Shown one piece after another: positions 1-64,000 of a DNA stretch of 64,000 bases. The number at the start of each line of letters is the position of its first letter. Within the stretch, counting starts at the first letter, position 1. The translations under genes were made by a program, and so were the position numbers. This DNA comes from Micromonospora sp. WMMD1128 (GTDB lineage Bacteria > Actinomycetota > Actinomycetes > Mycobacteriales > Micromonosporaceae), in contig NZ_CP114902.1 in NCBI RefSeq assembly GCF_027497235.1, forward strand, positions 3,051,501-3,115,500, given 5' to 3'. The notes under the pieces are model-generated. The model was not told where the DNA came from and made no database searches. It saw only the letters and a program-made list of their open reading frames with translations.

Positions 1-2
1 GC

Positions 3-1043
3 CGGGGCGTCGACCCGTGGGTGACGCTCTACCACTGGGACCTGCCGCAGGAGCTGGAGGACGCGGGCGGCTGGCCGAACCGGGACACCGCCTACCGCTT
101 CGCCGACTACGCGGAGCTGGTCTTCGCCGCGCTCGGCGACCGGGTCCGCACCTGGACCACGCTCAACGAGCCGTGGTGCTCGGCGATGCTCGGGTACGCC
201 TACGGCGACCACGCCCCGGGCCGGCGGAACCTGGGTGACGGCATCGCCGCCGCGCACCACCTGCTGCTCGGGCACGGCCTGGCCACCCAGCGGCTGCGCG
301 CGGCGGCGCCGGGTCCGGTCGAGCTGGGTCTGACGCTCAACCTGACCACCGCCGACCCGGCCACCGACAGCGCGGCGGACCGGGACGCGGCCCGGGCGGC
401 GGACGGGCTGGGCAACCGGCTCTATCTCGATCCGGTGCTGCGCGGCACGTACCCGCAGGACGTGGTCGCGGACCTGGCCGCCGAGGGGGTACGGATCCCG
501 GTCGAGGACGGTGACCTGGCGGTGATCGCCACCCCGATCGACGTTCTCGGGGTGAACTACTACTTCGGGCAGCTGCACTCCGGGGTGGACGAGCAGGGCC
601 GTGAGCGCGACGACGACGGCAGGCCGGTGCGTCGGGTGGTCCGCCGGGATCTGCCGCGCACCGCGATGGACTGGGAGATCGTGCCGGAGTCCTTCACCGA
701 CCTGCTGGTGCGGCTGCACCGCGACTACCCGGGCGTGCCCATGGTGATCACCGAGAACGGGGCGGCGTTCGACGACCGGGCGGACGCCGACGGGTTCGTG
801 GCCGACGACGACCGGGTGGCGTACCTGACCGAGCACCTGCGGGCGGTGGCGCGGGCCCGGGCGGCCGGCGCGGACGTGCGCGGCTACTTCGCCTGGTCGC
901 TGCTGGACAACTTCGAGTGGGCGTACGGCTACGACAAGCGGTTCGGCATCATCCGGGTCGACTACGACTCGCAGCGCCGCACCCCGAAGCGCAGCGCGTT
1001 GTGGTACCGCGACACGGTCCGGCGGGTGCGCGGGCAGCGCTGA
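3..1043 (+). CDS. GH1 family beta-glucosidase, 5' end missing
   Basis: This is the C-terminal part of a glycoside hydrolase family 1 enzyme, which hydrolyses beta-glucosides and related short oligosaccharides, probably in the cytoplasm. The reading frame is open to the window edge, so about the first 100 residues of the usual 440-480 lie outside. The motif DPWVTLYHWDLPQ is at the very start. The acid/base glutamate is in TLNEPW, the nucleophile glutamate in VITENG, and the C-terminal part has the typical WSLLDNFEWAYGY. It lies just upstream of a secreted GH30 gene on the same strand, so it may finish the breakdown of imported products. The family call is firm; substrate preference cannot be read. 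Confidence 0.95.
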   Translation, partial: RGVDPWVTLYHWDLPQELEDAGGWPNRDTAYRFADYAELVFAALGDRVRTWTTLNEPWCSAMLGYAYGDHAPGRRNLGDGIAAAHHLLLGHGLATQRLRAAAPGPVELGLTLNLTTADPATDSAADRDAARAADGLGNRLYLDPVLRGTYPQDVVADLAAEGVRIPVEDGDLAVIATPIDVLGVNYYFGQLHSGVDEQGRERDDDGRPVRRVVRRDLPRTAMDWEIVPESFTDLLVRLHRDYPGVPMVITENGAAFDDRADADGFVADDDRVAYLTEHLRAVARARAAGADVRGYFAWSLLDNFEWAYGYDKRFGIIRVDYDSQRRTPKRSALWYRDTVRRVRGQR

Positions 1044-1080
1044 CCCGACCTGTCCGGGGTGGCCGCGCGGGAGCTTCCCG

Positions 1081-1115
1081 GGTGGCCGCCCCGGCGCGCC
1101 CCGGACCACTTTTTT
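1081..1115 (+). terminator. Possible weak terminator after the GH1 gene
   Basis: A GC-rich stretch that can pair GTGG (1082-1085) with CCAC (1106-1109) is followed directly by six T residues (1110-1115). The stem is imperfect, so this is only a candidate. It would separate GH1 transcription from the GH30 gene. Confidence 0.3.
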
Positions 1116-1118
1116 CAT

Positions 1119-1133
1119 GCCTTGACATAAGGC
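1119..1133 (+). promoter_or_regulatory. Candidate promoter/operator of the GH30 gene
   Basis: The inverted repeat GCCTT-GACAT-AAGGC overlaps a TTGACA hexamer (1122-1127) that matches a sigma-70 type -35 box. It lies about 53 bases before the GH30 start. No convincing -10 box is seen at 17-18 bases spacing. Promoter and regulatory function are inferred. Confidence 0.3.
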
Positions 1134-1185
1134 GGGATGAGCGGTTTTCTCATTTGCGGATGTCGATTCACTGGAAGGAGCATCC

Positions 1186-3069
1186 GTGTCCCCCACCACC
1201 GTTCCCCGCCTCGCCGGCCGCGTCGCCCTGACGCTCTGCCTCACCGCCGGCGCCCTCGTCCCCACCACCGCGGCCCACGCCGCCGGCGAGACCGTCAACA
1301 TCTGGCTCACCACCACCTCCGACGCCGGCGGCCGGACCGTCACCCGGGGGCTGCAACAGCAGAGCCCGACGAGCTTCGCCCCCACCAGCGCCGGCGCCAC
1401 CCACACCATCACCGTCGACGAGAACACCCGGTACCAGCCGTTCGAGGGCGCCGGCGCGTCCATCACCGACACCACCGCCCACCTGCTGCGCGGCGGCGCG
1501 GTCAGCGCCACCACCCGGGACGCGGTGATGCGCAAGCTGTTCAGCCCCACCGACGGCATCGGGCTGTCGTTCGTGCGCAACCCGATCGGCGCGTCCGACC
1601 TGTCCCGCCCCGGCAACGTCTCCCTCGACGACACCTGCTGCGACCTCAACGACTTCGGGGCGAACGGCTACGACACGAACGTCGAGCTGCTCACCGCGCA
1701 GGCCCGGCAGCTCAACCCGGCGCTGCGGGTGATGGTGGTGCCGTGGAGCGCCCCCGGCTGGATGAAGGACAACGGCCGGATGGACCAGATGGGCTGGCTG
1801 AAGTGGGAGCACTACGCCACCTACGCCCAATACCTGGTCAAGACCATCCAGGCGTACGCGGCGCGCGGCGTGAAGGTCGACTACCTGTCGGTGCAGAACG
1901 AGCCGAACTGCTGCCAGTCCGGCAACCCCACCGCGATGGACTACCCGGGCATGAGCTGGAACGCCTCCGGCCTGGTCGAACTGACCAAGAACTTCGTCTA
2001 CCCGGCGTTCCGGGCCGCCGGCCTCACCACCAAGGTGCTCGTGCACGACTGGAACTACGGCGACTACGCCACCATGGGCGCCGGGTTGCTCGGCGACTCC
2101 GGCGTGCGTGACGACCCGCTCTTCGGCGGCATCGCCTGGCACGGCTACTTCGGCGACCCGGCGGTCGGCAGCCAGGTCCGCGGGCAGTATCCGGCGGTGC
2201 CGCAGTTCAGCACCGAGCACTCCGGCGGCACCTGGATCACCAACCAGCACAACGAGGACATGGCCGACATCGTCACCTACGCCCGGAACTGGAGCCGCAG
2301 CGTGGTGAAGTGGAGCCTCGCGGTCAACCAGAACATGGGCCCGCACAACGGCGGCTGCGGCACCTGCACCGGCCTGATCACCGTGCAGGAGGGCGGCGCC
2401 CGGGCCGGCCAGGTCGACTACACCATCGAGTACTACACCACCGGGCACCTGACCAAGTTCGTCCGGCCCGGCGCGACCCGGATCGACTCCACCGCCAACG
2501 GCGCCGTGCCGAACGTCGCCTACCGCAACCCGGACGGCTCCAAGGCGCTGCTCGCGCACAACGGCGGCACCTCGGCGCAGTCGGTGCGGGTGGTGTGGGG
2601 CGGGCAGTCCTTCACCTACACGCTGCCGGCCCGCACCACCGCCACGTTCACCTGGTCCGGCACCCCGTCCGGCGGCGGCCCGACGCCGACCGGCCCGGTC
2701 ACCGGCATCGGCGGCAAGTGCCTGGACGTCACCGACAACGCCAGCGCCGACGGCACGCCGGCGCAGATCTGGAGCTGCACCGGCGGGACCAACCAGCAGT
2801 GGACCCGGGCCGCCGACGGCACGCTCCGGGCGCTCGGCAAGTGCCTGGACGTGGCCGGTGGCGGCACCGCCGACGGCACGAAGGTGCAGCTCTGGACCTG
2901 CAACGGCACCGCCGCCCAGCAGTGGACCTGGACCGCCGGGCGGGACCTGGTCAACCCGCAGGCGAACAAGTGCCTCGACGTCACCGGCAACACCTCCGCC
3001 GACGGGACGAAGACGCAGGTGTGGAGTTGCACCGGCGGCGCCAACCAGAAGTGGACGCTGCCGTCCTGA
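1186..3069 (+). CDS. Secreted GH30 glycosidase with C-terminal ricin-type lectin domain
   Basis: This is a 627-residue secreted hydrolase of glycoside hydrolase family 30 (glucosylceramidase / beta-1,6-glucanase / xylanase clan). A signal peptide of about 33 residues ends near AAHA|AGE. The catalytic domain follows. The acid/base glutamate is in VQNEPN and the likely nucleophile glutamate in FSTEHSG. A short Gly/Pro/Thr linker leads to a carbohydrate-binding module 13 (ricin B-type) with three QxW repeats (QQW, QQW, QKW) over about the last 130 residues. The GTG start is preceded by GGAAGGAG at a good distance. A hairpin terminator follows immediately. The exact glycan target is not determined. 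Confidence 0.92.
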   Translation: MSPTTVPRLAGRVALTLCLTAGALVPTTAAHAAGETVNIWLTTTSDAGGRTVTRGLQQQSPTSFAPTSAGATHTITVDENTRYQPFEGAGASITDTTAHLLRGGAVSATTRDAVMRKLFSPTDGIGLSFVRNPIGASDLSRPGNVSLDDTCCDLNDFGANGYDTNVELLTAQARQLNPALRVMVVPWSAPGWMKDNGRMDQMGWLKWEHYATYAQYLVKTIQAYAARGVKVDYLSVQNEPNCCQSGNPTAMDYPGMSWNASGLVELTKNFVYPAFRAAGLTTKVLVHDWNYGDYATMGAGLLGDSGVRDDPLFGGIAWHGYFGDPAVGSQVRGQYPAVPQFSTEHSGGTWITNQHNEDMADIVTYARNWSRSVVKWSLAVNQNMGPHNGGCGTCTGLITVQEGGARAGQVDYTIEYYTTGHLTKFVRPGATRIDSTANGAVPNVAYRNPDGSKALLAHNGGTSAQSVRVVWGGQSFTYTLPARTTATFTWSGTPSGGGPTPTGPVTGIGGKCLDVTDNASADGTPAQIWSCTGGTNQQWTRAADGTLRALGKCLDVAGGGTADGTKVQLWTCNGTAAQQWTWTAGRDLVNPQANKCLDVTGNTSADGTKTQVWSCTGGANQKWTLPS

Positions 3070-3076
3070 CCAGCGT

Positions 3077-3106
3077 GGCCGGGTCGGCGGAAACGCCGGC
3101 CCGGCC
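3077..3106. terminator. Bidirectional hairpin terminator between convergent GH30 and ROK genes
   Basis: The arms GGCCGGGTCGGCG (3077-3089) and CGCCGGCCCGGCC (3094-3106) form a 13-bp stem with one G-U type wobble, closed by a GAAA tetraloop. It sits in the 39-base gap between two convergent genes, so it can serve both. There is no long U-tract, as is common in actinomycetes. Confidence 0.8.
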
Positions 3107-3108
3107 CG

Positions 3109-4353
3109 TCAGCGTCCGCGCGGCCGTCGCGCCGGTGGTGCCGGGCGGAACGCCGGTTCGCGGGGCACGCCGCCGTCGCGCAGCAGCCGGGTCATCGGCA
3201 GGGTGGCCGCGCCCATCGCGACCGCGTCCGGTCCGAGCCGGCACAGCTCGATCGAGGTCTGCGCGTACGGCTGGCGCAGCGCGTGCCGCGCGGTGGCCGC
3301 GCGGATCGCCGGCAGGTGGCGCTCGCCGAGCGCCAGCCCGGCCCAGCCGCCGAGCACCACCCGCTCGGGGTTGAACAGGTTCACCAGGTTCGCGACGCCG
3401 GCGCCCAGGTAGCCGACCGTCTCGTCGATCACCTTCGCGGCGGTGCGGCCGGTGGCGCGCAGCAGCTCGCCGAACGCGGTCTCCTCGTCCCCGCCGGCCG
3501 CCGGTCGACCCCGGTTGGCCTGCCGGAACCGGTCGAGCACCCCCTCCGCCCCGACGTACGCCTCGAGGCAGCCGTGGTTGCCGCAGCGACAGCGCCGCCC
3601 CCCGTACACGATGGTGGTGTGACCCCACTCGCCGGCGCTGCTGTGCGCGCCGCGGTAGCCGACGCCGTCGGCGACCACGGAGGCGCCCACGCCGGAGCCG
3701 ACCAGGGCGACCACCGCGTGCCGGACGCCCCGACCGGCGCCGAACCACATCTCGGCCTGGCCGAGCGTCTTGGCGCCGTTGTCGACGTGCACCGGGACGT
3801 CGGTGCCGGCGCGCAGCATCGCGCCGAGCGGGACGCCGTCCCAGCCGAGGGTCTGGGCGTGCACGACGGCGTCGGCGGTGCGCTCGACCGTGCCGGCGAC
3901 GGCGACGCCGAAGCCGAGCACCGCGGCCGGGTCGACGCCGGACTGCTCGGTCACCGCGGCGAGGCCGTGCCGCAGGTGGTCGGCGACCCGCGCCGGGTCG
4001 GGCTCGGCGGCGGCGATCGGGTATTCCGCCTTTGCCAACGCGGTCATGTTCAGGTCGAACAGCTCGACCTGCACCCGGGTCTCGCCCACGTCGGCGCCGA
4101 CCAGGTAGCCGTAGCCGGGGGCGACGCGCAGCAGCACCCGGGGGCGCCCGCCGTCGGACTCGACCGAGCCGGCCTCCTCGACCAGCCCTTCGGCGATCAT
4201 CTCGCCGACCAGGTTGCTCACGCTGGCCAGGCTCAGCGCGGTCGACTGCCCCAGCTCGTGCCGGCTGAGCGGGCCGTCCAGCCAGATCCGGGTGAGCAGG
4301 ACCGACCGGTTGGCCCGGCGCATGTCGCGCACCGTGGTGCGTCTGGCGTCCAC
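3109..4353 (-). CDS. ROK-family transcriptional repressor
   Basis: This is a sugar-responsive regulator with an N-terminal winged helix (ARRTTVRDMRRANRS, then the SVSNLVGEM recognition region) and a C-terminal ROK sugar-kinase-like domain. The ROK zinc-binding cysteines are in CRCGNHGCLEAY. The kinase-like GVGAS and EWGH motifs are present. I place the start at GTG 4353, giving 414 residues, because the usual family N-terminus begins there and GGGGGAAGGA lies about 11 bases upstream. The frame stays open to 4473, but a longer start would run over a likely operator palindrome. It is divergent from the chitinase and convergent with the GH30 gene, so control of these glycosidase genes is a reasonable inference. 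Confidence 0.9.
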   Translation of the reverse strand: MDARRTTVRDMRRANRSVLLTRIWLDGPLSRHELGQSTALSLASVSNLVGEMIAEGLVEEAGSVESDGGRPRVLLRVAPGYGYLVGADVGETRVQVELFDLNMTALAKAEYPIAAAEPDPARVADHLRHGLAAVTEQSGVDPAAVLGFGVAVAGTVERTADAVVHAQTLGWDGVPLGAMLRAGTDVPVHVDNGAKTLGQAEMWFGAGRGVRHAVVALVGSGVGASVVADGVGYRGAHSSAGEWGHTTIVYGGRRCRCGNHGCLEAYVGAEGVLDRFRQANRGRPAAGGDEETAFGELLRATGRTAAKVIDETVGYLGAGVANLVNLFNPERVVLGGWAGLALGERHLPAIRAATARHALRQPYAQTSIELCRLGPDAVAMGAATLPMTRLLRDGGVPREPAFRPAPPARRPRGR

Positions 4354-4441
4354 GTCCGCCGCCGTCCTTCCCCCGGCCGCCCGCCGGCGACCTGCTTTCA
4401 CGTCGTGAACCAAGTGGTGACAGACTACTGCGCATTTACAT

Positions 4442-4454
4442 TTAACAAAGTTAA
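4442..4454. promoter_or_regulatory. Perfect palindrome, candidate ROK operator
   Basis: TTAAC-AAA-GTTAA is a perfect 5+3+5 inverted repeat, and it stands out as AT-rich in very GC-rich DNA. It lies 36 bases before the chitinase start and about 90 bases before the ROK start, between the divergent genes. This is the expected place for a site that lets the ROK protein control both genes. Binding is inferred. Confidence 0.55.
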
Positions 4455-4490
4455 CTGATAGCCTGCGGCGCATCGACGAGGAGGTATGTC

Positions 4491-5834
4491 ATGCGACTCG
4501 GACGTCTGATCACCGCTGTGCTCGGCGGCGGCGCGCTGCTCGCCGCCACCGTCGCCCTGCCGGCCGCCAGCGGCGGGGCGACCGCGCGCGGCGCGCTCGT
4601 GGCGTGCGACGCGCCAGCCTGGGCCGAGGGCGTCACCTGGACCGCCGGCAGCCGGGCCAGCTACGCCGGCCGGCTCTACCAGGCGTTGGTGACGCACACC
4701 CCGCCGGTCGGCGCGGGCTGGAACCCGGCCGCCGTACCGGCGCTCTGGACCGACCTCGGCGCCTGCACCGGCGGCGGCACGCCGTCACCCAGCCCCACCA
4801 CCCGGCCGCCGTCACCCACCCCCACCGCGTCCCCCTCCCCCACCCGGACGCCCACGCCGACCCCGACCGCCACCGGCGGTGGCACCTGCGCGCTGAAGTC
4901 CCGGCCCGGCGGGAAGGTGCTCCAGGGCTACTGGGAGAACTGGGACGGCGCGGCCAACGGCGTGCACCCCGGGCTCGGTTGGATCCCGATCACCGACGCC
5001 CGGATCACCGGGCACGGCTACAACGTCGTCACCGCCGCGTTCCCGGTCATCCGCGCCGACGGCACCGTGCTGTGGGAGGACGGCATGGACGCCGGCGTCA
5101 AGGTGCCCACCCCGGCGCAGGTGTGCCAGGCCAAGGCCGCCGGGCTGACCGTGCTGCTGTCCATCGGCGGCGCCGCCGCCGGCATCGACCTCAGCTCCGC
5201 CACGGTCGCCGACCGGTTCGTCGCCACCGTCGTGCCGATCCTCAAGCGGCACAACTTCGACGGCATCGACATCGACATCGAGACCGGGCTCACCGGCAGC
5301 GGGAACATCAACCAGCTCTCGCCGTCGCAGGCCAACCTGATCCGGATCATCGACGGGGTGCTGGCCCAGATGCCGGCCGGTTTCGGGCTCACCATGGCGC
5401 CGGAGACCGCGTACGTCACCGGCGGCAGCGTCACCTACGGCTCGATCTGGGGCGCCTACCTGCCGATCGTCAAGAAGTACGCCGACAACGGCCGGCTCTG
5501 GTGGCTGAACATGCAGTACTACAACGGCTCGATGTACGGCTGCGCCGGCGCCTCGTACCCGGCCGGCACGGTGCAGGGCTTCACGGTGCAGACGCAGTGC
5601 CTGAACAACGGGCTCAGCGTCCAGGGCACCACGATCCGCGTCCCCTACGACAAGCAGGTCCCCGGCCTGCCGGCACAGCCCGGCGCGGGCGGCGGATACC
5701 TGAACCCGTCGTCGGTGGGCCAGGCGTACCGCTCCGTCCCCGGCCTCAAGGGGCTGATGACCTGGTCGATCAACTGGGACGGGTCGAAGGGTTGGACGTT
5801 CGGCGACAACGTCCGCGCGCTCCAGGGCCGCTGA
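4491..5834 (+). CDS. Secreted GH18 chitinase with N-terminal chitin-binding domain
   Basis: This 447-residue extracellular chitinase hydrolyses beta-1,4-N-acetylglucosamine chains. A signal peptide of about 35 residues is followed by a CBM5/12 type chitin-binding domain ([12 protein letters not shown] to ALWTDLGAC). A Pro/Ser/Thr-rich linker (about residues 102-130) and a GH18 catalytic barrel come next. The catalytic DxxDxDxE signature is visible as [11 protein letters not shown], and the conserved C-terminal tryptophan is in MTWSINWDG. The start is supported by GAGGAGG at 4478-4484, six bases before ATG. It is divergent from the ROK repressor and ends in a perfect hairpin terminator, so it is probably transcribed alone. 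Confidence 0.95.
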
Positions 5835-5836
5835 CA

Positions 5837-5871
5837 CCGTGGGGCCCCGCGCACCACGCGGGGCCCCACGG
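5837..5871 (+). terminator. Perfect 15-bp hairpin terminator after the chitinase gene
   Basis: CCGTGGGGCCCCGCG (5837-5851) and its exact complement (5857-5871) flank a five-base loop, CACCA, three bases after the chitinase stop codon. This very stable hairpin should end transcription before sthA. Confidence 0.85.
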
Positions 5872-5908
5872 CTGGCGTCGGGCCGCACATCCTGCGAGGC
5901 TGACTCTC

Positions 5909-7312
5909 GTGTACGACTACGACCTACTGGTGCTGGGATCAGGACCGAGTGGACAGAAGGCGGCCATCGCCGCGGCCAAACTGGGACGACGGGTGGCCAT
6001 CGTCGACCGCCGCGACATGCTCGGCGGGGTGTGCATCAACACCGGCACCGTGCCGTCCAAGACGCTGCGCGAGGCCGTCCTCTACCTGACCGGGCTGAGC
6101 CAGCGTGACCTCTACGGCAGCAGCTACCGGGTCAAGGAGGACATCACGGTCGCCGACCTGGCCGCCCGCACCCAGCACGTGATCACCCGGCAGACCGACG
6201 TCATCCGCAACCAGCTGGCCCGCAACCGGATCGCGATGATCACCGGCACCGGGCGGTTCGCCGACCCGCACGCGGTCTGGGTCGACGCCGGCTCCGGCCG
6301 GGAGACCCGGGTCAGCTTCGACAAGGCGGTCATCGCCGCCGGCACCCGACCCGCCCGCCCGGACAGCGTCGACTTCGACGACCGGACCATCGTCGACTCC
6401 GACGGCGTCATCAACCTCCAGGCCGTGCCCCGCAGCATGGTGGTCGTCGGGGCCGGCGTGATCGGGATGGAGTACGCGTCGATGTTCGCCGCCCTCGGCA
6501 CGAAGGTGACGGTGGTCGAGCGCCGCGACGGGATGCTCGACTTCTGCGACGACGAGATCGTCGAGTCCCTCAAGTACCACCTGCGGGACCTGTCGGTGAC
6601 CTTCCGCTTCGGCGAGGAGGTGGCCGCGGTGGAGAAGCACCGCACCGCCGCGCTCTGCGTGCTGCGCAGCGGCAAGAAGATCGTCGCCGACACGGTGATG
6701 TACTCCGCCGGCCGGCAGGGGCAGACCGACGACCTCGCGCTGGAGGCGGCCGGGCTCACCGCCGACCACCGTGGCCGGATCGAGGTCGACGCCAACTACC
6801 GCACCGCGGTCGACACCATCTACGCCGTCGGCGACGTCATCGGGTTCCCGGCGCTCGCGTCCACCTCGATGGAACAGGGCCGGCTGGCCGCGCAGCACGC
6901 CTGCGGCGAACCGGCCCGCACCATGTCGGAGCTGCAACCGATCGGCATCTACACCATCCCGGAGATCAGCTTCGTCGGGAAGACCGAGGACGAGCTGACC
7001 GAGGCATCCACCCCGTTCGAGGTGGGCATCGCCCGCTACCGGGAACTCGCCCGGGGGCAGATCGTCGGCGACTCGTACGGCATGCTCAAACTGCTCGTCT
7101 CCCCGGACGACGGGCGACTGCTCGGGGTGCACGTGTTCGGCACCGGCGCCACCGAGATCGTCCACATCGGGCAGGCCGTCATGGGTTGCGGCGGCACCGT
7201 CGACTATCTGCTCGACGCGGTGTTCAACTATCCGACGCTCGCCGAGGCGTACAAGGTGGCGGCGCTTGACGCCGCCAACAAGATCCGCAACATCACCCGG
7301 ATCGACGGCTGA
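5909..7312 (+). CDS. sthA: Soluble pyridine nucleotide transhydrogenase
   Basis: This 467-residue FAD flavoprotein moves hydride between NADPH and NAD+ in the cytosol. The N-terminal FAD dinucleotide fold is [10 protein letters not shown], and a second NAD(P) fold is [10 protein letters not shown] near residue 180. A C-terminal dimerisation domain of the pyridine nucleotide-disulfide oxidoreductase family follows. The active-site stretch [13 protein letters not shown] keeps only the first cysteine of the CxxxxC redox pair of lipoamide dehydrogenase. This fits SthA and argues against a disulfide reductase. I choose GTG 5909, with GAGG at 5896-5899. The frame is open far upstream, but that stretch overlaps the chitinase gene. 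Confidence 0.92.
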
Positions 7313-7324
7313 GCGGGGGCGGGG

Positions 7325-9112
7325 TCAGCGGCCGGTGGCGTAGCCCTGGGCGCCGCGGGGGTTCGCGGCGGCGGACAGGACGCCGGTGCGCGGGTCCCGG
7401 GTGACCGCGCACAGCCGGCCCAGGCTCCACGGGCCGGAACGGCGGACGGTGTGCCCCCGCGCGCCCAGCGCGGCCAGCACGTCCGGGTCGATCCGGTCCT
7501 CCACCACCAGCACGCCCGGCTCGATCTCGCGGGGGTGGAACGAGGCCGGCAGGCTCGTGGTGTGCCACGCCGGGGCGTCGATCGCCTCCTGCAACTCCAC
7601 GCCGCCGGCCAGGTGGCGCAGCAGGAACAACAACTGCCACTGGTCCTGCTGGTCACCGCCGGGCGTGCCGCAGGCCAGCACCGGCTCGCCGTCGCGCAGC
7701 ACGAGCGTCGGGCTCAACGTGGTACGCGGACGCCGGCCCGGCCGCAGCGTCGAGGCGAGCCCCTCCTCCAGCCAGCACATCTGCAACCGGCTGCCCAGGG
7801 GGAAGCCCAGCTCCGGGATGACCGGCGAACTCTGCAACCACCCGCCGCTCGGCGTGGCCGAGATGATGTTGCCCCACCGGTCGACCACGTCGACGTGACA
7901 GGTGTCGCCGCGGGTCACCCCGTCGGCCCGGACCGTGGGCTCGCCCGTGGTGGGATCCGGCGGGCCGGCCCGCCGGGCGGCGTCGGCGTGCAGGTGCGCC
8001 GGCAGTCGCGGCGACGCGCCCGCCGGGCGGCCCGGGCGCAACGCGGTCGAGGCACGGTCACCGATCAGCGCGGCCCGCTCCCGCGCGTATCCGGGCGACA
8101 GCAGCGCCCCGCCCGGCACGTCGGTGTCGCCGTACCACGCCTCCCGGTCGGCGAAGGCGAGCTTGAGCGCCTCGGCCTGGGCGTGCATCCCGTCCACGGT
8201 GGACGGATCGAGCGCGGCGGGATCGTCAAGCGCGTCGAGCGTCGCGAGCGTCTGCAGCAGCACCGGACCCTGGCCCCAGAAACCGGTTTTCGCCACCGTG
8301 TGCCCACGCCAGTCGAGCGTGACCGGCTCCTCCCAGGTGGCCGACCAGCCGGCCAGGTCGTCGCCGGTGACCAGCCCGGCGTGCGGCCGGCCGCTGGAGT
8401 CGCGGAACGGAAGACGGCTGAAGCTGTCGACCGCCTCGGCGACGAAACCCTCCCGCCAGGCGCGCCGGGCCGCCTCGATCTGCGCGGTCCGGTCCGCCCC
8501 CGCCGCCCGGCCGGCGTCGACGAGCCGGCGCAGCGTCTCCGCGTACGCCGGGTTGGTGACCATCTCCCCCGGCGCCGGTGGCCGGCCGTGGCGCAGCCAG
8601 AGATGCGCGGAGGTCGGCCAGTGCTCGGTGAACAGCGCCCGGACCCGGTCGATGGTCTGCCCGGCGGCCCCGACGAGCGGATGGCCGGCGGCGGCGTAGC
8701 CGATCGCCGGTGCCAGCACCTCGTCGAGGGAACGGGTGCCGTGGTCCCGCAGCAACAGCAGCCAGGCGTCCACCGCGCCGGGCACCACCGCGGCCAGCGG
8801 GCCGGAGCCGGGCACCAGGTCCAGACCGAGCGCGCGGAAGTGCGCGACGGTGGCGCCGGCCGGGGCCGGACCCTGGCCGCAGAGCACCCTCGGGGTGGGA
8901 TCGCCGGCGGTGGCCAGCACGGCCGGCACTTCGCCGCCGGGGCCGTTGAGGTGCGGCTCGACCACGTGCAGCACGAACCCGGCGGCGACCGCGGCGTCGA
9001 AGGCGTTCCCGCCGCGCTCCAGCACGCCCATCGCGGACTGGCTGGCCAGCCAGTGCGTCGAGGAGACCATGCCGAACGTACCGCGCAGCGTCGGCCGGGT
9101 GGTGAACGTCAT
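7325..9112 (-). CDS. ggt: Gamma-glutamyltransferase
   Basis: This 595-residue N-terminal-nucleophile hydrolase cleaves or transfers gamma-glutamyl groups from peptides such as glutathione. The autoprocessing and catalytic threonine is in GDTCHVDVVD (about Thr404). The large-subunit motifs (ERGGNAFDAAVA, GGNxxDA type) and the small-subunit Gly-rich TPSGGW are present. There is no clear signal peptide, so a cytoplasmic location is suggested. AGGAG lies just before the ATG at 9112. The gene starts 35 bases after the ATPase gene of a peptide ABC transporter and is probably last in that operon, so imported gamma-glutamyl peptides are likely substrates. Confidence 0.92.
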   Translation of the reverse strand: MTFTTRPTLRGTFGMVSSTHWLASQSAMGVLERGGNAFDAAVAAGFVLHVVEPHLNGPGGEVPAVLATAGDPTPRVLCGQGPAPAGATVAHFRALGLDLVPGSGPLAAVVPGAVDAWLLLLRDHGTRSLDEVLAPAIGYAAAGHPLVGAAGQTIDRVRALFTEHWPTSAHLWLRHGRPPAPGEMVTNPAYAETLRRLVDAGRAAGADRTAQIEAARRAWREGFVAEAVDSFSRLPFRDSSGRPHAGLVTGDDLAGWSATWEEPVTLDWRGHTVAKTGFWGQGPVLLQTLATLDALDDPAALDPSTVDGMHAQAEALKLAFADREAWYGDTDVPGGALLSPGYARERAALIGDRASTALRPGRPAGASPRLPAHLHADAARRAGPPDPTTGEPTVRADGVTRGDTCHVDVVDRWGNIISATPSGGWLQSSPVIPELGFPLGSRLQMCWLEEGLASTLRPGRRPRTTLSPTLVLRDGEPVLACGTPGGDQQDQWQLLFLLRHLAGGVELQEAIDAPAWHTTSLPASFHPREIEPGVLVVEDRIDPDVLAALGARGHTVRRSGPWSLGRLCAVTRDPRTGVLSAAANPRGAQGYATGR

Positions 9113-9147
9113 CGCGGCTCCTGGGGTGGGTCGGCGGCCCGCCGAGC

Positions 9148-10197
9148 CTACGCCGTGCCGCCGCCGGGCTCGCCCGCGTCGCGGGCCTCGCCGGTGGCAC
9201 GGGCCGCCGGCCCGGCGGCCGGGTGCCGCTCGCCGTCGAGCGGGAACAGGCAGGCCGCGTGGTGGTCGGCGCCGACCTCGGCCAGCGCCGGGTCGGTCTC
9301 GGCGCACTCCGGGCGGGCCTGCGGGCAGCGGGTACGGAAGCGGCAGCCGCTGGGCGGGTCCACCGGGCTGGGGATGTCGCCGGAGAGAACGATGCGGCGG
9401 CGTTCCCGCTCGACCCGCGGATCGGCCACCGGCACCGCCGACAGCAGCGCGGCCGTGTACGGGTGGGCCGGCCGCCGGTAGATCCGCTCCGGCGGGCCGG
9501 TCTCGACGATGCGACCGAGGTACATCACCGCGATCCGGTCGCTCATGTGCTCCACGGCGGACAGGTCGTGCGCGATGAACAGGTAGGTCAGCCCGAGGTC
9601 GCGTTGCAGGTGCCGGAGCAGGTTCATGATCTGCGCCTGCACGCTCAGGTCGAGCGAGGCGATCGGCTCGTCCAGGACGATCAGGTCCGGCTCGCCGGCC
9701 AGCGCGCGGGCCACCCCGACCCGTTGGCGCTGGCCACCGGACAGCTCGTGCGGGTGCCGGCCGGCGGTGTCGGCGCGCAGGCCGACCAGGTCCAGCAGCT
9801 CGGCCACCCGGTCCCGGCGGGCGGCGGCGGACGACGCCAGCCGGTGCACGGTCAGCGGCTCGGCGATGCTGTCCCCGACCGTGCGACGCGGGTCCAGCGA
9901 CGCCTGCGGGTCCTGGAAGACCATGGCCACGTGCCGGCGCATGCCGCGCAGGCGACGCCGGGACAGGCGGGTCACGTCCGCGCCGGCCACCCGGACCCGC
10001 CCGGCGGTCGGGTCGACAAGTCGCATCAACGCCAGACCGGCGGTGGACTTGCCGCTGCCCGACTCGCCCACCAGACCGAGCGTCTCGCCCCGGCGTACCG
10101 CCAGGGTGACGCCGTCGACGGCGCGGACCAGGCCCGCGGGGGTCGGGAAGTGCACCGCCAGGTCGTCCAGTTCGGCGACCACGTCCGCGGCAGTCAT
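9148..10197 (-). CDS. Peptide ABC transporter ATPase (OppF/DppF type)
   Basis: This 349-residue cytoplasmic ATPase powers peptide import. Walker A is GESGSGKST, the ABC signature is LSGGQRQRVG, Walker B is LIVLDEP and the H-loop is IAHDLS. The C-terminal oligopeptide-transporter extension with the conserved cysteines (GCRFRTRCPQARPEC) marks the OppF/DppF group. Its ATG overlaps the stop of the preceding ATPase gene (ATGA at 10194-10197), which indicates translational coupling. The last 30 or so residues are Ala/Gly-rich and probably disordered. Confidence 0.95.
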   Translation of the reverse strand: MTAADVVAELDDLAVHFPTPAGLVRAVDGVTLAVRRGETLGLVGESGSGKSTAGLALMRLVDPTAGRVRVAGADVTRLSRRRLRGMRRHVAMVFQDPQASLDPRRTVGDSIAEPLTVHRLASSAAARRDRVAELLDLVGLRADTAGRHPHELSGGQRQRVGVARALAGEPDLIVLDEPIASLDLSVQAQIMNLLRHLQRDLGLTYLFIAHDLSAVEHMSDRIAVMYLGRIVETGPPERIYRRPAHPYTAALLSAVPVADPRVERERRRIVLSGDIPSPVDPPSGCRFRTRCPQARPECAETDPALAEVGADHHAACLFPLDGERHPAAGPAARATGEARDAGEPGGGTA

Positions 10198-11339
10198 GAC
10201 GTCTCTCCCGGGTAGAAGGTGCGGACGGTGTGCCCGGCCCCGACCGGCGTCAGCGGGGGCAGCTCGTGCTCGCACCGGGGGTCGGCGCGCACCGGGCACC
10301 GCGGCCAGAACGCGCAACCCGGCGGCAGGTCGAGCGGGCTCGGCGGGGCGCCCGGGATCGCCACCAGATCCTCGCCCCGCCGGTCCGGGTCCGGCCGGGC
10401 CGCGAGCAGGGCCCGGGTGTACGGGTGGCCCGGCGCGTCGAACACGTCGTCGACCGGCCCCTGCTCGACGATCCGTCCGCCGTACATCACCGCGACGGTG
10501 TCCGCGATGCCGGCGACCACGCCCAGGTCGTGGGTGACCCAGACGACCGCGGTGCCGAGCCGCCGTTGCAGGTCGGCGACCAGCTCGACGATCTGCGCCT
10601 GGGTGGTCACGTCGAGCGCGGTGGTCGGCTCGTCGGCGATCAGCAGGTCCGGCTCGCACGCGAGCGCCATGGCGATGACGACGCGCTGGCGCATGCCGCC
10701 GGAGAACTGGTGCGGGAAGGCGTCCACCCGCTGCGCGGCGGACGGGATGCCCACCAGGTCGAGCAGCTCCACCGCCCGGGCGCGGGCGGCACGGCGGGTC
10801 AGCCCCAGGTGTTCCTCGGCCGCCTCGGTGACCTGCCGGCCCACCGGCAGCACCGGGTTGAGCGACGTCATCGGGTCCTGGAACACGAACCCGACGTGCC
10901 GGCCGCGCAGCTTGCGGCGGCGGTCGTCGGGCAGCGCGCTCAGCTCGGTGTCGAGCAGCCGCACCCGGCCGGTGACCGTCGCGGCGCGCGGCGCCAGGCC
11001 GGTGGCCGCGAGCAGCGTCATGCTCTTGCCGCTGCCGGACTCGCCGACGAGCGCGAACGTCTCCCCGGCGCGGACCTGCCAGGACACCCCGGCCACCGCC
11101 CTGGCCGGCCCGCGCCGGGTGCCGACGGTGACGGTGAGGTCCTCGACCGAGAACACGGCCTTCTCGCTGCTGTGCTGGCTGGGCATGCGCTCGTGGCCCT
11201 CGCTCCGCTCGGTGCGCTCGCTCATGCGGTGCTGGCTGGGCATGCGCTCGTGGCCCTCGCTCCGCTCGGTGCGCTCGCTCATGCGGTGCTGGCTGGGCAT
11301 GCGCTCGTGGCCCTCGCTCCGCTCGGTGCGCTCGCTCAT
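10194..11339 (-). CDS. Peptide ABC transporter ATPase (OppD/DppD type) with repeat-encoded N-terminus
   Basis: This is the second ATPase of the peptide importer. Walker A is GESGSGKSM, the signature is FSGGMRQRV, Walker B is LLIADEP, and the C-terminal cysteine motif is GCAFWPRCPV. The first 57 residues are unusual: they are three identical copies of MSERTERSEGHERMPSQHR, encoded by a tandem 57-bp repeat. Each copy supplies an in-frame ATG (11339, 11282, 11225). The first ATG overlaps the stop of the preceding permease gene (ATGA), which supports 11339. The ATPase domain proper begins near AVFSVEDLTV. The repeat-coded peptide is probably a disordered tail without a transport role. Confidence 0.9.
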   Translation of the reverse strand: MSERTERSEGHERMPSQHRMSERTERSEGHERMPSQHRMSERTERSEGHERMPSQHSSEKAVFSVEDLTVTVGTRRGPARAVAGVSWQVRAGETFALVGESGSGKSMTLLAATGLAPRAATVTGRVRLLDTELSALPDDRRRKLRGRHVGFVFQDPMTSLNPVLPVGRQVTEAAEEHLGLTRRAARARAVELLDLVGIPSAAQRVDAFPHQFSGGMRQRVVIAMALACEPDLLIADEPTTALDVTTQAQIVELVADLQRRLGTAVVWVTHDLGVVAGIADTVAVMYGGRIVEQGPVDDVFDAPGHPYTRALLAARPDPDRRGEDLVAIPGAPPSPLDLPPGCAFWPRCPVRADPRCEHELPPLTPVGAGHTVRTFYPGETS

Positions 11340-11343
11340 GCGG
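11173..11343 (-). repeat. Three perfect tandem copies of a 57-bp repeat
   Basis: The copies span 11173-11229, 11230-11286 and 11287-11343 and are identical base for base. Read on the minus strand, each encodes a 19-residue in-frame peptide rich in Glu, Arg and Ser with an ATG near its start. From memory, similar GAGCGAGCGC-type elements recur near gene starts in Micromonosporaceae, but this needs a search. Because 57 is a multiple of three, copy-number change would keep the ATPase in frame. Confidence 0.95.
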
Positions 11344-12220
11344 TGGTACCCCTCCGGGCTTCGCTGACGGTGAGCTGGCGCGGGTCGAGCACGTCCCGCA
11401 GCGCGTCGCCGACCAGGTTGAACGCGAGCACGGTCAGGAAGATCGCCGCGCCCGGGAACACGCCCAGCCACCAGGCGTCGGTGACGAACCCGCGCCCGTC
11501 GAAGAGCATCCGCCCCCAGGCCGGGGCCGGCGGTTGGATGCCCAGGCCGAGGAAGGACAGCGCCGCCTCGGAGAGGATCGCGAACGCCAGCGACAGCGAC
11601 GTCTGCACGATCAGCGGCGCGGCGATGTTCGGCAGCACGTGCCGACGCATGATGCGCAGGTCCGACGCGCCGATGGAGACGGCCGCCCGGACGAAGACCT
11701 GCTCGCGGACGGAGAGGACGCCGGCCCGGGTGATCCGGGCGAAGATCGGCGTGTAGACCACGCCGATGGCGACCATGGCGGTGAGCAGGCCGGGGCCCAG
11801 CACCGCCACGATGGCCACCGCGAGCAGCAGCACCGGGAACGCGAACAGCACGTCCATGCAGCGCATCAGCACGCTGTCCAGCCAGCCCCGGTAGTAGCCG
11901 GCGAACAACCCGAGCGTCACGCCGGCCACCAGCGCGATGCCGACGCTCACCGCGCCGACCTCGAGCGAGACGCGGGCCGCGACCAGCACCCGGCTGAGCA
12001 CGTCCCGGCCCAACTCGTCGGTGCCGAACAGGTGCGATCCGCTCGGTGGTCGCAGCATCTGGTCCACGTCGACGTCGTTGACGCCGGCCGGGGCCAGCCA
12101 CGGGCCGGCGACGCCCACCACGACCAGCAGCAGCAGGACGACCGTGCCGCCGACGGCGAGCGGGTCGCGGCGCAGCGCGTCCAGGACCCGGCGTCCGGTG
12201 CTCTCGGATGCGCCGCTCAC
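11336..12220 (-). CDS. Peptide ABC transporter permease (OppC/DppC type)
   Basis: This 294-residue integral membrane protein of the importer has about six membrane segments; the first is GGTVVLLLLVVVGVAGPWLA. HLFGTDELGRDVLSRVLVAAR is the characteristic OppC N-terminal loop. The EAA coupling loop region is RAAVSIGASDLRIMRRHVLPN. The GTG start at 12220 overlaps the stop of the upstream permease (GTGA), so this start is preferred over the longer frame. It forms a heteromeric channel with the neighbouring OppB-like protein. Confidence 0.93.
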   Translation of the reverse strand: MSGASESTGRRVLDALRRDPLAVGGTVVLLLLVVVGVAGPWLAPAGVNDVDVDQMLRPPSGSHLFGTDELGRDVLSRVLVAARVSLEVGAVSVGIALVAGVTLGLFAGYYRGWLDSVLMRCMDVLFAFPVLLLAVAIVAVLGPGLLTAMVAIGVVYTPIFARITRAGVLSVREQVFVRAAVSIGASDLRIMRRHVLPNIAAPLIVQTSLSLAFAILSEAALSFLGLGIQPPAPAWGRMLFDGRGFVTDAWWLGVFPGAAIFLTVLAFNLVGDALRDVLDPRQLTVSEARRGTTA

Positions 12221-13161
12221 TTGACCGTGATCCTCGGGTCGAGGCGGGCGTAGAGGATGTCCACCAACAGGTTGACGAGCAGGAACAGCGCGGCGACGAG
12301 CAGCACGGCCCCCTGCAGGACCGGATAGTCCCGGGACTGCACCGCGTCGAAGGTGAGCCGGCCGATGCCGGGCCAGGCGAACAGCACCTCGATCACGATC
12401 ACGCCGCCGAGCAGGCTCGCCAGTTGCACCGCGACCACGGTGACGACCGGGATCAGCGCGTTGCGCAGCACGTGGCGCAGGATCACCACCCGGTTGCGCA
12501 GCCCCTTCGCCTCGGCGGTGCGCACGTAGTCGGCGGAGAGCACCTCCAGCACCGACGAGCGGATGAACCGGGTCAGGATCGACGCGGTGACCAGGCCGAC
12601 GGTGACCGCCGGCAGGGCCACGTGCGAGGCCCACCGGCCCGGGTCCTCGGTGAGCGCCACGTAACCCGACGGCGGTAGCCAGCCCAGCACGCCGGCGAAG
12701 AGGATGATCCCCATGATGCCCATCCAGAAGTCGGGCACCGAGACACCGAACTGGCTGAACACGCGGGCCGCGTGGTCGACCGCCGAGCCGCTGCGCACCG
12801 CCGCCACGATGCCCAGCGGGAACGCGACGAGCAGGGCGAACACCACCGCGGTGACGGCGAGCGACAGCGTCGCCGGCAGCCGTTCCAGCACGATCCGGCT
12901 GACCGGCTGGCCGGTGCGGAAGCTGACCCCGAGGTCACCGGTGAGCGCGTGACCGAGATAGCTGACGTACTGCACCGGCAGCGGCTGGTCCAGGCCGGCG
13001 CGGGAGCGCAGCGCCTCGTACGTCTGCGGGTCGAAGCGGGTGCCGAGCGCCACCCGGACGGGGTCGCCCGGCACCAGCTGCAGCAGCAGGAAGACCACCA
13101 GGGTCACCCCGAGCAGCACGACGGCGGACTGTAGGAGCCGCCGCAGGACGAAGCGGGTCAT
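12217..13161 (-). CDS. Peptide ABC transporter permease (OppB/DppB type)
   Basis: This 314-residue membrane protein starts with the family N-terminus MTRFVLRRLLQS and has GDPVRVALG after the first membrane segment. About six membrane segments follow, and the EAA loop is YVRTAEAKGLRNRVVILRH. It begins one base after the stop of the binding-protein gene and overlaps the next permease by four bases. The order binding protein, B, C, D, F is the standard dpp/opp operon layout. Confidence 0.94.
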   Translation of the reverse strand: MTRFVLRRLLQSAVVLLGVTLVVFLLLQLVPGDPVRVALGTRFDPQTYEALRSRAGLDQPLPVQYVSYLGHALTGDLGVSFRTGQPVSRIVLERLPATLSLAVTAVVFALLVAFPLGIVAAVRSGSAVDHAARVFSQFGVSVPDFWMGIMGIILFAGVLGWLPPSGYVALTEDPGRWASHVALPAVTVGLVTASILTRFIRSSVLEVLSADYVRTAEAKGLRNRVVILRHVLRNALIPVVTVVAVQLASLLGGVIVIEVLFAWPGIGRLTFDAVQSRDYPVLQGAVLLVAALFLLVNLLVDILYARLDPRITVK

Positions 13162-13162
13162 C

Positions 13163-14704
13163 TCACTTGCCGAGGGCGACCGTGCGGAACCGGATCGCCC
13201 GGTCGCTGCGGACGTCGTAGCCGGAGACCTTCTTCGACCACGCCTGCACCACGTCCGGGTTGTAGAGGTAGAGGTAGCTGGCGTCGTCGACGATCTGCTT
13301 CGCCGCCTGGTCGTACGCCTGCTTGCGGGCGTCCTGGTCGGTCTCGGTGCGGGCCTGGTCCAGCAGCTTGTCCACGGCCGGATTGCTGTATTTGTGGAAG
13401 TTGAACGCGCCGCCGGTGTGGTGCTGGGCGTAGTAGAACTCGTCCGGGTCGACGTTGCCCAGCCAGCCCAGCATGAACCCGTCGAAGTTGCCCTTGGCCT
13501 GCTCGTCGAGCCACTGGGCGAAGTCCAGCGTCCGGATCTTCACGGTGATCCCGACGTCCTTGAGCTGCGCGGCGATGACCTGGGCGGCGGTGACCGTCTC
13601 CGGGTACTCGCTCGTGACCATCAGGTCCATGGTGAGGTTGCTGACGCCGGCCTGGCCGAGCATCTGCTTCGCCTTGCCCGGGTCGTGCGAGTAGGGCGCG
13701 TAGTCGTAGAAGAACGCGCTGTTCTTCGGGATGGCGGTCTGGTTGACCGTGGCGAGGCCGAACTTGGCCGCCTTGGTGATCGCCTCGCGGTCCAGGGCGT
13801 AGCCGATCGCGCGCCGGACCTCGGGGTTGTCGAACGGCTTGCGGGCCTCGTTGAGCGCCACGTACCAGTAGTCGGTGGAGGGCGCCGACTCGACCACCGG
13901 GTCGTCCCCGTCCTGCAACGACTTCACCTGCTGCGGCGGCAGGTTGTCGGTCCACTGGACCTGACCGCTGCGCAGGTTCTGCAACGCCACCGTGGGGTCC
14001 TTGACGAAGGTGAAGGTGACCCCGTCCAGCTTCGGCTTGTCTCCCCAGTAGGCGTCGTTGCGGACCAGCTTGATGCTGTCGCCGGAGGTGTAGCTCGCCA
14101 CCTTGAACGGGCCACTGCCGACCGGGGCGGTCTTCGCCTTGCCGGACTCGACGTTCTCCTTCTCGACGATCGCCACGCCCTTGAACCCGCCGAGGTTGGC
14201 CAGCAGGTTCGGCGTGGGCGCCTTCAGCGTCACCACGACGGTCGCCGGGTCGGGCCCGGTCACCGACTTGACGGTGTCGAACTTGTAGGCGTTGTTGAGC
14301 TTCTCCTTGATGATCCGCTCATAGGAGTAGACGACGTCCTCCGAGGTCAGCGGCGAGCCGTCGGAGAACGTGACGCCGTCGCGGAGGGTGAACGTCCAGG
14401 TCAGCTGGTCCTCGCTGGTGGTCCACTTGGTGGCCAGCGCGGGCACCATCTTCAGGTCGGCGTCCGGCTCGACCAGGGTGTCGTAGACGTTCTCCAGAAC
14501 CTGGAAGCTGTAGTAGGCCGAGGTCTTGTGCGGGTCGAGCTGGTCCGGTTCGCCGCCGATCGCGGCGTTGAGGACACCCCCGGCGCCGCCGGAGTTCCCC
14601 CCGTCGTCGCCGACGTCGACGCTCTCACCGCCGGTGCATCCGGACAGGACGCCGACCGCGAGGGTGAGCACGGCGCCGATCACGCCGATCTTGTTCCTGG
14701 ACAT
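13163..14704 (-). CDS. Peptide ABC transporter lipoprotein binding protein (family 5)
   Basis: This 513-residue extracellular solute-binding protein captures peptides for the importer. The lipoprotein signal peptide ends in the lipobox LSGC (Cys23), which would tether it to the membrane. The mature part has the family-5 features GGEPDQLDPHKT near the start and FTLRDGVTFSDGSPLTSEDV. The ATG is preceded by AGGGGGG. It is first in the leftward operon and divergent from aidB. Dipeptide, oligopeptide or glutathione specificity cannot be read directly; the ggt gene at the operon end hints at gamma-glutamyl peptides. Confidence 0.94.
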   Translation of the reverse strand: MSRNKIGVIGAVLTLAVGVLSGCTGGESVDVGDDGGNSGGAGGVLNAAIGGEPDQLDPHKTSAYYSFQVLENVYDTLVEPDADLKMVPALATKWTTSEDQLTWTFTLRDGVTFSDGSPLTSEDVVYSYERIIKEKLNNAYKFDTVKSVTGPDPATVVVTLKAPTPNLLANLGGFKGVAIVEKENVESGKAKTAPVGSGPFKVASYTSGDSIKLVRNDAYWGDKPKLDGVTFTFVKDPTVALQNLRSGQVQWTDNLPPQQVKSLQDGDDPVVESAPSTDYWYVALNEARKPFDNPEVRRAIGYALDREAITKAAKFGLATVNQTAIPKNSAFFYDYAPYSHDPGKAKQMLGQAGVSNLTMDLMVTSEYPETVTAAQVIAAQLKDVGITVKIRTLDFAQWLDEQAKGNFDGFMLGWLGNVDPDEFYYAQHHTGGAFNFHKYSNPAVDKLLDQARTETDQDARKQAYDQAAKQIVDDASYLYLYNPDVVQAWSKKVSGYDVRSDRAIRFRTVALGK

Positions 14705-14820
14705 TGGCCCCCCTGCCGCTTTCCGAACAAAAGAAAGTTTCGGCGAGTCTTCTCGCCGGGCGGGATGATGTCAAACGAATCGAGCCAAACTGACTGGTCC
14801 ACGCGCGGTTGCCGGCCGGG

Positions 14821-14838
14821 ATTGAACGGTGGTTCAAT
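14821..14838. promoter_or_regulatory. Perfect palindrome between the transporter operon and aidB
   Basis: ATTGAAC-GGTG-GTTCAAT is a perfect 7+4+7 inverted repeat ending 34 bases before the aidB start. It lies in the 168-base region between divergent genes. Its size is typical of a TetR- or GntR-type operator. The regulator is unknown; none is encoded next to it. Confidence 0.5.
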
Positions 14839-14872
14839 CCACCTTCCGCCACCGTGCGCCGGGAGTGTCACC

Positions 14873-16501
14873 GTGACCACACACGAGGTCGTCAACCAGG
14901 TCCCACCGCTCGTCTGGTACGACACCGCCGACGACCCGGCGCTGCTCGACGGGCTGGCCCGCGAGGGCGCCGACTGGGCCGCCGCCGGGCTGCACGACCT
15001 CGGCCGGCTGGCCGGCGACGAGCCGGCCGCCGAACACGGCCGGCTGGCCAACGAGCACCCGCCGGTGCTGCGCACCCACGACCGGTACGGCCACCGCGTC
15101 GACGAGGTGGAGTTCCACCCGTCCTGGCACGAGCTGATGCGCACCGCGGTCGGGCACGGCCTGCACGCGGCGCCGTGGGCCGACGACCGGCCGGGCGCGC
15201 ACGTGGCCCGGGCCGCCGGCTTCTACGTGTGGCGGCCCGACGCCGGGCACGGCTGCCCGATCTCGATGACGTACGCGGCGATCCCGGCGCTGCGGCACAG
15301 CCCCGAGCTGGCGGCCCGCTACGAGCCGTTGCTCACCAGCACCGAGTACGACTTCGGGCTGCGCCCGCCGCTCGGTAAGCGCGGCCTGCTCGCCGGCATG
15401 TCGATGACCGAGAAACAGGGCGGCTCGGACGTCCGCGCCAACACCACCACCGCCCGACCCCAGCCGGACGGCAGCTACCGGCTGGTCGGGCACAAGTGGT
15501 TCACCTCGGCGCCGATGTGCGACCTGTTCCTCACCCTCGCCCAGGCGCCGGACGGGCTCACCTGCTTCCTGGTCCCCCGCGTGCTGCCCGACGGCAGCCG
15601 CAACCCGATGCGGCTGATGCGGCTGAAGGACAAGCTCGGCAACCGCTCCAACGCCTCCGCCGAGATCGAGTACGACCACGCGGTGGCGTGGCGGGTCGGC
15701 GACGAGGGTCGGGGCGTACGCACCATCATCGACATGGTCAACCTGACCCGGCTGGACTGCGTGATCGGCGCGGCGGCCGGGATGCGCCAGGGCGTCACCA
15801 CGGCCGTGCACCACGCCACGCACCGGCGGGCGTTCGGCCGCTATCTGGCCGACCAGCCGCTGATGCGCAACGTCCTGGCCGACCTGACGGTGGAGTCGGA
15901 GGCCGCCACCGTGCTGATGATGCGGCTGGCCGGCGCGACGGACCGGTCGGTGCGGGGCGACGCCGGTGAGACCGCGTTCAAACGCCTGGCGCTCGCGGTC
16001 GGGAAGTACTGGGTGTGCAAACGGTGGCCGGGGCACGCCGCCGAGGCGCTGGAGTGCCTGGGCGGCAACGGCTACGTCGAGGAGTCCGGCATGCCGCGGC
16101 TGTTCCGCGAGTCGCCGCTGAACTCGATCTGGGAGGGCTCCGGCAACGTCGCCGCGCTGGACGTGCTGCGCGCGCTCACCCGCGAGCCGCAGGTGCTGGC
16201 CGCGTACGAGACGGAGGTGGCGGCGACGGCCGGCGCGGACGCGCGCCTGGACGCCGCGGTCCGCCGGGTGCGTGACGAGCTGTCCGACCGGACCGATCTG
16301 GAGTCACGGGCCCGCCGGGTGGTCGAACGGCTGGCGCTGGTGCTCCAGGGCGCGCTGCTGGTGCGCCACGGCCACCCGGCGGTCGCGGACGCGTTCTGCG
16401 CGTCCCGCCTGGACGGCGACCACGGCCAGGCGTACGGGACGCTGCCCGGCGGGCTCGACCTCGCCGGGATCATCGACCGGGCCACCCCGAAGGTCGGCTG
16501 A
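14873..16501 (+). CDS. aidB: AidB-like acyl-CoA dehydrogenase
   Basis: This 542-residue FAD protein of the acyl-CoA dehydrogenase superfamily closely resembles E. coli AidB, a DNA-alkylation response protein. The match is clear in MSMTEKQGGSDVRAN, RLKDKLGNRSNAS, LGGNGYVEESGMPRL and SPLNSIWEGSGN. The GTG start at 14873 has GGGAG eight bases upstream; the open frame further left overlaps the divergent gene and has no support. AidB is thought to bind DNA or destroy alkylating agents, and its enzymatic role is unsettled. A palindrome in front suggests dedicated control. Confidence 0.9.
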   Translation: MTTHEVVNQVPPLVWYDTADDPALLDGLAREGADWAAAGLHDLGRLAGDEPAAEHGRLANEHPPVLRTHDRYGHRVDEVEFHPSWHELMRTAVGHGLHAAPWADDRPGAHVARAAGFYVWRPDAGHGCPISMTYAAIPALRHSPELAARYEPLLTSTEYDFGLRPPLGKRGLLAGMSMTEKQGGSDVRANTTTARPQPDGSYRLVGHKWFTSAPMCDLFLTLAQAPDGLTCFLVPRVLPDGSRNPMRLMRLKDKLGNRSNASAEIEYDHAVAWRVGDEGRGVRTIIDMVNLTRLDCVIGAAAGMRQGVTTAVHHATHRRAFGRYLADQPLMRNVLADLTVESEAATVLMMRLAGATDRSVRGDAGETAFKRLALAVGKYWVCKRWPGHAAEALECLGGNGYVEESGMPRLFRESPLNSIWEGSGNVAALDVLRALTREPQVLAAYETEVAATAGADARLDAAVRRVRDELSDRTDLESRARRVVERLALVLQGALLVRHGHPAVADAFCASRLDGDHGQAYGTLPGGLDLAGIIDRATPKVG

Positions 16502-16504
16502 GGC

Positions 16505-17326
16505 GTGCGGCTCGTCTCGACGCACATCCACCCGGTGAAGTCGCTGGCCGGCGTCGACGTGGACCGGGCCACGGTCGAGCCGTGGGGGCTGCGCCACGAC
16601 CGGCGCTGGATGCTGCTGCAACCCGACGGCGGGGTGCTGACCGCCCGCGCCGCGCCCCGCATGCTCGGCCTGACCGCCGTGCCCGGACCCGGTTCGGTCA
16701 CGCTCACCGACTCCGGCGGCGCGTCGCTCACCGTCGCCGAGCCGGTGCACGGGCCGCCGGCCGCCACCTCCCTGTCCCGGCTGGACACGGTGCGGCTCGC
16801 GGCCGGCGAGGCGCACGACTGGCTCTCCGAGCGGCTGGACCGCCAGGTGCGGCTGGGCTGGCTGGACGACCCGCGCCGCCGGCCGGTCTCCACCGCGCAC
16901 GGCGGCCGTCCCGGTGACCCGCTCAACCTCTCCGACGCGGGTCCGCTGCTCGTCGCCACGCTGCCGTCGCTGCGCCGGCTGCGCGACTGGATCGTCGAGG
17001 GCGCGCTGGAGCGGGGCGAGCCGGCGCCCGATCCGCTGCCGATGGCACGGTTCCGCCCCACGGTGGTGCTCGACGGGCCGGTCGAGCCGTTCGCCGAGGA
17101 CGGCTGGACGCGGCTGCGGATCGGCACGGTCGACTTCCGGGTCGCCGACCGCTGCGACCGCTGCGAGCTGACGCTGATCGACCCGGTGACGTTCACCCGC
17201 GGCAAGGAGCCGATCCGGACGCTGGCGCGGCACCGCCGGCAGGACGGCAAGGTGTGGTTCGGCGTGTGGCTGATCCCGGTGACCACCGGCGAGATCCGGG
17301 TCGGCGACCCGGTCGTCGCCGGCTGA
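16505..17326 (+). CDS. MOSC domain-containing protein
   Basis: This 273-residue protein has an N-terminal MOSC beta-barrel domain (IHPVKSLAGVDVDRATVEPWGLRHDRRWML) and a C-terminal MOSC domain of the molybdenum-cofactor sulfurase / mARC / YiiM group. The likely cofactor-binding cysteine is in ADRCDRCELTLID, followed by LARHRRQDGKVWFG. Such proteins bind the molybdenum cofactor and reduce N-hydroxylated compounds or carry sulfur. It starts at GTG three bases after aidB, so the two are probably co-transcribed. The N-hydroxy reductase role is a family inference. Confidence 0.9.
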   Translation: MRLVSTHIHPVKSLAGVDVDRATVEPWGLRHDRRWMLLQPDGGVLTARAAPRMLGLTAVPGPGSVTLTDSGGASLTVAEPVHGPPAATSLSRLDTVRLAAGEAHDWLSERLDRQVRLGWLDDPRRRPVSTAHGGRPGDPLNLSDAGPLLVATLPSLRRLRDWIVEGALERGEPAPDPLPMARFRPTVVLDGPVEPFAEDGWTRLRIGTVDFRVADRCDRCELTLIDPVTFTRGKEPIRTLARHRRQDGKVWFGVWLIPVTTGEIRVGDPVVAG

Positions 17327-17334
17327 CCCCCGGC

Positions 17335-17895
17335 TCAGCTCGGGCGCGACCGCCACTCGTCGGCCAGGACGGCGAAGACGAGCTGGTCGGCCCACCCGCC
17401 CCGGAACCGGTAGCTGCGCACGTGCCGGGCCTCCCGCCGCATGCCGAGCCGGGTGGCCAGGCGGGCGGACGGCTCGTTGCCGGCGTGGCACCGGGCCACC
17501 ACCCGGTGCAGCCCGAACACGCCGAAACCCCAGTCGAGCAGCGCCCCGGCCGCCTCGGTGGCCAGGCCACGGCCGCCGTGGTCGGGGTGGAAGACCCAGC
17601 CGAGCTCGGCGGTGCGGTCCGCCGCGCTGCGCCAGACCAGCTCCACCGCCCCGACCACCCGGCCCCCGGCGACCGCGCCCAGGGTCAGGCAGTCACCCTC
17701 CGCGCGCAGCGCGTCCTCGCCGGCCATCGCGGCCACCGACGCGAGGGACCGCGCCCGGGTACGCGGCTCCGCGTCGCGCATCCAGCGGACCACGTCCGGG
17801 CGGCGCTGCCAGGCGTGCACGTCGTCGAGGTCATCCACGGTGACCGGGCGCAGCAGCAGCCGCGGGGTGTTCAGCGGGTACGTCGGGTGGGCCAT
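17335..17895 (-). CDS. GNAT-family N-acetyltransferase (RimJ/RimL type)
   Basis: This 186-residue acetyltransferase starts with TPRLLLRPVTVDDLDDVHAW, the hallmark of the RimJ/RimL branch that acetylates N-termini or small amines. The acetyl-CoA loop lies around HPDHGGRGLATEAAGALLDWGF, with RVVARCHAGNEPSARL after it. The specific substrate is unknown. It is convergent with the MOSC gene and divergent from the C-S lyase gene, so it is likely monocistronic. Confidence 0.9.
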   Translation of the reverse strand: MAHPTYPLNTPRLLLRPVTVDDLDDVHAWQRRPDVVRWMRDAEPRTRARSLASVAAMAGEDALRAEGDCLTLGAVAGGRVVGAVELVWRSAADRTAELGWVFHPDHGGRGLATEAAGALLDWGFGVFGLHRVVARCHAGNEPSARLATRLGMRREARHVRSYRFRGGWADQLVFAVLADEWRSRPS

Positions 17896-17929
17896 CGGGC
17901 GATGGTAGGCAGAAGCCTAGGGTGGCCCC

Positions 17930-19150
17930 ATGCGTGTTTCCGCCGACGACGGCAATCCGCTCGCCCGGCTCACGCTCGACCAGCTCCGGCAGCGCACAAG
18001 CGTCAAGTGGCGGCTGCACCCGCCGGACGTGCTGCCGCTGTGGGTGGCGGAGCAGGACGTGCCGCTGGCCCCGCCGGTGGCCGACGCGCTGCGCCGCGCG
18101 ATCGACCTGGGCGACACCGGCTACGCGTACGGGACGGCGTTCGCGGAGGCGCTCGCCGGGTTCGCCGCGCAACGCTGGGGCTGGGCCGACTTCCCGGTCG
18201 GGCGCAGCGCGCTTGTGGCCGACGTGATGACGGGCGTGGTCGAGGTGTTGCGTCTGGTCACCGGGCGGGGTGACGCGGTGGTGGTCTGTCCCCCCGTCTA
18301 TCCGCCGTTCTACGCGTTCGTCACGCACGCCGACCGGCGGGTGGTCGAGGCTCCGCTCGGGCCGGACCTGCGGCTGGACCTCACCGCGCTGGACGAGTCG
18401 TTCCGCCGGGCGCGGGCCCTCGGCGACCGGCCGGCGTTCCTGCTCTGCAACCCGCACAACCCGACCGGGGTGGTGCATCGCGCCGACGAGCTGGCGGCCG
18501 TCGCCGAGCTGGCCGCGCGGCACGGCGTGCGGGTGCTCTCCGACGAGATCCACGCGCCGCTGGCGCTTGCCGGCGCGCGGTTCACCCCGTACCTCATGGT
18601 TCCCGGCGCGGAGGACGCGTTCGCCCTGCTCTCGGCGTCGAAGGCGTGGAACCTCGCCGGCCTCAAGGCGGCGGTGGCGGTCGCCGGCCCGGCCGCCGCC
18701 GCCGACCTGGCCCGAATGCCGGAGGAGGTCAGCCACGGCCCCAGCCACCTCGGCGTGCTCGCGCACACCGCCGCGTTCCGCGCCGGCGGGCCCTGGCTGG
18801 ACCTGCTGCTCGACGGCCTCGACGCCAACCGCGCGTTGCTCGGGACGTTGCTCGCCGAGCATCTGCCCGAGGTCACCTGGCACCGGCCCGAGGGCACGTT
18901 CCTCGCCTGGCTGGACTGCACCCGCCTCGGCGTGCCCACCGAGTCGCCGGGTGACGGGCCGGGGGTGGCAAGCGACCTGGCCGGCCCGGCGCGGATGTTC
19001 CTCGACGAGGCCCGGGTGGCGCTCAGCTCCGGGCACGTCTTCGGCGCCGGCGGCGCCGGCTTCGTGCGCCTCAACTTCGCCACCTCACCCGCCGTGCTGA
19101 CCGAGGCGGTGACCCGGATGGGCCGGGCGGTGGGGCCGGCCGCCGCCTGA
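17930..19150 (+). CDS. MalY/PatB-type PLP-dependent aminotransferase or cystathionine beta-lyase
   Basis: This 406-residue fold-type I PLP enzyme has the signature N-terminus of the MalY/PatB group: [21 protein letters not shown] and GYAYGT. The cofactor lysine is in [14 protein letters not shown], and NPHNPTG and SDEIHAPL are in the expected places. Members cleave C-S bonds in cystathionine or related thiols, or act as aminotransferases. It is monocistronic, 34 bases from the divergent GNAT gene. Confidence 0.9.
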
Positions 19151-19166
19151 CCGGCCCCCGCCGGGT

Positions 19167-19751
19167 TCAGCCGGCGCTCCGCCGGTCGAGCGTCTCGCGC
19201 AGGATCTCCGCGTGCCCGGTGTGCTGCCGGGTTTCGGCGATGACGTGCATCAGCACCTCGCGCACGCTCAGCACGGTGCCCGGCTCCTGCCAGGGCACGT
19301 CCGGCACCGGCTGCGTCGCGGACAGGTCGTCGACGGCGGCGATGATCTCCTCGGTGCGGGCGGCCACCCGGGCGTACCGGTCGAGGATGGCCGGCAGCGT
19401 GTCCTCGGGCAGCATCTGGAACGTCCGCTCCCGGTCGATCGCCCACGTCGGCAACTCGCGGGCCGTGCCGGCCATGAAGTCCGCCCAGGTCACGCCGTCA
19501 GGCAGGGTGAAGGCCATCACGTCCGGCCCTTCGGTGACGAACCGCAGCCAGTCCTCCTCGCCGGACGCGACGTGCTTGAGCACGCCGCCCAGGCAGAGCG
19601 CGCTGACGGTGGGACGCTCGCCGGCCTGCGCGTCGGTCAGGCCGCGCACGGTGGCGGTGAGCGCGGCGCGGGCGGCGGCGAGCGCGCGGAGCAGGTCGGC
19701 CCGCTCGGCGTCGAGCGCGGCAGGGGTCGTGGTCGGGACGGTCATGGTCAT
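19167..19751 (-). CDS. DinB-family protein
   Basis: This 194-residue four-helix-bundle protein of the DinB/YfiT-like group has likely metal-ligand histidines in GGVLKHVASGEEDW and VLMHVIAETRQHTGHAEIL. This is typical of mycothiol- or bacillithiol-dependent metalloenzymes. DUF664-type members are common in actinomycetes. The ATG at 19751 has AAGGAA upstream. It is divergent from a WYL regulator across a 90-base gap that holds a 25-bp palindrome, so it is probably that regulator's target. Confidence 0.85.
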   Translation of the reverse strand: MTMTVPTTTPAALDAERADLLRALAAARAALTATVRGLTDAQAGERPTVSALCLGGVLKHVASGEEDWLRFVTEGPDVMAFTLPDGVTWADFMAGTARELPTWAIDRERTFQMLPEDTLPAILDRYARVAARTEEIIAAVDDLSATQPVPDVPWQEPGTVLSVREVLMHVIAETRQHTGHAEILRETLDRRSAG

Positions 19752-19797
19752 CGGTTCCTTCCGGTCCTGATCGGGTACGGGTCCCACCGTCCCAGCC

Positions 19798-19822
19798 GTA
19801 GCGGACAGGTTGTGTCCGCTAC
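19798..19822. promoter_or_regulatory. 25-bp perfect palindrome, candidate WYL-regulator operator
   Basis: The arms GTAGCGGACA (19798-19807) and TGTCCGCTAC (19813-19822) are exact complements around the spacer GGTTG. The site lies between the divergent DinB and WYL-regulator genes, 20 bases before the regulator start. Length, symmetry and place fit an operator used for autoregulation and for control of the DinB gene. Confidence 0.65.
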
Positions 19823-19841
19823 TGCCGGCAGAATGCGGACC

Positions 19842-20837
19842 ATGTCGACGACCTCCGCCCGGCTGCTCTCCCTGCTGTCCCTGCTCCAGGCCCGCCGCGA
19901 CTGGCCGGGGGCGGTGCTTGCCGAACGGCTCGGGGTCAGCCCGCGCACCGTGCGCCGGGACGTCGACCGGCTGCGCGAGCTGGGCTACCCCATCGCCGGC
20001 GCCAAGGGGCCGGACGGCGGCTACCGGCTGGGCGCCGGCTCGGCCCTGCCGCCGTTGCTCTTCGACGACGAGCAGGCCGTCGCGCTCACCGTGGCGTTGC
20101 AGACCGCCGCGACCACGGTCACCGGCATCGAGGAGGCCGCCGCGCGGGCGCTGACCACGGTCCGGCAGGTGATGCCGGCGCGGCTGCGCCACCGCGTCGA
20201 CGCCCTGCGGGTCGTCGCCGTGGAGCGCGCCGGCGCGCCGGCGAAGCCCCGGGTCGAGCCGGCCCTGCTGATGACGCTCAGCGCCGCCGTGCACGCCCGG
20301 GAGGTGCTGCGCTTCGACTACCCGCCCGCGCCGACGGCCGACCCGACCGACGGCGCGCCGCTCCCCCGGCGGGTGCAGCCGCACCACCTGGTCACCTGGG
20401 GCGGGCGCTGGTACCTGGTCGCCTGGGACCTGGACCGCGACGACTGGCGCACGTTCCGCGTCGACCGGCTCCGTCCGCGTACTCCCACCGGCCCCCGGTT
20501 CACGCCCCGGGAGCTGCCCGGCGGGGACGTGGCCGCGTTCGTCGCCGGGCGGTTCCGTGGCGCCGGCGGCCCCGGCGACTGGCCGTGCCAGGGCGAGGTG
20601 ATCCTCGACCTGCCCGCCCGGACGGTCTCCACGTGGACCCGCGACGGCCTGGTCGAGGAGATCGGCCCGGACCGTTGCCGGCTGGTGCTGGGCGCCTGGT
20701 CCTGGCCGGGCCTGGCGGCCGTGCTGGGCCGCTACGACGCCGACATCGAGGTGGTCGGGCCACCGGAGCTGCGGGCCGCCTTCGCCCACCTGGCCCGGCG
20801 TTACGCCGCCGCCGCGCGCCGCCCGGACGGCGGATAG
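19842..20837 (+). CDS. YafY-type HTH-WYL transcriptional regulator
   Basis: This 331-residue regulator has an N-terminal HTH_11 winged helix (RLLSLLSLLQARRDWPGAVLAERLGVSPRTVRRDVDRL in segments), a WYL ligand-binding domain (the WYLVAW strand is the variant of the WYL motif) and a C-terminal WCX extension. WYL domains sense nucleotides or other small ligands. The ATG at 19842 is chosen; another lies at 19833. It is divergent from the DinB gene, with a perfect palindrome in front of it. Its ligand is unknown. Confidence 0.9.
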   Translation: MSTTSARLLSLLSLLQARRDWPGAVLAERLGVSPRTVRRDVDRLRELGYPIAGAKGPDGGYRLGAGSALPPLLFDDEQAVALTVALQTAATTVTGIEEAAARALTTVRQVMPARLRHRVDALRVVAVERAGAPAKPRVEPALLMTLSAAVHAREVLRFDYPPAPTADPTDGAPLPRRVQPHHLVTWGGRWYLVAWDLDRDDWRTFRVDRLRPRTPTGPRFTPRELPGGDVAAFVAGRFRGAGGPGDWPCQGEVILDLPARTVSTWTRDGLVEEIGPDRCRLVLGAWSWPGLAAVLGRYDADIEVVGPPELRAAFAHLARRYAAAARRPDGG

Positions 20838-20843
20838 GGCCGG

Positions 20844-21614
20844 TCAGTCGGCCGTCGACCGTTCGGCGACCACCACGGAGATGCCGTCGAGGACCCGCTG
20901 GAGACCGAACTCGAACGCGTGGTCCGGCCCGTACGCCGCGCCGTGGGCCATGCCGGCGGCGGTGCCGACCCGGGCGGCGAGCGGGAACGTGCCGGCGGTC
21001 ATGAACTTCTCCAACCAGGGCGCGTGCGTCTGCCACCACTGGTCGTCAGTCATCCCGGTCTCGCGCTCCAGCTCGACCACGTCGAGGGCGGCGCGGGCCG
21101 CGCTCTTGGCGTGCCCGAGCACGAGGGTCAGCACGGCGTCCATCTCCACGTCGTCGAGCCCGATGTCGGCGACCGCCCGCAGCTCGTGATCGTATTTGGC
21201 CAGCACGTTGGGGCCGAGGACCGGCCGGGTGGTCTCGGCGCGCAGCAGCCACGGGTGGGCGCGGTAGAGCGCCAGATTGTCCCGGGCGATGCGCTCCAGC
21301 CGGCCACGCCAGCCGCCCGGCACGTCGGTCGGGCGGGGCAGGTCGCCGAGGACGGCGTCGACCATGACGTCGAGCAGCTCGGCCTTGCCCGGCACGTAGG
21401 TGTAGACGGACATGGTGCCGACGCCGAGCGCGTCGCTGACCCGGCGCATGGTGAGCGCGTCGATGCCCTCGGCGTCGGCGATCTCGACGGCCGTCCGCAC
21501 GATCCGGTCGACGCTGAGGCCGGGCCCGGCGCCGCGGCTGGTCGGCTCCCGCGTACGCCAGAGAAGGGCCAGGCTGCGGGCGGGGTCGGCCTTGCGCCTG
21601 CGGTCGGTCGACAT
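20844..21614 (-). CDS. TetR-family transcriptional regulator
   Basis: This 256-residue repressor has an N-terminal TetR helix-turn-helix (IVRTAVEIADAEGIDALTMRRVSDALGVGTMSVYTYVPGKAELL in segments) and a TetR_C type ligand domain (AHPWLLRAETTRPVLGPN, LGLDDVEMDAVL-like). This class often controls efflux or drug response. It is divergent from helR, and the short palindrome GGCGGGA-TC-TCCCGCC (21678-21693) in the shared region could be its operator. The ligand is not known. Confidence 0.9.
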   Translation of the reverse strand: MSTDRRRKADPARSLALLWRTREPTSRGAGPGLSVDRIVRTAVEIADAEGIDALTMRRVSDALGVGTMSVYTYVPGKAELLDVMVDAVLGDLPRPTDVPGGWRGRLERIARDNLALYRAHPWLLRAETTRPVLGPNVLAKYDHELRAVADIGLDDVEMDAVLTLVLGHAKSAARAALDVVELERETGMTDDQWWQTHAPWLEKFMTAGTFPLAARVGTAAGMAHGAAYGPDHAFEFGLQRVLDGISVVVAERSTAD

Positions 21615-21677
21615 GGTGCCGTCATCCTACCGACCGCGGAATCCGCACGCGGCCGACGGGACAGGCGCAAAAAGAAT

Positions 21678-21693
21678 GGCGGGATCTCCCGCC
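21678..21693. promoter_or_regulatory. Inverted repeat in the TetR-helR intergenic region
   Basis: GGCGGGA and TCCCGCC are exact complements around a TC centre. The site lies 64 bases before the TetR start and upstream of the likely rifamycin-associated element. It is a candidate TetR autoregulatory site, though a GC-rich repeat this short could also be chance. Confidence 0.35.
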
Positions 21694-21716
21694 ACTACCA
21701 ACATATAGCGCACCCC

Positions 21717-21735
21717 CGGTCTTGCGGCAAGCCCC
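21717..21735 (+). promoter_or_regulatory. Putative rifamycin-associated element (RAE) before helR
   Basis: The core CTTGC-G-GCAAG (21721-21731) is a perfect 11-bp palindrome followed by CCCCC. This matches my memory of the actinomycete RAE, a 19-bp inverted repeat with a GGGGCTTGC / GCAAGCCCC pattern. The right half fits completely; the left outer bases (CGGT) deviate. It is 102 bases upstream of the helR GTG, and a TATAGC hexamer (21704-21709) lies beside it. RAEs give rifamycin-inducible expression, and helR genes are known to carry them. Confidence 0.65.
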
Positions 21736-21837
21736 CGGTGACGGCGCAGAATTGCCGGCCGAAGCCCATTTCCCCGCACCTGAGAAAGCCGTGAAGAGCG
21801 GAGGCCCTCGCGTGCCCGCAGATCGGAGCCCACGCCC

Positions 21838-24027
21838 GTGAACCCGTCCACCACAAGCGTCTTCGATCTTCCCGACCGCCTCTCGGCGAAGGCCGATCCA
21901 GCCCTGGTCGCCGACGACGAACGGCACTTCGCGACCATCGCGGACAGCCTGCGCCGGTCGGTCGCGGAGCTGTCCGACCGGCTCGGCACCGCACGCCGGG
22001 CCGCCGGCGGCAAGGGCCGGCAGGCCGTCGACCGGGACCAGGAGATCCGCCGGCTGACCGCGCGCCTGCGTACCCTGCGCCGCTACGGCCTGGACCTGTG
22101 CCTGGGCCGGATGGTCGGCGCGGACGGCGCCGAACCGGTGTACGTGGGACGGCTGGGCCTCACCGACGGCGCGGGCGGGCGGCTGCTGCTGGACTGGCGC
22201 TCCCCCGCCGCCGAACCGTTCTTCGGCGCCACCCACGCCGACCCGATGGGGCTGGCCAGCCGCCGCCGCTACCGCTGGACCCTGGGCCGGATCACCGACT
22301 ACTGGGACGAGGTGTTCACCGCCGACGGGCTCACCGGGCACGCCGCCCTCGACGACCAGTCCGCGTTCATCGCCAGCCTGGGCGACACCCGGTCGGCGCG
22401 GATGCGCGACGTGCTCGGCACCATCCAGGCCGATCAGGACGCCATCATCCGGGCCGGTTCCCGGGGTGCGCTCGTCGTCGACGGCGGGCCGGGCACCGGC
22501 AAGACCGTCGTCGCGTTGCACCGCACCGCGTACCTGCTGCACGCCGACCCACGGCTGGGCGAACGGCGCGGCGGGGTGCTCGTCGTCGGGCCGCACCAGC
22601 CGTACCTGAGCTACGTCTCGGACGTGCTGCCCAGCCTCGGCGAGGAGGACGTGCAGATCTGCACGCTGCGTGACCTGGTGCCCGAGGGCGCGGCGGCGGG
22701 CGCCGAGACGGACCCGGAGGTGGCCCGGCTGAAGTCGTCCGCGCGGCTGGTCGACGCGGTCGAGGAGGCGGTGCGGTTCTACGAGGAGCCGCCCACGACG
22801 TCGTTGACGGTCGTCGTCGAGGACGCCGAGCTGCGGTTGACCGCCGGCGACTGGGCGGAGGCGTTCGCGGCGGCCGGGCCCGGCGCGCCACACAACGAAG
22901 CCCGCGACGACGTGTGGGAGGAGCTGGTCACGATCCTGCTGGAGCGGTACGACGGCGACACGCCGGAGCAGGCGGTCCGCCGGTCGCTTGCCGGCAACCG
23001 CGAGCTGGTCACCGCGTTCGGCCGGGCGTGGCCGCTGCTCGACCCGGCCGACGTCGTCGCGGACCTGTGGTCGGTGCCGGCCTACCTGCGCCGGTGCGCT
23101 CCCGACCTGAGCGTGGACGAGATCCGTACGCTGCGGCGGGCCGACGCCCGGGCCTGGACGGTGGCCGACCTGCCGCTGCTGGACGCGGCGCGGCGGCGGG
23201 TCGGTGACCCGGAGGCGTCCCGGCGGCGGCGCCGCAACGACGCGGCCCTCCACGCGCAGCGGGAGCGGATGGACACGGTCGTCGACGCGCTGATCGCCTC
23301 GCACGCCTACGACGACGGCGAGGGGCTGATGACCATGCTGGCCGGCGCGGACATGCGGACCAGCCTGGTCGACGACAGCGTGCTGGCCGTCGCCGACCCG
23401 GACCTGTTGGCCGGGCCGTTCGCGCACGTGGTGGTGGACGAGGCGCAGGAGCTGACCGACGCCGAGTGGCAGATGCTGCTGGCGCGCTGCCCGTCGCGCA
23501 GCTTCACCGTGGTCGGCGACCGGGCCCAGGCCCGGCACGGGTTCACCGAGTCGTGGCGGGAACGGCTGGAACGGGTCGGTCTCGACCGGATCGAGCTGGC
23601 CTCACTCACCGTCAACTACCGCACCCCGGCACAGGTGATGGCGGAGGCCGAACCGGTCATCCGGGCGGTGCTGCCGGACGCCAACGTGCCGACGTCCGTC
23701 CGTACCGGCGACGTGCCGGTGCGGCACGGCGCCCGCGCGGACCTGCACGCGGTGGTGGCGGCGTGGCTCGCCGCCCACGCCGAGGGGATCGCCTGCGTGA
23801 TCGGCGACCCGGAGTTCCCGGCGTCGGACCGGGTCCGGTCGCTGACCCCGGAGCTGGCCAAGGGCCTGGAGTTCGACCTGGTCGTGCTGGTCGCCCCGGA
23901 GGCGTTCGGCGACGGGATCTCCGGGGCGGTGGACCGCTACGTGGCGATGACCCGGGCCACCCGCGAACTGGTCGTCCTCGCCGGCGGGGGCGGCGGGACC
24001 GCCCCCGCCGGTCGCGCTACCGGGTGA
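21838..24027 (+). CDS. helR: HelD/HelR-type RNA polymerase recycling ATPase
   Basis: This 729-residue UvrD-like superfamily 1 protein removes RNA polymerase from stalled complexes. In actinomycetes HelR displaces rifamycin from the polymerase and gives resistance. Walker A is GGPGTGKT (about residues 216-223), Walker B is VVVDEAQELTD, motif III is VVGDRAQA, and the C-terminal motif is VAMTRATREL. The long N-terminal coiled coil (about residues 20-90) is typical of HelD. LLLDWRSPAAEPFF is the family 1A segment. GTG 21838 is preceded by GGAG at nine bases. The upstream RAE-like palindrome favours HelR over generic HelD. Confidence 0.88.
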   Translation: MNPSTTSVFDLPDRLSAKADPALVADDERHFATIADSLRRSVAELSDRLGTARRAAGGKGRQAVDRDQEIRRLTARLRTLRRYGLDLCLGRMVGADGAEPVYVGRLGLTDGAGGRLLLDWRSPAAEPFFGATHADPMGLASRRRYRWTLGRITDYWDEVFTADGLTGHAALDDQSAFIASLGDTRSARMRDVLGTIQADQDAIIRAGSRGALVVDGGPGTGKTVVALHRTAYLLHADPRLGERRGGVLVVGPHQPYLSYVSDVLPSLGEEDVQICTLRDLVPEGAAAGAETDPEVARLKSSARLVDAVEEAVRFYEEPPTTSLTVVVEDAELRLTAGDWAEAFAAAGPGAPHNEARDDVWEELVTILLERYDGDTPEQAVRRSLAGNRELVTAFGRAWPLLDPADVVADLWSVPAYLRRCAPDLSVDEIRTLRRADARAWTVADLPLLDAARRRVGDPEASRRRRRNDAALHAQRERMDTVVDALIASHAYDDGEGLMTMLAGADMRTSLVDDSVLAVADPDLLAGPFAHVVVDEAQELTDAEWQMLLARCPSRSFTVVGDRAQARHGFTESWRERLERVGLDRIELASLTVNYRTPAQVMAEAEPVIRAVLPDANVPTSVRTGDVPVRHGARADLHAVVAAWLAAHAEGIACVIGDPEFPASDRVRSLTPELAKGLEFDLVVLVAPEAFGDGISGAVDRYVAMTRATRELVVLAGGGGGTAPAGRATG

Positions 24028-24895
24028 GCAGTTCCCGCAGCGCCTTGCTGATCTCGGCCGGCGCCTCCTCGGCCATGAAGTGCCCGGCCGTGGTGGTGCG
24101 GTGGTCCAGGTCCGGCGCCCAGGCCCGCCACACCGCCGCCGCGTCGTAGCCGAGCGCCGCGCCCCAGTCCTGCTGGACCACCGTGACCGGCATGGTCAGC
24201 CGCCGGCCCGCGTCCCGGTCCGCCCGGTCGTGCGCCACGTCGATCCCGGCCGAGGCGCGGTAGTCGGCGACGATCGAGTCGACCGCCTCCCGGGAGGCCC
24301 GCAGGTACTCGGCCCGCACGTCCGCCGGAACAGCCGCCGGGTCGCTGGTCCAGGCGTCGAGGAAGTGACCGAAGAAGTCGTCCGCGCTCGCCGAGATCAT
24401 CCGCTCCGGCAGGCCGGGTGGCTGCGCCATCAGGTAGAGGTGGAACGCCACCGACGCGGACACGCCGTGCAGCACGTCCCACATGTCGAGGGTGGGCAGC
24501 ACGTCCAGCGACGCCAGGTGGGTGACCGCGTCCGGGTGGTCGAGGCCGGCGCGGACCGCCACCAGGGCGCCCCGGTCGTGCCCGGCCAGCGCGAACCGGT
24601 CGTGCCCGAGCGCCCGAGCCAGGGCCACCACGTCCGCGGCCATGGTCCGCTTCGCGTACGTCTGATCGGTGTGCGCGGGCGGCTTGTCGCTGGCGCCGTA
24701 TCCGCGCAGGTCCGGGCAGATCACGGTGTGGTCGGCGGCCAGATCGGCGGCGACGTGCCGCCACATCAGGTGGGTCTGCGGAAAGCCGTGCAGCAGCATG
24801 ATCGGGCGGCCCGCGCCGCCCACCGCCACGTTCAGCGCCACACCGTCGGCGACGGTGACACGCTTGTGGTCGAATCCGGTGATGCCTGTGGTCAT
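24017..24895 (-). CDS. Alpha/beta hydrolase, haloacetate dehalogenase-like
   Basis: This 292-residue hydrolase resembles fluoroacetate/haloacetate dehalogenases. The oxyanion segment is LHGFPQTHLMWR, DLRGYGASDKP is typical, the nucleophile aspartate is in AGHDRGA, and the catalytic histidine is in TAGHFMAEEAP. An aspartate nucleophile excludes serine esterases; epoxide hydrolases share this fold and remain possible. The end overlaps the convergent helR gene by 11 bases. It is divergent from a SARP regulator 97 bases away, which may control it. Confidence 0.85.
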   Translation of the reverse strand: MTTGITGFDHKRVTVADGVALNVAVGGAGRPIMLLHGFPQTHLMWRHVAADLAADHTVICPDLRGYGASDKPPAHTDQTYAKRTMAADVVALARALGHDRFALAGHDRGALVAVRAGLDHPDAVTHLASLDVLPTLDMWDVLHGVSASVAFHLYLMAQPPGLPERMISASADDFFGHFLDAWTSDPAAVPADVRAEYLRASREAVDSIVADYRASAGIDVAHDRADRDAGRRLTMPVTVVQQDWGAALGYDAAAVWRAWAPDLDHRTTTAGHFMAEEAPAEISKALRELLTR

Positions 24896-24991
24896 CTCGG
24901 TGCCTCTCTTCTCCGTCGTACCGGCCAAGCGTGGCGGCGTCGGATGAGCAACCGATGAGCGCGGTACGGTGACCCGGTCGAGGAGGGGTCG

Positions 24992-26941
24992 GTGCCTGTC
25001 AGCTTCGGGGTGCTCGGGCCGGTCACGGCCTGGGACGGCGCCGGCGCGCCGGTCGACCTGAAGGGCCCCCGGCACCGCGCGGTGCTGGCCCGGCTGATCG
25101 TGGCCCGGGGCCGGGTGGTGCCCGTCGGCCACCTCGTCGAGGACCTGTGGGACGACCCGCCGCCGGGCGCGGTCGGTGCGGTCCGCACGTTCGTCGCGGC
25201 GCTGCGCCGCCGGCTGGAACCGCACCGCCCGCCCCGCGAGCCGGCGCGGCTGCTGATCACCGACGGACCGGGGTACGCGCTGCGCGCCGCCCCGGACACC
25301 GTCGACGCCTGGCGGTTCGCCGAGGCAGTCACCGGCGCCGCCGACGCACTCCCCGGGTCGACGCTGCACCGGCTCGACGCGGCGCTGGGCCTGTGGCGCG
25401 GGCCCGCGTACGCCGACTTCGACAGGCCGTGGGCGCGCGCCGACCGCCACCGACTCGACCAGTTGCGGCTGACCGCGGTGGAACGGCGGGCCGAGGCGCT
25501 GCTGGCGCTCGGGCGGGCCGCCGACGCCGTACCCGATCTGGACGCCCACGTCGCGGACCACCCGTGGCGGGAGGACGGCTGGCGGCTGCTGGCGCTGGCG
25601 CTCTACCGGGCCGGGCGGCAGGCCGACGCGCTCGCCGTGCTGCGCCGGGCCCGCGAGCTGCTGCGCGACCAGCTCGGCCTGGACCCCGGCCCGCGACTGC
25701 GTGGGCTGGAGGCCGACCTGAGACGCCATGCCGACGCGGAGCCGACCGGCCCGGCCCGGGTGTGGGCGGACGCCGCGGCGGCGTACGAGCGCAGCGTGGT
25801 GCCCGGCTCGCGGGCCCGGCTGGAATCCACCGTCGGCCTGCTGCGCAGCCTCGCGGTGACCGGGCCGGGCGGCCTGGAGGCGGCCCGGGACCAGCGGGTC
25901 GCGGCCATCGACGCGGCCGAGCAACTCGGCGACCCGGACCTCACCGCGCGGGTGATCGGCGGGTACGACGTGCCGGCGATCTGGACCCGCGCGGACGACC
26001 CGGAGCAGGCGGCCCGGGTGGTGGCCGCGGCGGAACGGGCCCTGGCCGGCCTGGGTCCGGACGGGCCGGACGCGACCCGGGCCCGGCTGCTCGCCACCGT
26101 CGCGGTCGAGTCACGCGGCCTGCCGTCGACGCGCGGTCCGGAGGCGGCCCGGCAGGCCGAGGCGATCGCCCGACGCCTGGCCGACCCGGCGTTGCTGGCC
26201 CAGGCGCTCAACGGCGTGTTCATGCAGACGTTCCACCGGGCCGGGCTGGCCGCCGAACGGGACGCGGTCGGCGCGGAACTGGTCGCGCTGGCCGCCCGGC
26301 ACGGCCTCGCCCCGGTGGAGATCCTCGGGCACCTGATCCGGGTGCAGGCGCGCGGCGCGCTCGCCGACTTCGGCACGGCCGACACGCACGCCGACGCCGC
26401 CGACCGGCTCGCCGCGCGCCACGAGTCCCCGCTCACCGGTGTCTTCACCACCTGGTACCGGGCCATGCGCACGGCGGCGACCGGCGCGCCCCACCCGGAG
26501 GCGGAGGCCGCCTACCGGTCGGCGGCGACCCGGCTGGCCGGCTGCGGCATGCCCGGCGTGGAACGCGGCCTGCTCCCGCTGGCGCTGCTGTGCCTGCGGG
26601 TGTGGCACGACCGGCCGGCCGACTTTCCCGACGACACCGACTGGGGACCGTACGCGCCGTGGGCCCGCCCGCTGACCCTGCTCGCCGCCGGTCGCCGCGC
26701 CGACGCGACCGCCGCGCTGCGCCGCACCCCCGCACCGCCGCGCGACCTGCTTCAGGAGGCGCTGTGGACGCTCACCGGCCACGCGGCGGTGGCGCTCGGC
26801 GACCGGGACGCGATCCGGCGGGCCCGGGCGGCCCTCGCCCCGGCGGCGCACGAGCTGGTCGGCGCCGGCAGCGGCATGCTCACCGCCGGCCCGGTCGCGA
26901 CGCACCTGGACCGGTTCGACGCCGCCCTCGGTCCCGACTGA
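24992..26941 (+). CDS. SARP/AfsR-type regulator with BTAD domain
   Basis: This 649-residue regulator has an N-terminal OmpR-like winged helix (FGVLGPVTAWDGAGAPVDLKG onwards, about residues 1-95) and a bacterial transcriptional activation domain (about 95-245, with DQLRLTAVERRAEALLALGR). A long C-terminal helical TPR-like region without a visible NTPase P-loop follows. SARP proteins activate antibiotic or other secondary metabolite genes, but this one sits next to a hydrolase rather than a biosynthetic cluster. GAGGAGGGG precedes the GTG start. Confidence 0.88.
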   Translation: MPVSFGVLGPVTAWDGAGAPVDLKGPRHRAVLARLIVARGRVVPVGHLVEDLWDDPPPGAVGAVRTFVAALRRRLEPHRPPREPARLLITDGPGYALRAAPDTVDAWRFAEAVTGAADALPGSTLHRLDAALGLWRGPAYADFDRPWARADRHRLDQLRLTAVERRAEALLALGRAADAVPDLDAHVADHPWREDGWRLLALALYRAGRQADALAVLRRARELLRDQLGLDPGPRLRGLEADLRRHADAEPTGPARVWADAAAAYERSVVPGSRARLESTVGLLRSLAVTGPGGLEAARDQRVAAIDAAEQLGDPDLTARVIGGYDVPAIWTRADDPEQAARVVAAAERALAGLGPDGPDATRARLLATVAVESRGLPSTRGPEAARQAEAIARRLADPALLAQALNGVFMQTFHRAGLAAERDAVGAELVALAARHGLAPVEILGHLIRVQARGALADFGTADTHADAADRLAARHESPLTGVFTTWYRAMRTAATGAPHPEAEAAYRSAATRLAGCGMPGVERGLLPLALLCLRVWHDRPADFPDDTDWGPYAPWARPLTLLAAGRRADATAALRRTPAPPRDLLQEALWTLTGHAAVALGDRDAIRRARAALAPAAHELVGAGSGMLTAGPVATHLDRFDAALGPD

Positions 26942-26999
26942 CCGACGGTCGCCGCCGCCCCGGGGCGGCGCGACCGGGAAGCGGGGCTAGGGTGCGGCG

Positions 27000-28376
27000 A
27001 TGGACGAGCTGAGGGACCTGTTCCGGCGGGCCGCCGACCACGCGGCCGACTACCGGCGGTCGCTGCCGGAACGGCCGGTCGGGGTGCCGGTCGACCAGGC
27101 CGCGCTGCACCGGGCGTTCGCCGTCGGGCTGCCGGCCGCCCCCACGCCGCCCGAGCAGGTGCTCGCGGAGCTGGTCGCCGCCGCCGGGCCGGGACTGGTC
27201 GCCACCGCCGGGCCGCGCTACTTCGGTTTCGTGGTCGGCGGCGCGTCCCCGGCGGCCACCGCCGCCGACATGCTCGCCGCCGGCTGGGACCAGATCGCGT
27301 TCAACGCCGTCACCGCGCCGGCCGCCATCGCCGCCGAGACTGCCGCCGGCACCTGGCTCAAGGAGCTGCTGGGCATCCCGGCGTCGGCGTCGGTCGGTTT
27401 CGTCACCGGCGGCCAGGCCGCCAACACCGCCGGCCTCGCCGCGGCCCGGCACCAGGTGCTCGCCGACGCCGGCTGGGACGTGGAACGACGCGGCCTGACC
27501 GGCGCGCCACCGGTGCGGGTGCTCGCCGGCGCGGAACGGCACGCCACCGTCGACCGGTCGTTGCGCCTGCTCGGGCTCGGCACCGACGCGCTGCGGGAGG
27601 TGCCCGCCGGCCCGCAGGGCGCCGTCGACCCGGCCGCGCTGGCGGCGGCGCTGCGGCACGCCGGCCCCGGCCCGACGATCGTCTGCCTCCAGGCCGGCAA
27701 CGTGAACACCGGCGCCTGCGACGAGCTGCGCGCCGCGTGCGACCTGGTCCACCGGCACGGCGGCTGGGCGCACGTGGACGGCGCGTTCGGGCTGTGGGCC
27801 GCCGCCAGCCCGACCACCCGGCACCTGGTGGACGGCATCGAGGCCGCCGACTCGTGGGCCTGCGACGGCCACAAGTGGCTCAACCTGCCGTACGACACCG
27901 CGTTCGCGTTCTGCGCCCGGCCCGACGTGCACGCGGCGGCCATGTCGTACTCGGCCGCGTACCTCGTGGGCTCCGGTGGCGTGCCGGCGGGCGCGGACCT
28001 GACCGCGGAGTCCTCGCGCCGCGCCCGTGGCTTCGCGGCCTGGGCCGGCCTGCGGGAGCTGGGCCGCGACGGCGTCGCCGCGCTTGTCGAGCGGTGCTGC
28101 GCGCTGGCCCGCCGGTTCGCCGCCGGGCTGACCGCGGCCGGATTCGAGGTGGTCAACGACGTCGTCCTCAACCAGGTGCTTGTCGGCTTCGGCGACGACG
28201 CGCGCACCGACCGGACGGTGGCCGCGGTGCAGGCCGACGGGACGTGCTGGGTGGGCGGTACGACGTGGCGGGGCCGGCGACTGATGCGGATCTCGGTGTC
28301 GAACGCCACCACCACGGAGGCGGACGTCGACAGGTCGGTGGCGGCCATCACCCGGCTGGCGTCGGCCGCCTCCTGA
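27000..28376 (+). CDS. PLP-dependent group II decarboxylase / aspartate aminotransferase-family protein
   Basis: This 458-residue fold-type I PLP enzyme is related to aromatic L-amino acid and glutamate decarboxylases. PRYFGFVVGG and FVTGGQAANTAGLAAAR are the family N-terminal motifs. GWAHVDGAFG contains the PLP-contact aspartate, and CDGHKWLNLPYD holds the Schiff-base lysine. The substrate amino acid cannot be read. It is 58 bases after the SARP gene on the same strand and may share its transcript. Confidence 0.88.
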   Translation: MDELRDLFRRAADHAADYRRSLPERPVGVPVDQAALHRAFAVGLPAAPTPPEQVLAELVAAAGPGLVATAGPRYFGFVVGGASPAATAADMLAAGWDQIAFNAVTAPAAIAAETAAGTWLKELLGIPASASVGFVTGGQAANTAGLAAARHQVLADAGWDVERRGLTGAPPVRVLAGAERHATVDRSLRLLGLGTDALREVPAGPQGAVDPAALAAALRHAGPGPTIVCLQAGNVNTGACDELRAACDLVHRHGGWAHVDGAFGLWAAASPTTRHLVDGIEAADSWACDGHKWLNLPYDTAFAFCARPDVHAAAMSYSAAYLVGSGGVPAGADLTAESSRRARGFAAWAGLRELGRDGVAALVERCCALARRFAAGLTAAGFEVVNDVVLNQVLVGFGDDARTDRTVAAVQADGTCWVGGTTWRGRRLMRISVSNATTTEADVDRSVAAITRLASAAS

Positions 28377-28443
28377 CCGGGCACCACGGAGCGCGACCGG
28401 TTGGTATCGTCGCCGTCACCGATGTCCCCTGGGGAGGGTGGCC

Positions 28444-28845
28444 ATGTGGGCGGACGAGGCCGCGCTGGACGCGGCGGGGCGCCGACTCGACGAGTGGGAG
28501 TCCGGCCTGGCCGACCGCGCCGCACGGGCGCAGGCCCTGTCCGCCCGGGCGCAGACGCTGACCGGCGCCGCCCGCAGTGACGACGGCCTGGTCGAGGTGA
28601 CAGTCGACGCGTCCGGGTTGCTCGCCGACCTGCGGCTCGACGAACGCACCCGGCAGCACTCCGCCGCCCACACCGCCCGGCAGGTCGTGGCCACCACCCG
28701 CGCCGCCCGCGTCGACCTGCTGCGCCGGCTCACCGAGGCGACCACCGAGACCCTCGGCGTGGACGACCCCGCCGGGCTGGCGATCGTCGACTCCCACCGG
28801 CGACGGCTCGACCCCGACCAGGGCTCGCCGGATGAGCGCCGGTGA
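28444..28845 (+). CDS. YbaB/EbfC-like small protein of a type VII-style cassette
   Basis: This 133-residue protein has an N-terminal helix and a beta-hairpin (SDDGLVEVTVDASGLLADLRLDE) typical of YbaB/EbfC-related proteins found beside actinomycete WXG100 and EspC genes. ATG 28444 follows GGGGAGGG at a good distance; a GTG at 28438 lies inside that ribosome site. It overlaps the next gene by 14 bases. In such cassettes these proteins are thought to help export or to act as chaperones; this is not proven. Confidence 0.75.
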   Translation: MWADEAALDAAGRRLDEWESGLADRAARAQALSARAQTLTGAARSDDGLVEVTVDASGLLADLRLDERTRQHSAAHTARQVVATTRAARVDLLRRLTEATTETLGVDDPAGLAIVDSHRRRLDPDQGSPDERR

Positions 28846-29152
28846 GATCCTCCGGGTCGACCCGGACGACCTGACCGCCCACGCCGCCCACCTCGACCGC
28901 TGCGCCGACAGCATCGACACCGCCGGTCGGGCCGGTCAGCATGTCCGGCTCGGCGCCGATGCGTACGGGCAGCTCTGCGCGGTGATGCCGGTCCTGCTGG
29001 GCGATCTCCAGCGCGCCATGGTCGACGGCGTCGCCGCCGCGGGCACCTCGGTGCGCGACACCGCCGGCAAGGTGCGCGGCAGCGCCGAGCGCTACCGCTC
29101 CTCCGACGCCCAGGCCGCACACCTGCTCGACCAGGTGCGCAACCGGCGATGA
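28832..29152 (+). CDS. EspC-like type VII secretion-associated protein
   Basis: This 106-residue, mostly helical protein resembles the EspC / DUF2580 group (ESX-1 secretion-associated). It has LRVDPDDLTAHAAHLDRCADSIDTA at the N-terminus and a helix-turn-helix hairpin shape without a signal peptide. It overlaps the next gene by four bases (ATGA). As a WXG100-like partner it probably pairs with the following large protein for type VII export. The family call rests on pattern and context. Confidence 0.72.
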   Translation: MSAGEILRVDPDDLTAHAAHLDRCADSIDTAGRAGQHVRLGADAYGQLCAVMPVLLGDLQRAMVDGVAAAGTSVRDTAGKVRGSAERYRSSDAQAAHLLDQVRNRR

Positions 29153-30303
29153 CCACCAACCCGCTCGTCGCCGGCGCGGCGGACACCAGGCCCAGCGCCT
29201 GGGCGGGCATCTGGATCTGCGAGGACATCGAACTCATCGCCCAGGGCGTCCGCGCCGGCAGTTGGATCGACGGCAGCCTCGGCGTGGTCAGCGCCGGCCT
29301 GGACGCGCTCGCCCTCGTCTCCGACCCGGCCAGCGCGCTGCTGCAATACGGCATCGCCTGGCTGATCGAACACGTCAAACCGCTCAGCGAGGCCCTGGAC
29401 TGGCTCGCCGGCGACCCCGCCGAGATCACCGCGCACGCGCAGACCTGGCGCAACGTCGCCGTCTCGCTGCGCGAGGACGCCGCCGACCTGGCCCACGCGG
29501 TACGCACCGAGGCCGCCGGCTGGACCGGCGCCGCCGGCACCGGCTACCGGCGTTGGGCCAGCGAACAGCAGCAGGCCGTCACCGGGCTCGCCCAGGGCGC
29601 CGAGGCCATGGCCGCGATCACCGAGGGCGCCGCCGGCCTGGTCGCCGCCGTCCGGCTGCTGGTCCGCGACGCCGTCGCCGCGTGCGTCTCCCGCCTGATC
29701 GTGTACGCGGCGGAACTCGTCGCCAGCGCCGGGCTCGCGACGCCGCTGGTCGTGGAACAGGTCACCACCACGGTGGCGTCGTGGGGCGCGCGGATCGCGC
29801 GGTTGTTGCGGGGATTGCTGGCGAGCCTGCGGCGGCTCATGCCGGAGGTGCGACGGCTCGGCGACCTGATCGAGAAGCTGAAGCAGGCGCTGAGCCGGCT
29901 GCTCCACGACTCTCCCGAATCTCGTCCGCCGCACGACGCGGAACCGCCTCAGGCACCTCGTGATCCCGCTACCCCCGACTTTACCGACCCCGAGATCGAC
30001 TCACAGAAGATTGCGGGGTACGCCATGAACCCCGAGCATCCCGTGGGCAAGAACAAGTACCGGGTCATAAACGCCGCCACCGGGCTCGGTCCGGAGGACG
30101 CCGCGACCGTTGAGCAGCAGATCCGCGCCGGTGTCCAGCACGGTTCACCGATCCCTGGCAAGGCCGATCAGTACGGCCATCGCTGGTCAGTCGACGTGCC
30201 GCTGACCGGTCCATCGGGAACTATCCTGGTACGGACCGCCTGGATTCTCGAAGCTGGTGCGCCCACACCACGTCTGGTCACCATCTCCTTTCCCCCTAAG
30301 TGA
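29149..30303 (+). CDS. Probable type VII-secreted polymorphic toxin with DUF6883-like C-terminus
   Basis: This 384-residue protein has three parts. The helical WXG100-like N-terminal half carries WTG at residues 125-127. A helical linker region follows, then a Pro-rich joint (about 255-280). The C-terminal domain, from about residue 285, contains AMNPEHPVGKNKYRVI, QYGHRWSVDVPLTGPSG and RTAWILEAG. This tail matches my memory of DUF6883, found at the ends of many bacterial polymorphic toxins. Codon choice becomes less G/C-ended at the tail, as expected for exchanged toxin tips. The following small gene is a likely immunity gene. Activity is unknown. Confidence 0.78.
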   Translation: MTTNPLVAGAADTRPSAWAGIWICEDIELIAQGVRAGSWIDGSLGVVSAGLDALALVSDPASALLQYGIAWLIEHVKPLSEALDWLAGDPAEITAHAQTWRNVAVSLREDAADLAHAVRTEAAGWTGAAGTGYRRWASEQQQAVTGLAQGAEAMAAITEGAAGLVAAVRLLVRDAVAACVSRLIVYAAELVASAGLATPLVVEQVTTTVASWGARIARLLRGLLASLRRLMPEVRRLGDLIEKLKQALSRLLHDSPESRPPHDAEPPQAPRDPATPDFTDPEIDSQKIAGYAMNPEHPVGKNKYRVINAATGLGPEDAATVEQQIRAGVQHGSPIPGKADQYGHRWSVDVPLTGPSGTILVRTAWILEAGAPTPRLVTISFPPK

Positions 30304-30545
30304 GGCTGGCTGTGGAGTTGTACGACCTGGTCCGACTCAGGGAAGCGCTCCCGGAGGAAAACCTGCCGGCCGGCATGCTCGGCACCATCGTGCATGTGTT
30401 CCACCAACCACAGCTTGCTTACGAGGTGGAATTCGCCGATCAGGACGGTCGCACCCTGAGCAGCGTGGCGCTCACGCCGGAAAAAATTCTCCCCGTATCG
30501 GCGAGTGACGCCGGCCGTCAGCCCTCGGGGCCGGGCTACGAGTAG
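30300..30545 (+). CDS. DUF4926-like small protein, probable immunity protein
   Basis: This 81-residue protein has the DUF4926 pattern: ELYDLVRLREALPEENLPAGMLGTIV, then YEVEFADQDGRT and a closing LTPEKILPV. It looks like a small beta-barrel. The GTG start overlaps the toxin stop (GTGA); another GTG at 30312 is possible. DUF4926 genes are often found directly after DUF6883 genes, so it is most likely the cognate immunity protein. The last 14 residues look like an unstructured tail. Confidence 0.75.
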   Translation: MRLAVELYDLVRLREALPEENLPAGMLGTIVHVFHQPQLAYEVEFADQDGRTLSSVALTPEKILPVSASDAGRQPSGPGYE

Positions 30546-30573
30546 CGCTGCCCGGGGGCGGCTGCCGGACGGG

Positions 30574-31179
30574 TCACGGCGTGGGCGGAATGGAGACTCC
30601 GTTGGCGTCGAGTAAGGAGCCGTCCATCGCGCGGTCCGTCTCGACGGCGGTCAGCGACACGGTCACGTCGCCGTCCGGGGTCGGGAAGCGGGTGAAGTGC
30701 AGCAGGACGAAGCCCAGTCGTTTGTTTCCCCGCACGGCGTTGTCGAGCGGCCTGGTGTTCACCCCTTCGACGAGCCACTGGTAGACCGGCTGCGCGTCCT
30801 CCTCCTGCCATCCCTTCAACGCGGCGTGGTGGACGGCCAGGGTCAACTTCTCGGCCAGGTAGGCGGGATCGCAGACGCTGATGATCGTCAGTTCGAGTTT
30901 GTCGAACCGGTGTCCCGCCCCGAAGTGCCACAGCGCCCGCACCTTGCGAACGCCGGGGGTCAGCGGCCGTCCGACGAACATCCACTGGTACGCGTCCAGG
31001 TGGGGCGCGTGGTCCCTGAGCCACCTCTTCCGGTCCCGCTCCGCCACGACCCAGGGCCGGGGGATCTCGCTGAACTCGTCGGTCCAGACGATCTCCGGGA
31101 TCTCCCACGCATCAAGCCAGGACCTGACGCGTTCCCGGTTGGCCAGGAACGTCGCCGGTGACTCGTCTCTGGACGTCAT
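30574..31179 (-). CDS. Hypothetical protein coupled to the kinase-WD40 gene
   Basis: This 201-residue soluble protein was not recognised. It has no signal peptide or membrane segment. It is rich in Trp and charged residues (RSWLDAWEIPEIVWTDEF near the start, LHFTRFPTPDGDVTVSLTAVETD near the end). Its ATG overlaps the kinase stop (ATGA at 31176-31179), so it is co-translated with the kinase and may be its partner or substrate. It is the last gene of this leftward operon. Confidence 0.7.
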   Translation of the reverse strand: MTSRDESPATFLANRERVRSWLDAWEIPEIVWTDEFSEIPRPWVVAERDRKRWLRDHAPHLDAYQWMFVGRPLTPGVRKVRALWHFGAGHRFDKLELTIISVCDPAYLAEKLTLAVHHAALKGWQEEDAQPVYQWLVEGVNTRPLDNAVRGNKRLGFVLLHFTRFPTPDGDVTVSLTAVETDRAMDGSLLDANGVSIPPTP

Positions 31180-34100
31180 TGTTCACTCCCGTGGTCCCAG
31201 TCGAGGCCCCAGACCCGGACGTTGCCCTGGTGGTCCCCGGTGACGATGGTGCGGAACGAGGCGTCGGCGCGGATCGCGTTCACCCGGACGGGGTGGCCGC
31301 GCAGCGACCGGATCCCGCGCCCGACGCGGAGGTCCCAGACGTCGACGGTCTCGTCGCCGCCGGCTCCCGTCACGGCGAACCGCCCGTCGGGCGACACCGC
31401 CATCTCCTCGATCCCGTGCAGGGGATGCTCCGCGCCGGCCCGCCCGTCGTACACCAGCTCGCCGGTTTCGGCGTTCCACACCACGAAGCCCGTCATTCCG
31501 GCGATGGCGGCGAGTCGGCGCGAGTCGGCGAACGCCAGGTCCGCCGACGAGCTGTGTTTGACGCCGTCGAGACGGTAGAGCGGACGCCTGCGGCCCGGCC
31601 GCCACGCGGTGAGGCGGCCCATCTCGGCCAGCAACAGCACGCCGGAGGCGAAGCGGATCTCCGTGTGCCGGTCGACCTGCGCGAAGGTTCGCAGCGGCTT
31701 CCCCGTGTCGATCGACCGGACCTCCACGCTGGTCGCGTCGCCGTCCCGCAGGTGCACGGCGATCGAATGGGACTTCTCGTCGGCCGTGACACCCGCGATG
31801 AGCCCGTGCCCGGTGCGGATCGTCGCGACGCGGGCCGCGGCGTCGAGTGACCACACCGTCGCCAGCCCGTACCCGAATCCGACCGTGACCAGGTCGCCGG
31901 AGACGTCGAGCGTCGTCTTCCCCTCGTCGTGGGGCTGGGCGCCGGCGACCTTGAACCGCGGCTCGGCCGTCACGGTGTCGTGGCACGCGACCGACCCGTC
32001 CGAATAGCCGATGATCAGGTCGCGTCCGCCCCGGGCGAAACGCAGGCTGGTGGCGGGGTTCCGCTTCTCGACCACGGAACCCACCTTCTGGAGCGTCTCC
32101 AGGTCGACGATCTCCACCTGGTCGATGTCGGTAGGAAAGGCGAACAGCCGCCCGGAGTCGCTGACGTCGAAGGCCCCGTGGGTGAGCATCACGTCGGACA
32201 GTTCCTGCTCCAACCAGATGCCGTGCAGGCCGGTGCGCTCCAGGTCCCGGCCCGCTGCCCGGGCGGCCCGGCGTAGTCGTGGATGGCGTTCGAAACCGGG
32301 AATCGCCCTGGCCTCGCGGATGGTCTCGGTGGCGCGCTGCCCCTCACCGGCCGCGATCATCCCGTCGATGCGCGCCATGACCTGGTCGAAGGCCCGTTCC
32401 TCGTGCGCGAGGGCGCCGACCGGGCGGGGCGGCGCGTACGACCAAGGGGCGAGATGTCCGGGCAGCGGCATGGGGAGGCGCGACAGCGAGGTCCGGTCGC
32501 GGAAACCGTCCCGCTCGGCGACCACGGCGTACCCGCAGTCGCCGCTGAACGTCGTCACCTCGCGATGGGAGCCGCGGTTCCAGTCCTTGGGGAAGGTGCG
32601 GACGCAGCGGCGGATGGCCAGTTCGAGGACCTGGAGGTCACCGCTGCCCGGGTCGAGCAGGGCCCAACCGGCCCGGCCGGAGACGCCGAGCACGTCGCAG
32701 CCGAGAAGCCAGGGGACCTCCCACCGTCGCGGCTCGTCCCACACCCGCATGTCCACGGTCATCATCGACCGGACGCCGAGCCGCAGGACGATCGACCCGT
32801 CCGTCGCCAGGGCGGTCCTCCGCTCCGGGTTCAACCCGTCGGGCGGCAGGTGCAAACCCCGCATCCTGGTACGACGCAGGGGCCACCACTGCTCCACCCG
32901 GTCATCCGCGTCGGGATGCCCCAGCGAGGCGGAGACGCACACCTCCGCCTCCGGGGCGAGAATCACCCGCGTGACACGCCCCTCGTGGGGCCGGATGTCG
33001 ACGACGGGCTCCCACCCGCCGGCGCGGAAGACCAGGACGCGGCCGTCTGCCGTACCCACCGCTGCGGAGCCGCCGTCGGGGCTGAGCGCCACGGCCGTTC
33101 CCCCGTCCAGCCGGCCTTCGAGTTCGGCGGACCCGTCGGTGAGGCGCCACCGCTCGACCACCGAGTCCTGGTAGCAGACGAGCACCCGCGCCCCGGCGTG
33201 GTCGATCGCGACGTCGACGGGCGTCCGGCCGGAATCGGCGAGTTCGGTGACCACGCGCCCCGCGATGGCGTCCCAGATCCGCACCCTGCCCGACGTCTCG
33301 GCCACCACCACGTGCGTCGCGTCGGCGTCGCTGGCCATCGCCGCGACCTCGCCGGTGAACTGCCCGAACACCTCGAGCGTGCCCCGGGGCGCCAACCGGG
33401 CGCAGCGGTCGCGCGCGGTCGCGATCTCGGGTGCGCCCGGATGCTTCCGGTCCGCCTCGGCCAGGTGCCGCGCCGCGAGGACGCCGTCGCCGCGTTCCAG
33501 GTGGACCATCGCGGCCAGGTAGTCCGCCTCCCAGGAGTCGCCGGTGGCGCGCAGCTCCGACAGCAGGGTCTCGTCGGTGACGAGGCCGTCGGCCCACCTG
33601 AGGAGCCCGTGGTTGTAGACCACGTGGACGTTGTGCGGGTCGATCGCCCTCGCCTGCTCGAACAGCTCGACCGCCCGGCTCTGCTCGCCGAGGTCCCACA
33701 GCGACAACGCCTTGTTCGACAAGCCGTCGGCCTTCAACGCCGGCGGGACCCGGTCGGAACGCGGGTAGGTGCCGCCCGCGCAGTCCGCGTACAGGCCGGC
33801 GAGGACGGCCTCCGCCTCGGCGGTGTCGCTGATCCGCGACCGGGGATCGCGCGCGAGGCAACCGGCCAGCAGGTCGCGCAGCGCCTGCGGGAGATCGGCG
33901 CGCAGCGCCGCGAGCGCGTCCGCGCCCTCGTGGCCCCACTCCCAGAGCCGACGCCCGTGCAACACCTCGATCACCGTCAACGCCCACGACCACATGTCGC
34001 TGGCCCGACCGATCCGGCCGTCCGGGTCGACCTGCTCGGGAGAGCAGTACTGCGGCGTGAACCCGCCGAGGGTCGCGTAGGCGGTCCCGGCGTCACCGGG

Positions 34101-34622
34101 CGCAGGCTCCGAGGCGTACGCCTTCGCCTTGGCGGTGCCGAAGTCGGTCACCCGCGCCGTCTCGCCGTCGTACATGATGTTGGAGGGTTTGATGTCCTGA
34201 TGGACCAGGCCCGCGGCGTGGGCGTGCCCGATGCCGCGCAGCGTCTGGATCGCGACGTCGAGGGCCGCCCGGAGGTCGCGGCAGCGACCCTCCCGCACCG
34301 CCGCGGTCAGGTCACCGCCCGCGATCCATTCCGCGAAGACCACCGGGTACGCGCCGACGCGCCGCACGTACGCGCACCCGACCACGTTCGGGTGCGGGCC
34401 GAGATCGGTCCAGGACTGCGCCTCCTGGGCGAGCAGGTCGAGGATCCCGGGCGACGCGGCCAGGTCGGGGCGTGGCGTCTTCACGGCCAGGTCGACATTC
34501 CAGGTGAGATGGTGGGCGCGGTACACGAAACCCATCCCGCCGGTCTCGACCACCTCGTCGATGCGGTACGTGTCGAGGACGGTCTCCCCCGGCCGCCACC
34601 GGATGACCTCCCCCGCGTCCAC
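31176..34622 (-). CDS. Ser/Thr protein kinase with TPR and WD40 beta-propeller regions
   Basis: This 1,148-residue protein has an N-terminal Hanks-type kinase (about residues 15-275): glycine loop GGMGFVY, lysine in LAVKTPRP, catalytic HQDIKPSN and DFGTAKA. The usual HRD is HQD, so it is a non-RD kinase without the standard activation-loop arginine contact. A TPR-like part follows (about 290-410, QSRAVELFEQARAIDPHN), then many degenerate WD40 blades to the end. No membrane segment is seen. The GTG start lies nine bases after a DUF7019-like gene. It is probably a sensor kinase of an unknown conflict or signalling system. Confidence 0.88.
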   Translation of the reverse strand: MDAGEVIRWRPGETVLDTYRIDEVVETGGMGFVYRAHHLTWNVDLAVKTPRPDLAASPGILDLLAQEAQSWTDLGPHPNVVGCAYVRRVGAYPVVFAEWIAGGDLTAAVREGRCRDLRAALDVAIQTLRGIGHAHAAGLVHQDIKPSNIMYDGETARVTDFGTAKAKAYASEPAPGDAGTAYATLGGFTPQYCSPEQVDPDGRIGRASDMWSWALTVIEVLHGRRLWEWGHEGADALAALRADLPQALRDLLAGCLARDPRSRISDTAEAEAVLAGLYADCAGGTYPRSDRVPPALKADGLSNKALSLWDLGEQSRAVELFEQARAIDPHNVHVVYNHGLLRWADGLVTDETLLSELRATGDSWEADYLAAMVHLERGDGVLAARHLAEADRKHPGAPEIATARDRCARLAPRGTLEVFGQFTGEVAAMASDADATHVVVAETSGRVRIWDAIAGRVVTELADSGRTPVDVAIDHAGARVLVCYQDSVVERWRLTDGSAELEGRLDGGTAVALSPDGGSAAVGTADGRVLVFRAGGWEPVVDIRPHEGRVTRVILAPEAEVCVSASLGHPDADDRVEQWWPLRRTRMRGLHLPPDGLNPERRTALATDGSIVLRLGVRSMMTVDMRVWDEPRRWEVPWLLGCDVLGVSGRAGWALLDPGSGDLQVLELAIRRCVRTFPKDWNRGSHREVTTFSGDCGYAVVAERDGFRDRTSLSRLPMPLPGHLAPWSYAPPRPVGALAHEERAFDQVMARIDGMIAAGEGQRATETIREARAIPGFERHPRLRRAARAAGRDLERTGLHGIWLEQELSDVMLTHGAFDVSDSGRLFAFPTDIDQVEIVDLETLQKVGSVVEKRNPATSLRFARGGRDLIIGYSDGSVACHDTVTAEPRFKVAGAQPHDEGKTTLDVSGDLVTVGFGYGLATVWSLDAAARVATIRTGHGLIAGVTADEKSHSIAVHLRDGDATSVEVRSIDTGKPLRTFAQVDRHTEIRFASGVLLLAEMGRLTAWRPGRRRPLYRLDGVKHSSSADLAFADSRRLAAIAGMTGFVVWNAETGELVYDGRAGAEHPLHGIEEMAVSPDGRFAVTGAGGDETVDVWDLRVGRGIRSLRGHPVRVNAIRADASFRTIVTGDHQGNVRVWGLDWDHGSEQ

Positions 34623-34631
34623 GCCGAGGCC

Positions 34632-35222
34632 CTAGTCGGCGAGCGCCACGTAGATCGGGCTGCCCAGCAGCGCGCCGCCCGGTCCGGGCCTCTCGGTCAG
34701 CCGCTTGGCGATGAACTCGACCCACTGCGCCGGCCCCGGAAGCCCCGCCCCGATCTGCGACAACGCCTCGTGGAAGCGCTCGTCGTCGAACTCGCCCGGA
34801 TCCGGTCGCAGCTCCTGAAGCTTGCGGAACAGGTACGGCGGGACCGACCCGACCGGCTCGGCGGCACCGCCACCGACCACGTGCGACGCCGACCCGCCCA
34901 GGACAATGGCCTGGCCGTCGAGTGTCCCCGCGAAGACCACGATGCCGGCGGTCGGGAAGACCTGCCAGCGCATCCTCATGCCGGCCTGGAAGTAGGGGCG
35001 GGAGTCGCCGGCGGCGCCGATCTGGTCGGCGTCCTGCAGGTGCCGGACCACCTTCGCCAGCTTGTCGAGGTCGTGGCGCTCCGGCCGGACCGCCTTGCGG
35101 CTGTAGCGGACGAACTTCAGATCCACGGCGACTTCGGTCTCGTGCTGCGCGTCGGAGGTGAGCTGGGCCGCGAGGAGGCCGAGCTTCAGGTGCGACAGGT
35201 AGAGGTAGTACGTGAGGGTCAA
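34632..35222 (-). CDS. DUF7019-like (SAVMC3_10250-type) protein
   Basis: This is a soluble protein of about 196 residues. The start TYYLYLSHLKLGLL, the middle IVLGGSASHVVGG and the end QWVEFIAKRL with SPIYVALAD match my memory of the DUF7019 / SAVMC3_10250 family, whose function is unknown. I choose TTG 35222, with GGAG six bases upstream. The frame is open to 35333, but no better start is seen there. It lies nine bases before the kinase-WD40 gene, so the two form a unit. Confidence 0.68.
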   Translation of the reverse strand: MTLTYYLYLSHLKLGLLAAQLTSDAQHETEVAVDLKFVRYSRKAVRPERHDLDKLAKVVRHLQDADQIGAAGDSRPYFQAGMRMRWQVFPTAGIVVFAGTLDGQAIVLGGSASHVVGGGAAEPVGSVPPYLFRKLQELRPDPGEFDDERFHEALSQIGAGLPGPAQWVEFIAKRLTERPGPGGALLGSPIYVALAD

Positions 35223-35361
35223 GGCGCGCTCCGGTGACAGGGAGATGGCCGGATCCAGCCTACGTGGGGCGTGCCCGCGTCGTTGGCCCCCGCATGTCTG
35301 GTCCGGGTCAGGCGCTTCTCCCGCTCGCGCCACCGCGCGATGCAGGCCGCCGTCCTGACGG

Positions 35362-36219
35362 TCAGGACGCGAGCAGGTCCAGGAGGGTTCCGAAGATGAG
35401 AAAGGTGAACGCCGTCCATCTCAGCGCGACGAGCAGCTGCGGCTTGCCCAAATCCCGCCCGACGGCCCGCTGCAGACCGCCCAGGACCCGGTGCGACAGT
35501 GCCGACAGCACCAGACGCACCCGCCACGACCAGGAGAGAGGCACGAGCAGAGCGCCGGGAACCAGAAGTCTCACATCCTCGGTCGCTACGCCGGCGGCGA
35601 CGACGGCAAGGCCGATGAGCGAACCGATGAGCGCGCCATAGCCGCCGATCTCCACCACTTTTGCGTCCTCGATGAGACGCCGTTGATGCGGGGGAAGTTG
35701 CGCCGCCACCAACTCGTCGATCCTGCGCCCGACGTAATCCTGCAGTTTTCCGCATGTGGAGCGGTCCGGGTCCGTGCACGTGTGCTCGCGTAGCACCTGG
35801 CCCACCACCTGCCGGTGGTAGTCACGGTATTCATCCAGGGTCAACCCGAGACCTCGAGGCACGCGATCCGGCGGCGCGGTGACCAGGAGTATCCGCACCA
35901 CCGCCGAGGCTGGGCCCGTCATGAAACTGCGGTTGGCAAGGAACTGGCACGCCACCGCCTCGCGCAGGCGGATGATCCGGCGAAACGCACGGCGTTCCTC
36001 GGAGCGACGGAAGAACAGCTTTGAGTCGTCTTGCAAGGCCGCACCCCGCCGCTGGAACCAGGCGGGGCCGAGCAGGTCGATCACGACGGCTCCACCGGCG
36101 ACGAGCTGGATCATCTTGCCCATTCGCCCCCAGATGAGCATGCTGTGGCCCCAGACCACGACGTCGGTGGTCGGTTTCCCGTCCAGCCACAGTCGCAGCA
36201 CATCTACGATTTCGCTCAC
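35362..36219 (-). CDS. Membrane protein of unknown function
   Basis: This 285-residue protein was not recognised. Likely membrane segments lie near residues 35-50 (weak), at IGGYGALIGSLIGLAVVAAG (two-helix region with the following VRLLVPGALLVPLSW), and at the C-terminus (RWTAFTFLIFGTLLDLLA). The middle part is soluble and basic and includes an HTCTDPDRSTCGK stretch with two cysteines. The GTG start has GAGGAC upstream. It precedes the DUF7019/kinase genes on the same strand by 139 bases and may belong to that group. Confidence 0.7.
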   Translation of the reverse strand: MSEIVDVLRLWLDGKPTTDVVVWGHSMLIWGRMGKMIQLVAGGAVVIDLLGPAWFQRRGAALQDDSKLFFRRSEERRAFRRIIRLREAVACQFLANRSFMTGPASAVVRILLVTAPPDRVPRGLGLTLDEYRDYHRQVVGQVLREHTCTDPDRSTCGKLQDYVGRRIDELVAAQLPPHQRRLIEDAKVVEIGGYGALIGSLIGLAVVAAGVATEDVRLLVPGALLVPLSWSWRVRLVLSALSHRVLGGLQRAVGRDLGKPQLLVALRWTAFTFLIFGTLLDLLAS

Positions 36220-36363
36220 GCGGGTCCTCGACCGACGCCCGACACTCCTCCATTGTGGCAGGCCCGGCGAAGCCCGCAGGGTTGCGGCTCCGAGGTGATC
36301 CGCGAGAACTCATCAATCAGTTGGACGGCTACGCGTTTCTGTACGATTGAGGAGCAAACTGCG

Positions 36364-36747
36364 TCATCGCCGATCGGTCCCCGTCAGCTGGAACTCGTAA
36401 CGGTCCGCCTCGCGGGCGACCGCGCGGACGAGCCTCTGGAAGGCTTGCGCGGTCAGTCCGGCCTTGGGCGTCCAGCCGTGGGCGACCATCCGGCCTTCGC
36501 CGTCGACTCGGAATCCCACCATTCGGCTGTGCCGGTTCTTCTCCCACGCCTCGCGATAAAGGCGGTGCCACTGGCCGACGACATCGGCGCCGGCGACCAC
36601 GGCGGTGAGGAGGTATCCGTCCGGACTCTCTTGTATGCGTACGGAATGCGACCGGCCGCTGGCGAACGAGACGTTCACGTGCTGCCGCTTCGCCCGCATG
36701 TCATCGACCGAACACAGCCGATGCCAGTCATCGCGAATGCCGAACAT
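36364..36747 (-). CDS. Small hypothetical protein after the helicase gene
   Basis: This is an unrecognised 127-residue protein starting MFGIRDDWHRLCSVDD, with no signal or membrane segment. The ATG at 36747 lies 20 bases inside the end of the helicase gene and has GGAGCGGG upstream, so the two are co-translated. The longer frame to 36819 would overlap much more and lacks support. As the fourth gene of the PLD-helicase operon it may be an accessory subunit. Confidence 0.65.
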   Translation of the reverse strand: MFGIRDDWHRLCSVDDMRAKRQHVNVSFASGRSHSVRIQESPDGYLLTAVVAGADVVGQWHRLYREAWEKNRHSRMVGFRVDGEGRMVAHGWTPKAGLTAQAFQRLVRAVAREADRYEFQLTGTDRR

Positions 36748-39700
36748 CCCGCTCCAACTCCGTCCTGAACTCCTTGAGCAGGCGATCGCGTTCGGGAAGG
36801 TGCTCCCGTTCGAGCCCATCGGCGAGCGTCGCGACCCGCCGGATCAGCGCCGCGACCCGGGGCGGGTCGTGCTCCGGCGTGGTGAGTAGGACATCTTCCT
36901 CGACTGTGACGTCGTAGCTCCCGCCGCGGGACTCTACCGTGCCGAGCCGCGCCGGGATTCCGGCCGACCAACTCGCCAAGTCGTCCCACTGGTCCGAACT
37001 GTTGATCCGCCCGATGGGGCTCACACAGTGAACGAGCAGGTATGGGCCCTCCCGTTCGAGTTGCAGGCTGAAGGGCTGTTGCCGCCCGCTGTCGAAGACG
37101 ACCGTGCCGAGTAGTGTGCCCCGTCCTGGTTGGCTCCGCTCCCACTCGATCGCGAGGCCGGGTAGAGCCGCGCGTACCAGCGAGTTGAAGCGGTCGAGCT
37201 GCTGCCTGGCGATCGTCCCGTCCACGGCCAACGGCCGGTCCGGTCCGGTCAAGTGCTCTGGACGCACCGGGAAGGACGTTTGGAGCGGCCCGGCCGGCAG
37301 CGGGGGGACGCCCTCGTCGATGAGCGTTTCCCGGCTGACGTCGAGGTGGCCGTCGCCGGCCGCCGGCAGCGTCAGGCCTTCGTGCATGAGTCGGAGGAAA
37401 TCGTTCATCCTGCGCAGTACGCGACGAACCTGCAGGCGTTCGACTGTGTCGGTGAGGTGGGGGTAGTACACCTGCAGTAGGTCGTCACCGGTCGCCGAGC
37501 CGGTCAGGTTCGTCAGCCGGCGCTCGCTCTCGGATCGCACCCGGTCGACCCGTCCAATCCGCTGCTCGATGGCCGACGGGGTCCACGCGAGCCCGTAGTG
37601 GTAGACACGGGAGCAGAAGGTGTGCAGATCCTCGCCTTCCTGTAGGAGGTCGGTGCAGATCAACACGAGCGGATATCCGGGGAGTCGGAACTGCTGCACG
37701 TGCCGGTTGTTGACCCGCCCGGACATCCCGGCGACGGGTTCCTGCGCAGTGAAGAGCCGGCTGACGAGGCTGCGCGCCTCCCGCAGATCGCCACGCCGCG
37801 CATCGGGAAGATTGATGTCGAGCACCAGGTCGTGGTGCTCGGCCAAAGCCTTGAACTCGTCCACCGCCGACCAGTCCCGATCTCCGGTCGGAACCACTGC
37901 CTGTCGTTCGAGTTCGTCGAGGTAAGCGCCGATCAGGCCATCGGCCTCGATCGTGGCCGCCGGATCCAGGGTAGGCAGGTGATCGCTGACGACGGCGTAC
38001 AGATCGAGGAAGGGGTGCCCGAGACGGGCGGCGGCCGAAAGGATCTGTGCCCGGAGGTACTGTTCTCGGAACGATTCACCGAGGTTAGCCGGCGAGGGTT
38101 CCGGCCAGATCAGATTGCGCAACTCGGGCCGCTGCCGAAGCTCGGTGAAGAATGTGAGGGTCTCCAGAAGCATCGGATCGGCGTCGGCCGAGACGGCGCT
38201 CCGCTTCTCGGGGCGATACAGTTCGCGCCAGAGCAGCTCGGCACGTTCGCGGTACGGCCCCTCGTGATGAGCGAGTAGTTCGAGCGCGGCGGCCTGAACG
38301 GCGTCGTACCGAGCGCCGCGGGTCGACTGCTTCGCCTCGGTCAGATAGTGACGTGAGTGCTCGCGGACGAGCCGGTCGACCTTGTCGCGCTCCTTGCCGA
38401 GCGCGGCCGCCAACGAGTCTCCGACCTTTCCGGGGCGTGTGCCCAGAAGCGCCATCACGTGGTTGTCGTCGAAGAACGTGCCCAGCGGGCCGGCCTGGTT
38501 ACGGAACCTCGCCTGGATGGTCGCACCGCTGACGATGCCGGCGGGGCCGGTGCCGCGGAAGAACCACGCGAAGAAGGTCTCCGGCCCGCCGGCGTCGTCG
38601 TCCTCCCGAACCTGGTCGGCCGTCACGGCGGCGACCGACTCGCGCAGCGCCCGCTGCCGGCGGAACTCGTTGGCGGCGCCGTCGAACGCGGCCCGGTGCC
38701 GCTCGTTCAGCCGGCTCCGCAACCTGTCGACGAGCCAGTCGCTGTATTCGTCGTCCAGCTTGCGCTTGAGTTCGGAGACGGACGCCACGCGGCGGACGAA
38801 GACGAGCCCTTTGCGGCCATCGCGCCAAGAGGTGTCGAGCGCACGGACCACGGCGTCCATCTTCGGGTGCGGCAGTTCGCGACCGAACCGCCTGAAGTGG
38901 TCGCGGGCCAGGTCGTCAAGCATCGGTACGTCGATGCCCTGCCGCTCGACCGCTTCCGCGGCCTGCTCCGCGTCGTCGAAGTTCGCCTCCACTGTCTCGT
39001 CGGCGATGTCGTCGGAATCCTCGGTCGCAGCCACCTTCTTCGGCGCGCTGGTTTCGAGGAACGACTCGAACGACGCGAGCATCCCGACCTGGAAGCGGGT
39101 GCCGAACCGTTCATCGTCGAGCAGCTCGCTCACCTTCTTCTGAATCAGCGCTACAGTCAGCCGCTGCCGGTCGTCCGTGATCCGGATCGGTTCATCGTGC
39201 TCGGCAACTCCCCCTCCACGCCACTCCCGTCGGTAGAGGTTCTTGGTCAACCGCTGCCCGGAGACCTCCAGCGATGTCACCCGGCGGATCAGGAACTGTC
39301 CCGCAATATCCCGCCTCTGTTGCTCACCGGCGTCCGGGTCCCGTAGCAGCCGGAAGGGTTCGGCGAATCCGAAGACATCTAGCTGGTTCCACAGTTGCCG
39401 GTAGTCGTCATCCACTGGCGTCGCGGAGAGCAGCAGCACCTTGCCCGCGCGCCGGCCGTATTTCCTCCGCAGTCCCGGATCGAGGTCGTCCCGATCCCGG
39501 CCGAGCACGGTGGCGAGAACTCGGTTTCGGGACGACGACTGCGGGCCCCAGCCGTGCTTGAGGTTGTGCGCCTCGTCGACGATCACGAGATCGAAGTGCG
39601 GCAGCGCGGCGTTGACTGCCTGCGCGAACCGGTCTTTGATGACGTCCGCGTTGGCGCGCAGGTCGACCAGTTCCTCGGGAAGCCATGGCACCTGCTCACG

Positions 39701-40189
39701 CAGCCGGTCGCGCAGGTTGCGTCGCTGCTGCGCATCCCGTCGCATCGGGAGGCTGAAACTGGGGAGGCGGACGAAGAAGTCGCGGTCGGGGCCGACAGCG
39801 GTCTCCTCGAGTAATTGGATCAGGTCGCGGCAGTGTACGAGCGGACGCGCCGGCAGCCCACCCGGCATCCGTACCCGCAGGTCGTCGAGGCGCACGTTGT
39901 TCTTGACGAAGACACCCTGCTCCCGCCGCCATTTCTGCTGAATGTTCTGCCGTGGCGTGATGACGAGCACCCGCAGGTCCGGTGTGAAGTGGCGCAGCAG
40001 CGCGACGACGCCGAGGGCGACGTAGGTCTTGCCCATGCCGACCTCGTCGGCGAGGTACGCGACGTGATGGCGCTGCAGGATGTTGTGCAGGGCGACCGCC
40101 CCGTGGAGCTGGTCCCTCGCCCGCTGCGGGTTGCGGATCACCCGGTCGAAGTCCAGCAACTGCGCGGCGGTGTCGACACTGATCCTCAT
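36728..40189 (-). CDS. Large SNF2-type superfamily 2 helicase of a defence-like operon
   Basis: This 1,153-residue ATPase has all core motifs: Walker A DEVGMGKT (residues 48-55), DEAH box VDEAHNLKHG, motif III LLSATPVDD and motif VI QRIGRVDRV. A long insertion separates the two RecA-like lobes. It resembles the large helicases of DISARM (DrmD) and related restriction-like systems, which move along DNA. The ATG overlaps the stop of the PLD gene (ATGA). No nuclease motif is evident inside it, so cutting may come from its neighbours. Confidence 0.88.
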   Translation of the reverse strand: MRISVDTAAQLLDFDRVIRNPQRARDQLHGAVALHNILQRHHVAYLADEVGMGKTYVALGVVALLRHFTPDLRVLVITPRQNIQQKWRREQGVFVKNNVRLDDLRVRMPGGLPARPLVHCRDLIQLLEETAVGPDRDFFVRLPSFSLPMRRDAQQRRNLRDRLREQVPWLPEELVDLRANADVIKDRFAQAVNAALPHFDLVIVDEAHNLKHGWGPQSSSRNRVLATVLGRDRDDLDPGLRRKYGRRAGKVLLLSATPVDDDYRQLWNQLDVFGFAEPFRLLRDPDAGEQQRRDIAGQFLIRRVTSLEVSGQRLTKNLYRREWRGGGVAEHDEPIRITDDRQRLTVALIQKKVSELLDDERFGTRFQVGMLASFESFLETSAPKKVAATEDSDDIADETVEANFDDAEQAAEAVERQGIDVPMLDDLARDHFRRFGRELPHPKMDAVVRALDTSWRDGRKGLVFVRRVASVSELKRKLDDEYSDWLVDRLRSRLNERHRAAFDGAANEFRRQRALRESVAAVTADQVREDDDAGGPETFFAWFFRGTGPAGIVSGATIQARFRNQAGPLGTFFDDNHVMALLGTRPGKVGDSLAAALGKERDKVDRLVREHSRHYLTEAKQSTRGARYDAVQAAALELLAHHEGPYRERAELLWRELYRPEKRSAVSADADPMLLETLTFFTELRQRPELRNLIWPEPSPANLGESFREQYLRAQILSAAARLGHPFLDLYAVVSDHLPTLDPAATIEADGLIGAYLDELERQAVVPTGDRDWSAVDEFKALAEHHDLVLDINLPDARRGDLREARSLVSRLFTAQEPVAGMSGRVNNRHVQQFRLPGYPLVLICTDLLQEGEDLHTFCSRVYHYGLAWTPSAIEQRIGRVDRVRSESERRLTNLTGSATGDDLLQVYYPHLTDTVERLQVRRVLRRMNDFLRLMHEGLTLPAAGDGHLDVSRETLIDEGVPPLPAGPLQTSFPVRPEHLTGPDRPLAVDGTIARQQLDRFNSLVRAALPGLAIEWERSQPGRGTLLGTVVFDSGRQQPFSLQLEREGPYLLVHCVSPIGRINSSDQWDDLASWSAGIPARLGTVESRGGSYDVTVEEDVLLTTPEHDPPRVAALIRRVATLADGLEREHLPERDRLLKEFRTELERDVRHSR

Positions 40190-42186
40190 GCTGGCACCGC
40201 CTCCGTCTTGAGGAAGCGGGGTTCGTACCAGTCGAGGAACTCGGCCATCTCGGCGTCGTTCCGCGCTACAAGTTGGTTCCGTAGGACTGCTCGCACGGCG
40301 AGCGCCTGTTCCAGCCGAAAGACCCCGCTCGGATCCGACTCCCAGAACGCCGGGAAGCCGTCGAGTACGTCGTCGGCGAGCTGTTGCGCGCAGAGCACCA
40401 TGAGGTACCGCTCCAACGGGTCTCCCGCGGAGTCGTCCGCCACCTGCTCGACGAGGACGGGCAGGGAATCGTACTTGGCACCGAACATCCGGAACCGAGC
40501 CTCCTCGACGCGGCCCTCGTCGAGGGCCTTGCGCACCGCGCGACGCAGCGACGCGAACCCGTGGAAGATCCCGGCGAATCGATCGAAAATCGTGTCGACG
40601 GGCTTGACCGGAACGGACTCCACGGCCAGATCCGCCCCGCTGCCGGGCAGCTTGCCGCCATGCTGGGCAAGGTAGGCGTTCCGCTGCTCGGCCGTGAGCA
40701 TCGACCAGTAACGCAGGATGTCGGCCGGCGTCAGGTCAAGCAGGATCGATGGCCGGTGCGCCATGCCGGTCTCGTGGATCAGAACGATTCCGCGCTGATC
40801 GCCGACGACGGCGGTGAGGAAGCTGGTCTCGCGGAGTCGCTCGCGCAGAATCGCCGCGTCGTCGGCGGCGAGGGCTGTCCAGATGGCGGGCTCCAGGCGG
40901 CCGATCTCGAAGAGGTGTACGCCCCGGTCGTACACCTCGATTCGCGGGCTGTCGCCGGCACCGTCCCAGAGAACCTCGGCCTGGCCGGACGCCCAGTCGA
41001 ACCGCGCCAGCAGCGGCACGTAGCCCTGATCGACGGCGTCGTCCTCGCCGACCGGTTGTGCGAACGGTGGCGGCTCCTCGATTTTCTCCAGCCAGAACCT
41101 CGGGCGCCGATCGGTGGTCACCTCCGACAGCATCCCGGTCTCGACGTTGCCACCGCCCGAGTGCGCCGGGTTGGTCAGGTTGAACGACCCCACGAGGGTG
41201 ACTTCCCAGTCCTCGGCGAAGAAGCGGTACACCTTCGCATGCACGGTCCGGCTTGTCGCTCCCGCCGCCTGCTTGCCGCCGCGCGCGAGGACCGCCCTGG
41301 GTAGCCGTCCCCACTCCCCGCCTCGCTCGCGTACCCAGTCGTATAGCTCTGGACGGCACCGCGCCACACCGCCCTCCTCGGGAAGCAGCACGCGCCACTT
41401 GCTCGGCTGAAAGCGGTCGATCAGGCTCTTCAGCGGCGCCGAGGCGTCCGCGTCGTCGAGGTACGGGGACAGGACTTCCAGATTCACGCCATACAGCCGC
41501 TGGCCGGCGATCTCGTCGAGTTGATCGACGAGGGCCATCGCTCCGCGCCGACCGTTGTAGAGGAAGTGGGGGTGCAGCCGATGGTTCGCCGAGCGGTGCA
41601 CGATCGGTTGTACGGTGCGAAGTAGACCGCGAATGTCGTCCAGGGCGATGTGGGACTCGAAATTCCTGGCCATCCTTCGCACATGTTCGAGGAACCGCTG
41701 GATCTCCGGGGCAGTGCGCGACCGGCCGTGCTCGCCGATCTCCTCCAGGTGGGCGCATTCGACGTTCTCCCACCAGCCCGCCTGCGTCAGGTTCGCCGAC
41801 CCGGTGAGCACCACCAGCGACCGCTCCTGGGTCGACGGATCGCGCACGAGAATGATCGCGTTCTTCGGATGGAAGTAGCCGGTGCGGGGTCGGACCGGGA
41901 TTCGGCGTACGTCCAGGCAGGCTGTTCCGTCCCCCGTCACGATCGCACCGGGGTCGTAGTAGACGGCGGCCCGGCCGGCGAGCGGTCGCAGCGCCTCCTC
42001 GAGCTGGACGCGCCGGATCTGCGGGTCCTGGTGCAGTTGAACGTCGAAGAGAGCCGGCAGGATCTCGCGCTCGAAGAAGCCGGGGTCGAAGCGGAAGGTG
42101 CAGAACACCGCGGCCAGCACCTCGCGACCCTTGATCTGCTCACGAAGTGCCTCGGTGAGCACCGCCCGGGGAATGCCCTCGCTCAC
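40186..42186 (-). CDS. Phospholipase D-like nuclease-fold protein
   Basis: This 666-residue protein has two PLD-type active-site halves: YFHPKNAIIL with GSANLT downstream, and TVHAKVYRFF with GSFNLTNPA. Both keep the HxK histidine and lysine and the Ser/Asn element, so an active phosphodiesterase or DNA end-processing site can form. PLD-like proteins occur with helicases in DISARM (DrmC) and other defence loci. The GTG at 42186 overlaps the upstream stop (GTGA). The C-terminal 200 residues match no domain I know. Confidence 0.85.
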   Translation of the reverse strand: MSEGIPRAVLTEALREQIKGREVLAAVFCTFRFDPGFFEREILPALFDVQLHQDPQIRRVQLEEALRPLAGRAAVYYDPGAIVTGDGTACLDVRRIPVRPRTGYFHPKNAIILVRDPSTQERSLVVLTGSANLTQAGWWENVECAHLEEIGEHGRSRTAPEIQRFLEHVRRMARNFESHIALDDIRGLLRTVQPIVHRSANHRLHPHFLYNGRRGAMALVDQLDEIAGQRLYGVNLEVLSPYLDDADASAPLKSLIDRFQPSKWRVLLPEEGGVARCRPELYDWVRERGGEWGRLPRAVLARGGKQAAGATSRTVHAKVYRFFAEDWEVTLVGSFNLTNPAHSGGGNVETGMLSEVTTDRRPRFWLEKIEEPPPFAQPVGEDDAVDQGYVPLLARFDWASGQAEVLWDGAGDSPRIEVYDRGVHLFEIGRLEPAIWTALAADDAAILRERLRETSFLTAVVGDQRGIVLIHETGMAHRPSILLDLTPADILRYWSMLTAEQRNAYLAQHGGKLPGSGADLAVESVPVKPVDTIFDRFAGIFHGFASLRRAVRKALDEGRVEEARFRMFGAKYDSLPVLVEQVADDSAGDPLERYLMVLCAQQLADDVLDGFPAFWESDPSGVFRLEQALAVRAVLRNQLVARNDAEMAEFLDWYEPRFLKTEAVPA

Positions 42187-43454
42187 GCCGCACCCTTCCC
42201 GATTGCCCTCAGTATGGACACCAGAGACGGGATGAAGTACGGGTATCGCCACAGCTCCCGGACCTCGTCACCGGTGGGCAGATCGGCCGGCTCATCCCGG
42301 AACCGCACCCGCAGGTGGTCCTGGTCGGTCACCTCCAGCCAGGCGAGCGCCGCACCACGCTCCTGCATCGCCGTGGCGTTACGCTCGGCCAAGGCCCTGA
42401 TGAGCTCCGGGAATTCACCGTGGGCGAGCGCCTTGGCGATGCGTGGCCACTCCTGGCCGGGCAGAGCGGACGCCGCAAGCGGATCAATCGATTCAAGGCG
42501 GTCCCCCCAGGACGATCGGAGGTCGGCCACGACGTGGTCGAGGCCAGCACCATCCCGTCCGAGCAGGTAGCCGAAGAGTATGGAGGCCGGCGCGAGCACG
42601 GATTCGCAGGCGATGATCCGGCGCACCAGGTCGGCGATGTCACTCCAGCCGCGCGACTCTGCGTCGTCGGCGATTGATGTCAGGTACGGCCGTGAGGGGC
42701 GGATCGAGTTGGGGGATCTGGTTTCGAGCAGGACGGCGAGTCTCGCCTGCCGCCCCTTGGTGAGATCACCCGGTCCTCCCTCGACGAGGTGGTGACGGTA
42801 GAACTCGATCTCCCGCTGCGACATTTCCGGCGTGAAAATGCTGGCCACCGCCCCACACTTTGTGCTTTCGCCCAGGTCGAACACAACCCGCTCCCGCCGC
42901 AGTTCTCGTACGAGAGAGCGAACATCTCGGCCCCACCCGGATTCCAATCGCGGCAGGTAGACATCGTCGACGAAGGCGCTCGTCTCAGGGGTGAGCCGCA
43001 CGGGGCTTCCCGGCGTGACGAGCCCGGACACCCGGGCCGGCGCGGTGTAGTTGCCGAGCAATCCGTCCGTTCGCTGGTTGCTCAGGATCTGGTGCTCCGG
43101 CTGGGCAGACAGATACACCTTGCCGCCGTTGCTGCCGGCCTTCGCTGCTCGCGCGGCGATCCGCTGCCGCCCGAAGAAACCCCGATGGTCGTGCACGACG
43201 TGCCGCACGTACGCCGCCATCTGCTCCCAGATCAGGAAGGCGGTCGTGGTGTTGCCCAATTCGTCTGGAGACGCGAGTTCGGCCAGGCGCAGCCCAACGA
43301 GCAAGGTGGTGAAGTCCGTCAGCGAGTCCGTGACCGTGGTGAGATTGCCGATGAGCGGGCGTCCCGCGGCTGACCAGACCGCCTGCGCACCGAGCCCGTC
43401 GCGGGATCCCTTGATGCGTGCACGCGGATCGAGGTCAGTCAGGAAGAGCACCAC
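42183..43454 (-). CDS. Unknown protein, first gene of the PLD-helicase operon
   Basis: This is an unrecognised soluble protein of about 423 residues. GTG 43454 is chosen because AGAAGGA ends eight bases upstream; a TTG at 43490 is also open. The N-terminal FLTDLDPRARIKGSRDGLG and NLTTVTDSLTDFTTLLVGL are distinctive. There are no membrane segments. It is translationally coupled to the PLD gene. In this position it could be a specificity, sensing or scaffold subunit, but nothing in the sequence proves that. Confidence 0.75.
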   Translation of the reverse strand: MVLFLTDLDPRARIKGSRDGLGAQAVWSAAGRPLIGNLTTVTDSLTDFTTLLVGLRLAELASPDELGNTTTAFLIWEQMAAYVRHVVHDHRGFFGRQRIAARAAKAGSNGGKVYLSAQPEHQILSNQRTDGLLGNYTAPARVSGLVTPGSPVRLTPETSAFVDDVYLPRLESGWGRDVRSLVRELRRERVVFDLGESTKCGAVASIFTPEMSQREIEFYRHHLVEGGPGDLTKGRQARLAVLLETRSPNSIRPSRPYLTSIADDAESRGWSDIADLVRRIIACESVLAPASILFGYLLGRDGAGLDHVVADLRSSWGDRLESIDPLAASALPGQEWPRIAKALAHGEFPELIRALAERNATAMQERGAALAWLEVTDQDHLRVRFRDEPADLPTGDEVRELWRYPYFIPSLVSILRAIGKGAA

Positions 43455-43627
43455 GGGCGCAATCCTTCTCAACTGGATTTCGACCGCCAATCGTCCATAC
43501 CGGCACAGATTTCGGGCGTTCCATCCTCGCCTGGTGCCATCATTAGGTTGTCATCGGTAAATCAGCGCGTCGAACGATGACGTGGTGGACGATATGTCGG
43601 CCCGCTGGTGCTCAGTAGGTTGGGCGG

Positions 43628-44383
43628 ATGTTGACGGCGGGGATCGACCTTGCGGCGGAGGACGCCAACACGGCGATGGCCTGGATCCGGTGGACTGCGA
43701 CCGGAGCCGTACTGGAGGAGCTGACAATCGGGGCGGGCGACGACCAACTCCTGCGGGCCGCTTCGGCGACGGACAAGGTCGGGATCGACTGTCCGCTGGG
43801 CTGGCCCGAGCCGTTCGTGGAGTTCGTCATCGCCCACCATCGCGGAGATCTCATCGCCCCTACCGACCTGGTCGGGCGCGACTGGCGCAGACGCTTGGCT
43901 TGGCGTCAGACCGACGCGGTGACCCACAGGGTGACCGGTCGCCCGCCACTGAGCGTGGCCGCGGACCGCATCGCACACACGGCGATGCGATGTGCCGCCC
44001 TGCTGGCGCGGCTCGCCGCGGGCGGGCAACCCGTGGACCGCAGCGGCGGCGGAACAGTTGTCGAGGTCTACCCGGCGGCGTCACTCAAGAAGTGGGGATT
44101 GCCCAACCGGGGATACAAGGGACGACAGAACGGAAGCGCGCTGAACGACTTGATGGACCGGCTGATGGATGCTGCGCCGTGGCTGCAACTCGCCGACTTT
44201 GAGGCAGCGTGCCGGAGTAGCGATCACGCAGTCGACGCGGTCGTGGCCGCACTGACCGCTCGTGCGGCTGCCACCGGCCAAGCCACCCGCCCCGGCTCCG
44301 CCGACCTGGCCGCCGCCTCCACCGAGGGCTGGATCGCCGTACCGACCACGCCACTTGCCAGCCTCATCAAGGCAAGCGCGTGA
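43628..44383 (+). CDS. DUF429 family protein (predicted RNase H-like fold)
   Basis: This 251-residue protein of the DUF429 family is predicted to adopt an RNase H-like nuclease fold. It has an N-terminal acidic strand (TAGIDLAAED), KVGIDCPLGWP and the closing SDHAVDAVVAALTARAA. TVVEVYPAASLKKWGL is a family signature. The role is unknown. It is divergent from the PLD-helicase operon and precedes the nuclease-methyltransferase gene by 184 bases, so it may be part of the same defence locus or simply inserted there. Confidence 0.82.
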   Translation: MLTAGIDLAAEDANTAMAWIRWTATGAVLEELTIGAGDDQLLRAASATDKVGIDCPLGWPEPFVEFVIAHHRGDLIAPTDLVGRDWRRRLAWRQTDAVTHRVTGRPPLSVAADRIAHTAMRCAALLARLAAGGQPVDRSGGGTVVEVYPAASLKKWGLPNRGYKGRQNGSALNDLMDRLMDAAPWLQLADFEAACRSSDHAVDAVVAALTARAAATGQATRPGSADLAAASTEGWIAVPTTPLASLIKASA

Positions 44384-44567
44384 CGCCGATGCCGCCTGAC
44401 CAGGGAAGCGGCCTCCTGCACGTTCGATCGAGGCGGTGAGTGCGACCCTACCGGCTACCGGATCCGTCGGACTGGACCGCATAGGGTCACCGACTGTGAG
44501 CTGTCCATCATCTGACAGTCATTCGCAATCGCTTGGCTTCGGCGAGTTCCAATATCCACACTGATGT

Positions 44568-47500
44568 ATGGCCCGCTCGGACGGTACGCCAGACGTAAGC
44601 CCAAGCCGCCGCCCGTCGCCCCGGCCGCAGGTACGCGCGCCCGACGGCTTCCCTCCGACACTGCAGCCCCTGCTGGCGCGAATCGCCGACCGGCGCGCCG
44701 CCCGCAGCGAGGCGACCCTGCAGGCCGACATCCGCCAGCTGCTGCTGACCGGCGATTTCGGGCTCTCCGACTCCCACCTCGACGACGTCGACCTCGAGGC
44801 CCCGGCCGGCGGTGGCCGGCGCATCGACATCGAGGTCGGATACACCATCATCGAGGTCAAGCGACGGCTGCAGGCCGGCCGCTCCCTGCTGGAGGCTGAG
44901 CGCCAACTCGACGGCTACGTGCGATCGCGGAGCATGGAGAGCGGCCAGCGGTACGTCGGCATCCTCACCGACGGCGCCACCTGGCAGGCGTACCAGTTGG
45001 CCGGCGACGCGCTGGCCCTCATCGACACCCACGCGGTCGCTGCCACCCGCCCCGACGGTCTGGCCCTCTTCTACTGGCTGGAGGGCGTGCTGGCGACGAG
45101 CCGGCGGGTCCGCCCGGCTCCCGCCGAGGTGGCTCGCCGCCTGGGCGCGCAAAGCACCTCCCACAAGCTGGATCGTGCCGCGCTCGCCGCCCTCTACGCC
45201 GAGCACGAGCACCTGCCGACCGTGGAGTTGAAGCGGAAGCTGTGGGCTGAGCTGCTGGACAGCGCCCTGGGCACCCAGTTCGTCGACGACCCGGACCTGT
45301 TCGTCGAGCACACCCTGCTGATGAACAGCGCATACATCATCGCGCACCTGGTTGTCGGCATCGACGCCCTGGAGTTGCAGCCGCAGGATCTCATCACTGG
45401 GCAACGGTTCGACCAGGCCCGCATCCTGGGCGTGGTCGAGCACGACTTCTTCGGCTGGACCACCGAGGTGCCCGGCGGTCGCGAGTTCATCCAGGGGCTC
45501 ACCCGGCGACTGGCGCGATTCGACTGGTTGCGGGCCGACCACGACATCCTCAAGGTGCTGTACGAGTCGATGATCGGGCCGGAGACGCGCAAGCGGATGG
45601 GCGAGTACTACACACCCGACTGGCTCGCCGAGCACCTCGTCGATACCGTCGTCACCGATCCGCTGCGGCAACGTGTGCTGGATCCCTCCTGCGGCTCCGG
45701 CACCTTCCTCTTCCACGCGGTCCGCCGGTATCTCGCCGCCGCCGAGGCGGCGGACCTGCCGCTGGATGCCGCACTGACGCAGCTCACGCATCAGGTGATC
45801 GGCGTCGACCTGCACCCGGTCGCCGTGGCGCTCGCCCGCGTGACCTATCTGCTCGCCATCGGCCACCGGCGGCTGACCGACCAGCGGGGTGCCATCACCA
45901 TTCCGGTCTATCTCGGCGACAGCATGCAGTGGCGGGAGCGCCTCGATCTGTTCACGGAGGAGCACGTACGAATCAGTGCGGGCTACAACGCGAACGACGC
46001 CGAGGAGTGGCTCCGGTTTCCGAACAAGCTGCTCAACGAGCCGAGCCGCTTCGACCAGATCGTCTCCGGACTCGCCGGCATCGCGGCCAAGCCGCGGGAC
46101 CCGGACAACCCGCCGTCGCTGGCGGCCTTCTTCCATCACCTCAAGATCGAGCCGGACGACCAGCCCATGATCCGTGGCACCTTCGAGGCGATGTGCCGGC
46201 TGCACGACGAGGGCCGCGACCACATCTGGAGCTACTACCTGCGCAACCTGGCCCGGCCGGTCTGGCTGGCCATGAGGAACAACCGGGTGGATGTTCTCAT
46301 CGGCAACCCACCGTGGCTCTCGTACCGTCACATGCCGGCCGGCATGCAGGTGATGTTCAAGAAGCTCTGCGGTGATCGCGGGCTGTGGCGTGGGAGTCAG
46401 TTCGCGACGCAGCAGGACCTCTCCGCACTCTTCGTCGCCCGAACCATCCAGCAGTATCTTCGCGTCGGTGGCGCGTTCGCCTTCGTCCTGCCCAACGCCG
46501 TGCTGGACCGCGAGCACTTCGAGGCCTTCCGCAACGGGCGGTACACGGACGAGGCCGAGCCGACAGATGTTGCCTTCACCGGTTCCTGGGACCTGCGCCG
46601 CCTGCGTCCCCACCCATTCCCGCGCGGAGCCAGTGTCGTCTTCGGCAACAAGGCGGCCACGGGCAGCCCGCGCGGCCTTCCCTCGGTCACCGAGCTGTGG
46701 ACGGGACACCTCGGCAACGACGCCAGGAGCTGGGCACAGGCCGCGCCGTCCATTCACCGGGAACCTGCCCCGCTGGGAAGGTCGCCCATCGCCGAGTCAC
46801 CGTACAAACCACATGTGCACAACGGCGCGACGATCTTTCCCAAGATTCTGTTCTTCGTCGAGACAGATTCCGGTGGGCGACTGGGTCTCGGCGTGGGCCG
46901 TCACGCCGTTCGCTCGGCCCGCAGCATCATGGAGAATCCCCCGTGGAAGGATCTGCCCGCTCTCGAAGGCGTCGTCGAGAGCGAGTTCATCCGGCCGGTG
47001 CTGCTCGGCGAGACGCTGCTGCCGTACCGGATCTTGCCGGCAAAGCAGGCGGTGCTGCCGCTCGACGGTGCCACGCTGATGACCGGGCCGGACTCTCGAC
47101 TCGACTACTACTTCGGTCTGGCCGAATGGTGGCGGACGGCGGAAGCCACCTGGGAAGCGCATCGCAGCAGCCCACGTCTCACCCTGGGTGAGCAACTCGA
47201 CTTCCGACGCAAGCTGACCTCGCAGCTCCCCGCACCGCCCCTTCGGTTGGCCTACGCGGCCTCCGGGATGCACGTCGCCGCTGCCATCGTCGACGACCCG
47301 GCCGCGATCATCGAGCACGCGCTCTACTACTGCGCGATCGACAGCCGGGCGGAGGGTCACTATCTCGGCGCGATCCTGAACAGCCCGGCTCTCACCACGC
47401 TCGCCCGCCCCCTGATGTCCTACAGCAAGGACGAACGGCACATCGACAAACACGTCTGGAAACTACCCATTCCCCGGTACGACGACGCGGACCGGACACA

Positions 47501-47666
47501 CCGACGGCTCGCCGAACTCGGCCAGGACCAGTGTCAGTTCGTGGCTGGACTGGACCTTGAGGAGGGGCGGTACTTCGTGACCCTGCGTCGGCGGGTCCGA
47601 GCCGCACTCGCCGGCCATCCGACCACCGCGGAGATCGAAGCCGCGGTCATGGAGATGCTCGCCTGA
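44568..47666 (+). CDS. Eco57I-like nuclease-adenine methyltransferase fusion
   Basis: This 1,032-residue protein looks like a type IIG-style restriction-modification enzyme. The N-terminal PD-(D/E)xK-like site is RIDIEVGYTIIEVKR, with Asp87, Glu96 and Lys98. The central N6-adenine methyltransferase has motif I LDPSCGSGTF (about residue 370) and motif IV NPPW (about residue 578). The C-terminal 350 residues probably form the target-recognition region. No clear ribosome site precedes ATG 44568. It is close to and divergent from the PLD-helicase operon, so it may supply methylation for that system, or it may work alone. Confidence 0.85.
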   Translation: MARSDGTPDVSPSRRPSPRPQVRAPDGFPPTLQPLLARIADRRAARSEATLQADIRQLLLTGDFGLSDSHLDDVDLEAPAGGGRRIDIEVGYTIIEVKRRLQAGRSLLEAERQLDGYVRSRSMESGQRYVGILTDGATWQAYQLAGDALALIDTHAVAATRPDGLALFYWLEGVLATSRRVRPAPAEVARRLGAQSTSHKLDRAALAALYAEHEHLPTVELKRKLWAELLDSALGTQFVDDPDLFVEHTLLMNSAYIIAHLVVGIDALELQPQDLITGQRFDQARILGVVEHDFFGWTTEVPGGREFIQGLTRRLARFDWLRADHDILKVLYESMIGPETRKRMGEYYTPDWLAEHLVDTVVTDPLRQRVLDPSCGSGTFLFHAVRRYLAAAEAADLPLDAALTQLTHQVIGVDLHPVAVALARVTYLLAIGHRRLTDQRGAITIPVYLGDSMQWRERLDLFTEEHVRISAGYNANDAEEWLRFPNKLLNEPSRFDQIVSGLAGIAAKPRDPDNPPSLAAFFHHLKIEPDDQPMIRGTFEAMCRLHDEGRDHIWSYYLRNLARPVWLAMRNNRVDVLIGNPPWLSYRHMPAGMQVMFKKLCGDRGLWRGSQFATQQDLSALFVARTIQQYLRVGGAFAFVLPNAVLDREHFEAFRNGRYTDEAEPTDVAFTGSWDLRRLRPHPFPRGASVVFGNKAATGSPRGLPSVTELWTGHLGNDARSWAQAAPSIHREPAPLGRSPIAESPYKPHVHNGATIFPKILFFVETDSGGRLGLGVGRHAVRSARSIMENPPWKDLPALEGVVESEFIRPVLLGETLLPYRILPAKQAVLPLDGATLMTGPDSRLDYYFGLAEWWRTAEATWEAHRSSPRLTLGEQLDFRRKLTSQLPAPPLRLAYAASGMHVAAAIVDDPAAIIEHALYYCAIDSRAEGHYLGAILNSPALTTLARPLMSYSKDERHIDKHVWKLPIPRYDDADRTHRRLAELGQDQCQFVAGLDLEEGRYFVTLRRRVRAALAGHPTTAEIEAAVMEMLA

Positions 47667-47809
47667 TGGACGCTCCCGATGGGTCGAAGCAACGACCGCG
47701 TGGGAGAGGATTCTGCGGCGGCACGCCGGTGTCGGGTACCGCGATGAGCCTCGGCATCTGATAACGCTCACCTGAGCACAACCATCGACCGCGCACATCT
47801 GGAGGACCG

Positions 47810-48223
47810 ATGCCGGCCATCGAGGCGATCACGATTTGCAGCAGCTCCAAGTTCTACGACACCGCTCAGCGTGCGGAGGCGTCGTTCCGCGCCCTGGGCT
47901 TGACCGTCTACACCCCGCGCTACGACTTCAGCGAGCAGCACGTGCAGGTCGACGAGCCGGACAAGATCCGGCTCACCCGGGACTTCCTCGCGAAGATCGC
48001 GAAGTCGGATGCGATCTTCGTCGTGGCCACCGGTGGGTACGCGGGCGTAAGCGTGTGCATCGAGGTCGGCTACGCCGTGGGGCAGGGCAAGACGGTGTTG
48101 TTCTCCGAGCAGCCGACGGAGTTCGCCCTCCGAGCACTGGTCGACGCGGTGGTCCCCGTCAGGGACATCAGCTCCGAAGTGCACTCGGTGATCAGCGCTC
48201 CGGCGCAGGGCAGGTCCCGGTAA
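47810..48223 (+). CDS. Nucleoside 2-deoxyribosyltransferase-like protein
   Basis: This 137-residue Rossmann-like protein of the NDT/DUF4406 type has AITICSSSKFYDTAQRAEASFRALG in its first part. SDAIFVVATGGYAGVSVCIEVGYAVGQGK carries the probable catalytic glutamate in the IEVGYA motif. Related proteins cut N-glycosidic bonds of nucleosides or NAD. GGAGGA sits before the ATG. It follows the methyltransferase gene by 143 bases and may be part of the defence region, though housekeeping nucleotide salvage is also possible. Confidence 0.75.
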   Translation: MPAIEAITICSSSKFYDTAQRAEASFRALGLTVYTPRYDFSEQHVQVDEPDKIRLTRDFLAKIAKSDAIFVVATGGYAGVSVCIEVGYAVGQGKTVLFSEQPTEFALRALVDAVVPVRDISSEVHSVISAPAQGRSR

Positions 48224-48248
48224 CCCGGCGCACGCCGACGTTGCCCCC

Positions 48249-48510
48249 TCAGCTATCCGGCCGCAGGGCGGCGACCCGGGCCAGCATCGGCCGGAACGGG
48301 CCGTCCTCGCCGTCCGGGCCGATCTCGACGCCTTCGAGCCACACCCACTCGCCGTCGTACCACTCGCTCAGGTCCGGCCGGACCCGCACGACCCGCAGCC
48401 GCAACGGAGCCCTCGGCGTAGCGGCAGTCGGTGTCGGCGACCTGGACCACATCCCCGGCGGCGACGGACACGCGCGGGACGACCGGCACGGGGGCCACCG
48501 CCGCCGGCAC
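48249..48510 (-). pseudogene. Frameshifted small conserved hypothetical gene
   Basis: Two overlapping reading frames join into one plausible protein of about 87 residues. The first frame gives AAGDVVQVADTDCRYAE and the second gives APLRLRVVRVRPDL with GEWVWLEGVEIGPDGEDG. The switch lies near 48409-48415, where GAGGGCTCC on the minus strand would restore the frame if one G were removed. The joined product resembles a short actinomycete family that reads as a small beta-rich protein. It may be a pseudogene, or the extra G may be a sequencing error. Confidence 0.55.
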
Positions 48511-48572
48511 CGACGCGCGGTGGGGCTAGGGTCGATGGCGCAACCAGACACGGCTCGGTAAGGGTGGCGGGC

Positions 48573-48872
48573 ATGCCAAGGACCGTGCAGATCCGCGTTT
48601 ACACCGTGCGGGCTGGGCTGTTGGACGAGTGGGTGGACAAGTGGCAGCGCCTGGTCGTGCCGTTGCGCCGTGATCTGGGCTTCGAGATCCACGGCTCATG
48701 GAAGGACCATGGGCGCAGCCAGCACATCTGGGTGATCTCCTACGACGGGCCCGAGTCGTTCGAGGAGGCGAACGCCGCCTACTGGGCCTCGGAGCGCCGC
48801 AAGACGCTCGGCCTGGACCCGGGCGACTACCTGGTGGGTGAGGAGACCCGCGAGGTCGAGCAGACGCTATGA
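48573..48872 (+). CDS. NIPSNAP-family protein
   Basis: This 99-residue ferredoxin-like alpha-beta barrel protein has the NIPSNAP pattern: QIRVYTVRAGLLDEWVDKWQRLVVPLRRDLGFEIHGSW in segments, then VWVIS-like HIWVISYDG. The family is small and stress-related, with no defined enzyme activity in bacteria. ATG 48573 is chosen; a GTG at 48564 is also open, but AAGGGTGG would then be too near. The end overlaps the convergent STAND gene by six bases. Confidence 0.82.
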   Translation: MPRTVQIRVYTVRAGLLDEWVDKWQRLVVPLRRDLGFEIHGSWKDHGRSQHIWVISYDGPESFEEANAAYWASERRKTLGLDPGDYLVGEETREVEQTL

Positions 48873-51800
48873 GCCCGGATCGGCCGGTAGCAGGTGGGCC
48901 CGCCGCTCGTCCTCGCTGAGCGCACGGAACACCCGCAAACGTGCCGCTGCCGTCAACTCGTCCACGTCGACGGAGTCCGCCCAGACGCGGGCGGTGCCGT
49001 CAGCCGAGCCGGTGGCGACCTGTCGCCCGTCCGGCAGCCATACCATGCTGGTCACGCCATCGCGGTGCACGCCGATCACCTCGCCCTGCTCGTCGTCGGG
49101 GCTCCAGAGCCGCACGGTCCGGTCGTCGGAACCGGAGGCGAGGCGCTGGCCGCCGGGTGCCCACGCAACCACACGCACCCGCTTCTCGTGGCCGGTCAGC
49201 ACCCTCGGCCGATCGGCGCCGGTGAGATCCCACACCCGGAGGGTCCAGTCGGCTGAGCAGGAGGCGAGCCGGCGTTCGTCCGGCGCCCAACTGAGCCCGT
49301 CCACGTAGTTCTGGTGGCCGGCGTGGACCGAGGAGTCACCCGGCTGCTCGATGTCCCAGACCCGGACGGTGCGGTCGTCGGAACCTGAGGCGAGGTAGCG
49401 ACCACTCGGCGACCAGGCCAGCGCGCCCACCCAGTCCGCGTGTCCGCGCAGGACGCCGGCGGCGCTGCGCGTAGGGACGTCCCACAACCGTATCGAGTTG
49501 TCCTTGCAGCCGGCCGCCAGCCGGGAGCCGTCCGGTGACCAGGCGAGCGACTCCGCTTCCTCGCCGAAGCGCACGTCCCCGTCCGCACCGACCAAGTGGA
49601 CCGAGCCATCTCGCAGTGCCACAGCCAGCACGTCAGCCGCCGGTGAACAGGTGAGCGCCACGACCGGCTCGGGCCATGTCGTCACGGCGGCCGTTCCGTC
49701 CGGCTGCCACCGCCGTACGCTGCCGTCGGCGCCGCCGGTCACGATCTTCGCGGTCCGATCCAGCGCGAGAGCGGTGACGGGCCCCTCGTGCCCGGTGAGC
49801 AGCTGGCTTTCGGCCCCGCGTGGCTGCACCGCCCAGACCCGGGCGGTGCCGTCACCGGAGCCGCTGACCACCCGTCGTCCAGATGGGGACATCGCGACGG
49901 ACCAGGCGACCTGGGTGTGTCCGCGCAGCTCGGCGACCTCACGCAACCGCTGGACGTTCCAGGCGCGGATGCTGCCGTCGCCGCTGGCGAACACCAGCGT
50001 GCGACCGTCCGGGGACCAGGCGACCGACCACACCGGTGCCCCGTGACCGCCGATCACGTGCCGAGTCTCGCCGGTCGCCACGTCCCAGATGCGGACGGTC
50101 TGGTCGCCGGACCCGGTGACGATTCGCCGGCCGTCCGGTGACCAGGCGACGGCCTCGACGAAGTCACCGTGCCCGGTCAGCCTCCGCTCGGGACGACCAG
50201 CGGCCAGGTCCCAGACGATGACGGACCGGTCGTGCGAAGCCGAGGCCAGCGTTCGGGAATCGGGGGCGAAGCGCAGGCCCCACACGTCGCCCTCGTGGCC
50301 GACCAGGTGTCTGGTGAGCTGCCAGGCCGAGGTGTCCCACACCCGCACGGTTCGATCCCGGCTTGATCCGGCAAGGCAGCGGCCATCTGGTGACCAGGCG
50401 ACGCCGCGTGCCACGTCGCCGCAGGGCAGCACTGCGACCGTCGTACCCGTCGTGGCCTCCCACACCCGGATGGTGCCGTCCCGGGAGGCGGTGGCGAGCC
50501 GGGTGGCGTCGGGGGACCAGTCGACAGCCTCCACCATCCCGGTGTGCCCGCGCAGCGCCCGGACGACCGTGCCGGTGTCGGCGTGCCAGATCCGTGCGGT
50601 GCCGTCCCGGGAGCCCGTCGCCAACTGCGCGCCGTCGGGTGACCAGGCAACGCCACGCACGGCGTCGGTGTGACCGGCGAGCACCGCCTCGGCGTGGCTG
50701 AACGCCAGCGACGCCATCAACGCCTGTCGGGCGACCGGTGTGGGCGGACATTCGCGCAGGGCCGCTGATGTCAGCAGCACCGCCAGCTCCGGATATCGGT
50801 CCACGTTGCCGAGCGCGAACTGGCCGATCGCTTCGGAGACCCGGTGCAGGAACGCGATGTCCCGGCTGCGGGACGCGGTCACCAGGGCACGGGCGGCGGG
50901 GCTGTCCTGGCCGGCCGACTCCATCGCCTCCAGCCACTGCCCGGCCAGTTGAAGCCGTTCTCCGGTGAGCAGGTAGTCGGCGTTGCGCCCGGCGTGCGCC
51001 CAGTCCGCCGCCCACCGTTCCAGTTCCGTGCGCCGCCGGAGCTGCTCCGAACGCGCCTCCACCTGCTGTCGCAGCGGTGCCCACCGGCGGAACAACGCCT
51101 CGTGGGCCACCTGCGCGTACGGTTCACCGTCGAGCACATCGGTGGTGAGCAGCCTCGCGTCGGTGAAGGCGACGATCACCCGCCGCTGGTCAGCGGAGAA
51201 CTCACGCAACGGCACCCGACGCCTTGTCGGTTCGATGCCCTCCATCGCCACCAGACGAAGCAGGGTGGCCAGAACCTCGTCGGTGCTGCTGTCGCCGCGC
51301 AAATCTGCCATCACACTGTCTGCCTGGCGGCCCAGCGCCCCCGCGACGCCGCCGACCGCCCGGTATGCCTGGCGGGTGGCCGTCCGGCCCGACCCGGCTG
51401 CCCGGTGCAGCTCCTGAAGCAGGTACGCCAGCAGCGGCAACGCGTCCGGCGTGGCCGCGTCGGCGATGATCTCCTCGACGAGGCCGTCCTCGAAGCGCAT
51501 ACCGGCGAGCTGTGCGGGCTGCTCCACCACCGCGACGAGGTCCGCCGGCCGCATGGTGCCCAGCGTCACCGGATTTGCGAACAGGTCCGGACGTGGACCC
51601 GCGAGCAGACCGGCGAGGAACTCGACGCGGAGCGTCGCGACAACCCAGAGCCGCCGATCGGTGTCGAGCGCGGTCGCGACCTGCGCCAGGAACGTGGTCT
51701 GCTCCGCGGCGCTCGACAGCGTGACCAGTTCCTCAAGCTGGTCGAGAATCAGCAGGACGCGCCCGTGCCGATGACCCGTTCGGGTCCGCCAGGCCGCCAG

Positions 51801-52385
51801 GCTACGGGCGAGACTGTCCGGACGGGACCGCACGTCCCGCAGCGCACGGGCACGGTCGCCAGCGCCCAACGTGACTGCCAGATCAGCGAGCCCGGCAAGG
51901 GGTTCGCCCCCTGGTGTCACCGCCGGCAACACCTGCCACCGTCCGCGTCGCAATAGGGGAACGACGCCCGCGTGGACCAGCGACGACTTGCCGCTGCCGG
52001 ACGCGCCGGTGACACAGATGAATCGATCGGCCCCGTCCAGGCCCAGCTCGTGCAGCCGTCGCACCAGCTCGGTGGCCTGCTCGTCCCGCCCGAAGAACAC
52101 CGACGCGTCCTGCTCGGTGAAGGCGGAAAGCCCAGGGTAAGGGCTCCGATCCGACTGCCACACGGGCCGGGTGCTGCGGGGCGCCTCCCACCACAGCACC
52201 AGGCCGTTGCCCACGATCAGCACCACCAGCAGGACGATCAGCGCAGGCCCGGCGACCTGACGGATTCCGGCGTTCAACGGCGAGGTGTCGGCGTTGGCGA
52301 AGAAGTTCGCCGCGATCTCCAGCAGGACTGCGACGATCAGAAGTGACAGTTGCAGGACGACAGGTGGACGTCGACTCGGCCGCAC
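48867..52385 (-). CDS. Membrane-anchored STAND NTPase with 14 WD40 repeats
   Basis: This 1,172-residue signalling ATPase has two N-terminal membrane helices (about residues 9-30 and 43-66). An nSTAND1-type NTPase follows, with FFGRDEQ, P-loop GASGSGKSS (127-135) and Walker B LLILDQLEEL. From about residue 600 I count 14 WD40 units, enough for two seven-bladed propellers. Such proteins couple ligand binding by the propellers to oligomerisation and often act in signalling or antiphage defence. GGGAGGA precedes the GTG start. No effector domain is fused, and no obvious effector gene is coupled. Confidence 0.88.
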   Translation of the reverse strand: MRPSRRPPVVLQLSLLIVAVLLEIAANFFANADTSPLNAGIRQVAGPALIVLLVVLIVGNGLVLWWEAPRSTRPVWQSDRSPYPGLSAFTEQDASVFFGRDEQATELVRRLHELGLDGADRFICVTGASGSGKSSLVHAGVVPLLRRGRWQVLPAVTPGGEPLAGLADLAVTLGAGDRARALRDVRSRPDSLARSLAAWRTRTGHRHGRVLLILDQLEELVTLSSAAEQTTFLAQVATALDTDRRLWVVATLRVEFLAGLLAGPRPDLFANPVTLGTMRPADLVAVVEQPAQLAGMRFEDGLVEEIIADAATPDALPLLAYLLQELHRAAGSGRTATRQAYRAVGGVAGALGRQADSVMADLRGDSSTDEVLATLLRLVAMEGIEPTRRRVPLREFSADQRRVIVAFTDARLLTTDVLDGEPYAQVAHEALFRRWAPLRQQVEARSEQLRRRTELERWAADWAHAGRNADYLLTGERLQLAGQWLEAMESAGQDSPAARALVTASRSRDIAFLHRVSEAIGQFALGNVDRYPELAVLLTSAALRECPPTPVARQALMASLAFSHAEAVLAGHTDAVRGVAWSPDGAQLATGSRDGTARIWHADTGTVVRALRGHTGMVEAVDWSPDATRLATASRDGTIRVWEATTGTTVAVLPCGDVARGVAWSPDGRCLAGSSRDRTVRVWDTSAWQLTRHLVGHEGDVWGLRFAPDSRTLASASHDRSVIVWDLAAGRPERRLTGHGDFVEAVAWSPDGRRIVTGSGDQTVRIWDVATGETRHVIGGHGAPVWSVAWSPDGRTLVFASGDGSIRAWNVQRLREVAELRGHTQVAWSVAMSPSGRRVVSGSGDGTARVWAVQPRGAESQLLTGHEGPVTALALDRTAKIVTGGADGSVRRWQPDGTAAVTTWPEPVVALTCSPAADVLAVALRDGSVHLVGADGDVRFGEEAESLAWSPDGSRLAAGCKDNSIRLWDVPTRSAAGVLRGHADWVGALAWSPSGRYLASGSDDRTVRVWDIEQPGDSSVHAGHQNYVDGLSWAPDERRLASCSADWTLRVWDLTGADRPRVLTGHEKRVRVVAWAPGGQRLASGSDDRTVRLWSPDDEQGEVIGVHRDGVTSMVWLPDGRQVATGSADGTARVWADSVDVDELTAAARLRVFRALSEDERRAHLLPADPGS

Positions 52386-52491
52386 CGATCCTCCCAGCGA
52401 TGATCCCCGATGGGATCACGTTAGCTGGTTGGCGCTCGCGTCGATGGCCCACTGAAACACCTGGCGACACCCGGACACCGCTCACCGGCTC

Positions 52492-53373
52492 TCAGCCGGG
52501 GTCCAGCTCCTCGCCCGTCTTGACGATCAGCCGACGCGATTCCTCCTCGCTCAGGGCCAGCGCGTCCAGCCCCGACCAGGCCCGCTCGTACGCGGCCCAC
52601 TCCGCGGGCCGGTCGAGGTAGAGCGCCCCGGTCAACGACTCGCGGTAGACCACCGGCGGGTCGGGGTCGACGCGCAGCCCCGGCGGGAAGTCCAGCAGCA
52701 CGAACGGGCCGGCGAGCGCCCCTGCGTGCGCGCCCGCGGCGAGCGGCAGCACCCGGATCGACACGTGTGGCAGCCGGCCCGCGTCGGCCAGGTGCCGGAG
52801 TTGCCCGGCCATGGTCGCGGCGCCGCCCACCTGCCGCAGCAGCACCGCCTCGCAGAGCATCACCTCGATCCGGGGCGGTCGGGGCAGACGCCGCCGGAGC
52901 AGGTCCTGCCGGCGCAGCCGCGCATCGAGCAACCGTTCCCGATCCCCCTCCGTCGTGCCGAGGCGGGACCGGCAGGTCGCGGCAGCGTACCCCCGGGTCT
53001 GCAACAGCACGGGGACCAGCGCCCCGGCGTGCTCGCGCAGCCGGCACGCGGCGGACTCCAGGCCGCCGTAGAGGTCGAACCAGTCGGGTACGGGATCGCC
53101 GTACGCGTGCCACCAACCCCTCCCCCGCGTCTCGCCGGCCAGGGCGACGAGCGCTGCGGTCAGCTCGCGCCGTGCGCCGTACAGCTCGCACATCGCCCGC
53201 ACGTCAATCCCGCGCACCACGCCGATGCCGCTCTCGATCCGCCACACCTTCTGCCGGCTGCACTCCAACGCCGCCGCCGCGCCCTCGAGCGTCATCCGCG
53301 CCTCGGTGCGCAGCTCCCGCAACACCCGCCCGAGCGCCCGGCGCGGCACCGACGACCCCGCCAGCTCAACCAT
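52492..53373 (-). CDS. XRE-family regulator with DUF5753 domain
   Basis: This 293-residue regulator has an N-terminal helix-turn-helix (LGRVLRELRTEARMTLEGAAAALECSRQKVWRIESG in segments) and the DUF5753 domain (VPVLLQTRGYAAA, then the Leu/Arg-rich end). This is the common actinomycete class that usually controls a neighbouring small DUF397 gene. Here no DUF397 gene follows; instead a small unknown gene overlaps its start by eight bases. The target is unknown. Confidence 0.9.
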   Translation of the reverse strand: MVELAGSSVPRRALGRVLRELRTEARMTLEGAAAALECSRQKVWRIESGIGVVRGIDVRAMCELYGARRELTAALVALAGETRGRGWWHAYGDPVPDWFDLYGGLESAACRLREHAGALVPVLLQTRGYAAATCRSRLGTTEGDRERLLDARLRRQDLLRRRLPRPPRIEVMLCEAVLLRQVGGAATMAGQLRHLADAGRLPHVSIRVLPLAAGAHAGALAGPFVLLDFPPGLRVDPDPPVVYRESLTGALYLDRPAEWAAYERAWSGLDALALSEEESRRLIVKTGEELDPG

Positions 53374-53617
53374 CCGCGCCCCTCCCCCGGCCGTAGCGGT
53401 CCGCGCGCTGGTTGCGCACCACGCACGCCGCCCGCCGCCCGGCCCGCTGGTAGACCTCCGCGCCGTCGCACCGCGAGGTCACGAGCACATCGGGTACGCG
53501 GACAGCGGCGCTCTGCTGCTGCCGACGCCCCGGCACGTCACCGTCGGGTATGACCGGTTCGGCCGCGTCGACGGCGATCTGTCCCGACCGCTGGAACCAC
53601 TTCCACCACCTACCCAC
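53366..53617 (-). CDS. Small hypothetical protein overlapping the XRE regulator gene
   Basis: This is an unrecognised 83-residue protein that starts with GRWWKWFQRSGQIAVDAAEPV. It contains one cysteine in TSRCDGAEVYQRAG and another in RRAACVVRNQ. GGGAGGG lies six bases before GTG 53617. Its end overlaps the XRE start by eight bases, so the two are probably made together. The high Arg/Gln content and small size could suit a regulatory partner. Confidence 0.5.
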   Translation of the reverse strand: MGRWWKWFQRSGQIAVDAAEPVIPDGDVPGRRQQQSAAVRVPDVLVTSRCDGAEVYQRAGRRAACVVRNQRADRYGRGRGADG

Positions 53618-53729
53618 GCCATCCCTCCCCTGCTGAACGTCTTGATGCACCCTACCGCACCTGTAAAGCCTGTAAGTACAGGATGGGGACGCTTGAGACT
53701 CCCCGTCATCTGGCTGCTTTGCTCACCGC

Positions 53730-53966
53730 ATGCCCTACGCCCAGCCACTATGGCGCCAGATCAGAGATGATCTCCGCGCGAAGATCAGGGCTGGGATCTA
53801 TCCACCGGGCAGCAAGCTCCCGTCAACGCGACTCCTCGCAGAGGAGTACGACACGAGCCACATGACGGTCCGGCGAGCACTGGACTCGATGATCGAGCTG
53901 GACGAACTCGTGGGCCGGACAGGTATCGGCGTCTTCGTGAGCGACATGCCGGGACGCAACAGCTAA
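53730..53966 (+). CDS. Short GntR-family DNA-binding protein
   Basis: This 78-residue protein is a bare GntR winged helix: QPLWRQIRDDLRAKIRAGIYPPGSKLPSTRLLAEEYDTSHMTVRRALDSM in segments, then VGRTGIGVFVSD. There is no ligand-binding domain, so it is much shorter than usual GntR regulators (230-250). Such stand-alone winged helices are known in actinomycetes, often near XRE genes. It is divergent from the small protein/XRE pair. Confidence 0.85.
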   Translation: MPYAQPLWRQIRDDLRAKIRAGIYPPGSKLPSTRLLAEEYDTSHMTVRRALDSMIELDELVGRTGIGVFVSDMPGRNS

Positions 53967-53983
53967 TCCTTCATCTGCACGCA

Positions 53984-54016
53984 GCCGGCCGCCCCTCCTG
54001 ACTCTGGGCGGTCGGC
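53984..54016. terminator. Hairpin terminator between the GntR gene and the RAMA gene
   Basis: GCCGGCCGCCC (53984-53994) and GGGCGGTCGGC (54006-54016) pair over 11 bp with one wobble around an 11-base loop. It lies between convergent genes, so it can end transcripts from both sides. Confidence 0.6.
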
Positions 54017-54040
54017 AGACCACCTACGATCCTCGTACCC

Positions 54041-55198
54041 TCAAACCCCGCCGTTCCTCGCGACCCTGCGCCGAATCTCCTTGAGGGTGACCGTCTCGCC
54101 AGTAAGGGCGTCCTCGGCCGACCAGAAGTCGAGCCCGTCGGTGGCCTTGCGTGAAGGGGTGATGCCCGAACCGTGCAGCCGAATCTTCACCGCCTCCCCT
54201 GCGGCTGACGGCGAGGAGAAGGCTTGCCCGTGGTAGCGAATGCTCCCATCGGGCAACAGTTCGGCAAGGTGCTGCTCGCCCCAGTATTTCGCATACAGGC
54301 GCGATCCCGGGCGGAGACGTCCTGCGTTGATCATGTCTGTGGTCCTGATTGCCCGCTCCTCCTTCGACACCGGCCCCTTGGCGGGGCGGCGTGGCCTGGA
54401 CAGGGCCGATGCCGAGGGGAGCCCTTCGCTGAGCGCTGGTTCGGCAATCGTCTCGGGCCGATCCGCAGGGGCCATCGTTGGCTCTGACGTGACCGAGTCC
54501 GCAGGCGAACCTGCGTTTGACGACGGGAAGTCGAAAACAGCTCGCACTCTCACCAGGCTCGACCTGATCTCTTCTCGGTTCAGCTTTGCCAGACGCCGTG
54601 CAAGTAGCGCCACCATCTCGGGTGCCGGCTCCCCTCCCCCGAACAGTTCACGCAACTCTGCGTGTACCTGCCGGTCGACGAAGTAGCCTTTCCACAACTC
54701 TTCGATGCGGTTGTCCCGCATGTTCTCCTTGCTCAACAGGGACAGCAACTCGACAGCGCCCTCGAAGTCTTCCTCGATCCGCACGGCGCGGAAAAGCTTG
54801 TGCTCGACAGGCACAGGCGCATGGGCGTTGTAGACGCGCCACTCCGCACCGTTCGTCAGAGCGACCCACTCCACTCCAGCTACCGTGGCGTAGCTGATGG
54901 TCTGGTTCGCCCAGCGCGGGTCGTCGAGGTTCTCACCGAGCCCCTTGGCTTCAATGAACAGGCGCGGCGTACGCAACATGAGGAGGGCGTAGTCAACCGG
55001 ATTGTCCGCGCCGCGCCGGCGGTACTCCCGATGCACCTCGTCCAGGTCGAAAAGGTCCCAGCCCAGCGCACCGATGACCGGCTCGATGAGTCCGGCTTTG
55101 GTGTTCTGCTCGCCGATGCGCTGGTGCTGACGCCGGAACCGCGCCAAGCGCTCGACACACTGCTTGACCGCGTCTTCCAATTCGAACATGCTTCTCAT
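54041..55198 (-). CDS. PD-(D/E)xK nuclease-like protein with C-terminal RAMA-like domain
   Basis: This 385-residue protein has an HsdR N-terminal-like fold with a visible nuclease site: Asp69 in NPVDYALL and Glu83/Lys85 in FIEAKGLG. A flexible Pro/Ser-rich linker follows (about 230-275). A RAMA-like domain comes next (YAKYWGEQHLAELLPDGSIRYHGQAFSSPSAAGEAV), a module found with adenine methylases and restriction enzymes that may read modified DNA. It ends the hsd-kinase operon, and its start overlaps the kinase stop (ATGA). It may be an extra effector, or it may read methylation made by HsdM. Confidence 0.8.
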   Translation of the reverse strand: MRSMFELEDAVKQCVERLARFRRQHQRIGEQNTKAGLIEPVIGALGWDLFDLDEVHREYRRRGADNPVDYALLMLRTPRLFIEAKGLGENLDDPRWANQTISYATVAGVEWVALTNGAEWRVYNAHAPVPVEHKLFRAVRIEEDFEGAVELLSLLSKENMRDNRIEELWKGYFVDRQVHAELRELFGGGEPAPEMVALLARRLAKLNREEIRSSLVRVRAVFDFPSSNAGSPADSVTSEPTMAPADRPETIAEPALSEGLPSASALSRPRRPAKGPVSKEERAIRTTDMINAGRLRPGSRLYAKYWGEQHLAELLPDGSIRYHGQAFSSPSAAGEAVKIRLHGSGITPSRKATDGLDFWSAEDALTGETVTLKEIRRRVARNGGV

Positions 55199-56817
55199 CC
55201 TTCATGCGGAGTGCCTCGTCCGGATGCTATGTCGGTCGACCCGGAAACTTGGTCTCCCAGCCGGTCCAGGTGGTTCAGCAACGCCTCGACCTCGGCGGTC
55301 GGGGCGGATCTTGTGCCGTGCAGCTTCCTGACGTCGCGCAACAGTTCCTTCAGTTCGCGCCGGGCCTCCGGCACGTCACCCAAACCGGCGGCGAGCATGG
55401 CGATCTGCTGCCGCAGGGGGAACAGTTCCGGCGAGTCCGCCCGCGTCGCCTGCTGTTCCTCGGCGAGGAGCGCGCGTAGCTCTCGCAACGCCTCGGTCGC
55501 CTCACCCAGCTCCGCCTGGCAGCTTGCCGCCTGCTGCCGGCACTGCCAGATCAGTTCCTGGTCGGGGACCGGACGTTCAGCGAGATCGACGACGAGCCTT
55601 TGGAACTCGGGGAGCGCCTGCCGGAACGCGCCGGCGAGGACGTACAGGTTCGCCAGGTTGAGCCGCAGCTCCAGAATTCGAGGCTGCTTGGACCCGTGTC
55701 CTCTGCCGACCGGCCGCAAGGCCGATTCAAGCAGGTCGGCGGCCTGGGTAAACCGCTCTTCCTCGGCGAGCGCCCAGACGCGGTCCTCCACCTCGGCGAG
55801 CTGGGCCAGCGACAGCGGCTCGACGATCTCTGCCGCGACTCGCGGCCGAGCGATGTCGACGCGGGTCGGCGGCAGCGGTGACCGGGGTGGCAACGGTCCG
55901 AACGGATAGCGGTACGGCATGGTCGGGTCGACCCGCTGCCCGTCCGCCACCGTCAGGGCGACGTCGGCTGCCGCTTCGGTGGCGACCGCGCCGAACGGCG
56001 CGAGCAGTTCGTACACCTCGACGGCCGACTCCGGCCGGTGCTGCGGATCCTTGGCCAGCAGCCGGACGAGGAGTTGCACAAGCACGTCCGGCACACCCGC
56101 GCGGTGGTCGGTGACCGAAGGAATCGGGTCGTTCATGTGCCGGTGCAGCATGCCGAGCGGGTTGTCGGCCCGGTAGGGCGGCTGGCCGGTGAGCAGCTCG
56201 AACAACACGCAGCCGAGCGCGTAGAGGTCGGCGCGTGGGCCGACGACGCTGTTGAGTGCCTGCTCCGGAGCCATGTACGTCGGCGTGCCGAGCGTGTGCC
56301 CCGTGGCGGTCAGCCGGGGGACGTCCGGCCCGAGCAGGGCGGCCACGCCGAAGTCGAGGACCTTGACGGCGCCGGTGGGGGTGACCATCACGTTCTGCGG
56401 CTTCAGGTCGCGGTGCACCAGCGACGCGGCGTGCGCCACCGCCAGCACCGAACAGATCTGCGTACCGATCGCGGCGGCCCAGGGCACCGCGAGCCAGCCG
56501 CGCTCGGCGATCAGGTCCGACAGGAGTACGCCCGGCACGAGCTGCATGACGATGTAGAGGTCGTCGCCGTGGTGACCGACGTCGTGCACGCTCGGCACGC
56601 CGGGGTGGTCGAGCCGCGCGGTCACCCGGGCCTCGCGGACGAACCGGTCGATCGCGGTGTCCCGGTCGCCTTCCGCCACGGCGAGCTTGCGCAGGAACTT
56701 GATCGCGACCGGTCGGTCCAGTTTCTCGTCGAAGCCGGCCCACACCTCCCCCATGCCACCGTGCCCGACCGGATACGTCAGCTCATACCGATCGGCTACC
56801 CGCTCCTGGGCCTGCAA
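55195..56817 (-). CDS. Ser/Thr protein kinase with TPR region, in the hsd operon
   Basis: This is a Hanks-type kinase of about 540 residues. The glycine loop is GHGGMGEVW, the lysine is in VAIKFLR, catalytic HRDLKPQN and DFGVAAL are present, and the activation segment is GTPTYMAPEQA. A TPR-like helical C-terminal half follows (about 350-520). There is no membrane segment. TTG 56817 is chosen because GGGGAG lies close upstream; a longer frame from TTG 56856 is open. It sits between a membrane protein and a nuclease-RAMA gene, so it probably phosphorylates restriction or partner proteins in this operon. Confidence 0.87.
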   Translation of the reverse strand: MQAQERVADRYELTYPVGHGGMGEVWAGFDEKLDRPVAIKFLRKLAVAEGDRDTAIDRFVREARVTARLDHPGVPSVHDVGHHGDDLYIVMQLVPGVLLSDLIAERGWLAVPWAAAIGTQICSVLAVAHAASLVHRDLKPQNVMVTPTGAVKVLDFGVAALLGPDVPRLTATGHTLGTPTYMAPEQALNSVVGPRADLYALGCVLFELLTGQPPYRADNPLGMLHRHMNDPIPSVTDHRAGVPDVLVQLLVRLLAKDPQHRPESAVEVYELLAPFGAVATEAAADVALTVADGQRVDPTMPYRYPFGPLPPRSPLPPTRVDIARPRVAAEIVEPLSLAQLAEVEDRVWALAEEERFTQAADLLESALRPVGRGHGSKQPRILELRLNLANLYVLAGAFRQALPEFQRLVVDLAERPVPDQELIWQCRQQAASCQAELGEATEALRELRALLAEEQQATRADSPELFPLRQQIAMLAAGLGDVPEARRELKELLRDVRKLHGTRSAPTAEVEALLNHLDRLGDQVSGSTDIASGRGTPHEG

Positions 56818-56864
56818 TGCCTCTCCCCTCGGCGCCCCGTCAGCTACTTTCGGCAAGCCGCCGA

Positions 56865-57650
56865 CTAATACCGCTCGCCGTAGACATCGGCCTGCTCCCG
56901 GTACGCCTCGCGGACGGCCTCGCCGACGCTCGGCTCGTGAGCCGCGTTCTCGGCGGCGACGGCCGCGAGTTCGAGAGCGTCACGGATGCGGGTCAGTTCC
57001 GCCTCGGTCTCGTCCCAGAGGCTTGATGCGCGTCGCCGCTGCTCGGTGAGCGCCTGGGAGACGCGGCTGCCCGCATCGCCGGCCGTGGCGGCCTGCTGCT
57101 GGCGGCGCACCTGGCCGCGCAACTGCTGCCGGCGGCTCAGCACGTCGCTCGCCGCCCACAGCACCTGCGCCAGGAGTTCGGCACCTTCCACGTTGTCGAT
57201 GACGTTACTGACTTCGGGCAGGGCGCGGCCGGCGCGTTCCGCCAGCTCGACCAGGTCGAGGAAGTCCTCCCGCTCCTCGCCACCGGTCAGGGTGTGATGC
57301 AGGTCGGGGTAGGCGGCCTGGTCGGGCGCCTCCACCCGGGGCGGTGGCTTCTTCGACGTGATGCCGGCGGACCCGAGGGCCAGCAGAAGCCCCACGAGCA
57401 ACAGTGTGACGATCAGAGGGGCGCCGGAGGCGCAGAGCCCGGCGGAGACGAGCAGCGCGATGGTGCAGAGCACGATCACGGCGGGCGTCTTCGACGGCTC
57501 CGGGCCGACAGGAGCCGCTCGCAGGTCGGTGATGCTGCCCCAATCGTGCCGGAGGGGCGAACTGGTCACCTTGAGCGGCGCGAGCGCGGTCATGACCCGC
57601 GACGGGTCCACGGCGACCCAGAGGTGGAAGGTGGGTTCGGACGGGGACAA
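56865..57650 (-). CDS. Membrane coiled-coil protein of the hsd-kinase operon
   Basis: This unrecognised 261-residue protein has two adjacent membrane helices near residues 58-95 (VIVLCTIALLVSAGLCASG and LIVTLLLVGLLLALGSAG). A long helical, Arg/Gln/Glu-rich part follows (about 150-245) that looks coiled-coil. The TTG start has GAGGAGG at good spacing. It lies 26 bases after hsdR and eight bases before the open frame of the kinase. It may anchor or sense for the kinase. Confidence 0.75.
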   Translation of the reverse strand: MSPSEPTFHLWVAVDPSRVMTALAPLKVTSSPLRHDWGSITDLRAAPVGPEPSKTPAVIVLCTIALLVSAGLCASGAPLIVTLLLVGLLLALGSAGITSKKPPPRVEAPDQAAYPDLHHTLTGGEEREDFLDLVELAERAGRALPEVSNVIDNVEGAELLAQVLWAASDVLSRRQQLRGQVRRQQQAATAGDAGSRVSQALTEQRRRASSLWDETEAELTRIRDALELAAVAAENAAHEPSVGEAVREAYREQADVYGERY

Positions 57651-57676
57651 CCGTCCTCCTCTCGGTGGGTATTCAG

Positions 57677-60600
57677 TTAGGCGATGCCCTTGCGGCGGCG
57701 GATCATCTGGTACGCCTGCCGGCGCGCGAACTGGTTGAGCTGCGACCGCAGGCTCTCGTCGTCGAGGTAGCGCTGCATCAGCTTGCCGTTGTCGTCGTGC
57801 CGGGACAGGATCACGTCCTCGATCCGCCGGTCGCAGACGACACCGAAGTTGCTCTCGTCGTTGACGAGCGCGGCGGCTTCGAGGGTGCCGTCCTCGGCCA
57901 GCGCGACGATCTGCTGTTCGACCCAGACCTTGTCGGCCTCGCCGAGCCCGATGCCGAACCGGTCGTTGAACGCGTCGATCAGTTCCGAGAGCGCGACCTT
58001 CTCCGGGTCGTGCTGGGAGCCGACGCCGCCGCCGACGAAGCCGGGCAGCATCTGCTCCCCCTCGGGCGACAGCGAGGCGTCGTGTTCGCCGGTCTTGCTG
58101 ACCCGCAGGTGGGTGAGCTGCACCTCGCCGATGTCGACGGACGGGTCCTGCCGGCGCGGCAGCCGGTTGAGCAGCGCCCGCCCGTACAGGTAGAGCCGTT
58201 CCAGGTCCTCGTCGTGGTAGGGCACGACCTGGCTGAGGAACGCGTACATCCGGGTGTAGTCGCGCAGCGCGGACCGGAAGCCGTCCGCGGCCTCCGGGTC
58301 GTCGGCGGCCAGGGCCTCGAAGCGCTGGACGGCTGGTTCGGTGAAGCGGTAGAGCGAGGCGTGGGCCCGCTGGAGGCCGGTCTCGGTGGTCGCCTTCCGC
58401 TCTGCGGCGAGCAGCGCTTCGGCGTACGCCTGCATCTCGGACCGGACCAGCACCGGGTAGCCGGTGACCGCGTTCTGCGCGGTGTAGAGCAGGTTCGGGT
58501 CGGTGGGGGTGGTGGCGGCGGTTTCGAAGTACGGCTTGAAGTGCGCGGCGATGTCCCCGGCCTCGTTGACGAAGTCGAGGACGAACACGTCACCCTGGTT
58601 CTTCAGCGGGTGGGTGCGGTTGAGCCGGGACAGGGTCTGCACCGCGGCGACGTTCTTGAGCAGCTTGTCGACGTACATCGTGGTGAGCAGCGGCTGGTCG
58701 AAGCCGGTCTGGTATTTCTCGGCGACGACCAGGATCTTGTATTCGGTGTGCTGCTTGGCCTTCGGTGTGCCGGCGTGCTTGTCGTCGGCGGCGGTGTAGG
58801 CGAACTTCTCGGGCAGTTCGCCCTCGCCGAAGCCGTTGGTCCGCGCCTCGGTGTGCTCGATGCCGTCGACCTCCAGGTCGCCGGAGAACGCGACCAGCGA
58901 GTCGCAGCCGGCGTAGCCCTGCATGTCGACGTACTTCTTAATGGCCGTGTGCAGGCGGACGGCGGCCTCGCGGGAGCCGGTGACCACCATGGCCTTGGCG
59001 CGACCGCCGAGGCGCGGCGCGGCGTGCCGGCGGAAGTGCTCGACGATGATCTCCGCCTTCTGGGCCTGCATGGTGGGGTGCAGGCTGGCGAAGCGGGCGA
59101 GTTGCGAGCCGGCCTTCTTCGGGTCGACCTCCGGGTCGTCGGGGTTGGCGTTGGCCAGTTTCCAGTACGACTTGTAGGTCAGGTAGTTGCGCAGCACGTC
59201 GAGGATGAACCCCTCCTCGATGGCCTGCCGCATCGAGTAGGTGTGGAACGGCTGCGCGTCCCCGGTCACCGGGTGCGGCGTGCCGAAGAGTTCGAGTGTC
59301 TTCGCCTTCGGGGTGGCGGTGAACGCGAAGTACGACAGCGTCTCGTGCCGCCCCCGGGCCAGCGCCGACGCGGTGAGCAGGTCACCCGACTCGTCGACGT
59401 CGTCGCTGCCGAGCTTGAGCAGAACCTTCTTCAACGCGGCGGCCGAGTCGCCCGACTGTGAGGAGTGCGCCTCGTCGACGACGACCGCGAACCGCTTGCC
59501 CTTGAGCCCCTGCACCTGGTTGAGCACGTAGGGGAACTTCTGCATGGTGGTGATGACGACCTTTGCCGTCTCACCCTGGAGCGCGGCGGCGAGCTGGGCC
59601 GAGTCCTTGTCGATGCGCTGCACCACGCCGGGCACGTGCTCGAACTGGAACACGGTGTCCTGCAACTGCCGGTCCAGCACCACCCGGTCGGTGATGATGA
59701 TGACCTTGTCGAAGACCGGCTCGTTGGGGCGCAGCCCCTCCGTGGCGACATCGGGCGCAGTGTGCAGGCTCGACAGCCGGTGCGCCAGCCAGGCGATCGT
59801 GTTCGACTTACCCGACCCGGCCGAGTGCATCACCAGGTAGTTGTGGCCGGAACCGTGGTGGGCGGCGTGGTCGGTGAGCTGGGTGACCGCGTGCCACTGG
59901 TGGTAGCGCGGGAAAATCAGCGCCTTGGATTCCTTGTCGTAGTGCAGGAACCGCCGGACCAGGTCCATGAAGACGTCCGGGTGCCAGATCTGCTCCCACA
60001 GGTAGGAGCTGCGGTAGCCGGCGCCGGTGGCCGGCGGGTTGCCGGCGCCGCCGGACACGCCGGGCCCGTTCGACCCGGTGTTGAACGGCAGGAACCGGGT
60101 CTTCTCCCCCGCGAGCTTCGTCGTGACGAAGACCAGGTCGGGGTCAACGGCGAAATGCACGAGGGTACGCCGGGCGAAGAGCAGTTCCTTCGGGTCGCGC
60201 GTCTTGCGGTACTGCTCCTTCGCGTCTTCGACGGTCTGCCCGGTCAGCGGGTTCTTCAGCTCGGCAGTGGCGAGGGGGATGCCGTTGACGAAGAGGACCA
60301 GGTCGAGGGTGTTGTTGTTGCTTGTCGAGTAGGCGAGCTGGCGGGTGACGGTGAGGCGGTTGGCGCGATAGAGCTTCAGGGCGTCGTCGGTGATGGCGTG
60401 CGCGGGCTTGAAGTAGGCGAGCCGGATCGGCACGCCCTTGTCCCTGACGCCGCGACGGAGGACGTCGAGCGGGCCGCGCTCGTCGATCTGCTTGGCGAGG
60501 TACTGAGCGAACTGGCGTTGCGCCTCGTCCGGGTCGTTCCCGTGGTACGCCAGCAGCTTCGCCCACTGGTCGGGCTGCGTCGCCCCGATAAACGCAAGAA

Positions 60601-60724
60601 GTTCGGCCGTGTCGAGCCCGAGCTGTCGCTCGTAATTGCTAACCGCGCCGCTCGCCCACCTGAGACCAAGCAATCCCCGCTCGATAGCCGTTTCGAACGA
60701 CCACTCCTGGTGCCCCCACTTCAC
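57677..60724 (-). CDS. hsdR: Type I restriction enzyme motor subunit HsdR
   Basis: This 1,015-residue restriction and translocation subunit has a PD-(D/E)xK-type N-terminal nuclease (LDLVLFVNGIPLATAELKNP). Walker A is HSAGSGKSNT, the DEAH box is VDEAHSSQSG and the later motif is EKYQTGFDQPLL. It cuts unmethylated DNA after ATP-driven translocation with HsdM and HsdS. The GTG at 60724 overlaps the hsdS stop (GTGA), so the longer frame to 60817 is rejected. Length and motif order are normal for an EcoR124-like HsdR. Confidence 0.95.
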   Translation of the reverse strand: MKWGHQEWSFETAIERGLLGLRWASGAVSNYERQLGLDTAELLAFIGATQPDQWAKLLAYHGNDPDEAQRQFAQYLAKQIDERGPLDVLRRGVRDKGVPIRLAYFKPAHAITDDALKLYRANRLTVTRQLAYSTSNNNTLDLVLFVNGIPLATAELKNPLTGQTVEDAKEQYRKTRDPKELLFARRTLVHFAVDPDLVFVTTKLAGEKTRFLPFNTGSNGPGVSGGAGNPPATGAGYRSSYLWEQIWHPDVFMDLVRRFLHYDKESKALIFPRYHQWHAVTQLTDHAAHHGSGHNYLVMHSAGSGKSNTIAWLAHRLSSLHTAPDVATEGLRPNEPVFDKVIIITDRVVLDRQLQDTVFQFEHVPGVVQRIDKDSAQLAAALQGETAKVVITTMQKFPYVLNQVQGLKGKRFAVVVDEAHSSQSGDSAAALKKVLLKLGSDDVDESGDLLTASALARGRHETLSYFAFTATPKAKTLELFGTPHPVTGDAQPFHTYSMRQAIEEGFILDVLRNYLTYKSYWKLANANPDDPEVDPKKAGSQLARFASLHPTMQAQKAEIIVEHFRRHAAPRLGGRAKAMVVTGSREAAVRLHTAIKKYVDMQGYAGCDSLVAFSGDLEVDGIEHTEARTNGFGEGELPEKFAYTAADDKHAGTPKAKQHTEYKILVVAEKYQTGFDQPLLTTMYVDKLLKNVAAVQTLSRLNRTHPLKNQGDVFVLDFVNEAGDIAAHFKPYFETAATTPTDPNLLYTAQNAVTGYPVLVRSEMQAYAEALLAAERKATTETGLQRAHASLYRFTEPAVQRFEALAADDPEAADGFRSALRDYTRMYAFLSQVVPYHDEDLERLYLYGRALLNRLPRRQDPSVDIGEVQLTHLRVSKTGEHDASLSPEGEQMLPGFVGGGVGSQHDPEKVALSELIDAFNDRFGIGLGEADKVWVEQQIVALAEDGTLEAAALVNDESNFGVVCDRRIEDVILSRHDDNGKLMQRYLDDESLRSQLNQFARRQAYQMIRRRKGIA

Positions 60725-61941
60725 GCTGAGACCTCTCGCCCTGTCACCGCATCGACCTGCCCAGTGACAGCAGCCGTTATAACAGCTAACTCCAGGTCCA
60801 TGATTGAGCGGCGGCAAATTTCCAAATGCGATATCACACGGTCGCGAATCAACCTACACTCCGCCAACTCATCTTTGAGGGATGAAATCGCAGCAGATGA
60901 TTCGGGAAAGTTCACCTCAAATCCGGCCAGGTCTCCCATGTTCAACGCCGGCTGCGCAGCAGCAACGCTTGTCGCGATAGCTGCTTGCTGACGAAACCAA
61001 GAAGAATCGAACCAAGCCGCTAAGAGGTCTGCGGGAATTTCCTTCGCGGGCTGGAGTCGAGCCAAGGCTCGACTGACGTTACAACCCCGAGCACCCTCAG
61101 GAACGATATCATATCGGCCGATAGTCGCACCGACGACTGTAAGCAATACATCACCAGCACTTAGGCGCGTCCTCGAATACTCTCCGGCCTGAGCATGTTC
61201 GATTCGCGGAAGCAAGTCAATGCGCTCTTCTATTGCACCAAGATCAGATACGCGAATTAGTGGCACTCCCTCAGCAGTAAAGCGAGGTACAAGCACTCCG
61301 TAGCATGGCGGTTTTGCCAGCAGGCGACCGAATCTCTGACGGATTTTGCCAGACTCCAGCCTGAAGCAGTTGTCGACCCTACTCCGATACCACTCCTCAA
61401 TCAACTCGGCCTGCCGGAGCCTAATCGAGCCCAGTTCTCGCAGACGTGCAGTCTGGGCGTCGAGATAGTCGGCAATCCGGCGCTGTTCATGCGAGGAAAT
61501 ATCTATCACGGGAAAGGTTCGGACGAACTCGTCAGGAACGCGCTGGAGTCCCGCGACTCCCTGGAAAGCCGCAACGCCCTCTTGAAGAAACGCGGCGCTT
61601 CGACAAACATAGGATATGAAGCGGGGATCTACGCCTGCTCTTGGGCGCAGCACATGCAGTTCCGTACTCCCAGCTCCTGCCAGCGTGTCGATCTTGGCTA
61701 CCGGAACGCGACCAGCCTGAAAAGTGGGAGTTACTTTGGGAAGCAGAACATCGCCACTACGAAACCTCGTGTATCCGGTCATCACTTCCCGCTTTGGCCT
61801 GCGGCGTTCAAAGTCGGACGCCACGCCGGCCCACACCGCCTCCAGCGGAACAAATGCCACCTCCGCGCCGGAGTCGATCAGGTCAAACTCTGGGGTCGGC
61901 GGATTGACGTAGGCGACTCGCCGCAGCCGTAAGGTTTTCAT
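60721..61941 (-). CDS. hsdS: Type I restriction specificity subunit HsdS
   Basis: This 406-residue DNA-recognition subunit has two target-recognition domains separated by a conserved helix (EQRRIADYLDAQTARLRELG), with a second helix at the C-terminus. It sets the DNA target for both HsdM and HsdR. The DNA here is visibly less GC-rich than flanking hsdM and hsdR, which is usual for exchanged specificity genes. ATG 61941 begins one base after the hsdM stop; a TTG at 61959 is the alternative. Confidence 0.92.
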   Translation of the reverse strand: MKTLRLRRVAYVNPPTPEFDLIDSGAEVAFVPLEAVWAGVASDFERRRPKREVMTGYTRFRSGDVLLPKVTPTFQAGRVPVAKIDTLAGAGSTELHVLRPRAGVDPRFISYVCRSAAFLQEGVAAFQGVAGLQRVPDEFVRTFPVIDISSHEQRRIADYLDAQTARLRELGSIRLRQAELIEEWYRSRVDNCFRLESGKIRQRFGRLLAKPPCYGVLVPRFTAEGVPLIRVSDLGAIEERIDLLPRIEHAQAGEYSRTRLSAGDVLLTVVGATIGRYDIVPEGARGCNVSRALARLQPAKEIPADLLAAWFDSSWFRQQAAIATSVAAAQPALNMGDLAGFEVNFPESSAAISSLKDELAECRLIRDRVISHLEICRRSIMDLELAVITAAVTGQVDAVTGREVSA

Positions 61942-61942
61942 C

Positions 61943-63901
61943 TTAAAGCACCGAGCCAATCAGCGACTGAATTTGGTGGTTCAATTGCTGCAACTCTTCC
62001 CGGATTTCCTCCACCGAACGAGGCTGCAAATACTTGTAAAAGTAGCGCGGAAACGGCATCTCGTATCCAACCTTGGTTCTGGATTCGTCGATCCATGCGT
62101 CGGGAGCGTGCGGTAGCACCTCGCGCTTGAGGTAGTCGTGGATGTTCTCGTCCAGCGGCACGTTCTCGTTGTCGCGCAGGTCGGCGTCCGGCAGCGGGTT
62201 GCCCTTGCGGTCGGTCTGCATCTCCCCCTCGGGGTCGCTGACCGAGAACGCCTCCCAAACCGCCTTCTCCACCGCCGCCGGCAGCTTCCCCAGCCCGTTC
62301 AGCCTCATTGCGAACTCGGCCCGCGTCGCGGACGACGTGCCGACAAGTGATTTCGCCGCCGCCAGCAGGGACTCCCGCTCCGCGTACTTGAGGACCGCGC
62401 GAGCCTCCGCGAGCAGCGCCACCGTCTCCTCGGTGACCTCGAAGCGCAGCCGCAGTGGGCGCTCGACGGTGATCCGCTGGTAGCCGAAGTCGGTGGTCTT
62501 GAAGACCTTCACCTTGGCGTGCTGCGGGTGCTCCGGGTCGTCCGCGATGGTCAGCGCATCCACGTATGCCCGGGTCAGGTCCGTGATGTGCTCATCGGTG
62601 AGCATCTTGCGCTTGTCGCCGAGGCTCTTGCGCATCTTGGTCCAGAATTCGCGGCCGTCGAGCAGCACCACCTTGCGGGCCCGCGCCGGGTCCTTGCGGT
62701 TGGTGAGGATCCAGAAGTACGTGGAGATGCCGGTGTTGTAGAAGAGCTGGTCGGGCAGCGCGACGATGCCCTCCAGGAGGTCGTTCTCCAGGATCCAGCG
62801 GCGGATCTCCGACTCCCCCGAGCCGGCCGCGCCGGTGAACAGCGGCGAGCCGTTGAAGACGATGGCGAGGCGGCTACCGCCGTCCTCGGGGCGTTTCATT
62901 TTTGAAATCATGTGTTGGAGGAAGAGCAGCGAGCCGTCGTTGATCCGGGGCAGCCCGGCACCGAACCGGCCGGCGTGGCCGCGGGCCGCCTCGTCCTTGA
63001 CGAACTTCTCGACCTTCTTCCACTCCACCCCGAACGGCGGGTTGGCGAGCATGTAGTCGAACCGCTCGCCCTCGTGGCCGTCCTGGTTGAACGAGTTCCC
63101 GAAGGTGATCTTCGTCGGGTCGCCGCCCTTGAGCATCATGTCCGAGCGGCAGATCGCGTACGTCTCGCCGTTGAGTTCCTGCCCGTACACCTCGACGGTG
63201 GCGTGCGGGTTGTGCGCCTGGATGTGCTCCTGCGCCTCGGTGAGCATGCCGCCGGTGCCGCAGGCCGGGTCGTAGACCTTGCGGACGATGCCGGGCGTGA
63301 CCAGGTCGTCCTCGTCGGGGGCGAGCAGCAGGTTGACCATCAGCCGGATGACCTCGCGCGGGGTGAAGTGCTCACCGGCGGTCTCGTTGCTGATTTCCGA
63401 GAAGCGGCGGATGAGTTCCTCGAAGACGTAACCCATCTGGTGGTTGGTGACCACGTCCGGGTGCAGGTCGATGTCGGCGAACTTGGCGACCACCTGGTAG
63501 AGCAGCCCCGCCTCGGCGAGCCTGTTGATCTGGGCGTCAAAGCCGTACTTCTCCAGCACGTCGACCGCGCCGGGTGAGAAGGCGCCGATGTAGGCGCGCA
63601 GATTGAGCGCCACGTTGTCCTGGTCGCCGAGCAGCTTGCGGAACGACATCTCGCTCGTGTTGTAGAACGACAGCCCGGCGGCCCTCCGCAGCACCGGGTC
63701 AACGTTCTGCACGCCCGCGTCCTTGAGCTGCTGGTGCCGGGCGAGCACCGCGTCCTTGGTCGGTTCGAGCACGCAGTCCAACCGGCGGAGCACGGTCAAC
63801 GGGAGAATCACCCGGCTGTACTCGGACTGCTTGTAATCGCCGCGGAGCAGGTCGGCCACCGACCAGATGAAGTTGGCCAACTCTTGGTGCTTGGTGCTCA
63901 C
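61943..63901 (-). CDS. hsdM: Type I DNA adenine methyltransferase HsdM
   Basis: This 652-residue N6-adenine methyltransferase has an N-terminal helical HsdM_N domain (LANFIWSVADLLRGDYKQSEY), motif I DPACGTGGM and motif IV ANPPFGV. It protects host DNA and forms the core of the type I complex. The GTG at 63901 is preceded by AAAGGAAC at good spacing; the open frame to 63985 is not supported. It is the first gene of the operon inside the window. The C-terminal extension ends in HQIQSLIGSVL. Confidence 0.94.
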   Translation of the reverse strand: MSTKHQELANFIWSVADLLRGDYKQSEYSRVILPLTVLRRLDCVLEPTKDAVLARHQQLKDAGVQNVDPVLRRAAGLSFYNTSEMSFRKLLGDQDNVALNLRAYIGAFSPGAVDVLEKYGFDAQINRLAEAGLLYQVVAKFADIDLHPDVVTNHQMGYVFEELIRRFSEISNETAGEHFTPREVIRLMVNLLLAPDEDDLVTPGIVRKVYDPACGTGGMLTEAQEHIQAHNPHATVEVYGQELNGETYAICRSDMMLKGGDPTKITFGNSFNQDGHEGERFDYMLANPPFGVEWKKVEKFVKDEAARGHAGRFGAGLPRINDGSLLFLQHMISKMKRPEDGGSRLAIVFNGSPLFTGAAGSGESEIRRWILENDLLEGIVALPDQLFYNTGISTYFWILTNRKDPARARKVVLLDGREFWTKMRKSLGDKRKMLTDEHITDLTRAYVDALTIADDPEHPQHAKVKVFKTTDFGYQRITVERPLRLRFEVTEETVALLAEARAVLKYAERESLLAAAKSLVGTSSATRAEFAMRLNGLGKLPAAVEKAVWEAFSVSDPEGEMQTDRKGNPLPDADLRDNENVPLDENIHDYLKREVLPHAPDAWIDESRTKVGYEMPFPRYFYKYLQPRSVEEIREELQQLNHQIQSLIGSVL

Positions 63902-64000
63902 CAGGTTCCTTTCGATTGCCTTAAGGCGAGCAGTATGCCTGCCGCCCTGCATCGTCGTACTCGCCCACTCGGCCGAGTTGATCAACCGACTGTCAGCGTG

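What the first reader, a model, noticed from the sequence alone, without database searches (positions are those of the whole stretch)
36364..47666. PLD-helicase operon facing a nuclease-methyltransferase: DISARM-like but incomplete
A four-gene operon (unknown 423 aa, PLD-like 666 aa, SNF2-type helicase 1,153 aa, small 127 aa; overlaps at each joint) is divergent from DUF429 and an Eco57I-like fusion with ExK and NPPW motifs. DISARM combines a SNF2 helicase, PLD and methylase with DrmA/DrmB (DUF1998), which are absent here. The unknown first gene and small last gene could be the defining parts of a separate system.
Basis: partly seen in the sequence, partly recalled or inferred. Interest (0 to 1): 0.85.

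Follow-up and report, generated by a model that had tools for sequence, protein, structure and literature searches.

The report
Nuclease-helicase defence cassette with chaperone-fold subunit
A soil actinobacterium (Micromonospora) carries a mobile gene cassette, probably an anti-virus nuclease machine distantly related to the Azaca system, with a small extra subunit that has the fold of a secretion chaperone and an RNase H-like neighbour gene that is also found beside Azaca.

Summary
The four-gene operon is real and is not DISARM. It is a distant relative of two PLD-helicase systems, Azaca and PADLOC's candidate PDC-M27. Order A-B-C-D recurs in six other genomes of the family and in one phage-like metagenomic contig. 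The window shares with two genomes a block from the stop of D to the stop of DUF429 (36363-44380), with unrelated flanks: the divergent DUF429 gene belongs to the mobile unit, the type IIG restriction enzyme does not.

Best reading: a DNA-targeting translocase-nuclease complex gated by a chaperone-fold subunit. Function is inferred; nothing was assayed.

The parts
42183..43454 (-). gene A, 423 aa: PDC-M27A-like, mostly helical; possible winged-helix DNA reader
   Evidence: 52 of 52 aligned homologues match PDC-M27A at E<=0.1, best 6.8e-24; AF2 model pLDDT 91.4
40186..42186 (-). gene B, 666 aa: PLD-family (HKD-type) nuclease with two HxK motifs
   Evidence: ZacB 4.6e-22, PDC-M27B 8e-12; HPK at 128 and HAK...GSFN at 338-358 of ORF P0003; both HxK kept in 8 of 8 distinct proteins
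36728..40189 (-). gene C, 1153 aa: RapA/DrmD/ZacC-type SNF2 translocase with a C-terminal domain at about 965-1150
   Evidence: PDC-M27C 3.2e-77, ZacC 4.5e-21; invariant helicase motifs
36364..36747 (-). gene D, 127 aa: type III secretion chaperone/YbjN-fold subunit
43628..44383 (+). DUF429 gene, 251 aa: RNase H-like partner, inside the mobile block in 3 genomes
   Evidence: Pfam 2.6e-28; the block shared with G141 and G864 ends at its stop; next to A or ZacA in 12 of 13 copies examined
43455..43627 (.). 173-bp divergent intergenic region between A and DUF429, presumed to hold both promoters
   Evidence: gene coordinates; promoter activity not tested

Best explanation
The block 36364-44383 is a mobile anti-virus cassette of the PLD-helicase kind, a branch beside PDC-M27 and Azaca. 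Shown by sequence or model: a PLD-family protein with two HxK motifs (B), a RapA/DrmD-like SNF2 helicase with intact ATPase motifs (C), a chaperone-fold protein tied to the helicase C-terminus by natural fusions (D), a mostly helical protein A, and an RNase H-like DUF429 partner. Inferred: A contacts DNA and forms the targeting complex with B and C; C translocates along DNA, B cuts it, and D clamps onto C (or a peptide of a partner) and sets when the complex may fire; DUF429 trims or removes nucleic acid. No methyltransferase travels with the cassette, so self/non-self is unlikely to rest on a resident modification; a structural or replication signal, or a phage protein, is the likelier trigger.
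For: Profile matches to two PLD-helicase defence families rather than DISARM. Order A-B-C-D in the window and in five of the seven other loci of the first set, in G864 and in a phage-like contig. Cassette boundaries with unrelated flanks. Patchy presence: A in 8 of 300 family genomes, strong C in 5 of 101 genus genomes. D fold and C-D fusions. HxK motifs in 8 of 8 distinct B proteins. DUF429 beside A and beside ZacA. DUF429 and DUF2779 placed in the RNase H-like superfamily (PMC3985635, passages).
Confidence: 0.6

Rival explanations
1. It is simply a divergent Azaca system: A is a remote ZacA, B is ZacB, C is ZacC, and DUF429 and D are accessories.
For: ZacB 4.6e-22 and ZacC 4.5e-21 matches; same gene order; DUF429 neighbour in both; an extended A-ZacA profile comparison scores 32.4, collinear over 349 columns, against 11.7-21.4 for 12 control comparisons.
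Against: hhalign probability 9% and 1.8% in the smaller comparison; global mode aligned nothing (score 0.8); A gave no ZacA match at E<=1 and 1 of 52 relatives did at 0.017; C fits PDC-M27C far better; the D profile finds nothing in the Azaca stretches at E<=1.
Confidence: 0.25
2. A DISARM or Dpd relative that lost its other genes.
For: C matches DrmD and DpdE at 51-54 bits in PADLOC and 67.6-75.1 bits in NCBIfam; B weakly matches DrmC.
Against: NCBIfam DrmD scores 67.6 against a cutoff of 610, DpdE 75.1 against 500, DrmC 25.4 against 133; no DUF1998 in the six proteins; better matches elsewhere; the unit recurs without such genes inside it.
Confidence: 0.04
3. A modification-guided restriction system in which the IIG enzyme protects self-DNA and the PLD-helicase complex is the extra nuclease.
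For: The genes face each other across DUF429 in the window.
Against: The 8.03-kb block shared with two genomes ends at DUF429; no P0005 relative in the other 18 stretches searched.
Confidence: 0.05
4. A DNA repair module or a barrier to plasmids and transformation rather than anti-phage defence.
For: RapA-like and RNase H-fold enzymes also serve other DNA and RNA work (recalled); DR1245, a YbjN-fold protein, partners the SSB-like DdrB (PMC3575483, abstract).
Against: Patchy occurrence, cassette mobility, and neighbouring transposases and defence-type genes fit defence better; plasmid exclusion would still be defence.
Confidence: 0.08

Closest known systems
PDC-M27 (PADLOC candidate; profiles A, B and C seen here)
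   Same: Order unknown - PLD - SNF2 helicase; A, B and C all match its profiles; Rhodoferax and Vibrio plasmid copies are recognisable relatives.
   Different: Those copies score 571-605 (A), 729-805 (B) and 1206-1288 (C) bits against 26, 43 and 259 here; their helicase is about 870 aa against 1153; no D found there at E<=1.
Azaca (ZacA-ZacB-ZacC)
   Same: Unknown - PLD - helicase order; B and C match ZacB and ZacC; in Micromonospora most copies examined have a DUF429 neighbour.
   Different: A not matched by the ZacA profile at E<=1; no D found; DUF429 is upstream on the same strand there, divergent here.
DISARM
   Same: SNF2-type helicase and PLD protein.
   Different: No DrmA/DrmB and no methylase in the unit; far below curated cutoffs.
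YbjN / type III secretion chaperone / TY-Chap superfamily
   Same: D has its fold and its Pfam signature. TY-Chap domains were reported in ADP-ribose-linked conflict systems (PMC9503650, passages).
   Different: That paper's main text does not contain the terms phospholipase, HKD, SWI2 or SNF2.
Hachiman (HamAB nuclease-helicase)
   Same: Nuclease plus helicase logic with the helicase as sensor (PMC12278908, abstract start in search listing).
   Different: Homology not tested here; extra subunits in the window.

Membership tests
DISARM | DrmA/DrmB with DUF1998 in the locus (definition recalled) | tested here: not met
   no DUF1998 among the six proteins in Pfam nor in the 9 flanking frames; the PADLOC DrmA match touches only residues 842-890 of C as best stretch
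DISARM | DrmD-class helicase above the curated cutoff | tested here: not met
   67.6 bits against 610
DISARM | DNA methylase that travels with the unit | tested here: not met
   IIG gene outside the block shared with six other loci
Azaca | ZacA (DUF6361; that Pfam label is recalled) | tested here: not met
   no ZacA profile match at E<=1; 1 of 52 relatives at 0.017; remote kinship not excluded
Azaca | ZacB PLD protein | tested here: inconclusive
   4.6e-22 over residues 28-373; no PADLOC cutoff shown
Azaca | ZacC helicase | tested here: inconclusive
   4.5e-21, weaker than PDC-M27C
PDC-M27 | PDC-M27A | tested here: inconclusive
   26.4 bits, residues 354-429 only, though 52 of 52 aligned relatives match at E<=0.1
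PDC-M27 | PDC-M27B | tested here: inconclusive
   42.6 bits, below ZacB
PDC-M27 | PDC-M27C | tested here: met
   258.7 bits, E 3.2e-77, in two stretches; no PADLOC cutoff shown
YbjN / type III secretion chaperone superfamily (gene D) | sequence signature PF10722 | tested here: met
   16 of 16 relatives at E<=0.1, best 8.5e-7; the window's own copy is below the curated cutoff, 18 against 22 bits
YbjN / type III secretion chaperone superfamily (gene D) | fold | tested here: met
YbjN / type III secretion chaperone superfamily (gene D) | chaperone or peptide binding | not testable with these tools
   needs binding assays
anti-phage defence system | protects cells from phage | not testable with these tools
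   needs infection assays

The most novel reading that the evidence does not exclude
A PLD-helicase immune machine controlled by a secretion-chaperone-fold subunit: D (and perhaps a second, diverged copy of the same fold at the end of C) acts as a peptide clamp that senses a phage protein or an unfolded partner and releases the translocase-nuclease. A swappable RNase H-like partner (DUF429 or DUF2779) is a shared further enzymatic arm of Azaca, PDC-M27 and this branch.
Probability: 0.25. Interest if true: 0.78.

Novelty: new variant of a known kind. Interest (0 to 1): 0.56.

Why it matters
Azaca was listed among systems of unknown mechanism in 2023 (PMC10482375, passage), and none of the four papers listed for PDC-M27 or the candidate term contains the name PDC-M27. 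A further subunit with a readable fold, fused to the helicase in some relatives, and an RNase H-like gene found beside two system types give concrete handles on how PLD-helicase systems work. They also suggest that the three-gene definitions are incomplete for part of the family.

Tried and rejected

D versus C's C-terminal domain: the comparisons were spoiled because fused D residues were inside the C alignment, and were discarded. The clean ones score 33.1 and 27.6 against 10.0-20.0 for 16 slices of C and 9.6 for the reversed alignment. Against it, Pfam shows no YbjN match in the 37 helicases among the families listed; Pfam also missed the fused D of P0138 at E<=0.1, so that scan is insensitive. 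Suggestive only.

PDB sequence searches: none for B at E<=1, RapA for C (E 8.8e-5 to 1.2e-4), only weak matches (best E 0.12 or higher) for the A, ZacA and D profiles. Rfam and tRNA searches of the window: none. Phylum search with A: 1 of 396, the own genome. Genome-contig scan: 1 locus, on a contig of the same length as G241's. First Azaca paper search: the 20 listed were irrelevant. DefenseFinder and PADLOC's own rule sets could not be run. The contig-length match (11 of 15) is a proxy read by eye. The G854 DUF429 fragment was not examined. DUF2779 was not sought systematically. What G279 carries after A was looked at only by Pfam on four frames.

Full report
Setting. The window is bases 3,051,501-3,115,500 of a 6.8-Mb, one-contig genome; the closest named protein relatives are Micromonospora. 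The cassette genes A-D have 67.3% G+C against 71.1% for the window.

What is there. Four minus-strand genes overlap: A (423 aa), B (666), C (1153), D (127). Divergent from A, across 173 bp, is DUF429 (251 aa), followed by a type IIG restriction-methylation enzyme (1032 aa). B is a PLD-family protein with two HxK motifs. In 8 distinct B proteins both HxK are kept; the second GSxN is kept in all 8, the first in 3. C has SNF2/RapA-type helicase motifs, invariant in 37 aligned sequences. A has no Pfam family at E<=1.

Which system. PADLOC profiles give for C PDC-M27C 258.7 bits, ZacC 73.2, DrmD 54.2; for B ZacB 76.6, PDC-M27B 42.6; for A PDC-M27A 26.4; for D nothing at E<=1. NCBIfam DISARM and Dpd models are missed by a wide margin. 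PDC-M27 copies on Rhodoferax and Vibrio plasmids score 571-605, 729-805 and 1206-1288 bits, have a helicase of about 870 aa, and show no D at E<=1. The window therefore sits on a separate branch, though 52 of 52 aligned relatives of A still match PDC-M27A at E<=0.1.

Recurrence. A was found in 8 of 300 family genomes and D in 7 of 300, one of the latter weak. Of the eight stretches, six carry A-B-C-D (the window; G141, G150, G241; G068 with C and D in one frame; G031 with A and C in pieces) and two have A only (G279, G176). G864 adds another. Two IMG/VR contigs, 99.9% identical over 14.3 kb and counted once, carry A-B-C-D (38% identity for A, 49-51% for C; C is in two frames in one of them). 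So D was present in 8 of 8 distinct loci with the long helicase whose surroundings I read. Of 15 other D homologues on contigs of at least 15 kb, 11 share their contig length with a listed A or C homologue (a proxy).

Boundaries. The window matches G141 over 36363-44380 (83.4%) and G864 over 36363-44378 (81.2%), i.e. from D's stop to DUF429's stop. G241, G150, G068 and G031 match only A-D. Against the nine DUF429-ZacA stretches it matches only within DUF429, apart from one 67% stretch at 2719-3054. Among the A-D loci themselves similarity also stops with the cassette. The IIG gene is outside in every comparison.

DUF429. It occurs in 14 of 101 genus genomes. I read the surroundings of 13: three copies adjoin A (window, G141, G864); nine adjoin ZacA (G207, G868, G859, G249, G213, G858; in two pieces G191; partial G003; only 24 residues of ZacA in G883); one adjoins neither (G241 contig 32, itself interrupted). 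In G858 DUF429 and ZacA lie in one 668-residue open frame. The unit DUF429-ZacA-ZacB-ZacC also has sharp edges in most pairs; G207-G859 and G191-G883 share more, and a few short flank pieces recur. Of 10 genomes in the genus with a strong ZacA match (E<=3.8e-50), 8 have DUF429. Against generality: none of 6 genomes outside the genus with strong ZacA shows DUF429 within 1.5 kb, and four A-D cassettes lack it. DUF429 and DUF2779 were both placed in the RNase H-like superfamily; the same paper says that DUF429's conserved context suggests it is not mobile, which differs from what is seen here (PMC3985635, passages). A DUF2779 gene ends 2 bp before the presumed GTG start of A in the phage-like contig and lies two genes upstream of A in Rhodoferax.

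Mechanism, with steps marked. Shown by sequence or model: the PLD, helicase, chaperone-fold and RNase H-like parts, cassette mobility, C-D linkage. Inferred: complex formation, DNA targeting by A, gating by D, cleavage by B, and the trigger. The lack of a travelling methylase argues against modification-based discrimination.

Literature. Azaca with phage and defense gave 12 papers; I saw the passages naming Azaca in PMC10952713, PMC10482375 and PMC12278908, none with a mechanism. Searches for PDC-M27, DUF6361 with phage (none), DUF429 and YbjN with defence-type terms listed no title or abstract describing D or DUF429 in these systems; I did not open most of the listed papers, and most subscription papers are not held. 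In PMC12458937 and PMC12839542 (passages), on other helicase systems, the word Azaca does not occur.

Verdict. Real, not DISARM, a new variant of the PLD-helicase kind with a chaperone-fold subunit and an RNase H-like partner that I found described nowhere in those searches.

Noticed in passing
44568-47666 (+): Type IIG restriction-methylation enzyme (PADLOC REase_MTase_IIG 9.8e-75) beside but outside the mobile cassette.
   Followed up: yes
L041 3381-16237: IMG/VR contig with tail-sheath TIM-barrel and glucosaminidase genes directly before DUF2779-A-B-C-D: a PLD-helicase cassette apparently carried by a phage or prophage.
   Followed up: partly
L057 8554-10557 (-): DUF429 and ZacA in one open frame of 668 residues in one Micromonospora genome.
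   Followed up: partly
61943-63985 (-): Type I restriction methyltransferase (PADLOC MTase_I 917.9 bits); G+C falls to 60% at 60-62 kb.
   Followed up: no
55195-56856 (-): Frame with PD-T4-6-type kinase match (316 bits), next to one matching PDC-S14 (46 bits); may be ordinary Ser/Thr kinase signalling.
   Followed up: no
48867-52385 (-): nSTAND1 NTPase with many WD40 repeats.
   Followed up: no
31176-34622 (-): Protein kinase domain with WD40-type repeats.
   Followed up: no
L020 8397-11011 (+): DUF3323/DUF2399 protein and an AAA_12/UvrD_C_2 protein upstream of the cassette in G150; may belong to another defence system.
   Followed up: no
L019 18676-18912 (+): Second, partial D-like fragment downstream of the complete cassette in G141.
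   Followed up: no
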